64,000 nt of DNA from Alcanivorax sp. 24 (lineage in GTDB: Bacteria; Pseudomonadota; Gammaproteobacteria; Pseudomonadales; Alcanivoracaceae): positions 1-64,000 of the forward strand of contig NZ_SNUA01000002.1 of assembly GCF_004360225.1 (NCBI RefSeq), given 5' to 3'. Numbering within the stretch: position 1 is the stretch's first letter; each line of letters begins with the position of its first letter. Position numbers and translations under genes: made by a program. The notes below the pieces were generated by a model, which saw only the letters and a list, made by a program, of their open reading frames with translations, was not told the DNA's origin and ran no database searches. This document shows positions 1-64,000 of this stretch, piece after piece.

Positions 1-96
1 GAATGGATCGAAGACTATAATCGCAGCCACCCGCACAAGGGGCTGAAAATGAAATCACCCTGGGAGTACCGGGCGGAACTGGCATCAAACGAATGA
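1..96 (+). mobile_element. IS3-family transposase (OrfB), C-terminal end only
   Basis: The first 96 bases are open from the window edge and end in TGA. They encode a tail containing WIEDYNRSHPHKGLK and then SPWEYRAEL. The pattern YN-x-x-xPH-x-x-L-x-x-x-SP is the usual C-terminus of the rve-type integrase domain of IS3-family OrfB transposases. Only about 31 residues are visible, so subgroup and integrity cannot be judged. A terminal inverted repeat follows immediately, and the next gene is cut at that point, so this is the edge of an inserted element and not a chromosomal gene. Confidence 0.8.
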
Positions 97-97
97 G

Positions 98-121
98 GTG
101 GTGTCCGGTTTAGCGGGGGCA
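98..121 (+). repeat. Right terminal inverted repeat of the IS3-family element
   Basis: Read on the minus strand the end begins TGCCCCCGCTAAACCGGACA, the TG...CA type terminus with a GGACA-like inner part seen in many IS3-family elements. It starts two bases after the transposase stop codon and ends two bases before the stop of the neighbouring receptor gene. The left end lies outside the window, so the match of both ends cannot be checked here. Confidence 0.65.
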
Positions 122-122
122 A

Positions 123-1628
123 CTACAGCTTATACAACAGGCCCGCTGATGGGGTAAACGCATTGTCATCGTAGCTGGCGGCACCGAGGCGATCGCCGGA
201 GTCGTAGTCGTAGCTATAGTCCTTCAGTGTTTGATAACGTCCGCCGAGGGTCACCAACAGGCGGTCGTTCAGCATGGATAGCTGGTCGGAGATGGCGATA
301 CTTTGGAAACGGGTCTTGATGGTGCGGCCAGGGCTGTCGAGATTACCGCCACTGTACGCGTTAGCAAGGGGGCGCGGGACATCTTCAGGAGAGTATAGAT
401 TGCCGGTGACGCTGGCCGATGACATGGCGTAGGCGTTATCCGCTTCCAGTTCATAAGTGGAGCCCGAAACGCTGACGGCATGCTTGATCGGCCCGGTATC
501 GAAAGTGAAGCGCACTCCAGTTTCACCTGTGATCACACTGTCTTCCCGAGCCGTATCGAAGCGGCTGGCGGTGTAGTTGCCGCTGGCATCGTTGACGGTT
601 GGATTGGCGAATATGGAATCTTCTTTACTTTCCCGAGCCCCAAACGCCGCCCAGCCGGTAATGTTATCGGTGAAGTCATACTCCGCGCGCAAGGTGCCGA
701 ACAGATCATTGGAATCCGAGTAAGTCCAGGACTGGCCGAGGGATTCGTCGGCGTCCGGGGCATCCAGAATCGGTACACCAGGGGCGAAGGTGATATTCGG
801 TTGCCCACCGTCGATACGGTGCTTCTGGAAACCCAGGTCGGCGGAGACGCGCAGGGCGTCACCGCGATAATCCAGGCCGATGTGGGCCATGGACAGCTCC
901 GATTCCTCACCATCCACGGCGGTGTCGCCGTCGCGGCGGGCGGCGTTCACGCGAATACCGAAGCGGCCGTCGTCGGAGCGGTTGGCGACGTCGGCGGCGA
1001 TCATGGCCTGGCCACCGCTCTGGGCGCCCAGAGTGAGCTGGTTGATCGGTTCGTTGGGCGCGCGTTTGGGCAGCACGTTGACACCGCCGCCGAGACCGCT
1101 GCCACCGGGGGCGGCGCCTTTCAGGAAGGTGTTGGCGCCCCGGAACACCTGCACCCGCTCGACGAATTCCGAGGCCAGATATTGTCGCGGCAGCAACCCG
1201 TACAGGCCGTTGTAGGTCATGTCATCGGAATACACCGGCAGGCCGCGCACCATATACAGCTGCTGGTAGTTGCCGAAGCCCCGGGCCACCCGCACCGCCG
1301 GATCATTGAGCAGTATCTCGCCGACACTGGCGGCCTGCTGGTCCTCGATCAACTGCTCGGTGTAGCTGGTGAAGCTGTATGGGGTCTCCATAACCGACTG
1401 GTTGCCGAGAATGCCGACGGAGCCGCCTTCCGCCACCTGGCCGCCGGCATAGGCTTTGCTCAGGCCACCGGCGGAGGCGTCGGCGCTGGATTGCACCTCC
1501 ACCGGCGCCAGCTGATACGGCTCGGTGTCATCTTCTTCCCCGGAGGTTTGCGCCTGTGCGGTGGGGAAGGCGCCGATGGCAAGCAGGGATAATGAGAGAG
1601 AGGAAAGCCGCAAAGTGATTGGTCGCAT
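123..1628 (-). pseudogene. TonB-dependent siderophore receptor, C-terminally truncated by IS insertion
   Basis: The 501-residue product has a signal peptide (to about residue 26), a plug domain with ETPYSFTSYT and RGLPVY motifs, and the start of the beta-barrel. Receptors of this ferrichrome/pyoverdine type are usually about 700 residues, and the last barrel strands, including the C-terminal aromatic residue needed for outer-membrane assembly, are missing. The frame ends at TAG two bases outside the IS terminal repeat, just after GLLYKL, so the insertion explains the loss. The start ATG has GGGGA upstream, and a Fur-like box lies about 48 bases before it. The truncated barrel is probably non-functional. 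A remainder beyond the IS may exist outside the window. Confidence 0.82.
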
Positions 1629-1675
1629 GGTGATCCCCGTTATGGTTGGTTACCCGGGTGGGCAGGGGAATTGTA

Positions 1676-1694
1676 GCAATAATGAGAATGGTTT
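1676..1694 (-). promoter_or_regulatory. Fur-box-like operator upstream of the truncated siderophore receptor
   Basis: The 19 bases GCAATAATGAGAATGGTTT contain the AATGAGAATG core that resembles the GATAATGATAATCATTATC Fur consensus. The site lies about 48 bases upstream of the start codon, where a Fur operator would block the promoter. Two other genes in the window that belong to iron uptake have a similar site. It is a consensus match by eye only. Confidence 0.5.
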
Positions 1695-1754
1695 GCTTTG
1701 GTGGCGAGCCGGTCACCAACAATATCGCCGTTGCTGGAGCACGGGTGTCCCGTA

Positions 1755-1823
1755 ATTCGCTGGCAAGCCAGCTTCCCACAGAGGAACCACGAAGCCGCTG
1801 TGGGAGCTGCCTTGGCGGCGAAT
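1755..1823. repeat. REP-like paired palindrome, copy 1
   Basis: Two inverted arms, ATTCGCTGGCAAGCCAGCTT...CCCACAG and its degenerate reverse CTGTGGGAGCTGCC...GGCGAAT, are separated by about 13 bases. The same arm sequence recurs at five other intergenic places in the window. It lies between pfp and the truncated receptor. Confidence 0.8.
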
Positions 1824-1886
1824 ATTGTGTGAATTCAGGTCAAGCGAGCCAAAGCGGTCCGTGGACCACGATCTCTTTGAGACGGC

Positions 1887-3149
1887 TTATACCTCGAACT
1901 TGTCGTTCAGCTTTTTCGGCACCGCGGCCAGTTTCAGCTTGGCGAACTGCGGCAGGCCGTTTTTGTAGGGCGGGTAGGACTCGCCCTCGATCAGCGGTGC
2001 CAGGTACTCGCGGGCGGACGGGGTGATGCCGAAACCGTCCTTGGTGATGAACTTGCGCGGCATTTTCTTTTCCACGTTGGCCACCTTCTTCAGCGGTGCC
2101 TCACCGATGGTCCAGCCGTACTTCTTGGTTTTCTTGCGCTCGATGGTGGGCATCACGGCATTCTTGCCGGCCACGGCGAATTCCACCGCCGCGCGGCCCA
2201 CCGCGTAGGCCTGCTCCACATCAGTGGCGGAGGCGATATGGCGCGCCGCCCGCTGCAGATAGTCACTGACCGCCCAGTGGTATTTATAGCCCAACTCGTT
2301 TTTCACCAACTGTGCCAGCACCGGCGCCACGCCGCCCAGTTGTTTGTGGCCGAAGGCATCGGTGGTGCCGGCGTCCGCCAGGAAGGTACCGTCGGCGGTG
2401 CGGGCTCCCTCCGAGACGACGATGACGCAGTAGCCTACCTTCTTCACCGTCTCGTCCACTTTCTTCAGGAACGCCTGCTGGTCGAAGGCGATTTCCGGGA
2501 ACAGGATCAAATGCGGGGCGTCCTCGTTCTGCTCCTTGGCGAGACCGGCGGCGGCGGCGATCCAGCCGGCGTGGCGGCCCATCACTTCCATTACGAACAC
2601 CTTGGTGGAGGTGGCGCACATGCTGGCCACGTCCAGGGCCGCCTCACGGCAGCTCACCGCGGTGTATTTGGCGACGGAGCCGAAGCCCGGGCAGACATCG
2701 GTGATCGGCAGGTCGTTATCCACGGTTTTCGGTACGTGGATCGCCTGGATCGGATAGCCCATGGTCTTGGACAACTGCGAAATCTTCAGGCAGGTATCGG
2801 CGGAGTCGCCACCGCCGTTGTAGAAGAAGTAGCCGATGTCGTGGGCCTTGAAGACTTCGATCAGACGCTCGTATTCGCGCTGGGAAGTTTTCAGGTCCTT
2901 CAGCTTGTAGCGGCAGGAACCGAAGGCGCCACCGGGGGTGTGCTTGAGCGCGGCGATGGCGCTCTTGCTTTCCTTGCTGGTGTCGATCAGATCCTCGGTG
3001 AGGGCACCGATGATGCCGTTACGACCGGCATAGACCTTGCCGATCACGCCCTTGTGGGCGCGGGCGGTTTCGATCACTCCCGCCGCGGAGGCGTTGATCA
3101 CGGCGGTAACCCCGCCGGACTGTGCGTAAAAGGCGTTTCTGGACCCCAT
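1887..3149 (-). CDS. pfp: Pyrophosphate-dependent 6-phosphofructokinase
   Basis: The product (420 aa) phosphorylates fructose 6-phosphate reversibly using pyrophosphate, a cytoplasmic step of glycolysis/gluconeogenesis. The N-terminal YAQSGGVTAVIN loop, GGGDS at 112-116 and PKTVDNDLP at 140-148 are PFK active-site motifs. The lysine in PKTVDND, where ATP-dependent enzymes have PGTIDND, supports PPi use. The length is usual for the bacterial PPi-type of the clade with about 400-420 residues. It stands alone on the minus strand with the truncated receptor downstream and a divergent membrane-protein gene upstream. The phosphoryl donor is inferred from motifs. Confidence 0.92.
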   Translation of the reverse strand: MGSRNAFYAQSGGVTAVINASAAGVIETARAHKGVIGKVYAGRNGIIGALTEDLIDTSKESKSAIAALKHTPGGAFGSCRYKLKDLKTSQREYERLIEVFKAHDIGYFFYNGGGDSADTCLKISQLSKTMGYPIQAIHVPKTVDNDLPITDVCPGFGSVAKYTAVSCREAALDVASMCATSTKVFVMEVMGRHAGWIAAAAGLAKEQNEDAPHLILFPEIAFDQQAFLKKVDETVKKVGYCVIVVSEGARTADGTFLADAGTTDAFGHKQLGGVAPVLAQLVKNELGYKYHWAVSDYLQRAARHIASATDVEQAYAVGRAAVEFAVAGKNAVMPTIERKKTKKYGWTIGEAPLKKVANVEKKMPRKFITKDGFGITPSAREYLAPLIEGESYPPYKNGLPQFAKLKLAAVPKKLNDKFEV

Positions 3150-3289
3150 TGCAAACTCCCTGAGCTGGCCGCGCCGGCGCGGCGGCCTACCGTTGAAATC
3201 GCGCGCATTCTAGCGGAAAAGGCACCGGCCTGTCCCCCGGGATGGTGTCCGGCTGCCGGCTCTGGAACAATAGCGCTCCGGGAGGAGAT

Positions 3290-3808
3290 ATGAACGCTTT
3301 GATTCGTCTGTTCTGGCGCCTGAGTTTGTTTCGCAAGGGGCCGGAGGATATGCCCTATGCGCCGCCGTTGCTGGTGATCCTGCTGGTGGCCTGGCTGATC
3401 ATGCAGGGGCTCAGTGCCAATCTGCAGACCAGCCTGCCCGCCGGGCAGTTGATCGCCGTGCAGTGGATTTCGCTGTCGCTGGTCACCGCCGTCACCACCG
3501 CCGCGCTGGCCTTCAAGAGCTTGCTGACACGCTGGGTGCAAACCATGATGGCACTGCTGGGGCTGGACCTGTTGCTGTCCCTGGTGGCGTTGCCGTTGCT
3601 GGTCGTCAACATGGCCGCGGCACAGCCGATCCCGATCATCGATGGTCTCTACTTCATGCTGGTGAGCTGGCAACTGGCGGTGCAGAGTTTTATCTATCAC
3701 CGTTCCCTGGATGTCAGCCCGCTGCTGGGCCTGGCGCTGGCGTTCTCCCTGCTGATTCTCACCTATATGACGCTGGCGGCGTTCATGCCGGAGGTGCTGA
3801 ACCGCTGA
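3290..3808 (+). CDS. Small inner-membrane protein of unknown function
   Basis: I do not recognise this 172-residue protein. It shows about four to five hydrophobic helices: near 24-42 (LLVILLVAWLIMQG), 55-75, 84-112 and 120-165. There are few charged residues between them, so it is probably an integral inner-membrane protein. The overall look recalls YIP1-type membrane proteins, but that is not firm. The start ATG at 3290 is preceded by a good GGAGGA six bases upstream. An in-frame ATG 16 codons earlier lacks such a site. It is monocistronic and divergent from pfp, with a REP pair downstream. Confidence 0.75.
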   Translation: MNALIRLFWRLSLFRKGPEDMPYAPPLLVILLVAWLIMQGLSANLQTSLPAGQLIAVQWISLSLVTAVTTAALAFKSLLTRWVQTMMALLGLDLLLSLVALPLLVVNMAAAQPIPIIDGLYFMLVSWQLAVQSFIYHRSLDVSPLLGLALAFSLLILTYMTLAAFMPEVLNR

Positions 3809-3841
3809 CGCGGCTGCGCCGCCCGCGGAGAAAGCCACGGA

Positions 3842-3917
3842 GCCGCCGTGGGAAGCTTGCTTGCAAGCGAATGTTTTGGTTCGGGCCCAGTATTCGCTTG
3901 CAAGCAAGCTTCCCACA
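3842..3917. repeat. REP-like paired palindrome, copy 2
   Basis: Arm GTGGGAAGCTTGCTTGCAAG...CGAAT faces arm ATTCGCTTGCAAGCAAGCTT...CCCACAG across about 20 bases. It lies between the convergent membrane-protein gene and the response-regulator gene, where it could also act as a bidirectional terminator. Confidence 0.8.
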
Positions 3918-3935
3918 GTGGCCTTGTAGTCACCT

Positions 3936-4841
3936 CTATACCCCGAGACACCCCAGCGCCATGGCCGCCGCCGAGGTGCGGTTTTCCACTCCCAGTTTGC
4001 GGAACACCTGCTCCAGGTGCTTGTTCACGGTACGCGGACTCAGAGTCAGAATCTGGCCGATTTCCCGGTTGGTTTTGCCCTGGGCGATCCACAGCAGCAC
4101 CTGAGCTTCCCGGGGCGTCAGCCGCAACTGGGCGCGCAAACGCTCCGCGCCTTCCTCCTCGTCGTGCTGATGAATACGGAACAGAAATTCGCCGGCGGTG
4201 ACCTCGCCGAGAAAACGCAGGCGAAAGGTGGCGCCACCGTCGCTGACGGTGTGCAGATCCGACGGTTGCGGCGCCCGGCCGAGCCAGTCCACGATGTGCC
4301 GCGCCAGCAGCGCCAGCCAGGTGTCGCGACCGCCGGCGCCATCGTCAAGCAACTGCTCCGCCTGCGGTGTTGCCCATTGCCAGCGGCCGTCGCGGTCGGT
4401 GGAGAAGGCGGCCTGGGCGAAGCGGTCCAGGGCGCTGCGGGCGCTTTGGGTCTGGCGGGCATTGGTCAGGTGCACACGAATGCGGGCGATCAACTCCGAG
4501 GGACGCACCGGCTTGGTGACGTAGTCCACGCCACCGGCTTCCAACCCGCGCACCACATCCTCGGCGTCGCTGAGGCCGGTCATGAAGATCACCGGAATCA
4601 ATGCCAGCGCTGGCTGGCTTTTCAATCGCCGGCAGGTCTCGAAGCCGTCCATATGCGGCATCATCGCGTCCAGCAGAATCAGATCCGGCACCATCTTTTC
4701 AGCAATATTGAGTGCCTGCTGACCGTCCAGCGCGAGCAGGGCGGTCAAATCCGCCTGTTCCAGGGCTTGATGAATCATGCCCAGGGAGTCCGGGGAATCG
4801 TCCACCACCAGGATCAGGTCCTTGCGATCGGGTTGGCTCAT
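3936..4841 (-). CDS. LuxR-family two-component response regulator
   Basis: The 301-residue cytoplasmic DNA-binding regulator has a receiver domain (about 8-125) with the acidic pocket VVDDS and phospho-acceptor D58 in LILLDAMMP. A linker of about 100 residues, possibly a degenerate PAS-like domain, is followed by a LuxR/FixJ helix-turn-helix (about 235-298: LTPREAQVLLWIAQGKTNRE and VNKHLEQVFRKLGVENR). Its ATG overlaps the stop of the upstream hybrid kinase by four bases, so the two are translationally coupled cognate partners. The pair is divergent from the urt/ami/fmd cluster, and control of that cluster is inferred from position. Confidence 0.9.
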   Translation of the reverse strand: MSQPDRKDLILVVDDSPDSLGMIHQALEQADLTALLALDGQQALNIAEKMVPDLILLDAMMPHMDGFETCRRLKSQPALALIPVIFMTGLSDAEDVVRGLEAGGVDYVTKPVRPSELIARIRVHLTNARQTQSARSALDRFAQAAFSTDRDGRWQWATPQAEQLLDDGAGGRDTWLALLARHIVDWLGRAPQPSDLHTVSDGGATFRLRFLGEVTAGEFLFRIHQHDEEEGAERLRAQLRLTPREAQVLLWIAQGKTNREIGQILTLSPRTVNKHLEQVFRKLGVENRTSAAAMALGCLGV

Positions 4842-7800
4842 GGCGCGCGCTCCAGTACTTGGATCACCTGATGGAAATCGAAGCGGCGCAGGGAGGCGGT
4901 CAGCGTCGCGGCCAGCGGTTCCGGCAGATGCCGGTCCCGGAGGGCGCGTTCCAGACGTTCCTGCAAGCCCCGCAAGTGGCCGATTTCGGCCAGGGCCACC
5001 AACTCGTCACGCAGTGCCTTGTCCAACGGCGGGATGGAGGCATCGCCGGCGGGTGATGCCGGCGGGCGATGTTCCCAGTCCAGGCGGAGGTGTCGGGCCA
5101 GGGTTTCCAGCAGCGCGCTCAGTTTGAACGGTTTCACCAGATAATCGTCGTGGGGGCTGTCACTGAAGGCGTTGGCATGGGCGGCTTCGCGGGCGTTGGC
5201 GGACAGCATCACGATCGGCGCCGGGCAGCCGGCCTGGCGCAGGGCCTGGGTGGTTTGCCAGCCGTTCAGGCCGGGCATGGCCACGTCCATCAGAATCAGA
5301 TCCGGAAGGCTCTGGGCCTGCATCGCCAGGGCGGTGCGGCCGTCCGGGGCCTCCAGCACCTGAAAACCCAATGGGGTGAGCAGATCACTGATCAGACCAC
5401 GGTGGGACGGGTCGTCGTCCACCACCAGCAGGGTGCGGCGCGGGCCCCGGTAACCGTGCACCGGGCGGGTCGGTTCGCGGTCCTGATCGCGGTTGTGCGC
5501 CAGGCTGGAAAGCATCACCGAGAGCCGGAACTCGCTGCCTTGTCCCGCGATGCTGTTGACCTGGATGTCGCCGCCCATGATATCGGCCAGCAGCTTGGTG
5601 ATGGTCAGGCCCAGACCGGTGCCGTGAACCACCGGCATGCCCGGTTTGCGTACCCGCTCGAACGGCCGGAAGATGCGCGCCTGGTCCTCCTCGGCGATAC
5701 CGACACCAGTGTCGCGCACGATGAACTCCGCCACCTGGGAACGATAGCGGAAGTGCAGAGTGACCTGGCCCCGGTCGGTGAATTTGATGGCGTTGGATAA
5801 CAGATTGATCAGAATCTGGCGTAAGCGCTTCTCGTCGGTGGCCACCCATTCCGGGATGCGCCCTTGCGGCTTGAACTCGAAGCCGATGCCCTTGTCCTCC
5901 GCCTGCAGCCGGAACATGGTCACCAGCTCGTCGATCAGCGCCGGTACCCGCACCCGGTTACGGTACAGCTCCAGTCTGCCGGCCTCGATCTTGGAGATCT
6001 CCAGCAACCCTTCGATCAGGTCGGAGAGATGGCCAGTACTGCGACGGATGGCGGCAACGGCGTCCCGGCGGTTGTCTGGAATGGCGGGATCGTGCTCCAG
6101 CAATTGGGCATAACCGTAGGCGGCGTTCAACGGGGAACGAAGCTCGTGGCTGAGACCGGTGAGATAGCGGCTCTTGGCCTGATTGGCGGCCTCCGCCAGC
6201 TCCTTGGCTTTCTGCAGTTCGCGATCGGTTTTTTCGTGGGCCCTGATCTCCGCCATCAGGGCGCGGGTTTGTTTCTGGGTTTCTTCCTCTGCTACCCGGC
6301 GGCTTTCGTGGGCGAGCACGAACAGCCACGCCACCACGCCGCTCATGATCACCAGAATCACGAACAGCTTGGCCAGGGTCGCGGCCAGCACCGCCCGTGC
6401 CGGCGGTTCGCCGGCGGCGGCCTGGTAATAAACCAGTGTCAGAAAGGCGGCCAGCAGTGACGTCACCACCAGTAGCAGGCCGAGAAAATGCCCTATGCGG
6501 GTGCGCAGGTGGTTGAGGGCACGATCCGGCAGGATGCCCGCGAGCCAGCCCATCAGTTGCTGCTGGAAGCGGGCATCCTGCTTGCAACTGTCGTGGCAGC
6601 GGGCGTCCAGCGAACAGCACAGCGAACAGATCGGTCCGTTGTAGGCGGGGCAGAATGCCATGTCTTCCTGGTCGAAGGCATGTTCGCAGATACAACAGGG
6701 TTTGCCCTCCACCGACTCCGGCCATGACGGTGGCCGGGCGATGTAGTAGCGCCCTCCGGTGGCCACGGCGATCAGCGGCGCGGACAGGAAGGCGGTGAAC
6801 AGGGTGATGAACGAGGCCAGTGCCTCGCAGGTGGCGCCCAGCGCGCCGGCCTTGCAGGCCAGGCCCACCAGGGTGGCCAGCAGCATGGCACCGCAGCCCA
6901 CCGGATTGAGGTCATACAGATAGGCGCGTTTGAACTCGATGTGTTTGGGACTCAAACCGAGCGGTTTGTTGATCACCAGGTCCGCCACCAGGGCGCCGAT
7001 CCAGGCCACCGCCACCATGGCGTAGCTGCTCAGAATTGACTCGAACGCCCGATAAATGCCGATCTCCATCAGCAACAGCGCGATCATCACGTTGAACACC
7101 AGCCACACCACCCGGCCGGGGTGGCTGTGGGTCAGGCGTGAAAAAAAATTGGACCAGGCGATGGAGCCGGCGTAGGCATTGGTGACGTTGATCTTCAGCT
7201 GCGACAACACCACGAAAATACCGGCCAGCGCCAGCAGGGCGGCCGGGTGGCTGGTGACGTGAGAAAACGCCATCAGGTACATGTGCATCGGCTCCTGGGC
7301 CTGGCTTTGCGGCAGACCGTGGTGCATCGCCAATACCACCAGAAAGGAGCCGGCCAGTGCCTTGAGGGCGCCGACCACGATCCAGCCGGGGCCGCCGGCA
7401 AGCATGGCCGCCCACCAGCGAACCCGGGTGGCGGAGGTCTTCTCCGGCATGAAACGAAGAAAATCCACTTGCTCACCGATCTGCGCCACCAGCGAGAACA
7501 ACACCGTGGAGGCGGCGCCGAACAGTAGCAGATCGAAACCGCCGTGACTGGTGCTGCCTCCGGGGAACTGGAACCAGCGGTCCAGGGACTGCGGGTCCTG
7601 CCAGAGAATGAACACGAACGGCAGTAAGTGCAGGATAACCCAGAATGGCTGGGTCCAGGCCTGGAACCGGGTGAGATAGGTGATGCCATGGGTCACCAGT
7701 GGAATCACCACCACGGAGCTGATTACGTAGCCCAACGTCAGCGGCAGGCCGAACAGGACTTCCAGGGCCATCGCCATGATCGCCGATTCCAGAGCGAAGA

Positions 7801-8179
7801 AGATGAAGGTGAAGGACGCGTAGATCAGCGACGCGATGGTCGAACCCAGGTAGCCGAAACCAGCGCCGCGGGTGAGAAGATCAATGTCGACACCGTCGCG
7901 GGCGGCGTAGTAGCTGACCGGGACGCCGAGCAGGAAGATAGTGACGCTGAATACGGCGATGGCCCAGGCCGCGTTGGTGAAACCATGGTTAAGGGTAATG
8001 GCGGCGCCGATCGCCTCCAGGGCGAGAAACGAGATCGCGCCCAGGGCGGTCAGCGCCACCCGCCCCGGTGACCAGCGCCGGGCGGACTTGGCGGTGAACC
8101 GCAGGGCGTAGTCCTCCAGAGTCTGATTGGCGACCCATTGGTTGTAGTTACGTCGGACCGGAAAGATTCGTTGCTGCAT
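4838..8179 (-). CDS. NCS1-type permease domain fused to hybrid sensor histidine kinase
   Basis: This is a 1113-residue membrane protein (from ATG 8179; a longer in-frame ATG lies at 8245). Residues about 35-480 form a polytopic segment resembling NCS1 nucleobase/cation symporters. Residues 495-532 hold a cluster of cysteines (C495, C496, C498, C510, C518, C521, C522, C528, C532) that may bind a metal. Two more membrane helices follow (about 562-625), then a coiled coil. The kinase core has H678 in GLSHELRSPLN, the N box (about 792-800), DTGVGI (823-828) and GTGLGL (853-858). A receiver domain has D965 in LILMDVAMPG, and a C-terminal helical part may be Hpt-like. Permease-kinase fusions such as CbrA (with an SLC5 domain) are known. 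Here the permease probably senses a urea/amide-type compound, judging by the divergent cluster. Confidence 0.88.
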   Translation of the reverse strand: MQQRIFPVRRNYNQWVANQTLEDYALRFTAKSARRWSPGRVALTALGAISFLALEAIGAAITLNHGFTNAAWAIAVFSVTIFLLGVPVSYYAARDGVDIDLLTRGAGFGYLGSTIASLIYASFTFIFFALESAIMAMALEVLFGLPLTLGYVISSVVVIPLVTHGITYLTRFQAWTQPFWVILHLLPFVFILWQDPQSLDRWFQFPGGSTSHGGFDLLLFGAASTVLFSLVAQIGEQVDFLRFMPEKTSATRVRWWAAMLAGGPGWIVVGALKALAGSFLVVLAMHHGLPQSQAQEPMHMYLMAFSHVTSHPAALLALAGIFVVLSQLKINVTNAYAGSIAWSNFFSRLTHSHPGRVVWLVFNVMIALLLMEIGIYRAFESILSSYAMVAVAWIGALVADLVINKPLGLSPKHIEFKRAYLYDLNPVGCGAMLLATLVGLACKAGALGATCEALASFITLFTAFLSAPLIAVATGGRYYIARPPSWPESVEGKPCCICEHAFDQEDMAFCPAYNGPICSLCCSLDARCHDSCKQDARFQQQLMGWLAGILPDRALNHLRTRIGHFLGLLLVVTSLLAAFLTLVYYQAAAGEPPARAVLAATLAKLFVILVIMSGVVAWLFVLAHESRRVAEEETQKQTRALMAEIRAHEKTDRELQKAKELAEAANQAKSRYLTGLSHELRSPLNAAYGYAQLLEHDPAIPDNRRDAVAAIRRSTGHLSDLIEGLLEISKIEAGRLELYRNRVRVPALIDELVTMFRLQAEDKGIGFEFKPQGRIPEWVATDEKRLRQILINLLSNAIKFTDRGQVTLHFRYRSQVAEFIVRDTGVGIAEEDQARIFRPFERVRKPGMPVVHGTGLGLTITKLLADIMGGDIQVNSIAGQGSEFRLSVMLSSLAHNRDQDREPTRPVHGYRGPRRTLLVVDDDPSHRGLISDLLTPLGFQVLEAPDGRTALAMQAQSLPDLILMDVAMPGLNGWQTTQALRQAGCPAPIVMLSANAREAAHANAFSDSPHDDYLVKPFKLSALLETLARHLRLDWEHRPPASPAGDASIPPLDKALRDELVALAEIGHLRGLQERLERALRDRHLPEPLAATLTASLRRFDFHQVIQVLERAP

Positions 8180-8492
8180 GTCAGCGTCGTTCACCCACCC
8201 GAATGGAAGTGGTGCGCGGTCCCTGGGCACCGTGCACAGTGTCAAAGTCTCTTCGACTAAAGGTTCTGCAAATAGAAAGAAGCAGGATTCGTGCCCAATC
8301 TTTGGTCACGGGCTGTCTTTATTTCCCGGGCCCGACGGTACCCCCCCGGGTGGCGGGCGGCCTATGGGGAAAATGACGTATAGGCCTGACCCAATCACCG
8401 AATGGGCCGCCCGCCGGCCCTTTCCCATACTCGTTGCCAATGACCGCCGGTCCTGGAGCCGGTCGGTCCGAACCGCTGACGAGGGGAAGACC
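8180..8492. promoter_or_regulatory. Divergent control region between the sensor kinase and urtA
   Basis: This 313-base gap separates two divergent transcription units and must hold both promoters. It contains a 24-base dyad at 8361-8384 and a GC-rich inverted pair GGCGGGCGGC / GGGCCGCCCGCC around it. I could not assign clear -35/-10 or -24/-12 elements by eye. Nothing in it looks like a gene. Confidence 0.5.
8361..8384. promoter_or_regulatory. Dyad-symmetric putative regulator site upstream of urtA
   Basis: The site reads CCTAT at its left edge and ATAGG at its right edge, with an AT-richer centre (GGGGAAAATGACGT) inside GC-rich surroundings. It lies about 110 bases upstream of the urtA start. 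The symmetry and position suit a LuxR-type response-regulator operator. The binding protein is inferred from the adjacent two-component pair. Confidence 0.4.
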
Positions 8493-9734
8493 ATGACGAG
8501 AGCAAAGGTAACGGCGCCGGGTTTGAAACGGCGATTGGGGTGGGCCGGTCTGCTGGCCTGGGCCGCGTTGGGGTTGCCCGGGGTAAGTGGGGCCGATGAG
8601 GTCAACAGCACCGGCCTGGCGGTGACCGACGATACCGTCAAGGTGGGGATCCTGCATTCCATCACCGGCACCATGGCGATCAGTGAAACCGGCTCGGTGC
8701 AGGCGGAAAAACTGGCTATCGAACAGATCAACGCCCAAGGCGGGGTGCTGGGTCGCAAGATCGAGTACATCCAGGAGGACGGCGCCAGTGACTGGCCCAC
8801 CTTCGCCGAGAAAGCCCGCAAGCTGCTGGTCAATGACAAGGTGGCGACGGTGTTCGGCTGCTGGACATCGGCGTCCCGCAAGGCGGTTCTGCCGGTGTTC
8901 GAGCAGTACAACGGCATGCTTTATTACCCGACCTTCTATGAAGGATTGGAACAATCACCGAACGTGATCTACACCGGCCAGGAAGCGACGCAACAGATCC
9001 TCGCCAGTATCGACTGGGTGGTGAAGGAGAAAGGCGCCAAGACCTTCTACCTGCTCGGCTCCGACTACATCTGGCCGCGCACCTCCAACAAGATCGCTCG
9101 CAAGCACATCGAGAAGAAAGGTCTGAAAGTGGTGGGTGAGGAGTACTACCCGCTGGGCCACACTCAGTTCAACTCGGTGATCAACAAGATCAAGCTGCGC
9201 AAGCCGGACGTTATCTTTGCTTCCGTGGTGGGGGGCTCCAACGTGGCGTTCTATAAGCAGCTCAAGGCCGCCGGCATCGATCTGACCAAGGAAAAGCCGC
9301 TGCTGCTGACCATCTCCGTCACCGAGGATGAAATCCTCGGCATCGGCGGCGAGAACGTGGAAGGCGCCTACGCTTCCATGAAGTACTTCCAGAGCCTGAA
9401 TAACCCCAACAACGAAGCGTTCGTGAAAGCGTTCAAGGAGCGTTGGGGTGATGACATCGTGATCGGCGATGTGACCCAGGCGGCTTATCTCGGTCCCTGG
9501 CTGTGGAAGGCGGCGGTGGAGGAAGCCGGCTCTTTCGACGTCGACAAGATCCGTGAAGTGTTCCCGGGCATTGAACTGAAAACGGCACCGGAAGGCTATG
9601 TCCGCATCCATGAGAATCACCACCTGTGGTCCAAGGCACGCATTGGCCAGGCGCAAAAAGACGGCCAGTACAAAGTGGTGTACGAGACCGAGGATCTGAT
9701 GGAGCCGGATCCGTTCCCCGAAGGTTACAAGTAA
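8493..9734 (+). CDS. urtA: Urea/short-chain amide ABC transporter, substrate-binding protein
   Basis: The 413-residue periplasmic protein has a signal peptide (KRRLGWAGLLAWAALGLPGVSGA) and a type I periplasmic-binding fold of the Leu/Ile/Val family, beginning VKVGILHSITGTMAISE. The motif FGCWTSASRKAVLPVFE and the YPTFYEG stretch are typical of the UrtA/FmdD group that captures urea or short-chain amides for UrtBCDE. The ATG at 8493 has GAGGGGA upstream; upstream in-frame codons would lengthen the N-terminus by 105 residues without a signal. It leads the urtABCDE-amiE-amiB-fmdA-fmdB cluster. The amidase genes that follow leave open whether urea, formamide or acetamide is the main ligand. Confidence 0.92.
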   Translation: MTRAKVTAPGLKRRLGWAGLLAWAALGLPGVSGADEVNSTGLAVTDDTVKVGILHSITGTMAISETGSVQAEKLAIEQINAQGGVLGRKIEYIQEDGASDWPTFAEKARKLLVNDKVATVFGCWTSASRKAVLPVFEQYNGMLYYPTFYEGLEQSPNVIYTGQEATQQILASIDWVVKEKGAKTFYLLGSDYIWPRTSNKIARKHIEKKGLKVVGEEYYPLGHTQFNSVINKIKLRKPDVIFASVVGGSNVAFYKQLKAAGIDLTKEKPLLLTISVTEDEILGIGGENVEGAYASMKYFQSLNNPNNEAFVKAFKERWGDDIVIGDVTQAAYLGPWLWKAAVEEAGSFDVDKIREVFPGIELKTAPEGYVRIHENHHLWSKARIGQAQKDGQYKVVYETEDLMEPDPFPEGYK

Positions 9735-9741
9735 CCAGACC

Positions 9742-9765
9742 GCCGGCACCCGTGAGGGTGCCGGC
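9742..9765 (+). terminator. Intercistronic hairpin between urtA and urtB
   Basis: A perfect 10-bp stem (GCCGGCACCC / GGGTGCCGGC) with loop GTGA starts seven bases after the urtA stop and has no T-run behind it. Such hairpins after a binding-protein gene usually protect the upstream mRNA or cause partial termination, giving more binding protein than membrane subunits. Confidence 0.6.
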
Positions 9766-9800
9766 CCGATTCGACGCGAAAGGTTGCCCGGGAGAACGCC

Positions 9801-10727
9801 ATGTTCGCTGATTATTCCATGCCGGAGCTGATGTCGATTTTCGCCATGCAAGGCTTTGCCGGCTTGTCGTTGTTTTCCATTTTCGTGCTGATGGCTCTGG
9901 GGCTGGCGATTATTTTCGGCCAGATGGGCGTCATCAACATGGCCCACGGTGAGTTCATGATTCTGGGGGCCTACACCACCTACCTGACCGCCGGTCTGTT
10001 TGAAAATGTGATGCCCGGTCTGTACGGCATTTATTTCTTTGTCGCCATGTTCCTCGCGTTCATTGCCAGCGCTCTGCTGGGAATGCTGGTGGAATGGTTG
10101 ATGATACGCCATCTGTACCACCGGCCGCTGGATACCCTGTTGGCCACCTGGGGGCTGAGTCTGATCCTGCAGCAGGCTTATCGCTCGATCTTCGGTGCCC
10201 GCGAAGTGGGGGTGAGCCTGCCGGACTGGATGATGGGCTCCATCGCCGTTACCGACCTGGTGGAAATTCCCATCAACGGCCTGATCGTGATGGTGGTGAC
10301 GCTGGTCATCGCCACGCTGGTCTATCTGTTGATGTTCCGTTCCGGCTGGGGCCGTCAGGTGCGCGCGGTGGTGCAGAACCGGCCCATGGCGGAAGCGGTA
10401 GGGATTGATACCGGCAAAGTGGACCGGATCACCTTTGCCCTGGGCTGCGGTATCGCCGGCGTGGCCGGAGCGGCGTTCACCATGATCGGGTCCACCGGTC
10501 CCACTTCCGGGCAGTTGTACATCGTCGACACTTTCCTGGTGGTGGTGTTCGGCGGCGCGCAAAGTCTGCTCGGCACCATCGCATCCGCGTTCACCATTTC
10601 CCAGGCCCAGTCCACCATGGAATTCTTCCTCAGCGGTTCCATGGCCAAGGTACTGACGTTGCTGGTGGTGGTGGGCATTCTCATGTTGCGTCCTCAGGGT
10701 TTGTTCGCCCTCAAGGTTCGCCGTTAG
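9801..10727 (+). CDS. urtB: Urea/amide ABC transporter, permease subunit 1
   Basis: The 308-residue integral membrane protein is of the LivH/UrtB family. It has hydrophobic helices throughout and the conserved NMAHGEFMILGAYT segment near residues 50-63. It pairs with UrtC to form the transmembrane channel for the ligand delivered by UrtA. The start ATG has GGGAGA upstream. The cytoplasmic coupling loop is near 185-215 (RAVVQNRPMAEAVGID), and the C-terminus RPQGLFALKVRR is typical. The gene lies 66 bases after urtA beyond the hairpin, and urtC follows after nine bases. Confidence 0.92.
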   Translation: MFADYSMPELMSIFAMQGFAGLSLFSIFVLMALGLAIIFGQMGVINMAHGEFMILGAYTTYLTAGLFENVMPGLYGIYFFVAMFLAFIASALLGMLVEWLMIRHLYHRPLDTLLATWGLSLILQQAYRSIFGAREVGVSLPDWMMGSIAVTDLVEIPINGLIVMVVTLVIATLVYLLMFRSGWGRQVRAVVQNRPMAEAVGIDTGKVDRITFALGCGIAGVAGAAFTMIGSTGPTSGQLYIVDTFLVVVFGGAQSLLGTIASAFTISQAQSTMEFFLSGSMAKVLTLLVVVGILMLRPQGLFALKVRR

Positions 10728-10736
10728 GAGGCCGTG

Positions 10737-11888
10737 ATGAAAACCACTCCATCCGCATCGTCATTGATGTCCCGGGAGAATCTCTATTTCCTGGTGTTGG
10801 CGGCACTGCTGTTGCTGGTGTTTCCCGTGCTTTTGGACGCCTTCCGTCTCAACCTGGTGGGCAAGTACCTGACCTACGCCTTCGTCGCCGTGGGGCTGGT
10901 ATTGTGCTGGGGCAAGGGTGGCATTCTCAGTCTCGGTCAGGGTGTTTTCTTCGGGCTGGGCGGCTATTGCATGGCCATGTTTCTGAAGCTGGAAGCGTCC
11001 AGTCCCGAGGCTACCGCCAGCCAGTCCACGCCGGGCATTCCCGACTTCATGGACTGGAACCAGGTCACCGAGCTGCCCTGGTTCTGGCAGCCGTTCCACA
11101 GCTTCTCCTTCACTCTGATCGCGGTGGTGATGGTGCCGGTGATCCTCGCCTTGATCATCGGCGTGGCCATGTTCAAGCGGCGCGTCGGTGGCGTTTATTT
11201 CGCCATCATTACCCAAGCGATCGCCGCCATTCTCACCATCCTCATCATCGGCCAGCAGGGCTTCACCGGCGGCGCCAATGGCATCACCGACCTGCGCACG
11301 CTGATGGGCTGGGATATTCGCGGCAATGAAGCCAAGACAGTGCTGTACTTCGTGACCGCCGGTTTGCTGTTGGCCTGCGTGTTGCTGGCCCGGCATGTGC
11401 TGGGCAGCAAACTCGGCCGCATCCTGGTGGCGATGCGGGACCAGGAAGACCGGGTTCGCTTCTCTGGTTACGACGTGGCCTCGTTCAAGGTGTTCGTGTT
11501 CTGTCTGGCGGCGGCGCTGTCCGGCATCGGCGGCGCCCTGTTCACCTTGCAGGTGGGCTTCATGTCGCCGTCCTTTGTCGGCATCGTGCCGTCCATTGAA
11601 ATGGTGATCTTCTGCGCCGTGGGCGGGCGTCATTCATTGCTCGGCGCGGTATATGGCGCGCTGTTGGTGAACGCGGCGAAAACCGGGTTCTCCGAATCCT
11701 TTCCGGAACTCTGGTTGTATGCCATGGGCGCGCTGTTCATTGCCGTGGTGCTGGCGTTCCCCAACGGTATTGCCGGTTTGTATCAGCGTTATCTGATGCC
11801 GCTGGAGAAAAAAATCCTGGGTGGCCTGGGTAAAGCGGCCAGAACACCGTCCACGGCTCCGGCCCGTCAGATGGAGGAAACCCCATGA
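10737..11888 (+). CDS. urtC: Urea/amide ABC transporter, permease subunit 2
   Basis: The 383-residue integral membrane protein is of the LivM/UrtC family. The segment CWGKGGILSLGQGVFFGLGGYCMAM (split across helices 2-3) and the IGGALFTLQVGFMSPSFVGI region are family hallmarks. It forms the second half of the membrane pore. AGGAGG ends five bases before ATG 10737; a GTG one codon earlier is too close to that site. The stop overlaps the urtD start by four bases, indicating coupled translation. Confidence 0.92.
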   Translation: MKTTPSASSLMSRENLYFLVLAALLLLVFPVLLDAFRLNLVGKYLTYAFVAVGLVLCWGKGGILSLGQGVFFGLGGYCMAMFLKLEASSPEATASQSTPGIPDFMDWNQVTELPWFWQPFHSFSFTLIAVVMVPVILALIIGVAMFKRRVGGVYFAIITQAIAAILTILIIGQQGFTGGANGITDLRTLMGWDIRGNEAKTVLYFVTAGLLLACVLLARHVLGSKLGRILVAMRDQEDRVRFSGYDVASFKVFVFCLAAALSGIGGALFTLQVGFMSPSFVGIVPSIEMVIFCAVGGRHSLLGAVYGALLVNAAKTGFSESFPELWLYAMGALFIAVVLAFPNGIAGLYQRYLMPLEKKILGGLGKAARTPSTAPARQMEETP

Positions 11889-12631
11889 GCACGTCCCGGG
11901 ATTTTATCCTCACCGTGGAAGGGCTGACGGTGTCCTTCGATGGCTTCAAGGCGGTCAACGACCTGTCCCTGTATCTGGAACATAACGAGATCCGCGTCAT
12001 CATCGGACCCAACGGTGCTGGCAAGACCACGGTGCTCGATCTGATTTGCGGTAAGACCCGGGCCACCGATGGCGCCATCCGTTTCAAAGGGCAGGATCTG
12101 ACGCGGATGAAGGAGCACCAGATCGTTCGCTCCGGGGTGGGGCGCAAGTTCCAGAATCCGTCCATTTATGACGACCTCACCGTGTTCGAGAACCTGGAAG
12201 TGTCCTATCCGCGCGGGCGTTCAGTGATGGGGGCACTGGCATTCCGTCGTGATCAGCAGGTCATCGACGCGGTCCACGAGGTGGCGGAGACCATTTTTCT
12301 GGCGGATCAACTGGACCGCCGTGCCGATCTGCTCAGCCATGGACAAAAACAGTGGCTGGAGATCGGCATGCTGCTGATCCAGGAACCGGATCTGTTGATG
12401 TTGGACGAGCCGGTGGCGGGCATGTCGGTAGCGGAGCGTAAGAAAACCGCTGAGTTGCTCAAAGTGATAACCCGCAATCACACCGTGTTGGTGATCGAGC
12501 ACGACATGCAGTTCGTCGGTGACATCGCCGATCGTGTCACCGTGATGCACCAGGGGCAGGTGTTGTCCGAAGGTTCCCTGGCCCACGTCAAAGCCGACCC
12601 GAAAGTGGTCGAAGTCTACCTGGGACACTGA
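11885..12631 (+). CDS. urtD: Urea/amide ABC transporter, ATP-binding subunit 1
   Basis: The 248-residue cytoplasmic ATPase is of the LivG/UrtD type. Walker A is GPNGAGKT (about 44-51), the signature motif is the degenerate LSHGQKQWLEIGM, and Walker B is LLMLDEPVAGM. The variant SHGQ signature is usual in UrtD. It couples ATP hydrolysis to import with UrtE. Its start overlaps the urtC stop (ATGA), and urtE begins two bases after its stop. Confidence 0.92.
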   Translation: MSTSRDFILTVEGLTVSFDGFKAVNDLSLYLEHNEIRVIIGPNGAGKTTVLDLICGKTRATDGAIRFKGQDLTRMKEHQIVRSGVGRKFQNPSIYDDLTVFENLEVSYPRGRSVMGALAFRRDQQVIDAVHEVAETIFLADQLDRRADLLSHGQKQWLEIGMLLIQEPDLLMLDEPVAGMSVAERKKTAELLKVITRNHTVLVIEHDMQFVGDIADRVTVMHQGQVLSEGSLAHVKADPKVVEVYLGH

Positions 12632-12633
12632 TC

Positions 12634-13323
12634 ATGCTGAGATTGCAAAACTACTCCGTGGCTTACGGCCAGAGTGAGGTGATCCATGACTTGCAACTGG
12701 ACGTGGGCGAGAACGAGATTGTCGCCGTGGTCGGCCGCAATGGCATGGGCAAGACCACGTTGATGAAATCCATGGTCGGCATGGTGCCGGCCAGAGAGGG
12801 CGTGTTGTCCATGCTGGGCGTTGATCTGATGCCGCTGAAAAGCCATCAAAGAGTCAAGGCCGGGCTCGGCTTCGTGCCGCAAGGAAGGATGATCTTTCCC
12901 ACTTTGACGGTGAAGGAAAATATCGAGACCGGCCTGGCCGCTTCCGGCCGCAAGGGCATTCCCTCGGATTTATACGAGCTGTTCCCGGTGCTCAAGGATA
13001 TGGCGTCACGCAAAGGCGGCAACCTGTCCGGCGGGCAGCAGCAACAGCTGGCCATAGCGCGTGCCCTGGCCACCGATCCCAAGGTGCTGATTCTCGATGA
13101 ACCCACCGAGGGGATCCAGCCCTCCATCATCCAGGAGCTGGCGCGAACGCTGCGAAAAATCCGCGATACACGTGGGCTTTCCATTCTGGTATCCGAACAG
13201 GTGTTGAGCTTTGTCATGGACGTGTCGGATCGCATTCTGGTGATCGAGAAAGGACGCTTCGTGCATGAAGAGGACCGGGAAGGCGCGAACCAGAAAAAAA
13301 TCGCCGCCTATCTGGCGGTCTGA
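12634..13323 (+). CDS. urtE: Urea/amide ABC transporter, ATP-binding subunit 2
   Basis: The 229-residue cytoplasmic ATPase is of the LivF/UrtE type. Walker A is GRNGMGKTT, the signature is [15 protein letters not shown], and Walker B is [15 protein letters not shown]. The GRNGMGKTT form and the EGIQPSII stretch are characteristic of UrtE. It completes the transporter and lies 17 bases before amiE, so transporter and amidase are probably co-transcribed. Confidence 0.92.
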
Positions 13324-13340
13324 ATCCGAGGAGACAAGCA

Positions 13341-14387
13341 ATGCGTCATGGTGATATTTCCAGTAGTGCCGACACCGTCGGCGTGGCGGTGGTGAACTAC
13401 AAAATGCCGCGTCTGCACTCCCGTGAAGAAGTGCTGGACAACGCGCGTCACATCGCCGGGATGATCAAGGGTATGAAGCTCGGATTGCCGGGCATGGACC
13501 TGGTGGTGTTCCCCGAATACAGCACCATGGGGATCATGTACGACCCCGGCGAAATGATGGCCACCGCCGCCACCGTGCCGGGCGATGAAACCGATATTTT
13601 CGCCGCCGCCTGCCGCGAGGCGAACACCTGGGGGGTGTTCTCGCTCACTGGTGAGCGCCATGAAGACCATCCCCACAAGGCGCCGTATAACACGCTGGTG
13701 CTGATCGATAACCAGGGACGCATTGTGCAGAAATACCGCAAGTGCATCCCCTGGTGCCCGATCGAGGGCTGGTATCCCGGTGACAGCACCTACGTTACCG
13801 AAGGGCCGAAAGGGCTGAAGATCAGTCTGATTATCTGTGACGACGGTAACTATCCGGAGATCTGGCGGGATTGTGCCATGAAGGGCGCGGAGTTGATCGT
13901 GCGTTGTCAGGGCTATATGTATCCGGCCAAGGAACAGCAGATCATGATGGCCAAGACCATGGCCTGGGCCAACAACTGCTACGTGGCGGTGGCCAACGCC
14001 ACCGGCTTTGACGGGGTCTATTCCTACTTCGGGCATTCCGCTCTGGTCGGTTTCGATGGCCGTACCCTGGGGGAATGCGGTGAAGAGGAGATGGGCGTGC
14101 AATACGCTCAGCTTTCCGTCAGCCAGATCCGTGATGCCCGCGCCAACGATCAGTCCCAGAACCATCTGTTCAAGTTGCTGCATCGCGGCTATACCGGTGT
14201 GCACAACTCCGGTGACGGTGACAAGGGCGTGGCCGATTGTCCATTCGATTTTTATCGAACCTGGGTGCTGGACGCGCGGAAAGCGCAGGAACAGGTGGAA
14301 GCCATGACCCGCGATACGGTTGGCGTGGCGGACTGTCCGGTGGGGAATCCGCCGGTGCCGGAAAAGGAAAGGGCGGCGGGGGAGTAG
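13341..14387 (+). CDS. amiE: Aliphatic amidase (acylamide amidohydrolase)
   Basis: The 348-residue cytoplasmic nitrilase-superfamily enzyme hydrolyses short-chain amides such as acetamide and propionamide to acid and ammonia. The catalytic triad is visible: E59 (VVFPEYS), K134 (QKYRKCIPW) and C166 ([14 protein letters not shown]). The N-terminus [20 protein letters not shown] and overall length match the Pseudomonas aeruginosa AmiE family very closely. A GAGGAGA site precedes the ATG. The gene sits directly behind the transporter and before amiB, as in the amiEB part of the P. aeruginosa amidase operon; no amiC/amiR/amiS genes are present here, so control must differ. Confidence 0.96.
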
Positions 14388-14393
14388 ACGCCG

Positions 14394-15464
14394 GTGCCTT
14401 TCATCAACGAACGCCTGATGGAGCAGGCGGAGTCCCGGCCACCGCCGGTGACACCGGGGGCCCGCGCCTCCCGATTCCAGTTCGAGCCGGATCAGGTGAT
14501 GGCGCGGCTGAGTGCCCGCATCGTCGGTCAGGATCCGGTGCTGGCGGATCTGGAAGCGATGCTGACGCGGATCAAAGCGGATATTTCGGATCCGGAACGG
14601 CCCTTGGCGGTGCACCTGTTTGTCGGGCCCACCGGTGTTGGCAAGACCGAAACCGCACGGCTGCTGGCCGAGGCGTTGCACGGTCGCGCCGACGCGCTGT
14701 GCCGGGTGGATATGAACACCCTGGCCCAAGAGCACTATGCCGCCGCTCTCATCGGTGCGCCACCTGGATATGTCGGTAGTAAGGAAGGACATACCCTGCT
14801 GGATGAGGAGCGGCTGCGCGGCACTTTCCGCAAACCGGGAGTGGTGCTGTTTGACGAAATTGAAAAGGCTGACGTCCGGGTAATACGGGCTTTGATGAAC
14901 GTGCTGGATCATGGCCGGCTGGCTTTGTCCGCCGGCACCCGGGAGCTGGATTTCCGCAATAGCCTGATCTTCATGACCAGCAATCTCGGTGCCCGTGAAG
15001 CGCAGACCCGATTGGCGCGCTATCGCCGAGGCTGGCGTCGTTGGCTGGCGTTGCGCCCGACGGCGACGGAGCGCATCCCGGAGCAGGCGGTGCGTGAGTA
15101 TTTCGATCCCGAGTTCATCAATCGCATCGACCGTATTCACTATTTTCAACCGCTGGACCCACAACGGGCCGACGGGTTACTGGAAATGGAGCTGGATCGT
15201 CTGGCGGACCGACTGCAAAGAAGAGACGTTTCTCTGTCCTGGCAACCGGCGGCGCGGACCCGATTCCGTGCGGGGCAGGACATCCGCTATGGCGCCCGCG
15301 ACCTGCGGCGACGCCTGCGCAATGAGCTGGAGCCGAAGGTGGCCGCGGCTATGTTCAGCCATCCCGGCATTCATCGATTCCTGGTACGAACCACCGGTGG
15401 TACCTTGGAGATCGTGCCGGTAATGGAGACCGACCCCCGCGACGGACTACGTCATACAACGTAG
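14394..15464 (+). CDS. amiB: ClpB-type AAA+ ATPase of the amidase operon
   Basis: The 356-residue cytoplasmic AAA+ protein corresponds to a single ClpA/B D2-like module: Walker A GPTGVGKTE (78-86), pore-loop region PPGYVGSKEG (124-133), Walker B VVLFDEIEKA (151-160), sensor MTSNLGA and a D2-small domain with the GARDLRRRL arginine motif. It lacks the first ATPase ring and the M-domain of full ClpB. In P. aeruginosa amiB lies between amiE and amiC and its exact task is unclear; folding or assembly of the hexameric amidase is a reasonable inference. The start is a GTG six bases after the amiE stop. Confidence 0.85.
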   Translation: MPFINERLMEQAESRPPPVTPGARASRFQFEPDQVMARLSARIVGQDPVLADLEAMLTRIKADISDPERPLAVHLFVGPTGVGKTETARLLAEALHGRADALCRVDMNTLAQEHYAAALIGAPPGYVGSKEGHTLLDEERLRGTFRKPGVVLFDEIEKADVRVIRALMNVLDHGRLALSAGTRELDFRNSLIFMTSNLGAREAQTRLARYRRGWRRWLALRPTATERIPEQAVREYFDPEFINRIDRIHYFQPLDPQRADGLLEMELDRLADRLQRRDVSLSWQPAARTRFRAGQDIRYGARDLRRRLRNELEPKVAAAMFSHPGIHRFLVRTTGGTLEIVPVMETDPRDGLRHTT

Positions 15465-15487
15465 GCGCCGGGGTGTTTTCACCAATG

Positions 15488-15540
15488 GCGCCGGCCGGTG
15501 GCCGGCGCGATAGTGTCAGAGCCAGCCCGGCAGGCTCTGA
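15488..15540 (+). terminator. Tandem hairpins between amiB and fmdA
   Basis: A 9-bp stem (GCGCCGGCC / GGCCGGCGC, loop GGT) at 15488-15508 is followed by an 8-bp stem (TCAGAGCC / GGCTCTGA) at 15516-15540. Neither has a strong T-run. They may attenuate transcription from amiB into fmdA or stabilise message ends. Confidence 0.45.
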
Positions 15541-15595
15541 TTCATGATCCCTGCCGAGGCATGGGATGACGACGTTGAGCGGAGGGAAGCACACC

Positions 15596-16825
15596 ATGGC
15601 TGAGACCATCATTAAAATTGATCTGAACAAGTCCCCGTACGAGAACGAGAAAGTACATAACCGGTGGCATCCGGATATTCCCATGGCCGCCATGGTGAAA
15701 CCCGGTGATGACTTCATCGTGGAATGCCACGACTGGACTGGCGGGCAAATCAACAACGACGACAACGCCGAGGACGTTCGCGACGTGGACCTGACTCAGG
15801 TGCATTTCCTGTCCGGCCCGGTGGGTGTGGAAGGCGCCGAGCCCGGAGATCTGCTGGTGGTGGACATTCTCGACATCGGCACTTTCCAGGAAAGCCAGTG
15901 GGGTTTCAACGGCTTCTTTTCCAAACAAAATGGTGGCGGCTTTCTGACCGAGCACTTTCCGGAAGCGCAGAAAACCATCTGGGACTTCAATGGCATGTTC
16001 ACCAAATCCCGCCACATTCCCGGCGTGGAATTCGCCGGTCTGATCCACCCGGGATTGATTGGCTGCCTGCCGTCCAAGAGCATGCTGGACGAATGGAACA
16101 AGCGGGAAAAAGAACTTTATGATACCGATCCGGACCGGGTGCCCGGTCTGGTGAACCTGCCGTTCGCGGATACCGCGCACATGGGCAAGCTGAACGGTGA
16201 CGCCCGCAATGCCGCCGCCGCGGAAGGCGCGCGGACGGTGCCGCCGAGGGAGCATGGCGGTAACTGCGATATCAAGGATCTTTCCCGTGGCTCGCAAATT
16301 TATTTTCCGGTGTATGTGAAGGACGCGGGATTGTCCGTGGGGGATCTTCACTTCAGCCAGGGGGATGGCGAGATCACCTTCTGCGGCGCCATTGAAATGG
16401 CTGGCTGGATTCACATGCGTGTGAATCTGATCAAAGGCGGCATGGAAAAATACGCGATCAAGAACCCGATCTTCAAACCCAGCCCGATGGCGCCGAAGTA
16501 CGATGACTATCTGATCTTCGAAGGTATTTCCGTGGACGAGGAGGGCAAGCAACACTACCTGGACGTGCATATTGCGTATCGCCAGGCTTGCCTCAACGCC
16601 ATCGAGTACCTGAAGAAATTCGGTTATTCCGGTGCCCAGGCCTATTCGCTGTTGGGATGCGCGCCGGTGCAGGGCCACATCAGCGGCGTGGTGGACGTGC
16701 CCAACGCCTGCGCCACCTTATGGCTGCCCACTGATATCTTCGATTTCGATCTCAAACCGGGAGTCGATGGCCCGCAACACAGCGTGGCCGGTTCCATGGA
16801 CGTACCGCTGGCGAAAGATAAATAG
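15596..16825 (+). CDS. fmdA: Formamidase (acetamidase/formamidase family)
   Basis: The 409-residue cytoplasmic enzyme hydrolyses formamide to formate and ammonia. It belongs to the FmdA/AmdA family, distinct from the nitrilase fold of AmiE. The family segments HNRWHPDIP, VECHDWTGGQI, GPVGVEGAEPGDLLVVDI and GGNCDIKDLSRGSQIYFPV are all present, and the length matches the about 407 residues of the Methylophilus enzyme. The ATG at 15596 has GGAGGG ten bases upstream; the earlier ATG at 15566 would add ten atypical residues. fmdB follows 12 bases downstream, the same pair as in Methylophilus methylotrophus. Confidence 0.95.
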   Translation: MAETIIKIDLNKSPYENEKVHNRWHPDIPMAAMVKPGDDFIVECHDWTGGQINNDDNAEDVRDVDLTQVHFLSGPVGVEGAEPGDLLVVDILDIGTFQESQWGFNGFFSKQNGGGFLTEHFPEAQKTIWDFNGMFTKSRHIPGVEFAGLIHPGLIGCLPSKSMLDEWNKREKELYDTDPDRVPGLVNLPFADTAHMGKLNGDARNAAAAEGARTVPPREHGGNCDIKDLSRGSQIYFPVYVKDAGLSVGDLHFSQGDGEITFCGAIEMAGWIHMRVNLIKGGMEKYAIKNPIFKPSPMAPKYDDYLIFEGISVDEEGKQHYLDVHIAYRQACLNAIEYLKKFGYSGAQAYSLLGCAPVQGHISGVVDVPNACATLWLPTDIFDFDLKPGVDGPQHSVAGSMDVPLAKDK

Positions 16826-16837
16826 GGGAGGGCAGTG

Positions 16838-17170
16838 ATGCCGTTATACGATTACAAATGCGCGAACCATGGACTGTTTCATGCCCTGGTGGCGGTGACG
16901 GAATCCGGCATCGCCCGCGCCTGTCCACAATGCGATGAACTGGCTCCCCGGGTGATCATGGTGCCGCCGGAAGTGCTCGACATGGCACCGGCCCGTCGTC
17001 AGGCCATGGAACGCAACGAACGCGCCGCCCACGAACCCCGACGCGGCAACGACCACAGCGAAAAGGAACAGGGCTGCTGCCATCACGCCAAACCCTCGCC
17101 GAAAGTGTTCTACACCGCCGACGGCAAGAAAATGTTCCCTTCCGCACGGCCGTGGATGATCAGCCACTGA
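16838..17170 (+). CDS. fmdB: FmdB-like zinc-ribbon protein
   Basis: The 110-residue protein starts MPLYDYKC, the hallmark of the FmdB/CxxC zinc-ribbon family, with a second metal-binding pair CPQC. The first pair is altered: CANHG has His where most members have a second Cys, so the ribbon would be C-H-C-C. A His/Cys-containing tail (CCHHAK) follows. FmdB was described as a regulatory protein for formamidase in Methylophilus, and its position right after fmdA fits that. The ATG at 16838 has GGGGAGGG upstream; a GTG one codon earlier is less likely. Confidence 0.85.
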   Translation: MPLYDYKCANHGLFHALVAVTESGIARACPQCDELAPRVIMVPPEVLDMAPARRQAMERNERAAHEPRRGNDHSEKEQGCCHHAKPSPKVFYTADGKKMFPSARPWMISH

Positions 17171-17177
17171 GAAGAGC

Positions 17178-17395
17178 AGTTGACAGTTGATAGTGGACAG
17201 TTGACAGCGAAAAAAACAGAGTAGAAGCAAAGAGGCCGCGCCCGGTCTTTGGGCGCGGCCTCATAGGTTTTATAAACCTCCAGGAAGGACAATCAGTAAC
17301 AACAGCGAGATTGCTAATGGGCAATCCATCTTTGCATAACCGCAATGCTCGGTTTTAGCCTTTCGCTGTCAACTGTCCACTATCAACTGTCAACT
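17178..17395. repeat. Element bounded by perfect 35-bp inverted repeats
   Basis: The arm at 17178-17212 (begins AGTTGACAGTTGATAGTGGA) is repeated exactly and inverted at 17361-17395. The 148 bases between hold a strong hairpin and no gene. The right arm reaches into the stop codon of the minus-strand MaoC-like gene. Within each arm the motif TTGACAG occurs twice. It resembles a non-autonomous miniature element (MITE) or a repeat with regulatory hairpin; I see no transposase relation in the window. Confidence 0.75.
17232..17262. terminator. Strong hairpin terminator after fmdB
   Basis: A perfect 12-bp GC-rich stem (GAGGCCGCGCCC / GGGCGCGGCCTC) with loop GGTCTTT is flanked by an A-rich run on the left and a T-containing stretch on the right. 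It therefore could stop transcription from both the fmd side and the convergent MaoC-like gene. Confidence 0.7.
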
Positions 17396-17853
17396 CAAAA
17401 AAGCACCATCCCCAGGCTTTCCGCCACGCAGGCCGGTTTGTCGCTGCCTTCCAGTTCGATGGTGACTTCGTTGCAGAGCAGGTAGCGGCCTTCGCCTTTC
17501 TGAGTGACGGATTTCATCACGAAGCGGGCGCGGACGCGGGCGCCGGCGGGGACCGGGGCGAGGAAGCGGCAGCCGTTGAGGCCGTAATTGATGCCGGCCT
17601 TGACGCCTTCGATGGCGTAGATCTGATCCTTGAACATGGGGATCAAGGACAGCGTCAGGTAACCGTGAGCTATGGGGCCGCCCATGGGGGATTCCTTGTT
17701 GGCCCGTTCCACGTCCACGTGGATCCACTGATGGTCACCGGTGGCTTCGGCGAACTGGTTGATGCGCTCCTGGCTGATGGTTTCCCACTCGGAAACGCCG
17801 AGTTCCTTGCCTTCCCAAGTTTGCAGTTCTTCGGGACTTTTAATTGTCAGCAT
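17395..17853 (-). CDS. MaoC-like (R)-hydratase/dehydratase family protein
   Basis: The 152-residue cytoplasmic hot-dog-fold protein is like the single-domain enoyl-CoA hydratases. The MaoC signature is visible: FAEATGDHQWIHVD, with the Asp/His active-site pair, followed by GGPIAHGYLTLSLIP. It probably acts on an acyl-CoA; the substrate cannot be told. The ATG at 17853 has GGGAGA upstream; in-frame codons before it run into non-coding-looking sequence. Its TGA stop overlaps the inverted-repeat element, so the last codons may have been reshaped by that element. Confidence 0.85.
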   Translation of the reverse strand: MLTIKSPEELQTWEGKELGVSEWETISQERINQFAEATGDHQWIHVDVERANKESPMGGPIAHGYLTLSLIPMFKDQIYAIEGVKAGINYGLNGCRFLAPVPAGARVRARFVMKSVTQKGEGRYLLCNEVTIELEGSDKPACVAESLGMVLF

Positions 17854-18040
17854 GATGTCTCCCAAGACAATAACGAAAAACGTATTCGTAGTGAAAGAAA
17901 GCGGCCACCGCTTCCGCGAGGAAGAGAGGGGCGGCCACGTTCCATGGTAATCCATTAACCGGCTTAAAGTATTGTCGGTGTGCTGATCCATAGTCAGGCG
18001 GATTGGAATGGGATCTGGCGGGAATATGTAATCTTTGTAT

Positions 18041-18059
18041 AATGCGAATCATTCCTATT
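18041..18059 (+). promoter_or_regulatory. Fur-box-like operator upstream of the siderophore receptor
   Basis: AATGCGAATCATTCCTATT matches the AATnATnATT pattern of the Fur consensus at most positions and lies about 30 bases before the receptor start. A nearly identical 19-mer stands before exbB. Confidence 0.6.
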
Positions 18060-18088
18060 ATCTTGCCAGTTATCCGCCAGGAGATTTT

Positions 18089-20344
18089 ATGGCTAGCCGA
18101 TCCGGTAACACACAACAACGATGGGGCTGGGGCACCCGCCACCCAATGACTTGGGCGGTGGCCGCCGCCATGCTCACTGGCCATGCCTGGGCTCAGGACG
18201 GCTCCTCCACCCGACAACTGGATACGGTGGAGGTTGGGGCGCGGGCTGACGGCGCCTTGGGGCAAGAGGACTTTGGTTATGTGGGGCAACGCAGTCTCAC
18301 CGCGACTAAAATCAATACCCCGGTGAGCGAGACTCCGCGTGCCATCTCTATCGTCACGCGTGAGCAAATGGAAGACCGTGCCTCGATCAGCATCGCCGAC
18401 GCTTTGCAATACACGCCCAGCATTCAGGCGAACTATTTCGGTGAAGATAACAAGCAGGACTGGTTTGTTATTCGCGGGTTTGATCAGGCCAACAACGGTT
18501 TGTACCGCGATGGCACCCGGGTCTATTCGTATGGCTTCTACAGCTGGCAGATTGATCCCTTTGGCCTGGAACGGGTGGAAATTCTGCGTGGCGCGCCGTC
18601 CGCCTTGTACGGACAGAACCCTCCTGGCGGTGCCGTCAATACCGTCAGCAAGCGTCCGCGTTCCTACTCTAGTGGCTACGTGGGTTTGGAGTACGGTAGC
18701 TACGACCGTAAGCAACTGTCCGTGGATGTCACCGGGCCGGTTGGAGACGGGCATGCCTACCGCCTGGTAGCGCTAAGGCGTGACAGTGAAACCCGGGTCG
18801 ACGACGTGGATGCTGAGCGCACGCTCATCGCGCCATCTTTCACCGCCGCACTGGGAGACAATACCGACCTGACGCTGTTGGCGTCCTATCAAAAAGACGA
18901 TTCCGATCCCTATCTCCAATTCTTGCCCACCAGCGGAGTGATCAGGCCGAATCCGAACGGTGAGATTGGCGATGATGTGGCCATCGGCAACCCTGACTAT
19001 GAAAAGTTTGAACGTGAACAATCCTCCATCGGCTACCAATTGGAGCATCGTTTCAGCGACAGTACCAAATTCCAGCAATATACCCGCTATCAACATATGA
19101 AGATGGATCTGCGGCAGATGTATTCGTTGGGTTATCTTCCAACTTCAGACAGCCAGGTGCTGCGCGGGCTTTCCGATGAAGAGGGGAAGGCCGATGGTTT
19201 CAATGTGGATAACCGCTTGATCCACAAATGGAGCTTCAACGATATCGACCACACGCTGTTGGTGGGACTGGATTACCAGAGTTTGTCCATCAATGGGAAA
19301 ACCTATGGTGACCCGGTCATGGGCTATTATGAATCGGCTCTGGGAGGCTACGTTCCGGCGACTCTCAATCCCTACAATCCCAGCTACCGAGGCGCCGGCT
19401 CACTGACACCAGTGACAAACTGTGATCCCGTGACCGGGTTGTGTGACCCCCTGACCGAAGCCGAGCGGCAAGAAAGAGACATCGATTTCTATCAGGCCGG
19501 TGCTTATCTGCAGGATCAGATGAAGTTCAATGATCGCTTCGTCTTCCTGTTCGGCGTCCGTTATGACCACGCCAAACAGGAGTACAAAAATAAAACGCTT
19601 TCCGCGCGGCAGAGTACACGGAATGAGGAGTGGACCACCAGTACCGGCCTGGCGTACCTGTTCGATCATGGAGTAACCGCCTACGCTAACTATTCCCGGT
19701 ATTTCCTGCCAGTGCGGATTGAAATCGCCAGGGAGGGCACTAACGAGGCCAAACCGGAATCCGGTGACAATGTCGAATTGGGCCTCAAGTATCAGCCGCG
19801 CGGTTTTGATGGTTATTTCAACATGGCGTTGTTCCAGGCCACCAAGGAAAATATGGCCACGGGCGCCGCGCAGACCTTGCAGCAAATTGGCGAGGTCGAG
19901 AACAAAGGGGTGGAACTGGAAGCGGTTGCCAATATCACGCCGAGTCTCAGCGTGATCGCCAACGCCACCTTCATGGATCCGGAAATCAAGGAGAACGCCA
20001 ATAAGGCCCAGGAGGGCAATCGCCCGGAGCAGGTGGCCAGGACGTTGGCTTCGGCCTGGGCCAAGTACAGTTTCCTGGAAGGGCCGATGAAAGGCCTCGC
20101 CGTGGGCACTGGCGTGCGTTACGTGGGAGAGACCTATGGCGATAACGATAATACCCGTGAGCATCGTGTGCCATCGTTCACGCTTTGGGATGCCACGGTG
20201 AGCTATCAGTGGCAGGACTGGAAATTCCAGGTGGCGGCCAAGAATCTGGCCGACAAGGAATACATCGCCACCTGCTCCAGCGCTTACTACTGCTGGTATG
20301 GTGATCGCCGTAATGTCATCGCGAGCGTGAGCTATGCCTGGTAG
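18089..20344 (+). CDS. TonB-dependent siderophore receptor
   Basis: The 751-residue outer-membrane protein is a full-length receptor of the ferrichrome/pyoverdine class. It has a signal peptide ending around HAWA, a plug domain (about 60-190, with ETPRAISIVT, FVIRGF and GAPSALYGQNPPGGAVN) and a 22-stranded barrel ending in an aromatic residue (VSYAW). It imports ferric siderophores with energy from TonB-ExbBD, whose operon lies 4 kb away. The ATG at 18089 has CAGGAGA upstream. The siderophore cannot be predicted; no biosynthesis genes are nearby. The Fur box suggests iron repression. Confidence 0.93.
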   Translation: MASRSGNTQQRWGWGTRHPMTWAVAAAMLTGHAWAQDGSSTRQLDTVEVGARADGALGQEDFGYVGQRSLTATKINTPVSETPRAISIVTREQMEDRASISIADALQYTPSIQANYFGEDNKQDWFVIRGFDQANNGLYRDGTRVYSYGFYSWQIDPFGLERVEILRGAPSALYGQNPPGGAVNTVSKRPRSYSSGYVGLEYGSYDRKQLSVDVTGPVGDGHAYRLVALRRDSETRVDDVDAERTLIAPSFTAALGDNTDLTLLASYQKDDSDPYLQFLPTSGVIRPNPNGEIGDDVAIGNPDYEKFEREQSSIGYQLEHRFSDSTKFQQYTRYQHMKMDLRQMYSLGYLPTSDSQVLRGLSDEEGKADGFNVDNRLIHKWSFNDIDHTLLVGLDYQSLSINGKTYGDPVMGYYESALGGYVPATLNPYNPSYRGAGSLTPVTNCDPVTGLCDPLTEAERQERDIDFYQAGAYLQDQMKFNDRFVFLFGVRYDHAKQEYKNKTLSARQSTRNEEWTTSTGLAYLFDHGVTAYANYSRYFLPVRIEIAREGTNEAKPESGDNVELGLKYQPRGFDGYFNMALFQATKENMATGAAQTLQQIGEVENKGVELEAVANITPSLSVIANATFMDPEIKENANKAQEGNRPEQVARTLASAWAKYSFLEGPMKGLAVGTGVRYVGETYGDNDNTREHRVPSFTLWDATVSYQWQDWKFQVAAKNLADKEYIATCSSAYYCWYGDRRNVIASVSYAW

Positions 20345-20466
20345 CAGCCGCCGGTGACCGGCCATCGCCCGTTGAGCAGGACCCCGGCTCTTCACCTGAC
20401 CGCCGGTTATCGCTATGGTGCGGGGGTTTGCCCCGCGATGGTCGGGGAGTCGGCGAGAGGAACTCG

Positions 20467-21828
20467 ATGCACATTCACATTCTGGGTATTTGCGGTACTT
20501 TCATGGGGTCGCTGGCGCAGCTGGCCCGGGCCCAGGGACACCGGGTCACCGGCGCCGATCAGAACGTCTACCCACCGATGAGCGACCAGTTAGCCGCCGC
20601 CGGTATCGACCTCACCGAGGGCTATGACCCTTCGCAACTGGAGCCGGCCCCGGATCTGGTGGTGATCGGCAATGCCTTGAGCCGTGGCAATCCTGCGGTG
20701 GAGGCGGTGCTGGATCGTGGTTTGCCGTACACCTCCGGGGCGCAGATGCTGGCGGAAGTGGTGTTGCCCGGCCGCTGGGTACTGGCGGTGGCCGGCACCC
20801 ACGGCAAGACCACCACCAGCAGCATGCTGGCCTGGATTCTGGAACACGCGGGACTGAATCCCGGTTACCTGATTGGCGGCGTGCCGGCCAACTTTGGTGT
20901 TTCCGCCCGTCTGGGCGAGAGCCCGTTCTTCGTGGTCGAGGCGGACGAGTACGACACCGCGTTTTTCGACAAGCGCAGCAAGTTCGTTCATTACCGGCCG
21001 CGCACCGCCATTCTCAATAATCTGGAGTTCGACCACGCCGATATCTTCGCTGATCTGGGCGCGATCCAGACCCAGTTCCACCATCTGATCCGCACCATTC
21101 CGTCTCAGGGCAGGATTATTCTGCCGCAAGGAGAGCCCGCTCTGGAGGAGACTCTGGAAAAAGGGTGCTGGAGCGAACTGGAGCGCTTCGGCGAGGGCGC
21201 CGATCCCGGCTATCGTCTATTGGCGGAGGACGGCTCCGCCTTCGAGGTGCTGGAAAAGGGTGAGACGGTGGGCCGGGTGAACTGGTCGCAAACTGGCCGC
21301 CACAGCGTCAACAACGGCATGGCGGCGCTGCTGGCGGCACGGCATGTGGGCGTGACCCTGGCCCAGGGAGCGGAAGCGTTGAGCGCGTTCCAGGGCGTGA
21401 AGCGCCGCATGGAACTGCGTGGCGAGATAGCGGGTGTGCACGTTTACGACGATTTCGCTCATCATCCCACGGCCATCGCCACCACCCTGGACGGGCTCCG
21501 CCGCAAGGTTGGTAGGCAGCGTATCGTGGCGATCATCGAACCGCGTTCCAATACCATGCGCCTGGGCCGCCATCGCGATACCCTGGCGCAAAGCACCGCC
21601 GCCGCCGACCAGGTGATCTGGTATCAGCCGCCGGGTCTGGATTGGTCCCTGGATGAGGTGGTGGCGCGGTCGCCGGTGCCGGCGCGGGTGGAGCAGGATC
21701 TTGAGGCGCTGGTGGCGGCGGTGGCCGCTGGTGAACGCGGCCCATGCCATCTGGTGGTGATGAGCAACGGTGGTTTTGGCGGCATCCACGGCAAGCTGCT
21801 GGAAGCCCTCGGCGCGGCACGGGCCTGA
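20467..21828 (+). CDS. mpl: UDP-MurNAc:L-Ala-gamma-D-Glu-meso-DAP ligase
   Basis: The 453-residue cytoplasmic Mur-ligase joins the recycled murein tripeptide to UDP-MurNAc, bypassing MurC/D/E. It begins MHIHILGICGTFMGSLA, with the Mpl-type GICGTFMG nucleotide loop, followed by the ATP loop VAGTHGKTTTSSM and VEADEYDTAFFDKRSKF, specific for Mpl over MurC. The DDFAHHPTAI motif lies in the last third. The length agrees with E. coli Mpl (457). The start at 20467 has GAGAGGA upstream. ubiX follows 15 bases after the stop. Confidence 0.95.
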   Translation: MHIHILGICGTFMGSLAQLARAQGHRVTGADQNVYPPMSDQLAAAGIDLTEGYDPSQLEPAPDLVVIGNALSRGNPAVEAVLDRGLPYTSGAQMLAEVVLPGRWVLAVAGTHGKTTTSSMLAWILEHAGLNPGYLIGGVPANFGVSARLGESPFFVVEADEYDTAFFDKRSKFVHYRPRTAILNNLEFDHADIFADLGAIQTQFHHLIRTIPSQGRIILPQGEPALEETLEKGCWSELERFGEGADPGYRLLAEDGSAFEVLEKGETVGRVNWSQTGRHSVNNGMAALLAARHVGVTLAQGAEALSAFQGVKRRMELRGEIAGVHVYDDFAHHPTAIATTLDGLRRKVGRQRIVAIIEPRSNTMRLGRHRDTLAQSTAAADQVIWYQPPGLDWSLDEVVARSPVPARVEQDLEALVAAVAAGERGPCHLVVMSNGGFGGIHGKLLEALGAARA

Positions 21829-21843
21829 ATGGGAGAGAGCGCG

Positions 21844-22455
21844 ATGCGACAACGGGTCACTCTGGCGTTCACCGGTGCTTCCGGAGCCCCATACGGGCTG
21901 CGCTTGCTGCAATGTCTGCTGGAAGCGGACTGCGAGGTATACGTCTTGCTGTCGAAGGCGGCGCGGGTGGTGATTGGTACCGAGACCGATCTCAAGCTGC
22001 CCGCGGGTACCGGCGCCGCCGAGACCGCGTTGCGGGACTGGAGCGGTACCGACAAGGGCCGTCTGGTGGTCTGTGGCCTGGAGCAGTGGACCGCGCCAGT
22101 GGCCTCCGGCAGTGGCGCGCCGGCGGCCATGGTGGTGTGTCCCTGTTCCACCGGCACGCTGTCGGCCATTGCCAATGGCGCCAGCGATAATTTGATCGAA
22201 CGGGCCGCTGACGTGGCCATCAAGGAACGCCGCCACCTGATCCTGGTGCCCCGGGAAGCGCCATTATCCGCTTTGCATTTGGAAAACATGCTGAAGCTGG
22301 CGCGGCTGGGGGTGACCATCCTGCCGGCGGCGCCGGGCTTCTACCATCGCCCGCAACGGGTGGAGGATCTGGTGGATTTCGTGGTGGCGCGCCTGCTGGA
22401 TCACTTGGGGGTGTCGCAGACACTGGTGGCGCGCTGGGGGGAGAAAGGGGAATAG
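21844..22455 (+). CDS. ubiX: Flavin prenyltransferase UbiX
   Basis: The 203-residue cytoplasmic enzyme makes prenylated FMN, the cofactor of the UbiD decarboxylase in ubiquinone synthesis. The N-terminal [17 protein letters not shown] loop, [26 protein letters not shown] and the LVPREAPL motif are family signatures. GGGAGAGA lies before ATG 21844; an ATG at 21829 directly abuts the mpl stop and has no own ribosome site. Co-transcription with mpl is likely and is also seen in related gammaproteobacteria. Confidence 0.95.
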
Positions 22456-22490
22456 GGCGGTGGAGCCTTGGGGACCTGAAGTCGCGCAGT

Positions 22491-22560
22491 ATTCGCTGTC
22501 AAGCCAGCTTCCCACAGCGGCTTCGTGGCCCCTCCGTGGGAAGCTGGCTTGCCAGCGAAT
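22491..22560. repeat. REP-like paired palindrome, copy 3
   Basis: Arm ATTCGCTGTCAAGCCAGCTT...CCCACAGCGG and inverted arm CCGTGGGAAGCTGGCTTGCC...AGCGAAT form a long imperfect cruciform between the convergent ubiX and tonB genes. The element sits where both transcripts must end. Confidence 0.8.
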
Positions 22561-22617
22561 CGAGCGTGCATGCACACGGTCCGTTCCACAATGTTGGACA
22601 GCAGTGGTCCCCCGCCC

Positions 22618-23442
22618 TTACAGCGTATAGTTGATCGGAATCCGCACCGCCACCGGATCACTGCCCAACTGTGCCGGAGGCGGCGGGAAGCGTAGCCGGC
22701 GCACCAGTTCCAGAGACTGCTGATCGAGAATCCGGCTGTTGGAACTGCCAACCAGCTCCACATTTTCCGCGCGGCCCTGAGCGTTGACCCGGAAGCTGAC
22801 CTCCACCTCACCCTGCTGTCGGCGCATGCGTGCCCGGGCCGGGTAGACCTTGTTGTACTCGATGGTATCGCGCACCTTGCCGAGATAACGGTTCAGCGCG
22901 TTGTCATTGTCGCCGCTGCTGTGTACGCCCTTGCCGATTTCCCCGGCGATGCCTTTCTGGCCCTTGGGTTGGGGCGCGCCGCCCGCCACCTGTTCAGTGG
23001 GCTCAGCGTCCGGTTCCGCTTCGGGGGAACCGGCGGGTTCGGCCCGTGGTTCAGTGGCGGGTTCCGGCTCGGGTTTTGGCTCCGGTTTGGGGGCGGGCTT
23101 CGGCTCGGGTTTGGGTTCGGGCTTGGGCTCCGGCTTGGGGTCGGGTTTAGGCTCCGGCTTGGGCTCCGGCTTGGGCTTTGGTTTAGGCTTCGGTTTGGGT
23201 TCGGGTTTGGGCTCAGGTTTTGGTTCGGGCTTCGGCTGCGGTTTGGGGGCCGCCTGAGCCACCTGCGGTGCCGGTGCCGGCGGCGCAGGGTTGGGCGCCA
23301 GCGACAATGTCATGGCCTGCTGGCCGCCCTGAATGCCCACGCGACCGCCGGCCAGGGTAAGTGAATTCACCGTCACCAGCAGGCTGCCGTGAACCAGGAT
23401 CGCGAGGGCCCAACTAATGATCAGTCGTATACTTCGCCTCAC
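22618..23442 (-). CDS. tonB: TonB energy-transducing protein
   Basis: The 274-residue protein spans periplasm from an N-terminal anchor (about 8-26, [17 protein letters not shown]). A Pro/Lys/Glu-rich rod (about 66-129, KPEP repeats) follows, then an acidic linker and a C-terminal TonB domain (about 190-274) with [20 protein letters not shown] and [20 protein letters not shown]. It passes the proton-motive energy of ExbB/ExbD to outer-membrane receptors such as the one at 18 kb. The start overlaps exbD2 by four bases. The unusually long KPEP rod is longer than in E. coli TonB. Confidence 0.93.
23056..23247 (-). repeat. Tandem coding repeat for the KPEP rod of TonB
   Basis: About 64 codons are almost entirely alternating proline and Lys/Glu, built from 6- to 12-base units (GGCTTGGGCTCC-like on the + strand). 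Slippage could change the rod length between strains. The frame stays open throughout. Confidence 0.85.
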
Positions 23443-23939
23443 GGAGTGTTCTCGCTCTGGGTTACCAAACGAACTTCTTCCACACCCAGGTCCCGCAGTT
23501 TGCCCAGGTTTTCACGCAATACGCTGAGTGGCACACCGGCATCGGCGAGCAGCCGCACCAGCGGTAACGTGGTCCCTTGTCCATCCTCATCGGCGGCGGA
23601 TGCCGCCGGGCTTTCTTCGGAGTCGCTTTGGGCCGCTTTATCGGCCGCTTCCTTTTCCCGTTTTGCCTGGTGTTCCGCGATCAGCGTGGCGAGACTCGTC
23701 TCGGCCACCGGCTCACCGTCATGGAACAACACGCCCTGTTTGTCCAGGATCAACATCAACTGGCCGGGGTCTTCCTCGGTGGCGGCCTCGGCGCTGTTCG
23801 GCGCGGTCACATCCACGGTGGGACGCGGTGCCAGCTGGCCAGCCACCATGAAGAAGATCAGCAGCAGAAACACCACGTTGATCAGCGGCAGGACCGGTTC
23901 CAGCGGCGGCCGGCGCGGGCTGTTGTCTTCCAGGTTCAT
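23439..23939 (-). CDS. exbD: ExbD/TolR-family protein, second copy
   Basis: The 166-residue inner-membrane protein has one N-terminal helix (about 18-36) following the family motif [22 protein letters not shown]. The usual functional Asp of ExbD (ID) is Asn here (LPLINVVF), which may abolish proton handling. The periplasmic domain carries an Ala/Glu/Ser-rich insertion (about 95-125). The gene overlaps exbD1 and tonB by four bases on each side. It may work as a partner subunit with exbD1 in a heteromeric complex. Confidence 0.85.
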
Positions 23940-24319
23940 GGCAGCAGCTCCAGCTGCACTTCCTTGAGGCCGGCGGCCCGGGCCACGTCAACGGCGGCAA
24001 GGGCGGCCTGCAAAGGCGCATCCGGGTCGCCGGTGATCAGGACGGCTTCATCATGACCGGCCAGGCGTTCCTTCAGTTGTTCGAGGGACAAGGCCTCGCC
24101 GTTCCAGTCCACTTTGCCTTCCGCGTTGACGTGCAACTCCAGCCAGGTTTTGTCGTCCTGCCGTTCCACGGCTTCGCTGGGCACCACGCTCACCGGCAAG
24201 TCCTTCCAGGCCCCGAAGCGGGTGGCCAGCATGAAGAACACCAGCAGAATAAAAACCACATCGATGAGTGGTGTGAGACTGATAGCCGGCGAACGGTGAC
24301 GTTCGGGCTCAAGATACAT
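23936..24319 (-). CDS. exbD: ExbD proton-channel subunit, first copy
   Basis: The 127-residue inner-membrane protein has a single helix after [19 protein letters not shown], which includes the functional Asp in LIDVVF, and a periplasmic domain ending LELLP. It forms the energy motor with ExbB for TonB. ATG 24319 lies inside the end of exbB (11-base overlap), giving a start 20 residues shorter than the open frame, in line with family N-termini. The next ExbD-like gene overlaps its stop. Confidence 0.92.
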
Positions 24320-24995
24320 GGGCGATGCGGGCCTCGCTGCTGGGAACGCTGTCCTGGGTCGGCGCGCTGTCCTGGTCAAGGCGGCGGCGCTGCACTTTCA
24401 ACTGGGACAGCCGGTCCTGCAGTTTTTCCCGGCACACCTCAATGTTGCGGTCCGCCCAGTGGAAGGCGGCCAGAGCCGGGATCGCCACGGTCAGACCGGC
24501 GGCGGTGGTCAGCAGCGCTTCCCAGATACCGCCGGAGAGAATCGCAGGATCCACCTGGGAGCCGGCCTGTTCCAGAGCCTGGAAGGCGCTGATCATGCCG
24601 AAGACGGTACCGAGCAGCCCCAGCAGCGGCGCCAAGGCGCTGATTACTTCGAGAATCCGCAGTCCGCCGCGCAGTTCGTCAAGGGACTCACGGGCACGAC
24701 GCAGGCTGTCTTCTTCCCAGCTCTGCTCGTCCATATCACGCTGATTCCAGGAGGTCAGCACCACCTGATCGATGGGCGTGCGGCCCGGCTTTTGCTGGGC
24801 CGGAACCTCTCCGCGCTCCAGGCTCGCCAGCAGCGCGTCCGCCTGACGGCTTGCCTTGGGGCGCACACGAGCGAACTGCAGTATCTTGGAAATCAGCGTG
24901 GCCAGGCCGATCACGGACATCAGACCAAGCACCCACATGGTGATACCACCGGAAACGAACCACTCGGGGAGGTGAAACTGCAGAGAAGAAGTCAT
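24309..24995 (-). CDS. exbB: ExbB/MotA-TolQ-family motor protein
   Basis: The 228-residue inner-membrane protein has three membrane helices (about 17-38, 115-140 and 155-185). The conserved MotA/TolQ/ExbB core is [21 protein letters not shown], followed by [19 protein letters not shown]. It heads the exbB-exbD-exbD-tonB operon. ATG 24995 has GGAG nine bases upstream; a longer frame adds 23 residues without membrane character. A Fur-like box at 25126-25144 lies about 130 bases upstream. Confidence 0.93.
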
Positions 24996-25125
24996 CGCCG
25001 AACTCCATCGTGGAAAAGGCGGATATCGCCGTCGGCCGGGGCGTACTAAAGCGGATGACGGCACCTGGGGCGCCGCGACGGGACGATATCTCAGTGTGCG
25101 GGCGAGTCTAGCATTTCGCGCAGTG

Positions 25126-25144
25126 AATGCAAGTCATTCCTATT
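25126..25144 (-). promoter_or_regulatory. Fur-box-like operator upstream of exbB
   Basis: AATGCAAGTCATTCCTATT differs from the site before the siderophore receptor (18041-18059) at only three positions. It lies about 130 bases before exbB, in the AT-richer part of the intergenic gap, so the operon is likely iron-repressed. Confidence 0.55.
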
Positions 25145-25206
25145 TACAGGAATGTGACGATGAATAGGCTGATTCAATGAGCGCGACGGATGCGGGAGGA
25201 GGCGGG

Positions 25207-25225
25207 AGGCGCCCGTTGGGCGCCT
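25207..25225 (-). terminator. Short hairpin after the NlpE-like gene
   Basis: An 8-bp stem AGGCGCCC / GGGCGCCT with loop GTT lies ten bases past the stop of the lipoprotein gene on the minus strand. There is no T-run, so termination strength is uncertain. Confidence 0.4.
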
Positions 25226-25235
25226 GTGCCTGAAG

Positions 25236-25667
25236 TTACCGTTTGATCAGGGTGTAGTTGAGTTCGGATTCGATGCGATCGCCGTTGATGTCCAGCATCT
25301 CCAGGGCGTTCAGCGCGGTTTCCAGATAGCGCAGCTGGCTTTCGACGTCCTCGGACTCGGGATTCAGCACCACGGTGCGATAAGCGGTACCGTCCATCTC
25401 CTTATTGCCGTAGGCCCACTGACCACGCTCGACTTCGGTGTGACCAACACGGGAGCTGTCCATGTACTCTTCGCGCAACTCGTATTGAGTCGGGCGGTCT
25501 TTCTCATCGCTGTACAGCGTCAGGGAAGTACGGATCCCGGAGCAGTCCGCGCAGGGCAACATGCCGCTGTACAAGGCCTTGTCCGCCTGGGGATTGGAGG
25601 GAGTGGAAGAACAGCCCGCCAGTGCCAGACCGGAGGCCAGACCGAAGGTAAGCAAAATCTTTTTCAT
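25236..25667 (-). CDS. NlpE-like outer-membrane lipoprotein
   Basis: The 143-residue protein has a lipoprotein signal (MKKILLTFGLASGLALAGC, lipobox LAGC, Cys19). The mature part has a YSGMLPCADCSGIRTSLTLY segment, the CADC redox-like motif of the NlpE N-terminal domain. NlpE proteins of E. coli sense surface contact or lipoprotein trafficking faults via Cpx; whether this short form, which lacks the C-terminal OB domain, signals similarly is open. ATG 25667 is chosen since it begins the signal peptide; nine upstream codons are not signal-like. It is monocistronic. Confidence 0.85.
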   Translation of the reverse strand: MKKILLTFGLASGLALAGCSSTPSNPQADKALYSGMLPCADCSGIRTSLTLYSDEKDRPTQYELREEYMDSSRVGHTEVERGQWAYGNKEMDGTAYRTVVLNPESEDVESQLRYLETALNALEMLDINGDRIESELNYTLIKR

Positions 25668-25726
25668 GCTTCTATCTCCATATAGACCAAGCAATGTCAG
25701 ATGCTAATCCATTGGAGTCGGTCGGT

Positions 25727-25740
25727 GTGAACGTGTTCAC
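25727..25740. promoter_or_regulatory. Short dyad GTGAAC-N2-GTTCAC upstream of the NlpE-like gene
   Basis: Six-base arms separated by two bases lie about 60 bases before the lipoprotein start, next to an AT-rich stretch (TTTTTAACAGTCTTTAA). The place and symmetry suit an operator, but no regulator is suggested by neighbours. Confidence 0.3.
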
Positions 25741-25790
25741 GTTTTTAACAGTCTTTAACCAGGGAGGAAAAGCACGGAGGGCGACGCCGC

Positions 25791-25880
25791 TTAATCGCGG
25801 CGGCGGGCATGAATTCTCTGGGCCACTTCGATGACCGCGATGGCCACCGCCAGGGCAATGAAAAAATACAGCAGAATCAT
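25791..25880 (-). CDS. Possible small single-helix membrane protein (29 aa)
   Basis: The frame reads MILLYFFIALAVAIAVIEVA and then a basic tail QRIHARRRD before TAA. That is one hydrophobic helix followed by a positively charged end, the usual build of bacterial small membrane proteins. GGGGA lies seven bases before the ATG. It occupies an otherwise empty gap of 371 bases between the NlpE-like and GST genes. Function is unknown, and it is short enough to be chance. Confidence 0.45.
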   Translation of the reverse strand: MILLYFFIALAVAIAVIEVAQRIHARRRD

Positions 25881-26038
25881 GGATCCCCACTTGATGGCTA
25901 TGGCCGGAGCACCCCCGGCCAGGATCCGGCCTGAGTAGGATATTGGGGTGTGCTCCAGGCTAAGCATAACGTCTTATGCCTGAATGGCCATAGCAAAGTG
26001 TGGGGAATGGGCACTGGAGCACATTCGGTCTGGCGGGA
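25881..26038. other. Gap with nested dyads upstream of the small ORF
   Basis: The arms GCTATGGCC (25897-25905) and GGCCATAGC (25986-25994) enclose GGAGCAC / GTGCTCC and GCATAA / TTATGC pairs. Together they could fold into a branched structure. I see no gene; it may be an RNA element or a terminator of the GST gene. Confidence 0.35.
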
Positions 26039-26704
26039 TCAGCCCAGCGGTTTCAGGGCCCCGCCGCGTTCCTCCGCCTGTCGGTAGGCGGGGCGGCTTT
26101 CCAGCCGTTCAATGAATGCCCGGATGTTGGGCAGATTTCCGGGGGCCCGGGCCAGCGCCGCTTGCAACGGGAAGCTCATCTGGATGTCGGCGGCACTGAA
26201 GTCGTCACCGGCGAACCAGGTCTGTTGGCCAAGATGGCGCTCGACAAAGCCCAGGTGCTCGCCGAGGCGAGGGTCCAGGAAGCCCTGGTTCAGCCCTTGA
26301 CTGATTTTTCTGGCCACCGGGCGGATAAAGAACGGCATCGGTGATTCCGGCACCCGGGAAAACACCAGCTTCATCACCAGCAGCGGCATCAGTGACCCCT
26401 CGGCGTAGTGCAGCCAGTATTGGTAGGCTTCGCGGCCGGAAGCGCCGGGTTCGGGGCGGAAGCGGCCCTGACCATGGTGGTCCAGCAGGTATTCAAGAAT
26501 GGCGCCGGATTCGGCCACCACCCGGTCACCGTCCTGCAGTATCGGCGCTTTGCCCAGGGGATGAATTTCGCGCAGGCTTTCCGGCGCCAGCATGGTTTTG
26601 GGATCGCGCTTGTAATGAACGATTTCGTAGGGGAGTCCGAGTTCTTCCAGAAGCCAGAGAACCCGTAGTGAACGGGAATTTTCCAAATGGTGGACAGTGA
26701 TCAT
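26039..26704 (-). CDS. Glutathione S-transferase family protein
   Basis: The 221-residue cytoplasmic protein has an N-terminal thioredoxin-like domain (MITVHHLENSRSLRVLWLLEELGLPYE, with the SRSLR catalytic region and the cis-Pro plus ESGAILEYL glutathione site). The C-terminal helical domain contains WFAGDDFSAADIQMSFPL. The sequence style is of the bacterial GST group related to yeast GTT1. The substrate is unknown. The ATG begins the natural beta strand. dacB follows on the same strand after a gap with an inverted repeat. Confidence 0.9.
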   Translation of the reverse strand: MITVHHLENSRSLRVLWLLEELGLPYEIVHYKRDPKTMLAPESLREIHPLGKAPILQDGDRVVAESGAILEYLLDHHGQGRFRPEPGASGREAYQYWLHYAEGSLMPLLVMKLVFSRVPESPMPFFIRPVARKISQGLNQGFLDPRLGEHLGFVERHLGQQTWFAGDDFSAADIQMSFPLQAALARAPGNLPNIRAFIERLESRPAYRQAEERGGALKPLG

Positions 26705-26708
26705 TGAA

Positions 26709-26750
26709 ATGCTCCGGACCGTGGCGTGACAACGTCAAAGTCCGGAGCAT
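26709..26750. repeat. Inverted repeat between dacB and the GST gene
   Basis: Ten-base arms ATGCTCCGGA and TCCGGAGCAT are separated by 22 bases, lying immediately upstream of the GST start and 16 bases beyond the dacB stop. It may terminate dacB on the minus strand or be an operator for the GST gene. Confidence 0.45.
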
Positions 26751-26766
26751 AGCAGAGATAATCGTG

Positions 26767-28257
26767 TTACCGGCGGTCGCCGTCGGCGGAAGCCGTGGTG
26801 ACCCGACTGGCGTCGGTGCCCGGTTCCACCAGGGTGTGTACCGCCTTCAGTACTTCGTCCAGTACCGCCCGGGATTTCCAGGCGCTGCGATCATTGATCA
26901 TCGCCGCCACCGCCCAGGTGGTGTTGTTCTGATCGCGGGTGAAGCCGGCGATGGAACGCACGTTGCTCAGTGTGCCGGTCTTGATGTGTCCTTCGCCCAC
27001 CAGCGCGGTATTACGCAGCCGGTTACGCATGGTGCCGTCCATCGCCACCAGCGGTAGCGAGGCGATCAACTCGGCGGCGAACGGGCTGCGCCAGGCCTGT
27101 TGCAGCATCAGTGCCTGCTGGTGGGCGGTGATGCGCTCCACGCGGGACAATCCCGAGCCGTTCTCCAGCACTACCTGGCTGACGTCGATACCTTTCAGCC
27201 GCATCCATTCGAGGATTGCCCGGTCGGCCGCGGCAAGATCGTCCTTGTCGCCGGCCAGCCGGTTTTCCGCGCCGATGGTCAGGAACAACTGGCGGGCCAT
27301 GATGTTGCTGCTCCACTTGTTGATGTCGCGGACCATGGTGACCAGATCCGGCGAGGATGTGGTCACCAGCAGCTTGGTGCCCCGCGCCAGCCGGCCAGTG
27401 CGGTCGCGGCCGGAGATCGAGCCGCCCATTTCCCGCCACAGGCCGCGAATCAGATTGGCGGTGTAGTTCTCTTGGGACATCAGGGACAGGTAACGGTCGG
27501 CACGACAATTCTCCGGCAAGGCGCCGGTGATGGTGACGGTGATCTTGCGACGGTCGGAAAAGTCCGGCTCGTATTGCAGCGCCTTGGAATTGTGTACCGG
27601 ACAACGGCCCCGCTCCGGCGCGGTGACCTGGTTGTCGATCACGATCTTGCTGACGGGCGGTTCAGTGCTGACATGCACCTTGCCGTCCCGGCTCATCATA
27701 CGAATGCGGAACACGTTCAGGTTGGTGAGCAGAGAGTTGGGTTCCACCAGATAGGGCGCGTAGGGGTTGTCGCCATCGTCGTTGAAATGGGGGACGCCGT
27801 TGGGCAGATGAAAGTAGCTGCCGTCGAGTATCAGGTCGCCCCGGATATGCTTGATGCCCATGGCGCGCAGATCGCGCAGCAGCAGCCACATGCGCTCCAG
27901 AGTCAGTTTGGGGTCGCCGACGCCGACATAGTACAGGTTGCCTTTCAGCGTATCGCCTTTTTGTTCGCCGTCGGTATACAGTCGGGTGTGCCACTGGAAG
28001 TTGGGCCCGAGCAGTTCCAGCGCGGCATAAGTGGTGACCAGCTTCATGGTGGAGCCCGGATTCATCTGCTCGTCGGCGTTGACGAAACGGGGTTCGCCGG
28101 GACCGTCCAGTGGAATTGCCGCCAGTGACAGGGATTCTTCCGGTAACTTCCGTTCCTGCAGGCTCTCGTAGATGTTGTCGGCCCAGGATTCGGCATTTGC
28201 CGGGGACATGACGACGAACATCAGACACAGCGACAACCAGAACGGACGGCAAGTCAT
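26767..28257 (-). CDS. dacB: D-alanyl-D-alanine carboxypeptidase/endopeptidase (PBP4)
   Basis: The 496-residue periplasmic class C penicillin-binding protein has a signal peptide ending SPANA. The SxxK motif is in PGSTMKLVTTY, SxN is SSNIMARQ, and KTG is HIKTGTLSNVRSIAG. The large insert between motifs is usual for PBP4. It trims peptide stems and cleaves cross-links in the wall. ATG 28257 begins a good signal peptide; an alternative ATG lies ten codons upstream. Confidence 0.93.
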   Translation of the reverse strand: MTCRPFWLSLCLMFVVMSPANAESWADNIYESLQERKLPEESLSLAAIPLDGPGEPRFVNADEQMNPGSTMKLVTTYAALELLGPNFQWHTRLYTDGEQKGDTLKGNLYYVGVGDPKLTLERMWLLLRDLRAMGIKHIRGDLILDGSYFHLPNGVPHFNDDGDNPYAPYLVEPNSLLTNLNVFRIRMMSRDGKVHVSTEPPVSKIVIDNQVTAPERGRCPVHNSKALQYEPDFSDRRKITVTITGALPENCRADRYLSLMSQENYTANLIRGLWREMGGSISGRDRTGRLARGTKLLVTTSSPDLVTMVRDINKWSSNIMARQLFLTIGAENRLAGDKDDLAAADRAILEWMRLKGIDVSQVVLENGSGLSRVERITAHQQALMLQQAWRSPFAAELIASLPLVAMDGTMRNRLRNTALVGEGHIKTGTLSNVRSIAGFTRDQNNTTWAVAAMINDRSAWKSRAVLDEVLKAVHTLVEPGTDASRVTTASADGDRR

Positions 28258-28575
28258 GATCAATGCGGGCTCCCTCGAGTACGGCATACGGATCCGGCGT
28301 CATGGCGGCGGATCGGGGCTTCCTTGGCGCGACGGCAGGGGCGAACGCCGCCACCGCGAAATGTGGATTGGTATAAACTTGGCCTGAGAATGGCGGATGC
28401 GGAGCCAATGCCGGGTAGGTCCGGTAGCAGAGCCGCACACCATTTGAGGCAATATTAGACTAAACGAATTGCCGGTCACGGTCAGTGGCGAGCCGGGCCG
28501 CACTTTGTAAAACCTTGGAACCTGTTTGGGGCCCGGCGCGGTGGCGTAAAGGTCCCGAGCAGTCTCTGGAGTATC
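28258..28575. other. Divergent intergenic region between dacB and the DUF6164 gene
   Basis: This 318-base gap must carry promoters for both divergent genes. It has AT-rich patches (AATATTAGACTAAACGAATT around 28450 and GGTATAAAC around 28370) that could be -10 regions, but I could not pair them with good -35 elements. I see no gene or repeat in it. Confidence 0.35.
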
Positions 28576-28935
28576 ATGACCACTTTGTTGTTGAATCTGC
28601 GCCGGGTACCGGACGACGAAGCGGATGAAGTCCGCGCTTTGCTGGAGCGGCATGACATCCCTTTCTATGAAACCAGGCCCAGTCTTTGGGGCGTTTCCGC
28701 TGGTGGAATCTGGTTGACCCGCCCCGAGGATCGGCAGCGGGCACAGGCGCTGATGGCTGAATACCAGCAGGATCGGGGCCAGCGGCAGCGGGCCGCCTAT
28801 GAGGAGGCCCGTCGTCTGGGCACCGCGCCAACCCTGTGGCGCCGATTGCGGGAACAGCCGGTACGGGCACTGGCCATGCTGCTGGCGGTGATCGCGTTGT
28901 TGCTGATCACGCTGCTGCCGTTTTTGACCTTTTAG
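28576..28935 (+). CDS. DUF6164-type small membrane protein
   Basis: The 119-residue protein has an N-terminal soluble domain (1-65) with MTTLLLNLRRVPDDEADEVR and YETRPSLWGVSAGGIWL. A charged helical stretch (66-92) and one C-terminal helix (97-118, ALAMLLAVIALLLITLLPFL) follow. This build is found in many gammaproteobacterial genomes as a conserved hypothetical. The N-terminal part resembles the ferredoxin-like domain of signal-transducing PII-like proteins, but that is a guess. TGGAG precedes the ATG. Confidence 0.8.
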   Translation: MTTLLLNLRRVPDDEADEVRALLERHDIPFYETRPSLWGVSAGGIWLTRPEDRQRAQALMAEYQQDRGQRQRAAYEEARRLGTAPTLWRRLREQPVRALAMLLAVIALLLITLLPFLTF

Positions 28936-29019
28936 GCAGTACCGTTATTGTGGCTCCTGAACCATTGGGGCCCCACGGTTGTGAAACAGTCTGCTTATAC
29001 GCAGCACGCTGGCGCGCGG

Positions 29020-29089
29020 ATTCGCTGCGAAGTCAGCTTCCCACAGCGACTCCGTGATTCATGCTGTGGGAACTGCCTTGGCAGCGAAT
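29020..29089. repeat. REP-like paired palindrome, copy 4
   Basis: Arm ATTCGCTGCGAAGTCAGCTT...CCCACAGCG and inverted arm GCTGTGGGAACTGCCTTGGC...AGCGAAT lie between the convergent DUF6164 gene and lipA. The arms are more diverged than in the other copies. Confidence 0.78.
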
Positions 29090-29183
29090 ACCAACAAAAG
29101 ACCGATTTGAGTTGACGTCAAGACCGGTTGTGTAGCTGCAATGTCTTTGGTGGCGAGGTTTTAATGTTAGCGTCTGGCTATCC

Positions 29184-30185
29184 CTAGCCGTGGGCCAGAT
29201 CGTCGGGATCACCGACGTTGACGCCCTTGTGCTGCAGGTCGGCGTGGTAGGAACTGCGCACCATCGGGCCGGAGGCGATGGAGGTGAAGCCCATCTTGCG
29301 GCCTTCCTCGGCGAACATCTTGAAATCGTCCGGGTGCACGTAGCGCTCCACCGGAGCATGGAAGCGACTCGGCTGCAGGTACTGGCCAATGGTGATCATG
29401 TCGACGTCGTGGTCGCGCAGATCACGCAGGGTTTCCAGTACCTGATCGTTGGTTTCACCCAGGCCGACCATGATGCCGGATTTGGTGGGCACATCCGGGC
29501 GTCGGGCGCCAAATTCCCGCAGCAGCTTCAGTGAATGCTCGTAACGGGCCCCGGGGCGGGCTTTCTTGTACAGGTGCGGCACGGTTTCGATGTTGTGGTT
29601 GAACACATCCGGTGGCGTCGCATCAAGGATATCGAGCGCATCCTCCAGGCACGGGCGGAAATCCGGCGTCAGAATCTCGATCTTGGTGTCCGGGCTGGTG
29701 GCGCGGATCTCGCGGATACAGTCGGCGAAGTGGCCAGCGCCGCCGTCCGCCAGATCATCGCGGTCCACCGAGGTGATAACCACGTACTTCAGAGCCAGAT
29801 CAGCCACTGACTCGGCCAGGTGGAGAGGCTCTTCCGGGTCCAGCGCGTTGGGACGGCCGAAGCCCACGTCACAGAACGAACAGCGGCGGGTGCAGATATC
29901 GCCCATGATCATGAAAGTGGCGGTGCCGCCGCCAAAACATTCCGGCAGGTTGGGACAAGAGGCCTCTTCACACACGGTGTGCAGTTTCTGCCGGCGCAGC
30001 ATGCTCTTGATACGCTGGATCTCGCCGTTGGCGGGCACTCGCACCCGGATCCAGTCCGGCTTGCGCTCGCGTGCCGGCGCTTCCTCGTTAACCATGGGAA
30101 TGGTGCGGACCTTGTCGGCGCCACGCAGCTTGTCGCCGATACGGACTTTCTGTTTTGCCGGACGTTTCGCCTGTGCTTCGCTCAT
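29184..30185 (-). CDS. lipA: Lipoyl synthase
   Basis: The 333-residue cytoplasmic radical-SAM enzyme inserts two sulfur atoms into octanoyl groups on E2/GcvH domains. The auxiliary cluster motif is [12 protein letters not shown] and the radical-SAM cluster is CTRRCSFC, followed by DVGFGRPN. The C-terminal [15 protein letters not shown] and [11 protein letters not shown] match the family. ATG 30185 has a GAGAGA site; 51 upstream codons in the same frame overlap the lipB 3' side and are not lipA-like. It lies after lipB on the minus strand. Confidence 0.97.
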
Positions 30186-30207
30186 CTGTTCTCTCGCCTT
30201 GGCGTGT

Positions 30208-30226
30208 AGGCGCCTTTTGGGCGCCT
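30208..30226 (-). terminator. Hairpin between lipB and lipA
   Basis: A 7-bp stem AGGCGCC / GGCGCCT with a loop of five bases (TTTTG) lies between the lipB stop and the lipA start. It is short and without T-run, more likely an mRNA stability element than a terminator. Confidence 0.4.
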
Positions 30227-30273
30227 GCTCAATGTCATCAGGGCCGGGTAGGCCTGCGTTACCGCTGAAGCCG

Positions 30274-30942
30274 TCAGGCCTCGGGTTTCCGCTGGGGTAA
30301 AGTGTACCAGTCCGGTGGCGGTGCTGTCCGGGGCTCAAGCCCCAGGCGGTGGGCGAGAATCGTAACCAGATCCTCTTCCACCTGCTGCCGGGTCAGTGTC
30401 AGGCCTTCGGCGGCCAGGCTGGTCATGGGCTGGCCGGCGTAGCCGCATGGGTTGATGCGCTGCCAGGGCGTGGCGTCCGCGTCCCGATTCAGCGCCAGGC
30501 CATGATAGCTGCCCTTGCGGCGAATGCGCAGGCCCAATGAGGCGATCTTGGCGCCGTTCACATAGACCCCGGGGGCGTCCTCGCGGTTGACGGCGTCGAT
30601 GCCCTGGGTCGCCAGATAGTCCACCACCGCTTGTTCAATGGCGTTAACCAGCCCGCGGCTGCCCATTCCCAGGCGCCGCACGTCCAGCATCAGATAGACC
30701 ACGGTCTGGCCGGGACCATGGTAAGTGACCTGGCCGCCGCGGTCGCTGCGCACCACCGGGATATCGCCGGGGTTGAGTACGTGTTCGGGTTTGCCGGCCT
30801 GGCCCAGGGTATATACCGGCGGATGCTCCAGCACCCACAGTTCGTCGGGTGTGCTGTCATCCCGTTGTTCGGTGAAATCCCGCATGGCCCGCCAGCAGGT
30901 GTCGTAATCCGCCTGCGGCAGATAGCGGACGAGCAGGTTCAT
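30274..30942 (-). CDS. lipB: Octanoyl-[ACP]:protein octanoyltransferase
   Basis: The 222-residue cytoplasmic acyltransferase moves octanoate from ACP to lipoyl domains, the step before LipA. The motifs [35 protein letters not shown] and the catalytic Cys in [14 protein letters not shown] are seen. ATG 30942 has GGAG eight bases upstream; a GTG two codons earlier is possible. The ybeD gene precedes it by 19 bases. Confidence 0.96.
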
Positions 30943-30961
30943 CGGCACGCTCCGGTTCGTG

Positions 30962-31234
30962 TTACAGGGTGATTTTCACATGGGGGCAGGCGTTCAGTTC
31001 CCGATACAGGGCTTCCACCTGTCCTTTGTCCTGAACCGTGATGCGGGCGGTGAGGGCAATGAAATTGCCGCGGCTGCTGGGGCGGGCGCTGAGATTGCGC
31101 GGGCGGTCGAAATCCAGCTCCAGTACACGCTCGATGATGTCCACCACCGCATCTTCCAGGGGGGCGTCCACGGCGCCCATCACTTTCAAATGCATGGTGT
31201 GGGGAAATTCCCAAAGCTCTTCACGGATGGCCAT
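30962..31234 (-). CDS. ybeD: YbeD-like DUF493 protein
   Basis: The 90-residue cytoplasmic protein is of the DUF493 family with an ACT-like fold. LWEFPHTMHLKVMG and the final VEALYRELNACPHVKITL are characteristic. E. coli YbeD has the same place between dacA and lipB. Its role is not established; it may regulate lipoate metabolism by position. The upstream D-amino acid aminotransferase gene is a small insertion into this order. Confidence 0.92.
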   Translation of the reverse strand: MAIREELWEFPHTMHLKVMGAVDAPLEDAVVDIIERVLELDFDRPRNLSARPSSRGNFIALTARITVQDKGQVEALYRELNACPHVKITL

Positions 31235-31256
31235 GTCGATTCTCGCTACGGTGACG

Positions 31257-32120
31257 TCATACGCCGCAGAGGCGGCGCTTGAACGCTATATAGTGGCGGG
31301 CGAGGATTTTCCAAGTCTCGCCGGGGTGGCCGTCGCCCACCGGGCGGTCGTCCAGAGTCACCACCGGTACCACGTCGCGGGTGGAGCTGGAGATCCAGAC
31401 CTCATCGGCGTCGCCCAGTTCGGCCTCGCTGATTTCCCGTTCGCGCAGGGGCAGGTCTTGCTCACGGCATAGCTCGATGACCAGGTCACGGGTAATGCCG
31501 CCGAGAATGGCGTGACTTGCCGGCGGGGTGGCGATCTCGCCGTCCTTGACGATGAAGACGTTGCTGGCGGCGCCTTCGGTGACGAAGCCGTCATGGATCA
31601 GAATCGCCTCGCGGGCGCCGACGGCGATCGCCTGCTGCCGCAGCAGGATGTTCGGCAGCAACGATATGGACTTGATATCGCATCGGGCCCAGCGGATATC
31701 ATCCAGGGTAATGGCGGCGACGCCGGTGATCCGGTCCGGTGTGTTCACGGTTGGCACCGCCAGCGGCGAGGTGCTCATGAACACCGTGGGCGGCACCGGC
31801 GGATCGGGAAAGGCGTGATCGCGCTGGTCGGCGGCGCCACGGGTGATTTGCAGGTATAGCGACAGATTGCCGCCGCCATTGCGTTGGATCAGTTCCTCGC
31901 AACGGCGACGCCAACCGGCCCGGTCATGCGGGTTGATCAGATAGAGCGCCGACAGGGAACGTTCCAGCCGGCGCAGATGTTCCTCGAAGCGGAACAGAAC
32001 CCCGTTGAAGGCGGGGATCACCTCGTATACCCCATCGGCGAACAGGAAACCGCGATCCATCGGCGAGATGCGAGCCTGCTCCATGGCCATGAAGGCGCCG
32101 TTGAGGTAGACCGTGCTCAT
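31257..32120 (-). CDS. dat: D-amino acid aminotransferase
   Basis: The 287-residue cytoplasmic PLP enzyme has fold type IV. It begins MSTVYLNGAFMAMEQARISPMDRGFLFADGVYEV in pieces typical for D-alanine aminotransferase. The PLP lysine is in RCDIKSISLLPNIL, and the phosphate loop is TEGAASNVFIV. It interconverts D-Ala and D-Glu with 2-oxo acids, giving wall precursors, which fits the dacA neighbour. The start ATG overlaps the dacA stop by one base (TGATG), so translation is coupled. A 4-amino-4-deoxychorismate lyase is a less likely alternative. Confidence 0.9.
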   Translation of the reverse strand: MSTVYLNGAFMAMEQARISPMDRGFLFADGVYEVIPAFNGVLFRFEEHLRRLERSLSALYLINPHDRAGWRRRCEELIQRNGGGNLSLYLQITRGAADQRDHAFPDPPVPPTVFMSTSPLAVPTVNTPDRITGVAAITLDDIRWARCDIKSISLLPNILLRQQAIAVGAREAILIHDGFVTEGAASNVFIVKDGEIATPPASHAILGGITRDLVIELCREQDLPLREREISEAELGDADEVWISSSTRDVVPVVTLDDRPVGDGHPGETWKILARHYIAFKRRLCGV

Positions 32121-33286
32121 CAGAACAGGCCTTTGAAGAACAGTATGATGTGGTCCCACAGACGCGAGAAGAAGCCGCCTTCTTCCACGCTTTCCAGCGC
32201 CACCAGCGGCGTTTCGCTGATCACTTCGTCGTCCAGACGGATGGTGACCTTGCCGTATTGCTGGCCTTTCTCGATCGGGGCGCGCAGTTGCGGATCAATC
32301 GTCATGTCCGCTTGCAGACGGTCGGCGCTGTCCCGCGGCACGGTCAGCTGCACGTCCTTCTCCGGACCCAGGCGCACGGTATCGGCGGCTCCCAGCCAGA
32401 CATCCGGGTTGGCGAGGACATCGTTGGCGCTGTAGGCCTTGTAGGATTCGAAGAAGCGGAATCCGTAGGTCAGCAGCTTCTGGGTTTCCTGAGCGCGGGC
32501 CTGTTCGGAGGCGGTGCCCATGACCACGCTGATCAGGCGCATGTCGTCGCGTTTGGCGGACGCCACCAGGCAGTAACCGGCTTCGTCGGTGTGGCCGGTT
32601 TTCAAGCCATCGACGGTGGAATCCCGCCACAACAGCAGGTTGCGGTTGGTCTGGGTGATGCCGTTGTAGGTGAATTCCTTTTCGGCATAGATATCGTAGT
32701 GTTCCGGATAGTCGTTAATGATGGCCCGGGCCAGCCGTGCCATATCGTGGGCGGTACTGTGGTGGTTTTCCGCCGGCCAGCCGGTGGCGTTCATGAAGTG
32801 GGTGTCGTTCATGTTCAGGGCCCGCGCCTGCTGGTTCATCAGATCGGCGAAGGCATCCTCGGAACCGGCGATGTACTCGGCCATGGCGACACTGGCGTCG
32901 TTGCCGGACTGAATGATGATACCGCGCAGCAGATCGTCGATGGCGGCTCGCGTACCTTCCTTCAGGAAGGTACGCGAGCCGCCCATGCGCCAGGCCTTGA
33001 CGCTGACCGGCGCCTGGTCCTGGAGTGAAATATTGCCGGATTGAATCTCCCGCTCGGCGATGTAGGCGGTCATCATCTTGGTCAGACTGGCCGGTGGCAT
33101 GGTCTGATCAGCGTTGTGCTCGACGATGATATGGCCGCTGCGGGCGTCCATCAGAATATAGCTGCGGGCTTCCACCGAGGGCGCGCGCGGCACGCTGCTC
33201 TGAGCCTGTCCGATCAGCGGCAGCAGCGCCAGACAGGCGGCGGCGAATAAAAAGAAGATATCGCGAAGGGCAATTCTCTGGGTCAT
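32120..33286 (-). CDS. dacA: D-alanyl-D-alanine carboxypeptidase (PBP5/6)
   Basis: The 388-residue periplasmic enzyme is anchored by a C-terminal amphipathic helix (LWDHIILFFKGLF). It has a signal peptide to about residue 29. The SxxK is PPASLTKMMTAY, SxN is QSGNDASVAM, and KTG is DGLKTGHTDEAGYC. It removes the terminal D-Ala of pentapeptides. A perfect 19-bp inverted repeat with a four-base loop lies within the codons for GGSRTFLKEGTRAA (see finding). The gene follows rlpA by about 130 bases. Confidence 0.96.
   Translation of the reverse strand: MTQRIALRDIFFLFAAACLALLPLIGQAQSSVPRAPSVEARSYILMDARSGHIIVEHNADQTMPPASLTKMMTAYIAEREIQSGNISLQDQAPVSVKAWRMGGSRTFLKEGTRAAIDDLLRGIIIQSGNDASVAMAEYIAGSEDAFADLMNQQARALNMNDTHFMNATGWPAENHHSTAHDMARLARAIINDYPEHYDIYAEKEFTYNGITQTNRNLLLWRDSTVDGLKTGHTDEAGYCLVASAKRDDMRLISVVMGTASEQARAQETQKLLTYGFRFFESYKAYSANDVLANPDVWLGAADTVRLGPEKDVQLTVPRDSADRLQADMTIDPQLRAPIEKGQQYGKVTIRLDDEVISETPLVALESVEEGGFFSRLWDHIILFFKGLF
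32942..32983. repeat. Perfect 19-bp inverted repeat inside dacA
   Basis: Left arm 32942-32960 (GGCGGCTCGCGTACCTTCC) and right arm 32965-32983 are exact reverse complements around the loop TTCA. It lies wholly in coding sequence and in frame. The protein there is normal for the family (GGSRTFLKEGTRAA), so the palindrome is built into synonymous choices. Confidence 0.9.
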
Positions 33287-33419
33287 GGTTTCCTGCCTGT
33301 TAGTACTTCTTGTCGACTCCGGCTCGGGACCGGATGCGGTGATGGCCTGTTTCCAGCGTCGACGCAGCCGCGAGGCGCGGACCTTGGAAAGAATTCACAG
33401 GGCCTGAAATTTCCGGGCC

Positions 33420-34340
33420 TTAGCGAACCGGCATCGGATTGCCGAAACCGGCCTGCTGGCATGCCTGGCGCGCTTGCTCCTGGTCGTCCAGGCTGGCGAA
33501 GGGGCCCAACCACACCTTGTAGTAGGCGCTGTCGTCCGGTTTGCGCACGGTCACTGGCAGCTTCAGCCGGTGGCGCAACTGGCGTTCCAGATCACGGGCG
33601 CCGTCCAGAGCCCGGAAAGCGCCGGCCTGGAGATAAAGGTCCCCGGATTCGGCCTGGGTTTTACCGGCCTCCGGAGGCGGGCTGTCCAGTGCCGCACGTA
33701 CCGCGGTGGGTACGGTGCCCTGACGACGGCCTCCAGGGCGTTTCTCTGGCATCAGCGCTTCCACCCGGACATGGCCGGTACCGTTTTGCTCGATGCCGAG
33801 GCGAACCGCGGCGGCCCAGGACAGATCAATGATGCGATCGGAATGGAAGGGACCGCGGTCGTTCACCCGCACCACCAGTTGCTTGTTATTGTCCAGATTG
33901 GTGACACGTACGTAAGTGGGTAGTGGCAAGGTGCGATGGGCGGCGGTGAACCGGTACATATCGTAGGGTTCGCCGCTGGAGGTTCGATAGCCGTGAAATT
34001 TGCGGCCATACCAGGATGCCAGTCCTTCTTCCTGGTAACCCTCGGAGGAGGGCAGCACATGATAGGTCTGCCCCCATACGGAGTAAGTGGTCGGGTTGCC
34101 GTAACGGCTGGGAGGTTCGGCCTTGGGTACCGGTTCCGGCATCCGCTCGACGCTGTGCCGCTCCCGGGCCGGAGGCGGGCTGTCGGTGTCATGGGCGTAA
34201 CGGTCCGAGCCCGGTGCGCCGGCGGGGTCGCGGGCCGGGGCATCACCGGTGGCGCCGACGGAGGCCGGCGTGGTCGCCGGGGGCGCCAGGCTACAGGCGC
34301 CCAGAGCCAGGGCCAGCGCACTGATCAGAAGGGCACGCAT
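33420..34340 (-). CDS. rlpA: RlpA-type septal-ring lytic transglycosylase lipoprotein
   Basis: The 306-residue protein has a lipobox LGAC and a low-complexity linker (about 20-80). A double-psi beta-barrel (about 105-195) contains GLASWYGRKFHGYRTSSGEPYDMYRFTAAHRTLP and VVRVNDRGPFHSDRIIDLS in parts. A C-terminal SPOR domain (about 228-306) begins YLQAGAFRALDGARDLERQL. RlpA cuts denuded glycan at division sites. ATG 34340 overlaps the mltB stop (TGATG). The open frame also allows TTG one codon earlier. Confidence 0.95.
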   Translation of the reverse strand: MRALLISALALALGACSLAPPATTPASVGATGDAPARDPAGAPGSDRYAHDTDSPPPARERHSVERMPEPVPKAEPPSRYGNPTTYSVWGQTYHVLPSSEGYQEEGLASWYGRKFHGYRTSSGEPYDMYRFTAAHRTLPLPTYVRVTNLDNNKQLVVRVNDRGPFHSDRIIDLSWAAAVRLGIEQNGTGHVRVEALMPEKRPGGRRQGTVPTAVRAALDSPPPEAGKTQAESGDLYLQAGAFRALDGARDLERQLRHRLKLPVTVRKPDDSAYYKVWLGPFASLDDQEQARQACQQAGFGNPMPVR

Positions 34341-35386
34341 CAAGACCTGTCCTCTTCCAGAGCATGGGCCAGCTGCCGGGACAGCTGCAGCACTGCCATG
34401 GCGTAGAGTTCGCTGTGGTTGTATCGAGTGATCACGTAAAAGTTGCGCGTCACCATCCAGAATTCGTGTCCTTTTTCACCGGTCAGGTCCAGCAGCGCCA
34501 CCTGGGTGTCGTCCGCCAGATCAAAACAGTATTCGCTGCCGAGGGTATCATCCTGGCAGCTCACTGCCACTACGCCGTTTTTCCGGGCCGTGGAGAGACT
34601 GAAAGAGGGCTTGTAGCCTTTTTTCGCCAACGCCTGATAGCCCTGCCCTTCGATTCTGGCACGGGCGGCCACCGGAAAGCCCGGTTGCCAATGATGACGA
34701 TGGAAATAATTTGCAACACTGCCGATGGCGTCGGCGGGGCTGTTGACCAGATCGGTGACGCCATCCTGATCATAGTCCACCGCGTAGGCCTGGTAACTGG
34801 TGGGGATGAACTGCGCCAGGCCCATGGCGCCGGCGTAGGAGCCGGTGATCTCACTGGCGTTGATATGGGCCTGATTTTCCATCTCCATCAGGGCCACCAA
34901 CTGACCGCGGAAGAAAGATGCCCGCGGGGGATAGTCGAAGCCCAGGGTGGTCAGGGCGTCGAGCACCCGGTAGGTACCCTTATGACGGCCGTAGTAGGTT
35001 TCCACGCCGATGATGGCGAGGATGATTTCACGGGGCACGCCATACTCGGCTTCGGCCCGGGCCAGGTCCTGTTGATTCTCCCTGGCGAAGGCGACGCCGG
35101 CATCGACCCGTTCCTGCTGTAAAAAGATTTTCTGATAGCGGGCCCAGGTCATGGTGTGTTCCGCGGGACGCGCGATGGACTCGAGAATCTTGTCCTGACG
35201 TCGGGCCTGGGACAGCAGTTCCCGGGCCCGTTTTTCGTCCACGCCTTTTTTCACCACTTCCTGGATCAGGGCTTCCGCCTGGGGATGACGGGCATATCCT
35301 TGCTCTTCGGCAAAGGCCATGGCCGCGGGGAAAACAGCGGCGAGGAAAGCAAAGGGGGTGAGCAGGGCGGACAGTCTTACACCCAT
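34340..35386 (-). CDS. mltB: Membrane-bound lytic murein transglycosylase B
   Basis: The 348-residue exported enzyme is of the SLT/MltB family (GH103). It has the catalytic Glu in IIGVETYYGRHKGTYRV, and GAMGLAQFIPTSYQAYAVDYD and DAIGSVANYFHRHHW follow. It makes 1,6-anhydro ends during wall turnover. ATG 35386 has GGAG seven bases upstream and opens a signal peptide; the ATG 12 bases earlier lacks a site. There is no lipobox Cys, so it is soluble or signal-anchored. The gene precedes rlpA with overlap. Confidence 0.93.
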   Translation of the reverse strand: MGVRLSALLTPFAFLAAVFPAAMAFAEEQGYARHPQAEALIQEVVKKGVDEKRARELLSQARRQDKILESIARPAEHTMTWARYQKIFLQQERVDAGVAFARENQQDLARAEAEYGVPREIILAIIGVETYYGRHKGTYRVLDALTTLGFDYPPRASFFRGQLVALMEMENQAHINASEITGSYAGAMGLAQFIPTSYQAYAVDYDQDGVTDLVNSPADAIGSVANYFHRHHWQPGFPVAARARIEGQGYQALAKKGYKPSFSLSTARKNGVVAVSCQDDTLGSEYCFDLADDTQVALLDLTGEKGHEFWMVTRNFYVITRYNHSELYAMAVLQLSRQLAHALEEDRS

Positions 35387-35518
35387 GAGTTTCTCCATAA
35401 AAACAGGGGGGATGGGGCTGGGGCCATAATATCGGGGTCGGCGAGGTTAAACCATGATCGCGGCGCGCGCCGCGCCGGCGGCCGACCCCAATTGCTGACC
35501 ATGGAATCCGCCGCCAGT

Positions 35519-36664
35519 TCAGAAGTTGATGAAGCGCCGGTGGGTGTGGATCGACATCAACATGCCGAAACTGGCCAGCAGGGTGACGATCGAGGTGCCG
35601 CCGTAGCTGACCAGCGGCAGCGGTACCCCGACCACGGGCAGCAGGCCGGATACCATGCCCACGTTGACGAATACGTAGATGAAAAAGGTCATGGTCAGAG
35701 CCGCCGCCAGCAATCGGCTGAAGGTTTCCTGGGCCTGCCAACTGATGAAGAAGCCGCGTCCGATGATCACCAGATAGACCGCCAGTAACAGCAGGAACCC
35801 GATCAGACCAAACTCTTCCCCAAGCACGGCGAGAATGAAATCGGTGTGGGACTCCGGCAGGAAATCCAGCCGCGACTGGGTGCCGTCCTGCCACCCCTTG
35901 CCGCCGATGCCGCCGGAGCCGATGGCGGTTTTTGACTGGATGATGTTCCAGCCCGCGCCGCGCGGGTCCGCCTCCGGATTCAGGAACGTATCCACCCGGG
36001 TGCGCTGGTAATCGTGCAGAACGAAGAAATACATCAGCGGCGCGGCCACCACCAACACCAGCACCGCCAGCCCGATCAGGCGCCAGGACAGACCGGCCAT
36101 GAACAAGACCACCAGGCCGGCGGCGGCAATCAGCAGCGCGGTGCCCAGATCCGGCTGCATGGCGATCAACACCGTCGGCAGGAAGATGAGCACCAGTGAG
36201 CCGAGCACATTGCGTTTTGACGGTGGCAGAGTACGGTCGCTGAAGAACCAGGCGACCATCGCCGGTACCGCGAGTTTCATCAATTCCGCGGGCTGAAAGC
36301 GGCCGATGCCGGGCAGACTCAGCCAGCGCTGTGCGCCCTTGGCCTCGGTGCCCACAAGAATAACCAGTGCCAACAGGGCCAGGCCGACGCCGTACACCAG
36401 AGGGGCCCAGAAACGGAATGTCCTCGGTGGTAGTTGCGCCAGCACCAGCATCACCAGCAAACCGCCGCCGAAGCGGATGGCCTGGCGGACCACTGTGTCC
36501 AGGCTGCCGCCGCTGGCGCTGTAGAGGACCGCCAGGCCGCCCAGCATGGTCAACAGAAGGGCCGCCAGCAGCGGTGGGTCCAGATGCAGGCGCGTGGCCA
36601 CCGGGGTGCGGAAGATGGCATGGCCGCCGTTGTCGGTGGTTCTGACCGGATCGACTTGACTCAT
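35519..36664 (-). CDS. rodA: Rod-shape SEDS glycosyltransferase RodA
   Basis: The 381-residue inner-membrane protein has ten hydrophobic helices and the SEDS pattern: KLAVPAMVAWFF, MQPDLGTALL, FLPESHTDFILAVLGEEFGLIG and MVSGLLPVVGVPLPLVSYGGTS, with the essential Asp in QPDLG and WRLIG. It polymerises lipid II with PBP2 in the elongasome. The start overlaps the mrdA stop by four bases (ATGA), and mltB follows about 130 bases downstream. Confidence 0.97.
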   Translation of the reverse strand: MSQVDPVRTTDNGGHAIFRTPVATRLHLDPPLLAALLLTMLGGLAVLYSASGGSLDTVVRQAIRFGGGLLVMLVLAQLPPRTFRFWAPLVYGVGLALLALVILVGTEAKGAQRWLSLPGIGRFQPAELMKLAVPAMVAWFFSDRTLPPSKRNVLGSLVLIFLPTVLIAMQPDLGTALLIAAAGLVVLFMAGLSWRLIGLAVLVLVVAAPLMYFFVLHDYQRTRVDTFLNPEADPRGAGWNIIQSKTAIGSGGIGGKGWQDGTQSRLDFLPESHTDFILAVLGEEFGLIGFLLLLAVYLVIIGRGFFISWQAQETFSRLLAAALTMTFFIYVFVNVGMVSGLLPVVGVPLPLVSYGGTSIVTLLASFGMLMSIHTHRRFINF

Positions 36665-38598
36665 TGGGCGGCCGTCCTGGTCGAGTGGGCGGCGGCGGTG
36701 GTATTGACCGGTGCGGGCAGCGCATTCTGTATGGGTGGCCGCGCCAGCGGTTTCGGAACGCTCGGATTACCGTCCTCGTCCAGCAGCCAGGCGTCCATCA
36801 CCTGACGGGCCACCGGGCCGGCCACGGAACCGCCATGACGGCCATTCTCCACCATCACCGCCACGGCGATGGCCGGGTTTTCAACCGGCGCGAAGGATAC
36901 GATCAGAGCATGGTCGAGCATGCGTTCCGCCAATTCTTCCTCGTTATAGGTTTCTTCCTGGCCAACCGAAAACACCTGAGCGGTGCCGCTTTTGGCGCCC
37001 ATATGATAGCGGGCGTCCTTGGCCATGACACGGCCGGTGCCGCGGTTGCTGTGAACCACGGCTTCCATGGCGTGCTTCATGCGCTCCCAGTTTTGAGGGT
37101 CCTTGAGCACGATATCCGGACGGCGCGGCGGATGGGTTTCATCGGCGGCCAGGGTGGGCACCACCTGGTGGCCGTCGTTGGCGAGTATCGCCGTGGCCAC
37201 CACCAGTTGCAGCGGTGTGGTGAGCATGAAGCCTTGTCCAATACTGGTGTTGATGGTGTCGCCATGGAACCAGGGCGCGTTACGAGCGGCCCGCTTCCAT
37301 TGGCGGGAGGGCATGTTCCCCTCGGATTCGTTGAGCAGGTCGATGCCGGTGGCTTCGCCGATGGAGAAACCGATCATGAAATCGTGCATGCGGTCGATGC
37401 CGAGCCGGAACCCCATATCGTAGAAATAAGTGTCACAGGATTGCACCACCGCTTTTTCCATATCCACTTGGCCATGCCCCCAGCGCTTCCAGTCCCGGTA
37501 GCGGTGCGGGTTGCCCTCCAGGCTGAAATAGCCGGGGTCGTGGATGGTCCTCTCCCAGGTGGTGACGCCGGCATCCAGGCCCGCCAGACCGAGCATGGGT
37601 TTCACCGTGGAACCCGGCGGATAACGGCCCTGCAAGGCGCGGTTGAACAGGGGGTGGTCGTGATCCTGCTGATATCGGGCATAGTCCTTATGGGAGATGC
37701 CGGTAACGAACAGATTGGGATCGAAGCCCGGGCGGCTGACGAAGGCGAGCACGCTGCCGTCGCGGGGATCAATGGCGACCACCGCGCCGCGCCGCTCGCC
37801 GAGGGCGTCATAGGCGGCCTGCTGCACTTTCAGATCCAGGGACAGACGCAGATCGCCACCGGGTATCGGTGGCTGCTCTTCCAGAACCCGCAGGATCCGG
37901 CCGCGGGCGTTGGTTTCCACCTGACGATAGCCAACCTGCCCGTGCAGCCGATGCTCGTAATAGCGCTCCACGCCGGTGCGGCCGTAATAATGGGTGCCGC
38001 TGTAGTTACGCTGTTCGGCCAGGGTCATGTTGTCCAGATCCTCGGCACTGAGGCGGTTGACGTAACCGAGCACGTGGGAAAACAGATGGCTGTGAGGGTA
38101 AAAGCGCACCGGTGAGGCCGTTACCCGGGCGCCGGGCAATTCGTGTTGATGCACCGCGATGCGGGCAATCTCCTCCTCGGTGAGCCGGCCACGCAGTGGG
38201 ATCGGTTCCCACGGGCGGCGGGCGCTGGTGCGGCGCCGCTCGAACCGCTCCAGGTCGTCGTCGGTAAGCGGGATCAGGCGGCGGATACGATCCAGTGTGT
38301 CGTTGAGGTCCGCGCTTTGTTCCACCGCCAGTTCCAGGGTGAAGTCCGGCCGGTTCACCGCCAGAATTTCCCCGTTGCGATCGGTGATCAGGCCGCGCGG
38401 AGGCGACATCGCCTGGGTCAGCACCCGGTTGTTGTCACTAAGAGTGGTGAACCGGCTGTGCTGGGCAATCTGCAGCCAGGCCATGCGCCCGACCAGTACC
38501 AGTGACAACACCAGCACCAGCGCCACCGCCACCAGCAGACGCAGGCTGAACAGACGGTGCTCGTGATGGTGGTCCTTGAGGGTCAGCGGTTGGCGCAT
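36661..38598 (-). CDS. mrdA: Penicillin-binding protein 2 (elongasome transpeptidase)
   Basis: The 645-residue bitopic membrane protein has a helix at about 20-40 and a pedestal domain with RGLITDRNGEILAVN. The transpeptidase domain has SxxK in PPGSTVKPMLGLAG, SxN-like QSCDTYFYDMGFRLG and KTG-like AKSGTAQVFSV. It cross-links peptidoglycan for rod growth with RodA. ATG 38598 has AGGG nearby; ATG 38634 is an alternative giving 12 more residues. It lies about 105 bases after rlmH on the same strand. Confidence 0.96.
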   Translation of the reverse strand: MRQPLTLKDHHHEHRLFSLRLLVAVALVLVLSLVLVGRMAWLQIAQHSRFTTLSDNNRVLTQAMSPPRGLITDRNGEILAVNRPDFTLELAVEQSADLNDTLDRIRRLIPLTDDDLERFERRRTSARRPWEPIPLRGRLTEEEIARIAVHQHELPGARVTASPVRFYPHSHLFSHVLGYVNRLSAEDLDNMTLAEQRNYSGTHYYGRTGVERYYEHRLHGQVGYRQVETNARGRILRVLEEQPPIPGGDLRLSLDLKVQQAAYDALGERRGAVVAIDPRDGSVLAFVSRPGFDPNLFVTGISHKDYARYQQDHDHPLFNRALQGRYPPGSTVKPMLGLAGLDAGVTTWERTIHDPGYFSLEGNPHRYRDWKRWGHGQVDMEKAVVQSCDTYFYDMGFRLGIDRMHDFMIGFSIGEATGIDLLNESEGNMPSRQWKRAARNAPWFHGDTINTSIGQGFMLTTPLQLVVATAILANDGHQVVPTLAADETHPPRRPDIVLKDPQNWERMKHAMEAVVHSNRGTGRVMAKDARYHMGAKSGTAQVFSVGQEETYNEEELAERMLDHALIVSFAPVENPAIAVAVMVENGRHGGSVAGPVARQVMDAWLLDEDGNPSVPKPLARPPIQNALPAPVNTTAAAHSTRTAAQ

Positions 38599-38702
38599 GT
38601 GGACCCTGTGATCGGTTCCGTGACCGGTCGCCATGGCACGGTGATCGGAACGAAATGTGAGTGTGGATCGCGCATGGCAGCCAGATTACCGGGTGGTTTT
38701 GC

Positions 38703-39173
38703 TCAGCGATGATAGGGGTGGCCGGCAAGCAGCGTCCAGCCACGATACAGCTGTTCGGCAAGTAATACCCGCACCAGAGGGTGCGGCAGCGTCAACGCCG
38801 ACAGCGACCAGCGCTCGTCGGCGTCGGCGGACAATCTGGCACACAACCCATCCGGGCCTCCCACCAGCAGCGCCAGATCCTGCCCGAGATCCCGCAATTC
38901 GCCGAGGCGTTGTGACAGCATGGGCGTATCCACCGCTTTGCCGGTGACCTCCAGAGCCACCACGCGGGCGCCGGGCAGTTTCTCCAGCCGCTTGCGGATG
39001 GCCTCACCCTCGGTCCGCACCAAAGCGGCGACGTCGCCCTTGGCCCGCTTGGGCAGTGGGATCTCCTCCAGCAGCAGGCGCATGTCCGGGGGCAGCCGCT
39101 TCTGGTACTCCTGGAAGCCCTGCTCGACCCAGGCCGGCATGCGAGTGCCGACGGCAAACAGATGGATGCGCAT
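38703..39173 (-). CDS. rlmH: 23S rRNA pseudouridine-1915 N3-methyltransferase
   Basis: The 156-residue cytoplasmic SPOUT methyltransferase uses SAM to modify pseudouridine 1915 on assembled 70S ribosomes. The trefoil-knot motif LALLVGGPDGLC and the C-terminal LSALTLPHPLVRVLLAEQLYRGW with YHR end are family marks. The size matches E. coli RlmH (155). It lies between rsfS and mrdA, the usual order. Confidence 0.97.
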   Translation of the reverse strand: MRIHLFAVGTRMPAWVEQGFQEYQKRLPPDMRLLLEEIPLPKRAKGDVAALVRTEGEAIRKRLEKLPGARVVALEVTGKAVDTPMLSQRLGELRDLGQDLALLVGGPDGLCARLSADADERWSLSALTLPHPLVRVLLAEQLYRGWTLLAGHPYHR

Positions 39174-39254
39174 AGACTCTCCTGCGGCGCCCTCCTGAAC
39201 CGGCCCTGAGTGATGCCGGCTCAGGCAAATGGGACTGCGAAACGGCTGGCGGGT

Positions 39255-39629
39255 TCAGCCCGGATCCTTGTTGGCCGGCGTGCCGGTCCGCTCGGGATGG
39301 TGATCCGGATTGCGCCATAGACGTTCCAGATCATAGAACTCGCGAGTGGCGGGCAGCATCAGATGGACAATGACGTCACCGAGATCCACCAGGATCCACT
39401 CGGCGCCTTTTTCGCCTTCGGTACCCAGCGGGCGATAACCGGCCTGTTTGGCCCGTTCCACCACGTTGTCCGCCAGGGCTTTGACGTGGCGGTTGGAGGT
39501 GCCGCTGGCGATGACCATATCGTCCGCCACACTGGTGAGCTCGCGAACATCCAGGTGGGTGACGTTCCGTGCTTTCAGCTCTTCGAGAGCGTCGAGTACC
39601 AGATCCAGCAGAGAGGTGTCAGAACTCAT
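39255..39629 (-). CDS. rsfS: Ribosomal silencing factor RsfS
   Basis: The 124-residue cytoplasmic protein binds L14 on the 50S subunit and keeps subunits apart in starvation. The core [25 protein letters not shown] and [28 protein letters not shown] is clear. The family C-terminus is YDLERLWR; about 18 more residues follow. Its start lies within the repeat-encoded end of nadD (11-base overlap). Confidence 0.96.
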
Positions 39630-40413
39630 GGGGCCTCGTTGTTTCCATTGTATTGGCGCCGGTATTGGTAGTGGCGTCGGTATTGGTAGTGACGTCGATG
39701 TTGGTAATGGCGTCGGTATCGGGTTCTATGATTCCGGGCGCCGCCGGGGCAGCGGATGTCCGCACATTATACAAACCATGGCGGCGGATATGCGCTTCCA
39801 CCACCGGGGTCAGGGCACGGCATTGTCCCCGATGCTCCAGCGCCTCGCGGATGGCGGTGGCGGAAATGTCCATATGCGGATGCGTCAGCATCAGCCGGCG
39901 CCCCGCCGGAAGGGTCTGCAGCAGGCGCGCCTGGCCGCGTGGAAAGGCCTTTTCCACCGCCGGCAGCGGTGCCGGCGCGCCGGGGCGGGGGACCACCGCC
40001 AGATGGCACAGGGCGGCGAAGCGGCGCCAGCCGTGCCATTGATGCAGGCTGGCGAAGCTGTCGGCGCCGATCATGAACACCAGTGGCCGCCGCCGGCCAA
40101 TGAGGCGGCGAAAGTGCTGCAACGTCAGGTGAGTGTAGGACGGGCCGGCCTGCCGCAACTCCCAGTCATCCGCCTGCAGGGCCGGATGTCCGGCGCAGGC
40201 CAGGCGCACCATGGCCAGGCGCTGGCTGGCGTTCGCCAAGGGCTGGGGCCGATGTGGCGGCACCGCGTTGGGCAGCAACCGCACCGGTGCGTCACCGAGC
40301 ACCTGGGACACGGCCAGGGCGGCGCGCACATGGGCGCCATGAACCGGGTCGAAGGTGCCGCCGAACAGGATAAGAGGCCGGACGCCGGACGCCGGATACT
40401 GGACGCTAACCAT
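39619..40413 (-). CDS. nadD: Nicotinate-nucleotide adenylyltransferase with repeat-derived C-terminal tail
   Basis: The 264-residue cytoplasmic enzyme joins nicotinate mononucleotide and ATP to deamido-NAD. The motifs [30 protein letters not shown] and [11 protein letters not shown] are visible. The usual enzyme ends near residue 220-225 ([11 protein letters not shown]); the remaining roughly 40 residues ([20 protein letters not shown]) come from an 18-base tandem repeat and reach into rsfS. The ATG has GGGAGG upstream, placed in the loop of a small stem (40402-40436). Confidence 0.94.
39661..39714 (-). repeat. Three 18-bp tandem repeats at the end of nadD
   Basis: Units 39661-39678, 39679-39696 and 39697-39714 differ at one to four places from GGTATTGGTAGTGGCGTC. 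Being 18 bases long they keep frame and add hexapeptides of the form TTNTDA to NadD. A partial unit precedes and another follows. Confidence 0.85.
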
Positions 40414-40461
40414 GGAGACCTCCCGGCTTTAGCGTCTGGCGTCTGGCGTCTGGCGTCTGGC
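40402..40461 (-). repeat. Stem around the nadD start followed by four 7-bp tandem repeats
   Basis: GACGCTAA (40402-40409) and TTAGCGTC (40429-40436) can pair, leaving the ribosome-binding site and ATG of nadD in a 19-base loop. Beyond this GTCTGGC is repeated exactly four times (40434-40461). Related units (GCCGGAC) lie within the first nadD codons. Confidence 0.65.
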
Positions 40462-40492
40462 GATGAGGCTGGAGATTCAGAATCCGCTCCCG

Positions 40493-41761
40493 TTACTGAC
40501 GCACATGCCCGTCGCCCAGCACCGCCCATTTTTGACTGGTCAGCCCTTCCAGGCCCACCGGGCCCCGGGCATGGAGCTTATCGGTGGAAATACCGATCTC
40601 CGCGCCCAGGCCGTATTCGAAGCCGTCGGCGAAGCGGGTGGAAGCGTTGACCATCACCGAGCTGGAATCCACTTCGGCGAGAAAACGCCGTGCCCGGGTG
40701 TAGTTCTCGGTGATGATTGCTTCGCTGTGCTGGGAACTGTAGCGATGGATGTGATCCATGGCCTGATCCAGACCATCGACGAGGCGAATCGCCAGAATCG
40801 GTGCCAGATACTCTTCTTCCCAGTCGCTTTCCGTGGCGGCGGCGATGTCCTTCAGCAGCGCCCGGGTGCGTTCGCAGCCCCGCAGCTCCACACCCTCTTC
40901 CCGGTACATCCGCGCCAGCTCTGGCAGCACGGTGGCGGCGATGTCCCGGTGCACCAGCAGCGTTTCCATGGTGTTACAGGTGCCATAGCGCTGGGTTTTG
41001 GCGTTGTAGGCGACCTTGATCGCCTTGTCGGCATCGGCGTCCACATCGATGTAGGTGTGGCAGTTACCGTCCAGATGTTTGATCACCGGCACCCGTGCTT
41101 CCCGGCTGATGCGCTCGATCAGGCCCTTGCCGCCACGGGGAACGATCACGTCCACGTATTCGGGATGGGTGATCAACTCGCCCACCGCGGCGCGGTCGGT
41201 GGTTTCCAGTACCTGTACCGCGGTTTCCGGCAGGCCGGCGGCGGCCAGGCCCTGGCGCAGGCAGGCGGCGATGGCCTGATTGGACTCAATGGCTTCGGAA
41301 CCGCCACGCAGAATCGCCGCGTTGCCGGATTTCAGGCACAGTGCCGCCGCGTCGATGGTGACGTTGGGACGGGATTCGTAAATGATGCCGATCACGCCCA
41401 GGGGCACGCGCATGCGGCCCACCTGGATGCCGGACGGACGATAGTTCAAATCGGTGATTTCCCCCACCGGATCGGCCAGCGCGATGACCTGCTCGAGCCC
41501 TTCCACCATGCCTTCGAAGCGTGCCGGGGTCAGTTCCAGGCGATCCAGCAAGGCCGCGTCCAAGCCGTTGTCGCGGCCCCGCGCCAGGTCGCCCTGGTTG
41601 GCGGCGAGAATGGTGTCACGGTGCTCGCGCAACGCCCCGGCGATGGCCATCAGGGCATTGTTCTTGTCACCGGCGCTGGCCCGGGCCATGGCGCGGGCGG
41701 CGTCGCGGGCCTGCTCGCCCACGTTGGCCATGTACTGCTGGATATCCATGTGTTCTGTCAT
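40493..41761 (-). CDS. proA: Glutamate-5-semialdehyde dehydrogenase (gamma-glutamyl phosphate reductase)
   Basis: The 422-residue cytoplasmic enzyme reduces gamma-glutamyl phosphate to glutamate semialdehyde with NADPH in proline synthesis. Motifs: [38 protein letters not shown], catalytic Cys in [15 protein letters not shown] and the end [18 protein letters not shown] 41761 or the in-frame ATG four codons later are both reasonable; the much longer open frame upstream is not ProA-like. The proB partner is not in the window. Confidence 0.95.
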
Positions 41762-41822
41762 GCCGTGTCGATCGGAAGCCCCATAGTATAGGTGCAGGAC
41801 GACAGCGGCGAAACCGGCGCCG

Positions 41823-42680
41823 TCACGCTGCTCCGGTGCGGGCCTCCAGGACCCGCACCATCGGTGTGCGGCGGGTACGCGGAATGGGCAGCCGCTGGTA
41901 GTAATCCGCCGGGTCGTGAATGTCGAGATGGTGGAAACCGAGGGCGCGAAAATGGGCCCGGCTCTGCTCATTGGAGTCGAAGTGGAAGCTGACCTGGCTG
42001 CGGGACAGGACACCGAGCACGCCACCCAGGGTTTTCAGGGTCCGCTGAATACGGCGGTTGGCGTAAAGCGGATAATTGTCGGTGAGATAACGGCCGTCGG
42101 GAAAGCCGGCCAGCGATGTCGCCAGCCGTTGCCAGAACGGGCTGATCGAGGCCAGCGAGAAATAGTTGATCAGGCCTTCGGTGACCACCGCCACCGGCTT
42201 GTCCGGGGCGAAGCGGGCCAGCAGGGCGGGCACGCTGTCTTCGCCTTGTTCCAACAGAATGTTGACCGGTTCCACCCGGTGCCGGTCGCCAAGCGCACCG
42301 AGCCGCGCCAGCAGCCGTCGTTTGCGCCGGGCCATGTCCGGCAGATCCGCTTCCACATAGGTCATGTGGGGGTACTGCTGGCGAAAACGATAGCCGCGCG
42401 GGCTCAGACCGCAGGCGATTTCCAGAATCTGCAGGTCCGGGTAGTGCTCTATCAGTGACCGCAGGCGGGCGTCGATGAGGTAATGGCGTTGCAGCAGGAA
42501 GGTGCGGATATTGCCGCCCAGCAGTTGCTTGCCCACCGCCTCGAAGGGGGTCATCGCATGGTATAGCAAGGCCCCGGCGCGGGTCTGGAAATCCGCCGAG
42601 GAAAGCCCGTTACGCACCCACACCTGGCCGGTATAAAGAGCGGTAAAGCTGATCGAGGAGGTGTCCAGACGCTGCGGCAT
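41823..42680 (-). CDS. LCMT-family class I SAM methyltransferase
   Basis: The 285-residue cytoplasmic protein shows [17 protein letters not shown] (SAM-binding motif I) and YVEADLPDM (motif II), then [10 protein letters not shown] in the place of motif IV of the leucine-carboxyl/polyketide methyltransferase family (YktD/Ppm1 type). The N-terminus [21 protein letters not shown] is family-like. The substrate is unknown. ATG 42680 starts the conserved part; 33 upstream codons look non-coding. It sits between proA and holA, outside the usual order there. Confidence 0.82.
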
Positions 42681-42813
42681 AGGTCGTTCCTGGCGACGAT
42701 GACAATAATGTGAACCGACCCTAGCAGAACGGCGGGTTCCGAGCGGGCCAATCCGGGCCTGACCCGGTGCCGCCTTCAACGGAGCCCAGTGGTTGTAGAG
42801 GGAGCAGAGAGAG

Positions 42814-42836
42814 GCCGGATCAAGTCCGGCATGGCG
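42814..42836. repeat. Half copy of palindromic repeat family B
   Basis: GCCGGATCAAGTCCGGCATG followed by GCG equals one arm of the elements at 44472-44555 and 56160-56244. The second arm is absent here. Confidence 0.65.
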
Positions 42837-42890
42837 TTTTCAGGTTTTGGCGTGCCGGCGTGCCGCGTGTAAGCGTGCCAGCGATCGGTC

Positions 42891-43895
42891 TTACCTTTCC
42901 AGAATCGGCGGCAGGGGCTGGCCGGTGAGGCGCAGCACCAGGCTGCTGAGATGTTTCCAGGGATCGCCGGGAGCCATGCCCTTGACGGTGCGGTCGGCGC
43001 GGATCGCCAGGGCCTGGGCCTGATGCAACTGGCGCGGCCGCAGGCGCGAAGCCTGGGTTTCCATGGCGCGCATGCGGGCGGGTGGCATGCGTGGCGGGTT
43101 GCCGCCGGTGAGCAGGGCGTCCAGGCCGCGCAGGTGGCGGCTCAGGGCCCACAGGATCACCGGCGGCTCCACGCCCTCGGCCCGCAGTGTTCGCAGGACC
43201 CGCAGGGCGCGGGCGGGATCGCCCTGGGCGGTGGCGTCGGTGAGATCGAAAGGCGTGTAACGGCTGGAATCGCCCACCGACTGTTGCACGGTTTCCGGGG
43301 TCACGTGGCCGTCCTCGGCCAGCAGGGCCAGTTTGTCCACCTCCTGGGCGGCGGCCAGCAGGTTGCCTTCACTGCGCTGGATCAGCAGTTCCAGGGCGTC
43401 TTCGTCCGCGTTGAGACCGCGGCTGGCCAGACGGTCCCGCAACCAGGGGTAAAGCTGGCGCCCTTCCACCGGCCAGATCTCGATGACCGCGCCGCAACCG
43501 TCCAGCGCCTTGACCCAGGCGCTACCCCAGTCCTTGCGACGGTCCAACCGTGAACAGCGGATCAGCAGCAGGGTGTCGGGGGAGGGGCTGGCCATCAGGT
43601 CCCGCAGGATCTGGCTGCCGGCTTTGTCCGGGCGCTTGTCGTTGAGCACGACCTCAAGGATTCGGCGGCCGCCAAACAGGCTCAGGCTTTGCGCTTCGTT
43701 GAGCAGGGCGTTCCAGTCGATGCCGGTGTCGGCGCTGAAACGCTGTCGCTCCTCGAAGCCGCGCTGGCGGGCCGCGGCCCGCAGGGCGTCCAGGGTTTCG
43801 TCTTGTTGCAACGGCTCGTCGCCGGCCACCAGATAGACCGGCAGCAGCTCTTCGCCGTTGAGGTGTTTGCCCAGTTGGTCCGCGCGCAGCCGCAT
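42891..43895 (-). CDS. holA: DNA polymerase III delta subunit
   Basis: The 334-residue clamp-loader subunit opens the beta clamp. The N-terminus MRLRADQLGKHLNGEELLPVYLVAGDEPLQQDETLDALR (read in segments), the LLLIRCSRLDRRKDWGSAWVKALD region and GNLLAAAQEVDKLALLAEDG are typical. The size agrees with E. coli (343). It lies five bases after lptE, the conserved order leuS-lptE-holA. Confidence 0.95.
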   Translation of the reverse strand: MRLRADQLGKHLNGEELLPVYLVAGDEPLQQDETLDALRAAARQRGFEERQRFSADTGIDWNALLNEAQSLSLFGGRRILEVVLNDKRPDKAGSQILRDLMASPSPDTLLLIRCSRLDRRKDWGSAWVKALDGCGAVIEIWPVEGRQLYPWLRDRLASRGLNADEDALELLIQRSEGNLLAAAQEVDKLALLAEDGHVTPETVQQSVGDSSRYTPFDLTDATAQGDPARALRVLRTLRAEGVEPPVILWALSRHLRGLDALLTGGNPPRMPPARMRAMETQASRLRPRQLHQAQALAIRADRTVKGMAPGDPWKHLSSLVLRLTGQPLPPILER

Positions 43896-43900
43896 GGCGG

Positions 43901-44404
43901 TCAGTTCCGTTGTACTTTGCGGGAAGCGTCCGCCAACTGGTTGATCAGGCGGTAGACGATGTCGTCGTACAGATCCTGGCGGATCATTTCTTCCTCGTCG
44001 GACGAGGCGGTGATGTTGTCCGGGTAGTAGGCCAGGTTACGCAGTGCCCGGATGTGGCGGGGCGGGTTGAGTGGCGCCTGGGTGTCGCGGTCGATCAACT
44101 GCCACACCAGTTCATAATGCAATTCCAGTTCGGCGATCCGCCCGCGCTCGTCCACCGCCGCCGTGCGCCGGTCCCAACGTTCGTCGATGACCCGGATCAC
44201 GTAGGGCGACTCGCCATGCAGCAGTACGCCCAGCGGCGTCAGCTCCCGTTCCAGGGTGTAGCGCAATTGAGCGGTGCCACCAGCCAGGGTGACACTCTCG
44301 AATTGCGGGGTGTGGGTCTGGCCGCGCAACTGCCAGCCGCTGCACGCCGTCAGAAGAAGTGTGGCGAGAACAAGCAACAGTGTGCGATGTGGGACGAGCG
44401 TCAT
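43901..44404 (-). CDS. lptE: LPS-assembly lipoprotein LptE
   Basis: The 167-residue outer-membrane lipoprotein has lipobox LLTAC (Cys21) and the family start GWQLRG. The middle part with YELVWQLIDRDTQAPL and the NITASSDEEEMIRQDLYDDIVYRLINQL end are conserved. It plugs the LptD barrel for LPS delivery to the surface. leuS is upstream across a gap with repeat B. Confidence 0.95.
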   Translation of the reverse strand: MTLVPHRTLLLVLATLLLTACSGWQLRGQTHTPQFESVTLAGGTAQLRYTLERELTPLGVLLHGESPYVIRVIDERWDRRTAAVDERGRIAELELHYELVWQLIDRDTQAPLNPPRHIRALRNLAYYPDNITASSDEEEMIRQDLYDDIVYRLINQLADASRKVQRN

Positions 44405-44471
44405 GACGATCTCCGTGGGCTGTTGACCTCGCGTTGGCGGTCTTGCCGGTTAGGGCGCCGCCTCTGAACAA

Positions 44472-44555
44472 CGTCATGCCGGACTTGTCCGGCATCTCCA
44501 TCCACGGAGCCATGCGCTCTCCGGAGGGAGATCCCGGGTCAGGCCCGGGATGACG
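44472..44555. repeat. Palindromic repeat family B, full copy 1
   Basis: Arm CGTCATGCCGGACTTGTCCG...GC and arm CCCGGGTCAGGCCCGGGATG...ACG are each self-complementary, and the outer CGTCAT/ATGACG ends pair with each other. It lies between leuS and lptE. A second copy occurs at 56160-56244 in opposite orientation. Confidence 0.8.
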
Positions 44556-44588
44556 GGGTGTATTCAGAAACGCTTTAGTTGGCAACCA

Positions 44589-47815
<3,227 letters not shown>

Positions 47816-47907
47816 CGATCGCGGTAAAAACGGCGCGGGTAAGCAACACGCTGATTCGCTGTCAGGCGGAGTGCCACCCGGCAGGTTGCCAAGGTCTGCA
47901 CTGCAAA

Positions 47908-48001
47908 GCCGCTGTGGGAAGCTGGCTTGCCAGAGAATGGGTCTGAGATAGTACTCACACTGTATTCGCTGGCAAGCCAGCTTCCCACAGCGGCTTCGTG
48001 G
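47908..48001. repeat. REP-like paired palindrome, copy 5
   Basis: Arm GCCGCTGTGGGAAGCTGGCT...TGCC and inverted arm ATTCGCTGGCAAGCCAGCTT...CCCACAGCGG are separated by about 25 bases. It lies between the convergent YdcF-like and DASS transporter genes. Confidence 0.8.
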
Positions 48002-48053
48002 CGACCTCTGAATGAACGTCATCAAAAGCTTGGCGGGTTTAGCGGGTAAGCGT

Positions 48054-49511
48054 TTACCAGATGGTCCTCACCAGCACATAGCTGAGCAGGGTCACCACCA
48101 CGATGCCCACCAGGTTGAGGAGGAAGCCAGCGCGGATCATGTCGCCGATGCGCAGATGGCCGGTGCCGAAAACAATGGCGTTGGGTGGCGTCGCCACCGG
48201 CATCATGAAGGCGCAACTGGCGGCGATGGCGGCGGGAATCGCCAGCAGTTCCGGTGACATGCCCTGCGACACCGCCAGGGCGCCAAGCAGCGGCAGAAAA
48301 GCGGCGGCGGTGGCGGTGTTGGAGGTGACCTCGGTCAGAAAGATGATCACCATGACCACCATGCCGATCAACAGCACCAGCGGCAGGAAACCAAGCGCTC
48401 CCATGCCCTGGGCGATCCAGTCGGCGAGCCCGGTGGCGCGGATCTGAGCGGCCAGGGACAGGCCGCCGCCGAACAGCAGCAGCACGCCCCAGGGCAGCTT
48501 GCCGGCATGGCCCCAGCTCATCAGGAAATCCCGGTTCTTGAGGCTCACCGGCACCAGGAACAAGGCGATGGCCGCCGCCATGGCAATACTGGTGTCGTTG
48601 ATTCCCGGCACGACTTTGGCGATCAAAGGCTGGAATACCCAGGCGAAGGCGGCGCACAAAAACACCACCGCGACCCCTTTTTCACCCCGGGACAACGGTC
48701 CCATCGCCTTGAGCTCGTTGTTGATCAGAGCGTCGCTGTCGGCCAGTTTTTCCGCTTTGCGCAGGCCGCCCCGGGTCAGCCACAGCCAGGTCACGACCAG
48801 CATCACCACCGACACCGGCACCCCCACCAGCATCCACTGGCCGAAGCCAATGTGAATATCGTAATTGTCCTTCAGAAAGGCAATCAGCAGCGCGTTGGGT
48901 GGCGTGCCGATCAGGGTGGCGATGCCGCCGATGCTGGCGGCGTAGGCGATGCCCAGCAACAGGCCGATGGAGAGACGTTCGCTGTGCGGATTGTCCTCGC
49001 CGAGCAAGGTGATCACCGACATGCCGATGGGCAGCATCATGATGGAGGTGGCGGTGTTGCTGACCCACATGCTGAGAAAGGCGGTGGCGAGCATGAAACC
49101 GGCCACCTGGTAGGCGGGTTGGCTGCCGACGGCGCGCAGGGTCATCAGGGCGATGCGCTTGTGCAGATTCCAGCGTTCCATGGCCAGCCCCAGCATGAAA
49201 CCGCCGAGAAACAGAAAGATCGCCGGGTTGGCGTAGGGCGCGGACGCCTTGTCCACGGTGCTGATGCCCAGGGCGGGCGCCATCAGAATCGGCAGCAGGG
49301 AGGTGACCGGAATCGGGATTGCCTCGGTGGACCACCAGGTGGCCATTAACAAGGTCAGGCCCACGGTACGCCAGCCTGCTTCACTCAAGGTGCCGGGCGG
49401 ATCGGTGAGCAGGCAGGCCAACAACAGCAGGGGGCCGAGAAACAGGCCGATCCAGGCGGCGATATCGGTGTCTTTCTTGATCTCGGCCTGATGCCGGGCA
49501 GCGTCGGTCAT
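48054..49511 (-). CDS. DASS (SLC13) family sodium/anion symporter
   Basis: The 485-residue inner-membrane protein has about 12 helices and the two SNT motifs of the family: WVSNTATSIMMLPIG and EVTSNTATAAAFLPL. It also has IGTPPNALLIAF and VATPPNAIVFGTGHL. The family imports di-/tricarboxylates or sulfate with sodium. The substrate is not settled; the sulfur genes upstream would suit sulfate, while the motifs also suit C4-dicarboxylates. It is 76 bases after the SulP gene. Confidence 0.88.
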   Translation of the reverse strand: MTDAARHQAEIKKDTDIAAWIGLFLGPLLLLACLLTDPPGTLSEAGWRTVGLTLLMATWWSTEAIPIPVTSLLPILMAPALGISTVDKASAPYANPAIFLFLGGFMLGLAMERWNLHKRIALMTLRAVGSQPAYQVAGFMLATAFLSMWVSNTATSIMMLPIGMSVITLLGEDNPHSERLSIGLLLGIAYAASIGGIATLIGTPPNALLIAFLKDNYDIHIGFGQWMLVGVPVSVVMLVVTWLWLTRGGLRKAEKLADSDALINNELKAMGPLSRGEKGVAVVFLCAAFAWVFQPLIAKVVPGINDTSIAMAAAIALFLVPVSLKNRDFLMSWGHAGKLPWGVLLLFGGGLSLAAQIRATGLADWIAQGMGALGFLPLVLLIGMVVMVIIFLTEVTSNTATAAAFLPLLGALAVSQGMSPELLAIPAAIAASCAFMMPVATPPNAIVFGTGHLRIGDMIRAGFLLNLVGIVVVTLLSYVLVRTIW

Positions 49512-49587
49512 TGACCACTCCTGGGGCGCATAACGAAAAACAAACCAGTATGCGCTCAGGCCCGGACGCTGGGAATTAGACTTATCG

Positions 49588-51342
49588 CTAGGACGGCGGG
49601 GAGAGGCTCGCCGGGTCCAGAGTGCGCAAGGCGTCGAAATGGGTCAGAAAGATTCGGCCATGCAGGTGTTCCGGGAAGGGGGAGCGGCGCAAACGATCCA
49701 TCACCGGGCCTTTGACCTCGGACAAATGCAGCGTGACACCGGCGTCCCCCAGCCGTTGATTGAGGCTTTCCAGGCTGTCCAGCGCGCTGGCGTCGATCTG
49801 GTTGACCGCCGAGCACAGCAGTACCACGTGGCGGACCTGGGGACGCTGCATCACGCCGTCGTAGATCTGATCCTCCAGATGGCGGGCATTGGCGAAGTAA
49901 AGAGACTCGTCCACCCGCAGCGACAGCACGGAGGGGGACACTTGCACCTGATGCCGCTGCACATTGCGGAAATGCTCGGTGCCGGGCACCTGGCCCAATT
50001 CCGCCACATGGGGCTGGCCGGTGCGCCACAGAAACAACAGCAGCGACGACAGCACCCCGGCGATCACGCCCACTTCCACGCCCATCAGCAGCACACCAGC
50101 CATGGTCACGGCCATGGCCAGGCCGTCCGCGCGGGAATAGCGCCAGGTGCGGGCCAGGGCGCCAAGGTCCACCAGGCTGAGCACGGCGACGATGATGGTG
50201 GCGGCCAGGGTGGCCTTCGGCAGAGCCTGGAACCAGGGCGTGAAGAACAGGGCAGTCAGGGCGATCCCCACGGCGGTGAGGATGCCAGCCAGGGGGCTGC
50301 GGGCACCGGCATCGAAATTCACCACCGAACGGGAGAAGCCGCCGGTAACCGGAAAACCGCCGCTCACCGCCGAAGCCAGGTTGGCCATGCCCAGGCCGGT
50401 CAGTTCCGCGTTGCTGTCGATGCGTTGACGGCGCTTGGCGGCCAGGGTCTGGGCCACCGACACCGATTCGACGAAGCCGATCAGGCTGATCAGCAAAGCC
50501 GGCAGCAGCAGTGCCCGCCACAGTTCCGCATCGAACGCAGGCAGACTCAGATCCGGCAGACCGCCGGGAATGGCGCCCACCGTGGCCACGCCTGCCTGAT
50601 GCAGATTCAGGCCTTCCACCGCCAGGGTGGTGAGGATCACCGCCAGCACCGGCGCCGCCTTGCTGACAAGGTCCGCCGCCGACGCGGAAAGACGGGTGCG
50701 GGCGAGCAGGGATTTCAGGCCGGAGCGGGCCCAGAACAAGAACGCCAGAGTGAGCAGGCCGAGGACCACCGTGGTCCATTGAATCCGGCCGATTTGCGCC
50801 ACCAGGCCCTCCCCCAGGGCCCACAGTGTGTCACCGTGCAAGGGAATACCCAGCAGATGTTTGAGCTGGCTGGCGGCGATCAGCAGACCGGAAGCGGAAA
50901 TAAAACCGCCGATCACTGAATGACTGAGCAGGTTCGCCACCCAGCCGAGACGCAGCAGGCCCATGCCGACCAGCATCAGCCCGGAGAGCAACGCCAGTAC
51001 CGTGGTGGCGAGCAGGAAAGTGGCGCTGTCACCGCCGGCCACCTGACCGGCGGCCGCGGCGGTCATCAATGAGATCACCGCCACCGGCCCCACCGCCAGG
51101 GTGCGACTGGAGCCGAACAGGGCGTAGGCCACCAGCGGCAGAATGCTGGCATAGAGCCCCATCTGCGCCGGAACACCGGCGAGTAGCGCGTAAGCCAGGC
51201 TCTGCGGGATCAGCATCAGGGTGACGATCACCGCCGCCAGGCCATCGGCGCTCAGATCCCGGCGCTGATAGCCGGCCAGCCAGCGTGACGCCGGCAGCCA
51301 GGACGGCAGTGACGGGCGGCGGCGAGGGGAGGCCGGACTCAC
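49588..51342 (-). CDS. SulP-family anion transporter with STAS domain
   Basis: The 584-residue inner-membrane protein has a SulP/SLC26 core (about 20-440), with LIPQSLAYALLAGVPAQMGLYASILP and the SRTLAVGPVAVISLM stretch. A cytoplasmic STAS domain (about 460-575) contains LRVDESLYFANARHLEDQIYD and LLCSAVNQIDASALDSLE. It carries sulfate, bicarbonate or related anions. It is 28 bases after the SQR-like fusion gene, so it may carry the oxidised sulfur product; direction of transport is unknown. Confidence 0.93.
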   Translation of the reverse strand: MSPASPRRRPSLPSWLPASRWLAGYQRRDLSADGLAAVIVTLMLIPQSLAYALLAGVPAQMGLYASILPLVAYALFGSSRTLAVGPVAVISLMTAAAAGQVAGGDSATFLLATTVLALLSGLMLVGMGLLRLGWVANLLSHSVIGGFISASGLLIAASQLKHLLGIPLHGDTLWALGEGLVAQIGRIQWTTVVLGLLTLAFLFWARSGLKSLLARTRLSASAADLVSKAAPVLAVILTTLAVEGLNLHQAGVATVGAIPGGLPDLSLPAFDAELWRALLLPALLISLIGFVESVSVAQTLAAKRRQRIDSNAELTGLGMANLASAVSGGFPVTGGFSRSVVNFDAGARSPLAGILTAVGIALTALFFTPWFQALPKATLAATIIVAVLSLVDLGALARTWRYSRADGLAMAVTMAGVLLMGVEVGVIAGVLSSLLLFLWRTGQPHVAELGQVPGTEHFRNVQRHQVQVSPSVLSLRVDESLYFANARHLEDQIYDGVMQRPQVRHVVLLCSAVNQIDASALDSLESLNQRLGDAGVTLHLSEVKGPVMDRLRRSPFPEHLHGRIFLTHFDALRTLDPASLSPPS

Positions 51343-51370
51343 CGTTGGTGAGCCCGGTAATGGAGCAGGG

Positions 51371-53044
51371 TCATTTGGTTGGACCGGTGAGCCATTCGTG
51401 GCCTTTCAGCATCAGGTCGAAATAGATGCGCGGCATGGCCTTGGCCTTGAGCCACCAATACAGCGAGCGGGCCTGGGTGGGGGCCAGCGGAAAAGTGGGC
51501 TGCAGTACGCCCTGGTAGCCGAATTCCGCCAGGATCACCTTGCCTTTTTCCACGGTCAGCGGGCAGGCGCCGTAGCCGTCATAGGCGGCGCCGGGGGACC
51601 GGCCGTCGAGCACCGACAGCAGGTTTCCGGCCAGTACCGGCGCCTGTTTGCGTACCGCCGCGGCGGTCTTGGCGTTGCTGGTGCCGGCCGCGTCGCCAAG
51701 GGCGAAGACATTGGCGAAGCGCGGATGTTGCAGGGTGGCCGGATCCAGATCGACCCAGCCGTTGCCGTTGGCCAGTGGGCTGTCAGCGACGAACGCCGGC
51801 GCTTTTTGTGGCGGTGTCACGTGCAACAGGTCAAAGCTCTCTTCCCGCTCCCGTGCGTTACCGTCCTGATCCTTGTCCACGAACCAGGCTTTGCGATGGC
51901 CCGCGTCCACCGCTTTCAGGGTGCTGCGGAAGTTCAGAGTGGCGCTGTAGCGCTGTACGTATTCCATCAACGGCGGCACGAAGTCGGCGACGCCGAACAG
52001 CGCCTCGCCGGCATTGTGGAAGTGCACGTCGATATTTGGCAGCGCGCCGCGTTGCTCCCAGTGATGGCAGGACAGGTACATGGCTTTTTGCGGCGCGCCG
52101 GCGCATTTGATGGGCATCGGCGGTTGCGTGAACAGGGCGCGGCCATGTTTCAGGTTCTGCACGCATTCCCAGGTATAGGGCGCATGCTCGAACAGGTAGT
52201 TACTGGTCACGCCGTTGTGGCCGAGGCTGTCGCGCAGGCCTTCCACCGCGTCCAGATCCAGTTCCAGGCCGGGGGCGACGACCAGCGCGCGATAGCCGAG
52301 GCGGTCGCCATCATCCAGGAGCACCTGGTTGCGCTCCGGATCGAAACCGGCGACCCGGGCCCGGATCCATTTGCTGCCTCGTGGCATCACCTGGGTCATC
52401 GGCCGGGCGGTATCGCGGCGGCGGAAGGCGCCGGCGCCGACCAAAGTCCAGGCGGGCTGGTAATAATGAGTGTCGCGCGGTTCCACCACCGCGACATTCA
52501 GGGACGGACGCCGCTTCAGCAGGCTGGCGGCGGCGGCCAGTCCACCGGCGCCACCGCCGATGATCAGCACATCCCAGTCGTTGGCCGGTGAACGGCGGGG
52601 GGCGTCAGCGCCTTGCCCCTGCTGCCAGCGTTGCTCCAGGCGGGAGCGCTGTTTTTCCAGGTCATAGCCGGCGGCGGTGGTGGTGGCGAGCACCGTTTGT
52701 GGGTCCAGCCGTGAGGACTGCGATAGTGCCCACAGTGTGCTGGAGCGGTTGCCGGTGCGGCAGAAAGCCATGACCGGCGCGCGATTGTCCGCCAGCAGTT
52801 GTCCGAAGCGCTGGATCTGATCGTCGCTGATTTCGCCCGGGGTGATTGGCAAATAGTAATATCGCAGGCCGGCTTCGGCGGCGGCTTCGGCCAGAGCCTC
52901 GCTGGCGGGCTGGTCCTCGCCTTCACCGTCCGGGCGGTTGTTGATGACGGTGTGAAAGCCGGCTTCGGCCAGGGCCTGCATATCCCCGGGCTGCAGCTGA
53001 CCGGCCACCGAGATGGCCGGCGTCAGAGTCTTGTAGTCGTTCAT
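51371..53044 (-). CDS. DUF442 phosphatase-like domain fused to sulfide:quinone-oxidoreductase-like protein
   Basis: The 557-residue protein has an N-terminal DUF442/TIGR01244 domain (about 1-115) with active-site loop FCRTGNRSS (Cys95, Arg100). The FAD-dependent SQR-like domain (about 150-557) shows DVLIIGGGAGGLAAAASLLKRRP, VVEPRDTHYYQPAWTLVGAG, the PMPIKCAGAPQKAMYLSCHHWE stretch seen in SQOR, and ALGDAAGTSNAKTAAAVRKQAP. It would oxidise sulfide to persulfide at the quinone pool. DUF442 is best known fused to persulfide dioxygenase (Blh), so fusion to SQR is a different combination. The dioxygenase is the next gene upstream. Confidence 0.9.
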   Translation of the reverse strand: MNDYKTLTPAISVAGQLQPGDMQALAEAGFHTVINNRPDGEGEDQPASEALAEAAAEAGLRYYYLPITPGEISDDQIQRFGQLLADNRAPVMAFCRTGNRSSTLWALSQSSRLDPQTVLATTTAAGYDLEKQRSRLEQRWQQGQGADAPRRSPANDWDVLIIGGGAGGLAAAASLLKRRPSLNVAVVEPRDTHYYQPAWTLVGAGAFRRRDTARPMTQVMPRGSKWIRARVAGFDPERNQVLLDDGDRLGYRALVVAPGLELDLDAVEGLRDSLGHNGVTSNYLFEHAPYTWECVQNLKHGRALFTQPPMPIKCAGAPQKAMYLSCHHWEQRGALPNIDVHFHNAGEALFGVADFVPPLMEYVQRYSATLNFRSTLKAVDAGHRKAWFVDKDQDGNAREREESFDLLHVTPPQKAPAFVADSPLANGNGWVDLDPATLQHPRFANVFALGDAAGTSNAKTAAAVRKQAPVLAGNLLSVLDGRSPGAAYDGYGACPLTVEKGKVILAEFGYQGVLQPTFPLAPTQARSLYWWLKAKAMPRIYFDLMLKGHEWLTGPTK

Positions 53045-53065
53045 TGCGCTCCGCTCTCGTGTCTC

Positions 53066-53932
53066 TTAAATCGAATTCAGTGGAATCTTCAGATAGTGGA
53101 CGCCGTTGTCCTCCGCCGGTGGCAGATGGCCGGCGCGCATGTTGACCTGTACCGACGGCAGGATCAGGCGCGGCATACCCAGTCCGGCATCGCGGCTCTC
53201 GCGCATGGCGACGAACTGATCCTCACTGACCCCGTCGTGAACATGGATGTTGGCGCGCCGCTGCTCCTCCACGGTGGTTTCCCAGTGGTACTGCTCGCGT
53301 CCCTCGGGCAGGTAATCGTGACACAAAAACATGCGGGTCGAGCCGGGTAATTCCAAAAGTTTGCGCACCGACTGGTACAGGGTGCGGGCGTCACCGCCGG
53401 GGAAGTCACAACGGGCGGTGCCGTAGTCGGGCATGAACAGAGTGTCGCCGACGAATACCGCGTCGCCGATCCGGTGACTCATGCAGGCCGGAGTATGGCC
53501 CGGTGTGTGCAGGGCCACGGCTTCCAGATTACCAACCCGATAATGCTCGCCATCCTCGAACAGGTGATCGAACTGGCCGCCGTCACGGGCGAATTCGGAA
53601 CCGGCGTTGAAGATCTTGCCGAAGGTGTCTTGCACCGTCCGGATATGAGAACCGATGGCGAGCTTGCCGCCCACCTGTTCCTGAATCCAGGGTGCCGCCG
53701 ACAGATGATCGGCGTGGACGTGAGTCTCCAGCAGCCATTCCACGGTGAGGTCGTGCTCGCGCACGTAATCCACCAGCCGCTGGGCGCTGTCGTAACGGGT
53801 GCGCCCGGCGGCCGGGTCGTAGTCAAGCACTGAATCCACCACTGCGCAGTGCCGGGTATCCGGGTCGGTCACCACATAGCTGACGGTGTTGGTGTTGGTG
53901 TCGAAGAAACTTTGCACTTGCGGACCGGCCAT
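53066..53932 (-). CDS. MBL-fold persulfide dioxygenase-like protein (ETHE1/Blh type)
   Basis: The 288-residue cytoplasmic protein has the metal motif THVHADHL with later HTPGHTPAC, GDTLFMPDYGTARCDFPGGDA and LCHDY; these are ETHE1-type features, including the DFPGGD loop and single iron site. It oxidises glutathione persulfide to sulfite, fitting the SQR partner downstream. ATG 53932 has AGGG upstream; ATG 53944 four codons earlier lacks a site. It is headed by a well-formed promoter (53968-53996). Confidence 0.92.
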   Translation of the reverse strand: MAGPQVQSFFDTNTNTVSYVVTDPDTRHCAVVDSVLDYDPAAGRTRYDSAQRLVDYVREHDLTVEWLLETHVHADHLSAAPWIQEQVGGKLAIGSHIRTVQDTFGKIFNAGSEFARDGGQFDHLFEDGEHYRVGNLEAVALHTPGHTPACMSHRIGDAVFVGDTLFMPDYGTARCDFPGGDARTLYQSVRKLLELPGSTRMFLCHDYLPEGREQYHWETTVEEQRRANIHVHDGVSEDQFVAMRESRDAGLGMPRLILPSVQVNMRAGHLPPAEDNGVHYLKIPLNSI

Positions 53933-53967
53933 GACCCTATCCATCCAAAACGTTGCGGGATGGCACC

Positions 53968-53996
53968 GTTATAGGGGGCACGGAAGCGAAAGTCAA
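53968..53996 (-). promoter_or_regulatory. Sigma-70 promoter of the sulfide-oxidation operon
   Basis: On the minus strand TTGACT (53991-53996) and TATAAC (53968-53973) are separated by exactly 17 bases, close to the TTGACA/TATAAT consensus. The dioxygenase ATG lies 36 bases downstream of the -10. It is the best promoter visible in the window. Confidence 0.7.
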
Positions 53997-54026
53997 ATAA
54001 GTTATATGCTTATTCTATTTTGGAAT
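53996..54026. promoter_or_regulatory. Overlapping dyads next to the -35 of the sulfide-oxidation promoter
   Basis: AATAAG-N7-CTTATT (53996-54014) is followed by ATTC-N7-GAAT (54012-54026). Both lie in an AT-rich island directly against the -35 element. ArsR-type persulfide sensors (SqrR/BigR) are known to bind ATTC...GAAT-type dyads upstream of sqr/pdo genes, so one is a plausible binder. No such regulator gene is in the window. Confidence 0.5.
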
Positions 54027-54042
54027 AATTGGTTCAGGCCGG

Positions 54043-54432
54043 TTATAATGCCGGGGCGCCATAAAGGGCCTCGCCGTGGATCTGACGTCCGTTCTCAAAA
54101 CGCATGATTTCACAGGCGAACGTCCGCTTGCCATTGGCGCTGGCGCTGGCGATGTAATGCACCACCAATTGCTGGCCCGGTTCGTCACAGATGGCGGCCA
54201 CCAGCTCGAAGTGCAAACCTGGCCGGTCGGCCAATGCCGCTACCCAGTAATCGCGCAGTGCCGCCTTGCCCTGAATACGGCTGGTGCCGACGTAGGGCTC
54301 GGCCACCGCGCTGATGAACACCGCGTCGTCGCTGAAGGCGGACACGACCGCTTCCACATCCCCCCGGTTCCAGGCGGCGATCCAGTGGTCGGCGTGTGAT
54401 TGCAAATCAGCGTGAGTAAGACGGTCTGGCAT
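54043..54432 (-). CDS. NTF2-like (SnoaL/DUF4440-type) protein
   Basis: The 129-residue cytoplasmic protein has the NTF2 cone-fold pattern: ADHWIAAWNRGDVEAVVSAFSDDAVFISAV in two parts, IQGKAALRDYWVAAL and the beta-rich end with IASASANGKRTFACEIMRFENGRQI. Such proteins serve as ketosteroid-isomerase-like enzymes or ligand binders; the role here is unknown. The reading frame is complete with a start following GGAGGT-like sequence. Confidence 0.82.
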   Translation of the reverse strand: MPDRLTHADLQSHADHWIAAWNRGDVEAVVSAFSDDAVFISAVAEPYVGTSRIQGKAALRDYWVAALADRPGLHFELVAAICDEPGQQLVVHYIASASANGKRTFACEIMRFENGRQIHGEALYGAPAL

Positions 54433-54528
54433 GGAACCTCCGGGCAGTAATCAGCAGGGAAATCCGAGTATGGTGCCTGGCGGGAATGGCCGTCACGGTA
54501 CAGATGACGGCCGTTTGCGCGGTACTGA

Positions 54529-55998
54529 TCAGGACGTGCCTTTGCGGCGGCCCGTCCCGCCAGCTAGCACTGCCATGGCCAGGGCCACCAGCAGCGTGGG
54601 CCAGACACCGGCCACCATGAAGGGAGTGCGGCCCTGGCGCGGCCGATATTCGCTGATCAGTACGCCGCGTTCGAATTGCGGTAATCGGTCACGTACCCGG
54701 CCATGCGCGTCGACCACCGCCGTGACACCGTTATTGGTACCGCGCAGCAGCCAGCGCCCGGTTTCCAGGGTGCGCATGCGGGTCATCTGGAAATGCTGCA
54801 AGGGTCCGGCGGAGTGGCCGAACCAGGCATCGTTGCTGATGGTCAGCAGCACATCAGCATTGCCGGTGCGCTCCGCCACCTGGGCCGGATAGAGCATCTC
54901 GTAGCAGATCGCCGGCGCGATTTCCTGGCCCAGGGCGAACAGGTTGGGCTGGGCGGGGTGGCCCGGCGTGAAGCTGGACATGGGCAGATCAAAGAAGGGA
55001 ATCCAGCCGCGGATCAGGCCCTCCAGCGGCACGTATTCGCCGAACGGAACCAGCTTCTGCTTGTGATAAACACCATCGTGGCCGGTGCCCACCACCGCCA
55101 CGCTGTTGTGGTATCGCGGTGGGTAGGTGCTGGCATCGCGCCAGGGCAAACCACTGACCAGGGCACCGCCCCTGGCGGCGATCCGTTCGCCCTCGCCATC
55201 CACGAAGCCGCGAATATCCTGATAGAACTCGATCATCGCCGACTCCGGCCAGATCACCAGGGTGTCCTCCGGCAGATCGGCGCTAAGCGAGTGGTAGATC
55301 TTCTGGGTCTCGTCGCGCATGGTGGCCAGCCACTTCAGGTCCTGCGGGATGTTGCCCTGCACCAGAGCCACCTGTTGCGACGGACCGGAAGGGTGGGTGA
55401 AGGCATGGCGGCCGGCCAGCAGGGCCGCCGTCACCAGAATCAGTACCACCGCCACGGCCGCTCTGGCGCTGACCCGTGGCCGGGCCAGATCCACCACGGT
55501 GGCGGAGGCCAGCACCAGCGTCAGAGTGAGGGCCCAGACGCCGCCCAGCGGCGCCAACCCGGCCAGTGGCGTATCGATGGCGGCGTAACCGGCATAGAGC
55601 CAGGGGAACCCGGTCAACAGCCAGCCACGCACCCAGTCCAGCACCAGCCAGGTGCCGGCGAACACCATGGCGCGGGTGCCGCGCCGCTTGGTGAACCAGA
55701 AAGCCAGCCCATAAAACAGGGCCAATCCCATGGCGAACACGGCGGTGAATGGAATCGACATCCATAACGGCATGAAGCCGTAATCGGTCATTGAAACGTG
55801 CAGCCAACTGATTCCAAAGCCGAACATGCCGACGCCATACAGCCAACCCGCGGCAAAGGCCCGCCCCGGAGTTGGCGACCGCACCAGGGCGGTATAACCG
55901 AGAGCGGCGCTGACCAGCACCAGTGGCCACAGATCGTAGGGGGCAAAGGCGAGGGGAAACAGTAGCCCCGCGATCAGGGCGAGCAGCAGGTTGGGCAT
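54529..55998 (-). CDS. lnt: Apolipoprotein N-acyltransferase
   Basis: The 489-residue inner-membrane enzyme adds the third acyl chain to lipoproteins. About seven N-terminal helices (to residue 195) are followed by a nitrilase domain with Glu in VIWPESAMIEF, Lys in YHKQKLVPFGEYVP and Cys in IAPAICYEMLYP. ATG 55998 fits the membrane start; 23 upstream codons are non-conserved. It is normally next to ybeX; here cynS and repeats lie between. Confidence 0.95.
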   Translation of the reverse strand: MPNLLLALIAGLLFPLAFAPYDLWPLVLVSAALGYTALVRSPTPGRAFAAGWLYGVGMFGFGISWLHVSMTDYGFMPLWMSIPFTAVFAMGLALFYGLAFWFTKRRGTRAMVFAGTWLVLDWVRGWLLTGFPWLYAGYAAIDTPLAGLAPLGGVWALTLTLVLASATVVDLARPRVSARAAVAVVLILVTAALLAGRHAFTHPSGPSQQVALVQGNIPQDLKWLATMRDETQKIYHSLSADLPEDTLVIWPESAMIEFYQDIRGFVDGEGERIAARGGALVSGLPWRDASTYPPRYHNSVAVVGTGHDGVYHKQKLVPFGEYVPLEGLIRGWIPFFDLPMSSFTPGHPAQPNLFALGQEIAPAICYEMLYPAQVAERTGNADVLLTISNDAWFGHSAGPLQHFQMTRMRTLETGRWLLRGTNNGVTAVVDAHGRVRDRLPQFERGVLISEYRPRQGRTPFMVAGVWPTLLVALAMAVLAGGTGRRKGTS

Positions 55999-56159
55999 GG
56001 TTGTCGGCGATCCCCAAATGAACTCGGAAACAGGGCGTAACGGTTGGCCCCAGCATAGTGAGGCCACGTTATACGCAAATTAATCGCCTTGCGCCATGGG
56101 GCCCTGTCTCTGAGTTGGTATGGAGCTTGCAACGCTTGGGGAACCTTTGAAAAACACCT

Positions 56160-56244
56160 CGTCATCCCGGGCTTGACCCGGGATCCCCCTCTGGAGGGTG
56201 CATCACTCCGTAGCGGGAGATGCCGGATCGAGTCCGGCATGACG
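56160..56244. repeat. Palindromic repeat family B, full copy 2
   Basis: The element reads CGTCATCCCGGGCTTGACCC...GGGATCC at the left and GCCGGATCGAGTCCGGCATG...ACG at the right, the inverted layout of the copy at 44472-44555. It lies 50 bases upstream of cynS, in the gap to lnt, and could border a rearrangement. Confidence 0.8.
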
Positions 56245-56294
56245 TTTTTCCGAGGCTTGTTAGCAGGAGAGTGTGCCGTGACAGGAGAGATACC

Positions 56295-56735
56295 GTGGAT
56301 AAACAGCAAATGACCGACCTTATTGTCACCGCCAAGGCAAAGCGGGGACTGACCTGGGAAAAGATGGGCGAGGACCTGGGGATGTCGCCGGTATGGCTGG
56401 CGTCCGCCTGCCTTGGCATGAATGGCGCGCCGCCGGAAAAAGCCATGGCGATCACCGAGTACCTGGGGCTGGACCAGGGCGTGGCCAGGGCATTGGAAGC
56501 GTTTCCCACAAAAATCTGGGACCAGACCGTGCCGACGGACCCGTTGATCTACCGGTTCTACGAAATCGCGGGGGTTTATGGCACCACGCTGAAAGAGGTG
56601 ATCCAGGAAAAATTCGGCGACGGCATCATGAGCGCCATCGACTTCACCATGGAAGTGGACAAACAGGAAGACCCCAAGGGAGACCGTGTGGTGGTGACCA
56701 TGAACGGAAAATTCCTGCCCTACAAGCATTGGTGA
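56295..56735 (+). CDS. cynS: Cyanate hydratase (cyanase)
   Basis: The 146-residue cytoplasmic decamer-forming enzyme turns cyanate and bicarbonate into ammonia and CO2. The N-terminal helix-turn-helix-like part is followed by the catalytic domain with RFYEIAGVYGTTLKEVIQEKFGDGIMSAIDF, which holds the Arg, Glu and Ser of the active site. The end NGKFLPYKHW is typical. GTG 56295 with AGGAGA seven bases upstream is the best start. It stands alone on the + strand between lnt and ybeX, both minus; no cynT or cynR is nearby. Confidence 0.94.
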   Translation: MDKQQMTDLIVTAKAKRGLTWEKMGEDLGMSPVWLASACLGMNGAPPEKAMAITEYLGLDQGVARALEAFPTKIWDQTVPTDPLIYRFYEIAGVYGTTLKEVIQEKFGDGIMSAIDFTMEVDKQEDPKGDRVVVTMNGKFLPYKHW

Positions 56736-56798
56736 CGGCCCCTCCGGGGTGACCGCCATGGACGGCGGTCATAAAAAACGCCGGGAAAGATAGCCCCT

Positions 56799-56876
56799 GC
56801 CGTGGGAAGCGGCCTTGGCCGCGAATACGCCTTCCAGTGATTGACGATTCGCTTGCAAGCAAGCTCCCCACAACGG
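56799..56876. repeat. REP-like paired palindrome, copy 6
   Basis: Arm GCCGTGGGAAGCGGCCTTGG...CGCGAAT and arm ATTCGCTTGCAAGCAAGCTC...CCCACAACGG are separated by 20 bases between the convergent cynS and ybeX genes. The left arm is a diverged variant. Confidence 0.75.
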
Positions 56877-56922
56877 CTCTGTAGAGTGGCCTCCGAATCT
56901 ATGTCTCCAAGGCTCCGAAGGA

Positions 56923-57798
56923 TTATTCCGGTGAGGCATCCAGTGTCGGGTCCTCTTGCCGGTGGGTAACCCGCAGCAAGCGGATGGTGCGGCCGTCGGC
57001 GCTTAACACGGTGAACTGAAACGGCCCCAACTCGATGGATTCATCGCGGCCGGGCAGGCGGCCGAAGGCGTGCATCACCAGACCACCGATGGTGTCGAAC
57101 TCGTCGTCGCTGAGCTCGCACTGGAAGTGTTCGTTGAAATCCTCGATCGGCGTCAGGGCCTTGACGGTGTGTTCGCCGTTCTCCAGATCCTTGATCAGGT
57201 AATCGTCTTCCTCGATGTCGTGCTCATCCTCGATCTCGCCGACGATCTGTTCCAGCACATCCTCGATGGTGACCAGGCCGGCGATGCCGCCGTACTCGTT
57301 GACCACGATGGCCATGTGATTCTTGGTGATGCGGAATTCCCGCAGTAACGAATCCAGTCGCTTGGACTCGGGGACCACCATGGCGGAGCGCAGATGATCC
57401 TTGATCTGGAAGCGCTCCATGCGGGCCGGTTCCATAATCAGCGCCAGCAGGTCCTTGGCGAGCAGGATGCCGACGACCTCGTCCGGATCGTCGCCAATAA
57501 CCGGGAAGCGGCTGTGGGCGCATTCGATGATGGTGGGCAGGAAATCGCGGGGATCGCTGCTGGCACGGATGCTGACCATCTGCGTGCGCGGGATGAGGAT
57601 CTCCCGGACCTGCATGTCGCTGACGCCGATGGCGCCTTCGATGATGCCAAGCGTGTCACCGTCAATGACGTGACTGTCGCGCATGGAGCGCATCAGATCC
57701 AGCAATTCCTCCCGGGAACCGGGAGTGGAAGTGAAGAACTGGCCAACGCGCTCCAACCAACTTCGACCGTTGTTCTGGTCTGAATAGTCGTCCGACAT
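56923..57798 (-). CDS. ybeX: CorC/YbeX-type CBS-domain protein
   Basis: The 291-residue cytoplasmic protein has two CBS domains (about 65-190: REILIPRTQMVSIRASSDPRDFLPTIIE, NHMAIVVNEYGGIAGLVTIEDVLEQIVGEIEDEHD in parts) and a C-terminal CorC/HlyC transporter-associated domain (about 205-285). E. coli YbeX (CorC) is linked to magnesium/cobalt efflux and to ribosome metabolism. It follows ybeY by 47 bases in the usual ybeZ-ybeY-ybeX order. Confidence 0.94.
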   Translation of the reverse strand: MSDDYSDQNNGRSWLERVGQFFTSTPGSREELLDLMRSMRDSHVIDGDTLGIIEGAIGVSDMQVREILIPRTQMVSIRASSDPRDFLPTIIECAHSRFPVIGDDPDEVVGILLAKDLLALIMEPARMERFQIKDHLRSAMVVPESKRLDSLLREFRITKNHMAIVVNEYGGIAGLVTIEDVLEQIVGEIEDEHDIEEDDYLIKDLENGEHTVKALTPIEDFNEHFQCELSDDEFDTIGGLVMHAFGRLPGRDESIELGPFQFTVLSADGRTIRLLRVTHRQEDPTLDASPE

Positions 57799-57845
57799 CA
57801 GGGGTAGTGCTCCATGTTATGGTTTCGGTGTTATGGGTTGTGAAG

Positions 57846-58334
57846 TCATGGGGGCAGCGAGTTATACGGATCTGGAAAGCCCTGGCCGGCAAGGGCGAGG
57901 ACCTCCAGGGACTCCATCTGTTCGGCGTCGTCATCGTCGATATGATCGTAACCCAGCAGATGGAGTACACCGTGGACGACCATATGCGCCCAGTGCGCTT
58001 CCACGGTTTTGTTTTGCTCCGAGGCCTCGCGCCGGACCACGTCCGCGCAAATAATGATATCCCCCAGCAGCGGGGCGATGGCGTCATCGGGCAGGCCTTC
58101 GGGCATGTCGAAAGGGAAGGACAGCACATTGGTGGGTTTGTCCTTGCCCCGGTAGTCACGGTTGAGAACGCGGATTTCCTCGTCGTCGACGATCCGCAGG
58201 GTGATATCACCGACCACGCCGCCGGCCGCTTCCGCGGCGGCCAGGGCCCAGCGCTGCAAGTCGTTTTCGTCCGGTGCGTCCGGGGCATCCGTGGCCCACT
58301 GGATATCAACGGTTGGGGTCGGTATTCCGTTCAT
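57846..58334 (-). CDS. ybeY: Endoribonuclease YbeY (16S rRNA maturation)
   Basis: The 162-residue cytoplasmic metalloprotein matures the 16S rRNA 3' end and assists ribosome quality control. The zinc motif [21 protein letters not shown] and [19 protein letters not shown] are family marks. Its start lies 29 bases inside ybeZ, so translation is coupled. Confidence 0.96.
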
Positions 58335-59295
58335 GACGGTCGTAAGCTTCCACGATACGTTGGACCAGCGGGTGGCGAACCACGTCGCGGCTGTCGAAAC
58401 GGGTCACGCCGATGTCCTGTTCGTCGGCCAGTACCTCGAGCGCGTTGACCAGCCCCGAGCGCTGGTGGCGCGGCAGATCCACCTGGGTGACGTCACCGGT
58501 GATCACCGCCCGGGAGCCAAAGCCGATCCGGGTCAGGAACATTTTCATTTGTTCCGGCGTGGTGTTCTGGGCTTCGTCCAGAATCACGAAACTGCTGTTC
58601 AGGGTGCGTCCGCGCATATACGCCAGTGGAGCCACTTCGATGACGTTGCGGTCCATCAGTTTGGCCACGTTTTCGAAGCCCAGCATTTCGTAGAGAGCGT
58701 CATAGAGCGGGCGCAGATAGGGGTCGATCTTTTCCGCCAGATCTCCGGGCAGGAATCCCAGCTTCTCCCCGGCCTCCACCGCCGGCCGTACCAGCAGAAT
58801 ACGCTGGATCTCGGCGCGCTCCATGGCGTCCACGGCGCAGGCCACCGCCAGCCAGGTCTTGCCGGTGCCGGCCGGGCCGATGCCGAAATTGATATCGTGG
58901 CGACGGATATTGCGCACATACTCGCGCTGGTGGGCACCGCGCGGCCGGATCCGGGCGCGTTTGGTGCGGATTACCATGTCGTCGCTGGGGAAGGCCACGG
59001 TATTGTCCAGCTTGTCGGTCAGACCGGATTGCTGCAGGTGCAAATGGACCAGCTCCGGTGTGATATCGGTGCCATCAACGGTCTGATCGTAAAGATCGTG
59101 CAGAACCGAACTGGCGGCCTTTACCGAACGTTCGTCGCCGGACAGGTGAAATTCATTGCCGCGATTGTGGATATCCACGCTCAAGCGCTTGGCGATCTGC
59201 TTGATGTGCTCGTCCAGCCGGCCACAGAGATTGGCGAGCCGCTGGGAATCGTAGGGTTCGAGACGGAGTTTCTGGGAAGCGAGTGGTGTGTCCAA
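58306..59295 (-). CDS. ybeZ: PhoH-family ATPase YbeZ
   Basis: The 329-residue cytoplasmic protein has a KH-like N-terminal part (about 10-75) and a PhoH ATPase domain with Walker [27 protein letters not shown], Walker [25 protein letters not shown] and [11 protein letters not shown]. It interacts with YbeY in E. coli. The usual neighbour miaB is missing upstream; cysA lies there on the same strand. Confidence 0.95.
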
Positions 59296-59444
59296 GTTGG
59301 AAAGCGAGGCCCCGCGGGCGGTTGCGATGGATTCAGCATACCCCGAAAAGCGCTTTTGGGGGAAGATTTCCCGGCACTGTAGCCTGCCCGCCGGGGAGCA
59401 GGCAAGGGGCGATGCTCCGGTGGTGCGCCGGCCGGCGCCGGGCC

Positions 59445-60539
59445 TCAGGCCGGCGCTACCTGGGGACCCAGGTCGCCGTCGCAGGTGACGGTCTGCAAAC
59501 GCCGGGGCAGCAGGTACAGGGCGGGGTGCCGTTCAGGATCGAGGGCGTCCCAGCGCACCCGGTCCAGCTCCACTTCAAGTACCTCACCGCCCCAACCCTG
59601 GGGTTCGAGTTCCACCGTCACGGTACCGCCGAACACGCTGCGTCCGGCCACCCGCACCGGCAAATGGGCGGCCTCGGTGGGTGCCGCCGCCAGATCCGCT
59701 TCGTGGGGGCGCAAATAGAGCGTGAGGGCGCCGTCCGGGCAGGCGCCATGGGTGTCGAGGCGCAGAAAAGCGTCGCCGGAGCGCCAGTTGTGGCCATCGT
59801 AGAGCCCTTCCAGACTGTTGATGTGGCCGAGGAAGTCGAACACGAAGCGGCTGGCTGGCTGCTCGTACACCTGTAATGGCGACCCCATCTGTTCCACTCG
59901 TCCCTGGCTCATCACCACCACCTTGTCGGAGACCTCCATGGCCTCTTCCTGGTCGTGGGTGACGAAGATGCTGGTTACCGAAATCTGTTCGTGCAGACGC
60001 CGCAACCAGCGACGCAGGTCCTTGCGGACCTTGGCGTCCAGGGCGCCGAACGGCTCATCCAGCAGCAGCACTTCCGGCTTCAGCGCCAAGGCCCGGGCCA
60101 GGGCCACTCGCTGTTTCTGGCCACCGGACAGTTGCGCGGGGTAGCGCCTGGCCAGATTATCCAGCTGCACCAGACTCAGCAGATCGCGCACCCGGTCGCG
60201 GATGTCGCCGCGCGAGGGGCGCTCGGCGCGTGGTAACAGTCGCAGCCCGAAGGCAATGTTGTCGGCCACGGTGAGATGGCGGAACAGGGCGTATTGCTGG
60301 AACACGAATCCGACCCGGCGGCGGCGTGCGTCCAGATGGGTGACATCCTCGTTGTTGAACCGCACCCGGCCGCTATCCGCCCGTTCCAGACCGGCGATGA
60401 TCCGCAGCAGCGTGGTCTTGCCGGAGCCGGACGGTCCCAACAGGCCCACCAGCTGATTGGTCGGCACGTCCAGGGAGATGTCGTGCAAGGCGGTGAAGGC
60501 GCCGAAGGATTTGCGGATGTTTTCGACTTGAATGCTCAC
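59445..60539 (-). CDS. cysA: Sulfate/thiosulfate ABC transporter ATP-binding protein
   Basis: The 364-residue cytoplasmic ATPase closely follows E. coli CysA (365): [24 protein letters not shown], Walker [33 protein letters not shown], signature LSGGQKQR and Walker [18 protein letters not shown]-terminal TOBE domain holds [10 protein letters not shown]. The start is GTG 60539 with AAGGAA upstream; the far longer open frame includes cysW antisense-frame sequence. It lies 14 bases after cysW. Confidence 0.95.
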
Positions 60540-60553
60540 TTTCTGGCTTTCCT

Positions 60554-61354
60554 TTAAACGCGTTGACGCCATTCCAGCACGGTTTTCAGCAACAAGGTGA
60601 TCAAGGCCATGGCGGCCAACAGCCCGGCGGCGGTGAAGGCCCCGACGGTGTTGTAGTCCTCGTGCAACATCTGGATCAACAGCGGCAGGGTCAAGGTTTC
60701 GCCGCGAATCAGGCCGGATACCACGCTGACCGCGCCGAATTCTCCCACCGCCCGGGCATTGGTGAGCACCACGCCATAAAGCAGGGCCCAACGGATCTTC
60801 GGCAGAGTCACATACCAGAACACCTGCCAGCCGGAGGCGCCCATCAACACCGCCGCTTCCTCCTCGTCCTGGCCCTGGCTCTGCATCAGCGGAATCAGCA
60901 CCCGGGCGACGTAGGGACAAGACACGAAAATGGTCACCATCACCATGCCCGGCAGGGCGAACATCAGTTGTACGTTCCAGTCGCTCAGCCATTGGCCCAG
61001 CAGGCTCTGACTGCCGTACACCACCAGATAGCAGAGGCCGGCCACCACCGGCGACATGGCGAAAGGAATATCGATCAGGGTGGTGAGCAGTTTGCGACCG
61101 CGAAACTCATAGTGGGTCACGCACCAGGCCAGCAGGATACCGAACAGCAGATTCACCGGCACGGTGATGGCCGCCACCACCAGAGTGAGGCGGATGGCGT
61201 GACCCATGTCGCTGCTGGAGAGGGCCTCAAGCACCGGCGCCACGCCCTGGGCGAAGGCCTGTTGCAGGATCAACGCCAGCGGTAACACCAGCATCAGAAT
61301 GACGGCGGCGAAGGCGGCGGCGATCAGTGCCCATTGGTGCCAGTATCGAGGCAT
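60554..61354 (-). CDS. cysW: Sulfate/thiosulfate ABC transporter permease CysW
   Basis: The 266-residue inner-membrane permease has six helices and the binding-protein-dependent transport motif [30 protein letters not shown], followed by [16 protein letters not shown]. The hallmark [39 protein letters not shown] (in parts) matches CysW over CysT. ATG 61354 suits family N-termini; ATG 61414 is an alternative. cysT and a binding-protein gene are not upstream; a divergent lipoprotein gene is. Confidence 0.92.
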
Positions 61355-61589
61355 GCGCGAGCGGCTCCGTGTTCGGGGGAAGCGGGGCCCCGATTCTATA
61401 TTCCGTATCAGCAAAATACAGTGCTGTTTTAGATCCTTTCGGCATCGCGTTAGATCGCCGGTTACCTGAATGCCACCGTTCTTTATTTTTTATTACATCC
61501 GGACGCTGCCCTCGTGGGTATCAAGCAGGGGCCGAGATGGTCCCGTCCGGGCTCCGTGCCCGAACCGATACCCACTCAAGGAGAAAGGC

Positions 61590-63587
61590 ATGAACTCGAA
61601 AGGCAAAGGTTTGTGGGGGCTCTCACCGTTGGTGGTAGCCGTGGCGCTGGCCGCGTGCGGCGGCGACAATGATCGACGCCCGGCCACGGGCGACGGCGAT
61701 TTCCAGACCGCGCCCCTGCTGGTAATGCACAATGGCGGCGATAGCGTGGGCCGGATCGACCGGTTGGATGGTGATCTGAATGTGGTGGCCACCTTTAACG
61801 CGGGCGCCAACGAGGGCATTGCCCTGGACCGGCTCGGTAATCTCTATGCCGCCGATGACAGCAGCGGCGCCCCCAGCCGCTTGCAGGCCCTGCACAGGAT
61901 CGCCGGACGCCAGGATGGCTCCAGCCCCAACGCCGCGCTTGATCGTGACTTCGAGGCGGCCGGCTCGATGACTCTGAAAGGGATCGCCATCGCACATGAA
62001 GCAGGGCTGGTGATGGCCGCCAATACCGGTGGCAACAGCATAGAGGTATACGGCACCGCCGCCGGTGCCGGAGCCGTCCCCCTGGCCAGCACCGCTCTGG
62101 CCGGCAACGCCTGGGATCTGGCCTATGACGAGGCCGCCGACCGGCTGTTCCTGGCCATGACCAACGGCACCGTGATTGTCATCGACGACTACGTGGAAGG
62201 CGGCTTCATGGGTACACCGGCGCGCACCATCACCCCGGACAGCGCCGGTTCCGTCTCCAATATCCATGGCATTGCCTACCGGGCGGACACCGACACTCTG
62301 GTGATCACCGACGTGGGTGACGCGGCGGTGGCTGATGATGGCCGTCTGTATGTGATCGAAGGTGCCGCCAGCGCTGACGGCATGGTAACCCCTGCGCGCA
62401 CGCTGGCCGGTCCGGCCACCTCTCTGGGCAATCCCGTGGATCTGATCCTGAATGGTGACACCGCTTACATCGCCGAGAAGTCCAACGACGCGGTGCTGAT
62501 TTACCGGAACGTATTCAGCGGTGAGTCCGGAGACGTGGCCCCCGACCGGATCGTGGACAGCACCAAACCAGAATCCCTGGCGCTGGTCTTGTCGCCGGAT
62601 ATCGGCGCGGATCTGTCCGACATCGATACTGTCGGCACTGTCTTCACCGGCCTGGCGGTGACCAGCAATCCACCCGCTGCGCCTGGTGACCCGGATGTGC
62701 TCATACTGGATACCGGGCTGACCGCCCCGCAGAGAGCGTTTACCTCCGGCCTGGACCGGGAGAGCCTGGCGTTTAACCAGTTGGGTGATGCTTACGTGAG
62801 CTATGACACGGGGGTGGGCGTGATCAACCATCTGGCCAGCGGCCGCGACGGCGAGACCTTCAGTCACAGCCGGGACCGGGTGATCGAGGGCGGCAACACC
62901 GGCCTGTCCGCGCCCAAGGGTTTTGATGTGGCCGACGGCCCGGGCTGGGTACTGGTCGCCGATCAGGGCGACCCCGCGGTACGGGTGTTCGGTGCTCAGG
63001 CTGGCGGTGATGTGGCGCCGCTGTTCACCATCACCCTGAGCGTGGCGCCGTGGGATCTGGACTATGATCCGGATGGCGACCGCCTCTATGTGGCTCTCAC
63101 CGATGGCACCGTGGCGGTGTTCGACAGCTTCAGCCTGGCTCGCGGCGCCGATGGCCCGGACCGCGTTATCATCCCCGCCGAGGGAGGCACTGCCTTTGCC
63201 GCGCCTACTAATCTGCACGGCATTGTACATGTCGCGGCCAGCGATCAATTGATTGTCTCCGACGTGGGCAGCGGCACCAATCCCACCGACGGCAAGCTCT
63301 ACGTGCTGGATAACGCCAGCAGCGCCGATGATATTACCAATGTATCGGTGCGCATCGACGACAACGACAACAATGCCGTGGGTAACACTCTGCTTGGCAA
63401 CCCGGTGGACATCGCCTTTGACGGCCAGCATTTGTACGTGGCGGAGAAATCCCAGGGCAAGGTGCTGCGTTTCGACCACATCCTGGATTCCACCGGCGGG
63501 GATGTGGCGCCGTCGGTGAGCTATGACCAGGCGTCACCGGAGTCGGTGTCGCTGATCACGGTTCTTCCGGGTAACACGCCTGAATAA
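61590..63587 (+). CDS. Duplicated beta-propeller-like lipoprotein
   Basis: The 665-residue exported protein has a lipoprotein signal (LVVAVALAAC, Cys23). The mature part is two homologous halves (about 42-350 and 365-660). Each has blades of the NHL/YncE style, e.g. AWDLAYDEAADRLFLAMTNG against PWDLDYDPDGDRLYVALTDG, and GNPVDLILNGDTAYIAEKSN against GNPVDIAFDGQHLYVAEKSQ. No catalytic motif is visible. AAGGAG lies before ATG 61590. An ECF sigma gene follows 113 bases downstream on the same strand, so the two may be one unit. The function is unknown. Confidence 0.85.
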   Translation: MNSKGKGLWGLSPLVVAVALAACGGDNDRRPATGDGDFQTAPLLVMHNGGDSVGRIDRLDGDLNVVATFNAGANEGIALDRLGNLYAADDSSGAPSRLQALHRIAGRQDGSSPNAALDRDFEAAGSMTLKGIAIAHEAGLVMAANTGGNSIEVYGTAAGAGAVPLASTALAGNAWDLAYDEAADRLFLAMTNGTVIVIDDYVEGGFMGTPARTITPDSAGSVSNIHGIAYRADTDTLVITDVGDAAVADDGRLYVIEGAASADGMVTPARTLAGPATSLGNPVDLILNGDTAYIAEKSNDAVLIYRNVFSGESGDVAPDRIVDSTKPESLALVLSPDIGADLSDIDTVGTVFTGLAVTSNPPAAPGDPDVLILDTGLTAPQRAFTSGLDRESLAFNQLGDAYVSYDTGVGVINHLASGRDGETFSHSRDRVIEGGNTGLSAPKGFDVADGPGWVLVADQGDPAVRVFGAQAGGDVAPLFTITLSVAPWDLDYDPDGDRLYVALTDGTVAVFDSFSLARGADGPDRVIIPAEGGTAFAAPTNLHGIVHVAASDQLIVSDVGSGTNPTDGKLYVLDNASSADDITNVSVRIDDNDNNAVGNTLLGNPVDIAFDGQHLYVAEKSQGKVLRFDHILDSTGGDVAPSVSYDQASPESVSLITVLPGNTPE

Positions 63588-63700
63588 GGTGAGGCAGGCC
63601 GCTCCGGCGGCCGGCTTTGCCGGCATTGACACGATCTTCTCGCGCCGGCCTTCAAGATTTCGGCAGACACCCTCGTGAGGCCACATCTTGGAAGCCGGCC

Positions 63701-64000
63701 ATGGATGACGATCAGCAGCATCTGGAACAAGGCAATGCCCTTATGCTGGCCTGTGCCGGTGGCGACCGGGATGCGTTCCAACGACTTTATTCCATCGAAG
63801 CACCGCGCATGCTGGCTCTGGCACGCCGTTTCACTGGTGAGCAGGCGGCGGCGGAGGACGCGGTACAGGACACCTTCGTCCAGGTCTGGCGCAACGCTCA
63901 CCGCTTCCGGCGGGAGCGGGGCAGCGCCAGGGCCTGGTTGTACAGCCTGTTGCGCTATCGGCTCATCAACCAGCAGCGGCGCGGCGGGCAAATCGGACAC
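63701..64000 (+). CDS. ECF-type RNA polymerase sigma factor, N-terminal part (runs off the window)
   Basis: One hundred codons are visible without stop. After MDDDQQHLEQGNALMLACAG comes the sigma region 2 pattern: GDRDAFQRLYSIEAPRMLALARRFTG, then AAAEDAVQDTFVQVWRNAHRF and ARAWLYSLLRYRLINQQRR. This matches ECF sigma-70 region 2 with the AEDAVQDTF signature. It probably has an anti-sigma factor beyond the window. The upstream lipoprotein may be a target or partner, which is only inferred from position. Confidence 0.85.
   Translation, partial: MDDDQQHLEQGNALMLACAGGDRDAFQRLYSIEAPRMLALARRFTGEQAAAEDAVQDTFVQVWRNAHRFRRERGSARAWLYSLLRYRLINQQRRGGQIGH

Follow-up and report, generated by a model that had tools for sequence, protein, structure and literature searches.

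Which signal is read by a histidine kinase that carries a permease-like domain, and which genes answer to it, when the kinase is encoded beside genes for amide and urea uptake and breakdown? The question is raised by a locus of Alcanivorax sp. 24 within the 64,000-nucleotide stretch analysed here (contig NZ_SNUA01000002.1, positions 1 to 64,000; hereafter the window). As the best explanation of the data as a whole, we consider it fairly probable that the protein is a transporter-derived membrane receptor kinase, inducing the adjoining amide operon via its regulator and a promoter dyad. No description of such a permease–cysteine-module sensor kinase was found in the literature searched, and we regard it as a newly found form of the transporter-fused kinase type to which CbrA belongs.

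Organization of the locus and ancestry of the permease-like domain

The minus strand of the window contains a single open frame at 4838-8179, encoding 1113 residues. In line with the original prediction, its translation, Pfam matches and predicted model describe a hybrid histidine kinase in which an NCS1-like permease domain is followed by a cysteine module, a two-helix hairpin, the HisKA and HATPase domains and a receiver. Pfam placed HisKA (PF00512) at residues 668-734 (5978-6178), HATPase_c (PF02518) at 781-888 (5516-5839) and Response_reg (PF00072) at 918-1027 (5099-5428), all on the minus strand, and the key phosphorylation residues read from the sequence are His678 and Asp965 of the kinase protein and Asp58 of the regulator. 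The predicted model has helices at 561-587 and 592-639 after the cysteine module; the resulting hairpin (residues ~561-620, 6320-6499, minus strand), which leads into the kinase, is taken from its sequence to be membrane-spanning. The kinase gene overlaps, as had been claimed, with a minus-strand gene (3936-4841; overlap 4 bases) for a cognate LuxR/NarL-type response regulator with Pfam Response_reg and GerE domains, and this regulator gene adjoins the kinase in 51 of the 53 fetched genome loci. HisKA, HATPase, receiver and adjoining regulator, by which a hybrid histidine kinase is recognized, were thus all found.

On the opposite strand, confirming the divergent arrangement, lie urtA for a periplasmic binding protein (8493-9734, TIGR03407, 566 bits; 8493 is a chosen start in a frame that opens at 8178), urtB (9801-10727, TIGR03409), urtC (10734-11888, TIGR03408), amiE for an aliphatic amidase (13341-14387, NF009802, 702.8 bits) and fmdA for a formamidase (15566-16825, NF045496, 784.5 bits), which all passed the curated cut-offs. 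Between urtC and amiE, urtD (11885-12631) and urtE (12634-13323) were assigned from BLAST matches to annotated urtD/urtE of plasmid loci, and fmdA is followed by a plus-strand gene for an fmdB-like zinc-ribbon protein (16835-17170), assigned from its sequence, with relatives beside formamidase genes annotated as 'zinc ribbon domain-containing protein'.

The permease-like domain (residues ~18-476, 6752-8128, minus strand) has a helical permease fold up to about residue 476 in the predicted model of the window protein. It had no Pfam match of its own in the whole-protein scan, and therefore its NCS1 ancestry had to be shown indirectly. The NCS1 model PF02133 was reached by none of the 39 family members searched at E<=5, and matched only another gene in the Alcanivorax sp. 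24 genome; the domain is therefore named NCS1-like, the PF02133 cut-off being a detection threshold and not a mechanistic feature. A stand-alone homologue that lies over this cut-off shares 28% identity with the window domain (E 1e-34), and the cytosine permease model NF008241 matched 14 of the 39 members (best 5.7e-9), the window protein not being among them. The top five Foldseek matches of the predicted fold were all Mhp1 and CodB entries. In structure comparison, CodB reached Z 35.3 over 397 residues (model residues 20-476) and Mhp1 29.1, with the next family at 24.6 and SLC5-type structures far under CodB, e.g., the choline transporter CHT1 at 22.8 and the sialic acid symporter at 22.6. 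Profile alignment with hhalign gave 99.8% against seven NCS1-related proteins, but five of the seven had come from searches in which the window domain was the query (two of these five without any PF02133 match and one below its cut-off); when the set was reduced to CodB and AllW of E. coli, the value dropped to 3.6% (E 0.012, collinear over 400 columns), and the SSS control (E. coli PutP, ActP and PanF) gave 0.3% and was not collinear. Because of this drop with the independent set, the NCS1 case is built on the fold and on the chain through the stand-alone homologue. A sequence profile matched no NCS1 structure among PDB sequences, and the stand-alone relative gave a chance match only. No SSF (SLC5) domain was matched at E<=5 in the 39 members, a weak test alone, PF02133 being missed too. 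The expectation that residues 35-480 are of NCS1 type consequently failed by Pfam HMM, as did any SSS match, and held by homologue chain and predicted fold, which support descent of the sensor domain from an NCS1-like permease.

The polar residues E131, Q327, K329, N331 and N334 are invariant in 139/139 aligned rows. In TM8 alignments, K329 falls at Mhp1 S312 and I330 at Mhp1 T313/CodB T279, which we take to be hydroxyl residues of the sodium site; the place of K329 is occupied by Arg in stand-alone relatives. Residue 320, also in TM8, was considered as a ligand-specificity position tracking operon type and was dropped: none of 300 random draws was as high when seven clades were used, but under a stricter test limited to five independent clades, 35 draws in 500 were equal or higher, and the independent-pairs test gave a median p of 0.0625, above 0.05.

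The eight-cysteine module

The nine cysteines claimed within 38 residues are where they were predicted to be (495, 496, 498, 510, 518, 521, 522, 528 and 532; 6584-6697, minus strand). Their predicted conservation holds for eight, spaced as C-x2-C-x11-C-x7-C-x2-CC-x5-C-x3-C and invariant in 139/139 rows from amide- and urease-linked members alike, but not for C496, the ninth, which is Cys in 64/139 rows. In the predicted structure, segments 507-510 and 515-518 pair as a beta hairpin and residues 519-524 form a short helix, giving a knuckle-hairpin-helix arrangement, and the module modelled alone reached a pLDDT of 67. PHD, FYVE, RING and LIM fingers dominate its fold-match lists, weakly (E>=0.25, Z<=3.9); Prok-RING_1 of Pfam matched 2 of the 39 members, also weakly (best E 1.3), and a sequence profile against the PDB matched a cysteine-rich protein at chance level only. 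These comparisons give the modelled module a weak likeness to treble-clef zinc fingers. The module probably holds zinc, and its likeliest role is that of a coupler, as a zinc finger of structural type. Among 398 Pseudomonadota genomes, the 57 places at which the module was located are the same 57 that hold the permease-kinase; outside the family, the module was not found in the genomes searched, in a first look with up to 13 candidates scored per genome.

Genomic context, promoter dyad and candidate ligand

The 57 strong places for the permease-kinase are distributed over 52 of the 398 Pseudomonadota genomes; 12 of 18 further matching genomes were fetched. L175 (broken frame) was left out of the context and tree counts, and L009 (short, frame broken in the record) out of the tree, cysteine and dyad counts; the structure alignment was made without L169, L175 and rows more than 88% identical to an earlier row. 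The neighbours are amide-type urt/fmdA/amiE genes at 38 of the 57 loci and urea-type urt or urease genes at 17, with two unreadable at contig ends, so that all 55 readable strong loci adjoin one of two related operon types. The operon-type label changes 5 times on the tree, and each of the four two-copy genomes has one copy beside each type. In one clade, L087, L092, L097, L098 and L099 all have urease alpha beside the kinase, and L089 is classed as urease because urease adjoins, its urtCDE being like those of the window, with no fmdA or amiE seen. Relatives from Tistrella (L012) and Azospirillum (L188) have full flanks with neither operon present.

The promoter between kinase and urtA contains a dyad, TACGTCA-N2-TGACGTA. 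Of 104 promoters, 73 have it with <=3/14 mismatches, where shuffled sequences would yield ~0.5, its consensus being derived from the same promoters in which it is counted; it persists in 48 of 60 promoters after thinning at 80% identity. A copy with <=2 mismatches is absent in 10 of 16 urea-labelled loci and in all 12 scored 'other' loci. The copy in the window (8363-8380), a candidate regulator binding site, is degenerate, with one half exact and 4/14 mismatches, a score equalled or bettered by ~7.75 of 104 shuffled regions; its 18-mer is the sole exact copy in the genome. The predicted tie to amide and urea genes is therefore seen in many genomes, with a common promoter dyad, in an amide-type form here and with urease-linked members in other genomes, and the kinase probably switches on the adjoining genes for formamide, acetamide or urea uptake and breakdown.

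The N-terminus of the kinase was found only in the window in a search of its own genome. No urease was found in the Alcanivorax sp. 24 genome, and a second UrtA is encoded on another contig, 0.9 kb from a urea carboxylase. Inability of this genome to use urea is ruled out, since urea carboxylases are present. The original prediction of a detector of urea, formamide or acetamide can be narrowed for this organism: formamide or acetamide appears to be the likelier ligand, and urea less so, because the cluster is of amide type, no urease was found and the urea-carboxylase/urtA pair lies elsewhere. A third UrtA-like protein, below the cut-off, was seen at C21.

The kinase is also carried by plasmids. 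A version with 99% identity or more to the plasmid copy of Klebsiella occurs on 352 plasmid records out of 72,556, with Klebsiella accounting for 337, and in two such records inspected it adjoins urtABCDE and formamidase. Of metal or redox genes, those for organic hydroperoxide resistance and nos genes were noticed in one plasmid neighbourhood.

Proposed signalling and related systems

On the computed architecture, ancestry of the permease domain, conservation, gene association and promoter dyad we base a proposal for ligand, direction of control and phosphate route. The NCS1-like domain would bind a small amide from outside the cell, for which formamide or acetamide is the likeliest candidate here and urea in urease-linked members, and the change of state would be relayed via the cytoplasmic eight-cysteine module and the two-helix hairpin to the kinase, the module serving as a structural zinc finger coupler in the same place as STAC in CbrA. 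The kinase would autophosphorylate at His678, phosphate would pass to its own receiver at Asp965 and then to Asp58 of the LuxR-type regulator, and the regulator could bind the TACGTCA-N2-TGACGTA-like dyad between the divergent units and induce urtABCDE-amiE-fmdA.

Different roles for both sensory parts have to be weighed. The module could instead bind a regulatory metal or switch with thiol redox, so that output would need both the amide and a metal or redox condition; its eight cysteines invariant in amide- and urease-linked members and its predicted position between permease and kinase are consistent with such a dual input, which we nevertheless consider rather improbable, a structural zinc site fitting the Cys invariance and the knuckle-hairpin-helix model at least as well. 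It is similarly unlikely that the kinase reads UrtA or the UrtBC flux of the ABC transporter, with the permease-like domain merely a membrane scaffold. Transporter-kinase partnerships exist in other systems, and most amide-type loci have kinase and urtA arranged divergently, but the permease domain is kept where L087, L092, L097 and L098 of the urease clade have no urt gene in the 20 kb fetched, and where L069 and L096 lie near fmdA without a divergent urtA, and its invariant polar residues also argue against a mere scaffold.

That the domain both transports, with or without coupling to protons, and signals, so that uptake rather than binding would be sensed, is a tentative alternative with somewhat more to be said for it. 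The predicted fold is like CodB and Mhp1, K329 and I330 (with Arg for K329 in stand-alone relatives) stand at the sodium-site hydroxyl places, and the Na2 site of CbrA is also described, in the passages available, as containing a lysine, K196 (PMC13022988); against it, a dedicated ABC transporter adjoins the kinase in most loci. A response to an unrelated cue, e.g., nitrogen status, with the neighbourhood explained by hitchhiking, would suit the two full-flank exceptions, but is very improbable given the 55 of 55 readable loci beside two related operon types, the 5 label changes on the tree and the dyad common to many loci. A bolder version appears doubtful to us, namely that these proteins are widespread proteobacterial NCS1-derived transceptors for amides and urea, in which the eight-cysteine metal module provides another input and lets the amide signal through to the kinase only once loaded or reduced, the fold has been repeatedly re-tuned between amide and urease regulons, and the kinase is the unrecognized switch of the Klebsiella plasmid 'urea' uptake cluster.

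Among known systems, the SLC5-STAC histidine kinases CbrA, CrbS and RpuS (PMC9100948, PMC5715377) are close in plan: in the passages available, a LeuT-fold secondary-transporter domain, as in CbrA, is fused to a histidine kinase with a linker module between the two (PMC13022988). They differ from the window protein, in which the permease is NCS1-like and not SLC5, the linker is the eight-cysteine module with the two-helix hairpin, the output is a LuxR-type regulator and the gene neighbours concern amides and urea. No STAC match was obtained in the Pfam search of 39 members, although the Pfam copy used may be without a STAC model. The ammonium sensor kinase Ks-Amt5 of an anammox bacterium likewise combines a transporter-derived domain and histidine kinase with a small nitrogen ligand, but its module is Amt, its ligand is ammonium, and the passages available do not mention a cysteine module (PMC5764959, PMC12918730). 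GrtK was rejected as a relative, being described there as a PilS-type kinase of 427 residues (PMC12918730). CodB and Mhp1, similar in predicted fold to residues 20-476, are stand-alone cytosine and hydantoin transporters, whereas the window protein has K329-I330 for the sodium-site hydroxyls in the alignments. AmiC/AmiR also control amiE in response to amides, but through a periplasmic-binding-type sensor and an RNA-binding antiterminator, and in P. veronii Yu15 amiC and amiR are reported as not found at the amiE-fmdA-fmdB-urt locus on the chromosome, as far as the source passages go (PMC13209695).

The clusters of urtABCDE with formamidase known from Ectopseudomonas and Klebsiella ('UTS') have identical gene content, the 'UTS' of the preprint being equated with the present cluster by gene names alone, and a Klebsiella plasmid copy has the kinase. 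LuxR-type two-component genes are placed beside urt, with a hybrid kinase in a legend (PMC13296017), and in Klebsiella CG307 a cluster of such content is linked to urea in a 2026 preprint (PMC13060141); in the passages available, both accounts treat urea uptake and leave the sensor domains undescribed. PMC8905175 was set aside, its two matched terms referring, in the part available, to different genes.

The kinase family therefore offers a sensor candidate for amide/urea operons whose regulation is undescribed in the literature passages covered, and a new transporter-kinase pairing for asking how a permease fold became a receptor. Since copies lie beside amide or urease operons, and some genomes have one of each, the family allows ligand specificities to be compared on a single fold. 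For the Klebsiella 'urea' cluster, the finding suggests that amides are worth considering besides urea.

Gene layout and the permease domain

In the window, the gene for the 1113-residue kinase (4838-8179, minus strand, frame from translation) shares four bases at its end with a same-strand gene encoding a receiver plus GerE by Pfam (3936-4841), bearing out the original prediction that it overlaps a LuxR-type regulator gene. Its predicted divergence from urt/ami/fmd genes was also recovered: urtA, urtB, urtC, amiE and fmdA lie on the opposite strand, each above its curated NCBIfam cut-off, with urtD/urtE separating urtC from amiE, and an fmdB-like gene 3′ of fmdA. The urtA start is most likely at 8493, giving a divergent gap of 313 bases. 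An AAA/Clp-like ATPase frame (14394-15464) lies between amiE and fmdA, and a counterpart sits next to amiE in the closest relatives and in loci of the Pseudomonas type; it is similar to AmiB, from the amidase operon of Pseudomonas. For the 272-residue frame adjoining the regulator (3098-3916), neither Pfam (E ≤ 1) nor NCBIfam (E ≤ 0.1) gave a match, and beyond it lies a diphosphate-dependent phosphofructokinase (1887-3149).

Pfam found HisKA, HATPase_c and receiver domains in the kinase half only. Stepwise evidence points to an N-terminal domain that is NCS1-like but divergent. A stand-alone transporter from a same-genus genome is 28% identical over the entire permease domain (E 1e-34) and itself passes PF02133 (36.4 bits vs cut-off 23.5), and the NCBIfam cytosine permease model matches 14 of 39 members (best E 5.7e-9), the window protein not among them. 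For an AlphaFold2 model built from 59 sequences (pLDDT 85.8, pTM 0.88), the first five Foldseek matches were Mhp1 and CodB entries (best E 2.9e-10), and structure comparison ranked CodB (Z 35.3) and Mhp1 (29.1) ahead of the next family (24.6). Against seven NCS1-related proteins, five of them found using the window domain, profile-profile comparison reached 99.8% (E 2.2e-27); against only E. coli CodB and AllW the alignment stayed collinear over 400 columns but scored weakly (3.6%, E 0.012), and with three E. coli SSS proteins it reached 0.3%, with no collinear match. The profile-profile comparison was given less weight; the predicted fold and the homologue chain carry the assignment. The predicted NCS1 nature of the permease therefore finds support in the homologue chain and the CodB/Mhp1 fold but not in Pfam, where no NCS1 or SSS family fits residues 1-640 of the 39 homologues; the family sequence profile likewise retrieved no NCS1 structure from the PDB.

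Alignments of TM8 place N331 at CodB N280 and Mhp1 N314, N334 at Mhp1 N318, I330 at CodB T279/Mhp1 T313 and K329 at Mhp1 S312; we take CodB T279, Mhp1 T313 and Mhp1 S312 to be sodium-site hydroxyls. An alignment of 139 family members combines the window with 53 loci from genomes, 6 of the 7 from plasmids and 79 of the 80 taken from the related-locus matches listed; in it, K329, N331 and N334 are invariant and I330 is kept in 138. Because K329-I330 occupy these positions so consistently, the hydroxyls have probably been lost in the kinase's permease domain; stand-alone relatives differ in carrying Arg at the place of K329. The column of residue 320 holds Gly/Val/Thr in amide-linked members and mostly Ala/Cys in urea-linked ones; as a specificity position it failed a conservative test, being suggestive but not significant with five clades.

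A family-specific cysteine module

The cysteines of the module (residues 495-532), put forward as a possible metal- or redox-binding insert, proved conserved with one exception: eight of the nine are invariant in 139/139 rows (136 distinct), and C496 is variable. A module profile built from 55 rows and run over 398 Pseudomonadota genomes found 57 strong places (E no higher than 8.5e-20) besides two weak matches; matched by eye, the 57 coincide with the 57 strong permease-kinase places (E below 1e-170), so the module was not found outside this family in the sample, with at most 13 candidates scored per genome. In both predicted models the module folds as a knuckle, followed by a beta hairpin and then a short helix, an arrangement that follows the plan of a treble-clef finger. 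Modelled alone, it has low confidence (pLDDT 67, pTM 0.44), and its fold matches, mostly PHD, FYVE, RING and LIM zinc fingers, have E ≥ 0.25 and Z ≤ 3.9. A structural zinc coupler is the most economical reading, and by analogy with CodB/Mhp1 the module, following a presumed twelfth helix, may be cytoplasmic.

Gene neighbourhoods and a promoter dyad

Some match was present in 63 of 398 sampled Pseudomonadota genomes, with the full domain in 52 at 57 places, and in 20 of a 38-genome sample of relatives; a related-locus search gave at least 598 stretches. All 57 strong places were examined (the window plus 41 and 15 loci). Amide-type genes (window-like urt, fmdA or amiE) flank 38 of them, and 17 have as neighbours urease or urea-type urt genes that share ~37-53% identity with those of the window, under a 56% identity cut-off for the amide type and label thresholds picked after inspecting the data; two (L209, L219) end with their contigs, leaving flanks unreadable. 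Twelve more loci, from 18 other matching genomes of the relatives sample, comprise 10 amide and 2 urea, and the related-locus matches listed form a set biased to near relatives and partly sharing organisms with the other samples: 68 of 79 are of the amide type, 7 are beside urea-type genes or urease, and the remaining 4, three of them on short contigs, have neither. Exceptions with full flanks and neither operon type are L188 (Azospirillum) and L012 (a Tistrella plasmid). Of the 53 domain-bearing genome loci, all 15 that are not of the amide type have urease alpha (PF00449) at a distance of ~1-12 kb from the kinase, whereas it was not seen in the 20 kb stretches of the 4 urea-type loci among the 15 later-examined places; in no locus did fmdA/amiE and urease occur together within the stretch examined. 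Four genomes (G158, G225, G246, G379) carry two strong copies, one per operon type, and G091 has two copies near amide genes. On a 139-row tree built by a quick method, the amide/urea label requires 5 changes, with 5 unlabelled rows left out, so the regulon has changed repeatedly within the family.

The regulator adjoins the kinase in 51 of the 53 loci. L069 and L096 are the exceptions: there a receiver-less kinase near fmdA bears the permease-Cys part, the same sensor with a different output. In L096 the kinase is followed by a receiver-HisKA-HATPase gene and then formamidase. Another locus (L109:9357-11213) has a family kinase that lacks the permease domain, keeps no more than traces of the cysteine module and faces a similar regulator; tblastn found no significant NCS1 remnant in 20 kb there. 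On a Halomonas sp. PA16-9 plasmid (L009), kinase, urtB and regulator are each in two frames, perhaps through sequencing errors. A nearly identical kinase (seen at L013 and L221 and in plasmid records) occurs on 352 of 72,556 plasmid records, 337 of them Klebsiella. Six of 5,426 E. coli genomes also have it, 4 of these containing ≥80% of it; it adjoins urtABCDE-formamidase in both plasmid records examined.

Among 104 divergent amide-type loci (101 distinct sequences), 74 have an exact TACGTCA half-site in the 450 bases upstream of the kinase. The dyad TACGTCA-N2-TGACGTA, a consensus taken by eye from the same regions in which it is counted, occurs with ≤3 mismatches of 14 in 73/104 vs 0.5 per 104 in Markov shuffles. 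It is present in 48 of 60 loci after thinning (no two kinases 80% identical), in alpha-, beta- and gammaproteobacteria, and with ≤2 mismatches in 6 of 16 urea-labelled loci and 0 of 12 scored 'other' loci. The window's candidate copy (8363-8380) has one exact and one degenerate half, with 4 mismatches, a level reached or bettered by ~7.75 of 104 shuffled regions; this 18-mer occurs once in the genome. Since an inverted repeat of such spacing suits a dimeric LuxR/NarL-type regulator, the regulator beside the kinase is the natural candidate to bind it.

Likely ligand and mechanism

No urease match was found anywhere in the window's genome. It encodes two full urea carboxylases, one at C2:132724-136305 and the other on contig C6, where a second UrtA lies 0.9 kb away (the pair is at G000:C6:215715-221323), and the window's copy is the sole match to the kinase N-terminus. 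As no urease match was found, the urea carboxylase-UrtA pair lies elsewhere without a kinase copy and the window operon carries amidase and formamidase, the inducer here is more likely to be formamide or acetamide than urea; for the urease-linked copies, urea is likelier. P. veronii Yu15 is reported to use acetamide and formamide and to have such a cluster without amiC/amiR, but one of its plasmids bears a second amidase operon as well (PMC13209695); another report ascribes a Klebsiella urt-amiF cluster to urea (PMC13060141).

Computational comparison within Pseudomonadota established the domain make-up and ancestry, the invariance of the module, the gene neighbourhood and the dyad. In the proposed mechanism, the permease domain would bind ligand, the cysteine module and hairpin would couple it to the kinase, and phosphotransfer would then lead to operon activation. 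CbrA provides the working model by analogy: its transporter domain is described as packing against a linker module, through which movements of that domain could reach the kinase (PMC13022988). An excerpt on Ectopseudomonas mentions two-component genes beside urt without analysis (PMC13296017). Transporter-fused kinases of the SLC5-STAC and Amt types are already known, whereas no description of an NCS1-type one, or of its cysteine module, was found among the matches listed from the open-licence literature. The kinase is a variant of transporter-fused kinases that is apparently new in its NCS1-type domain and cysteine module.
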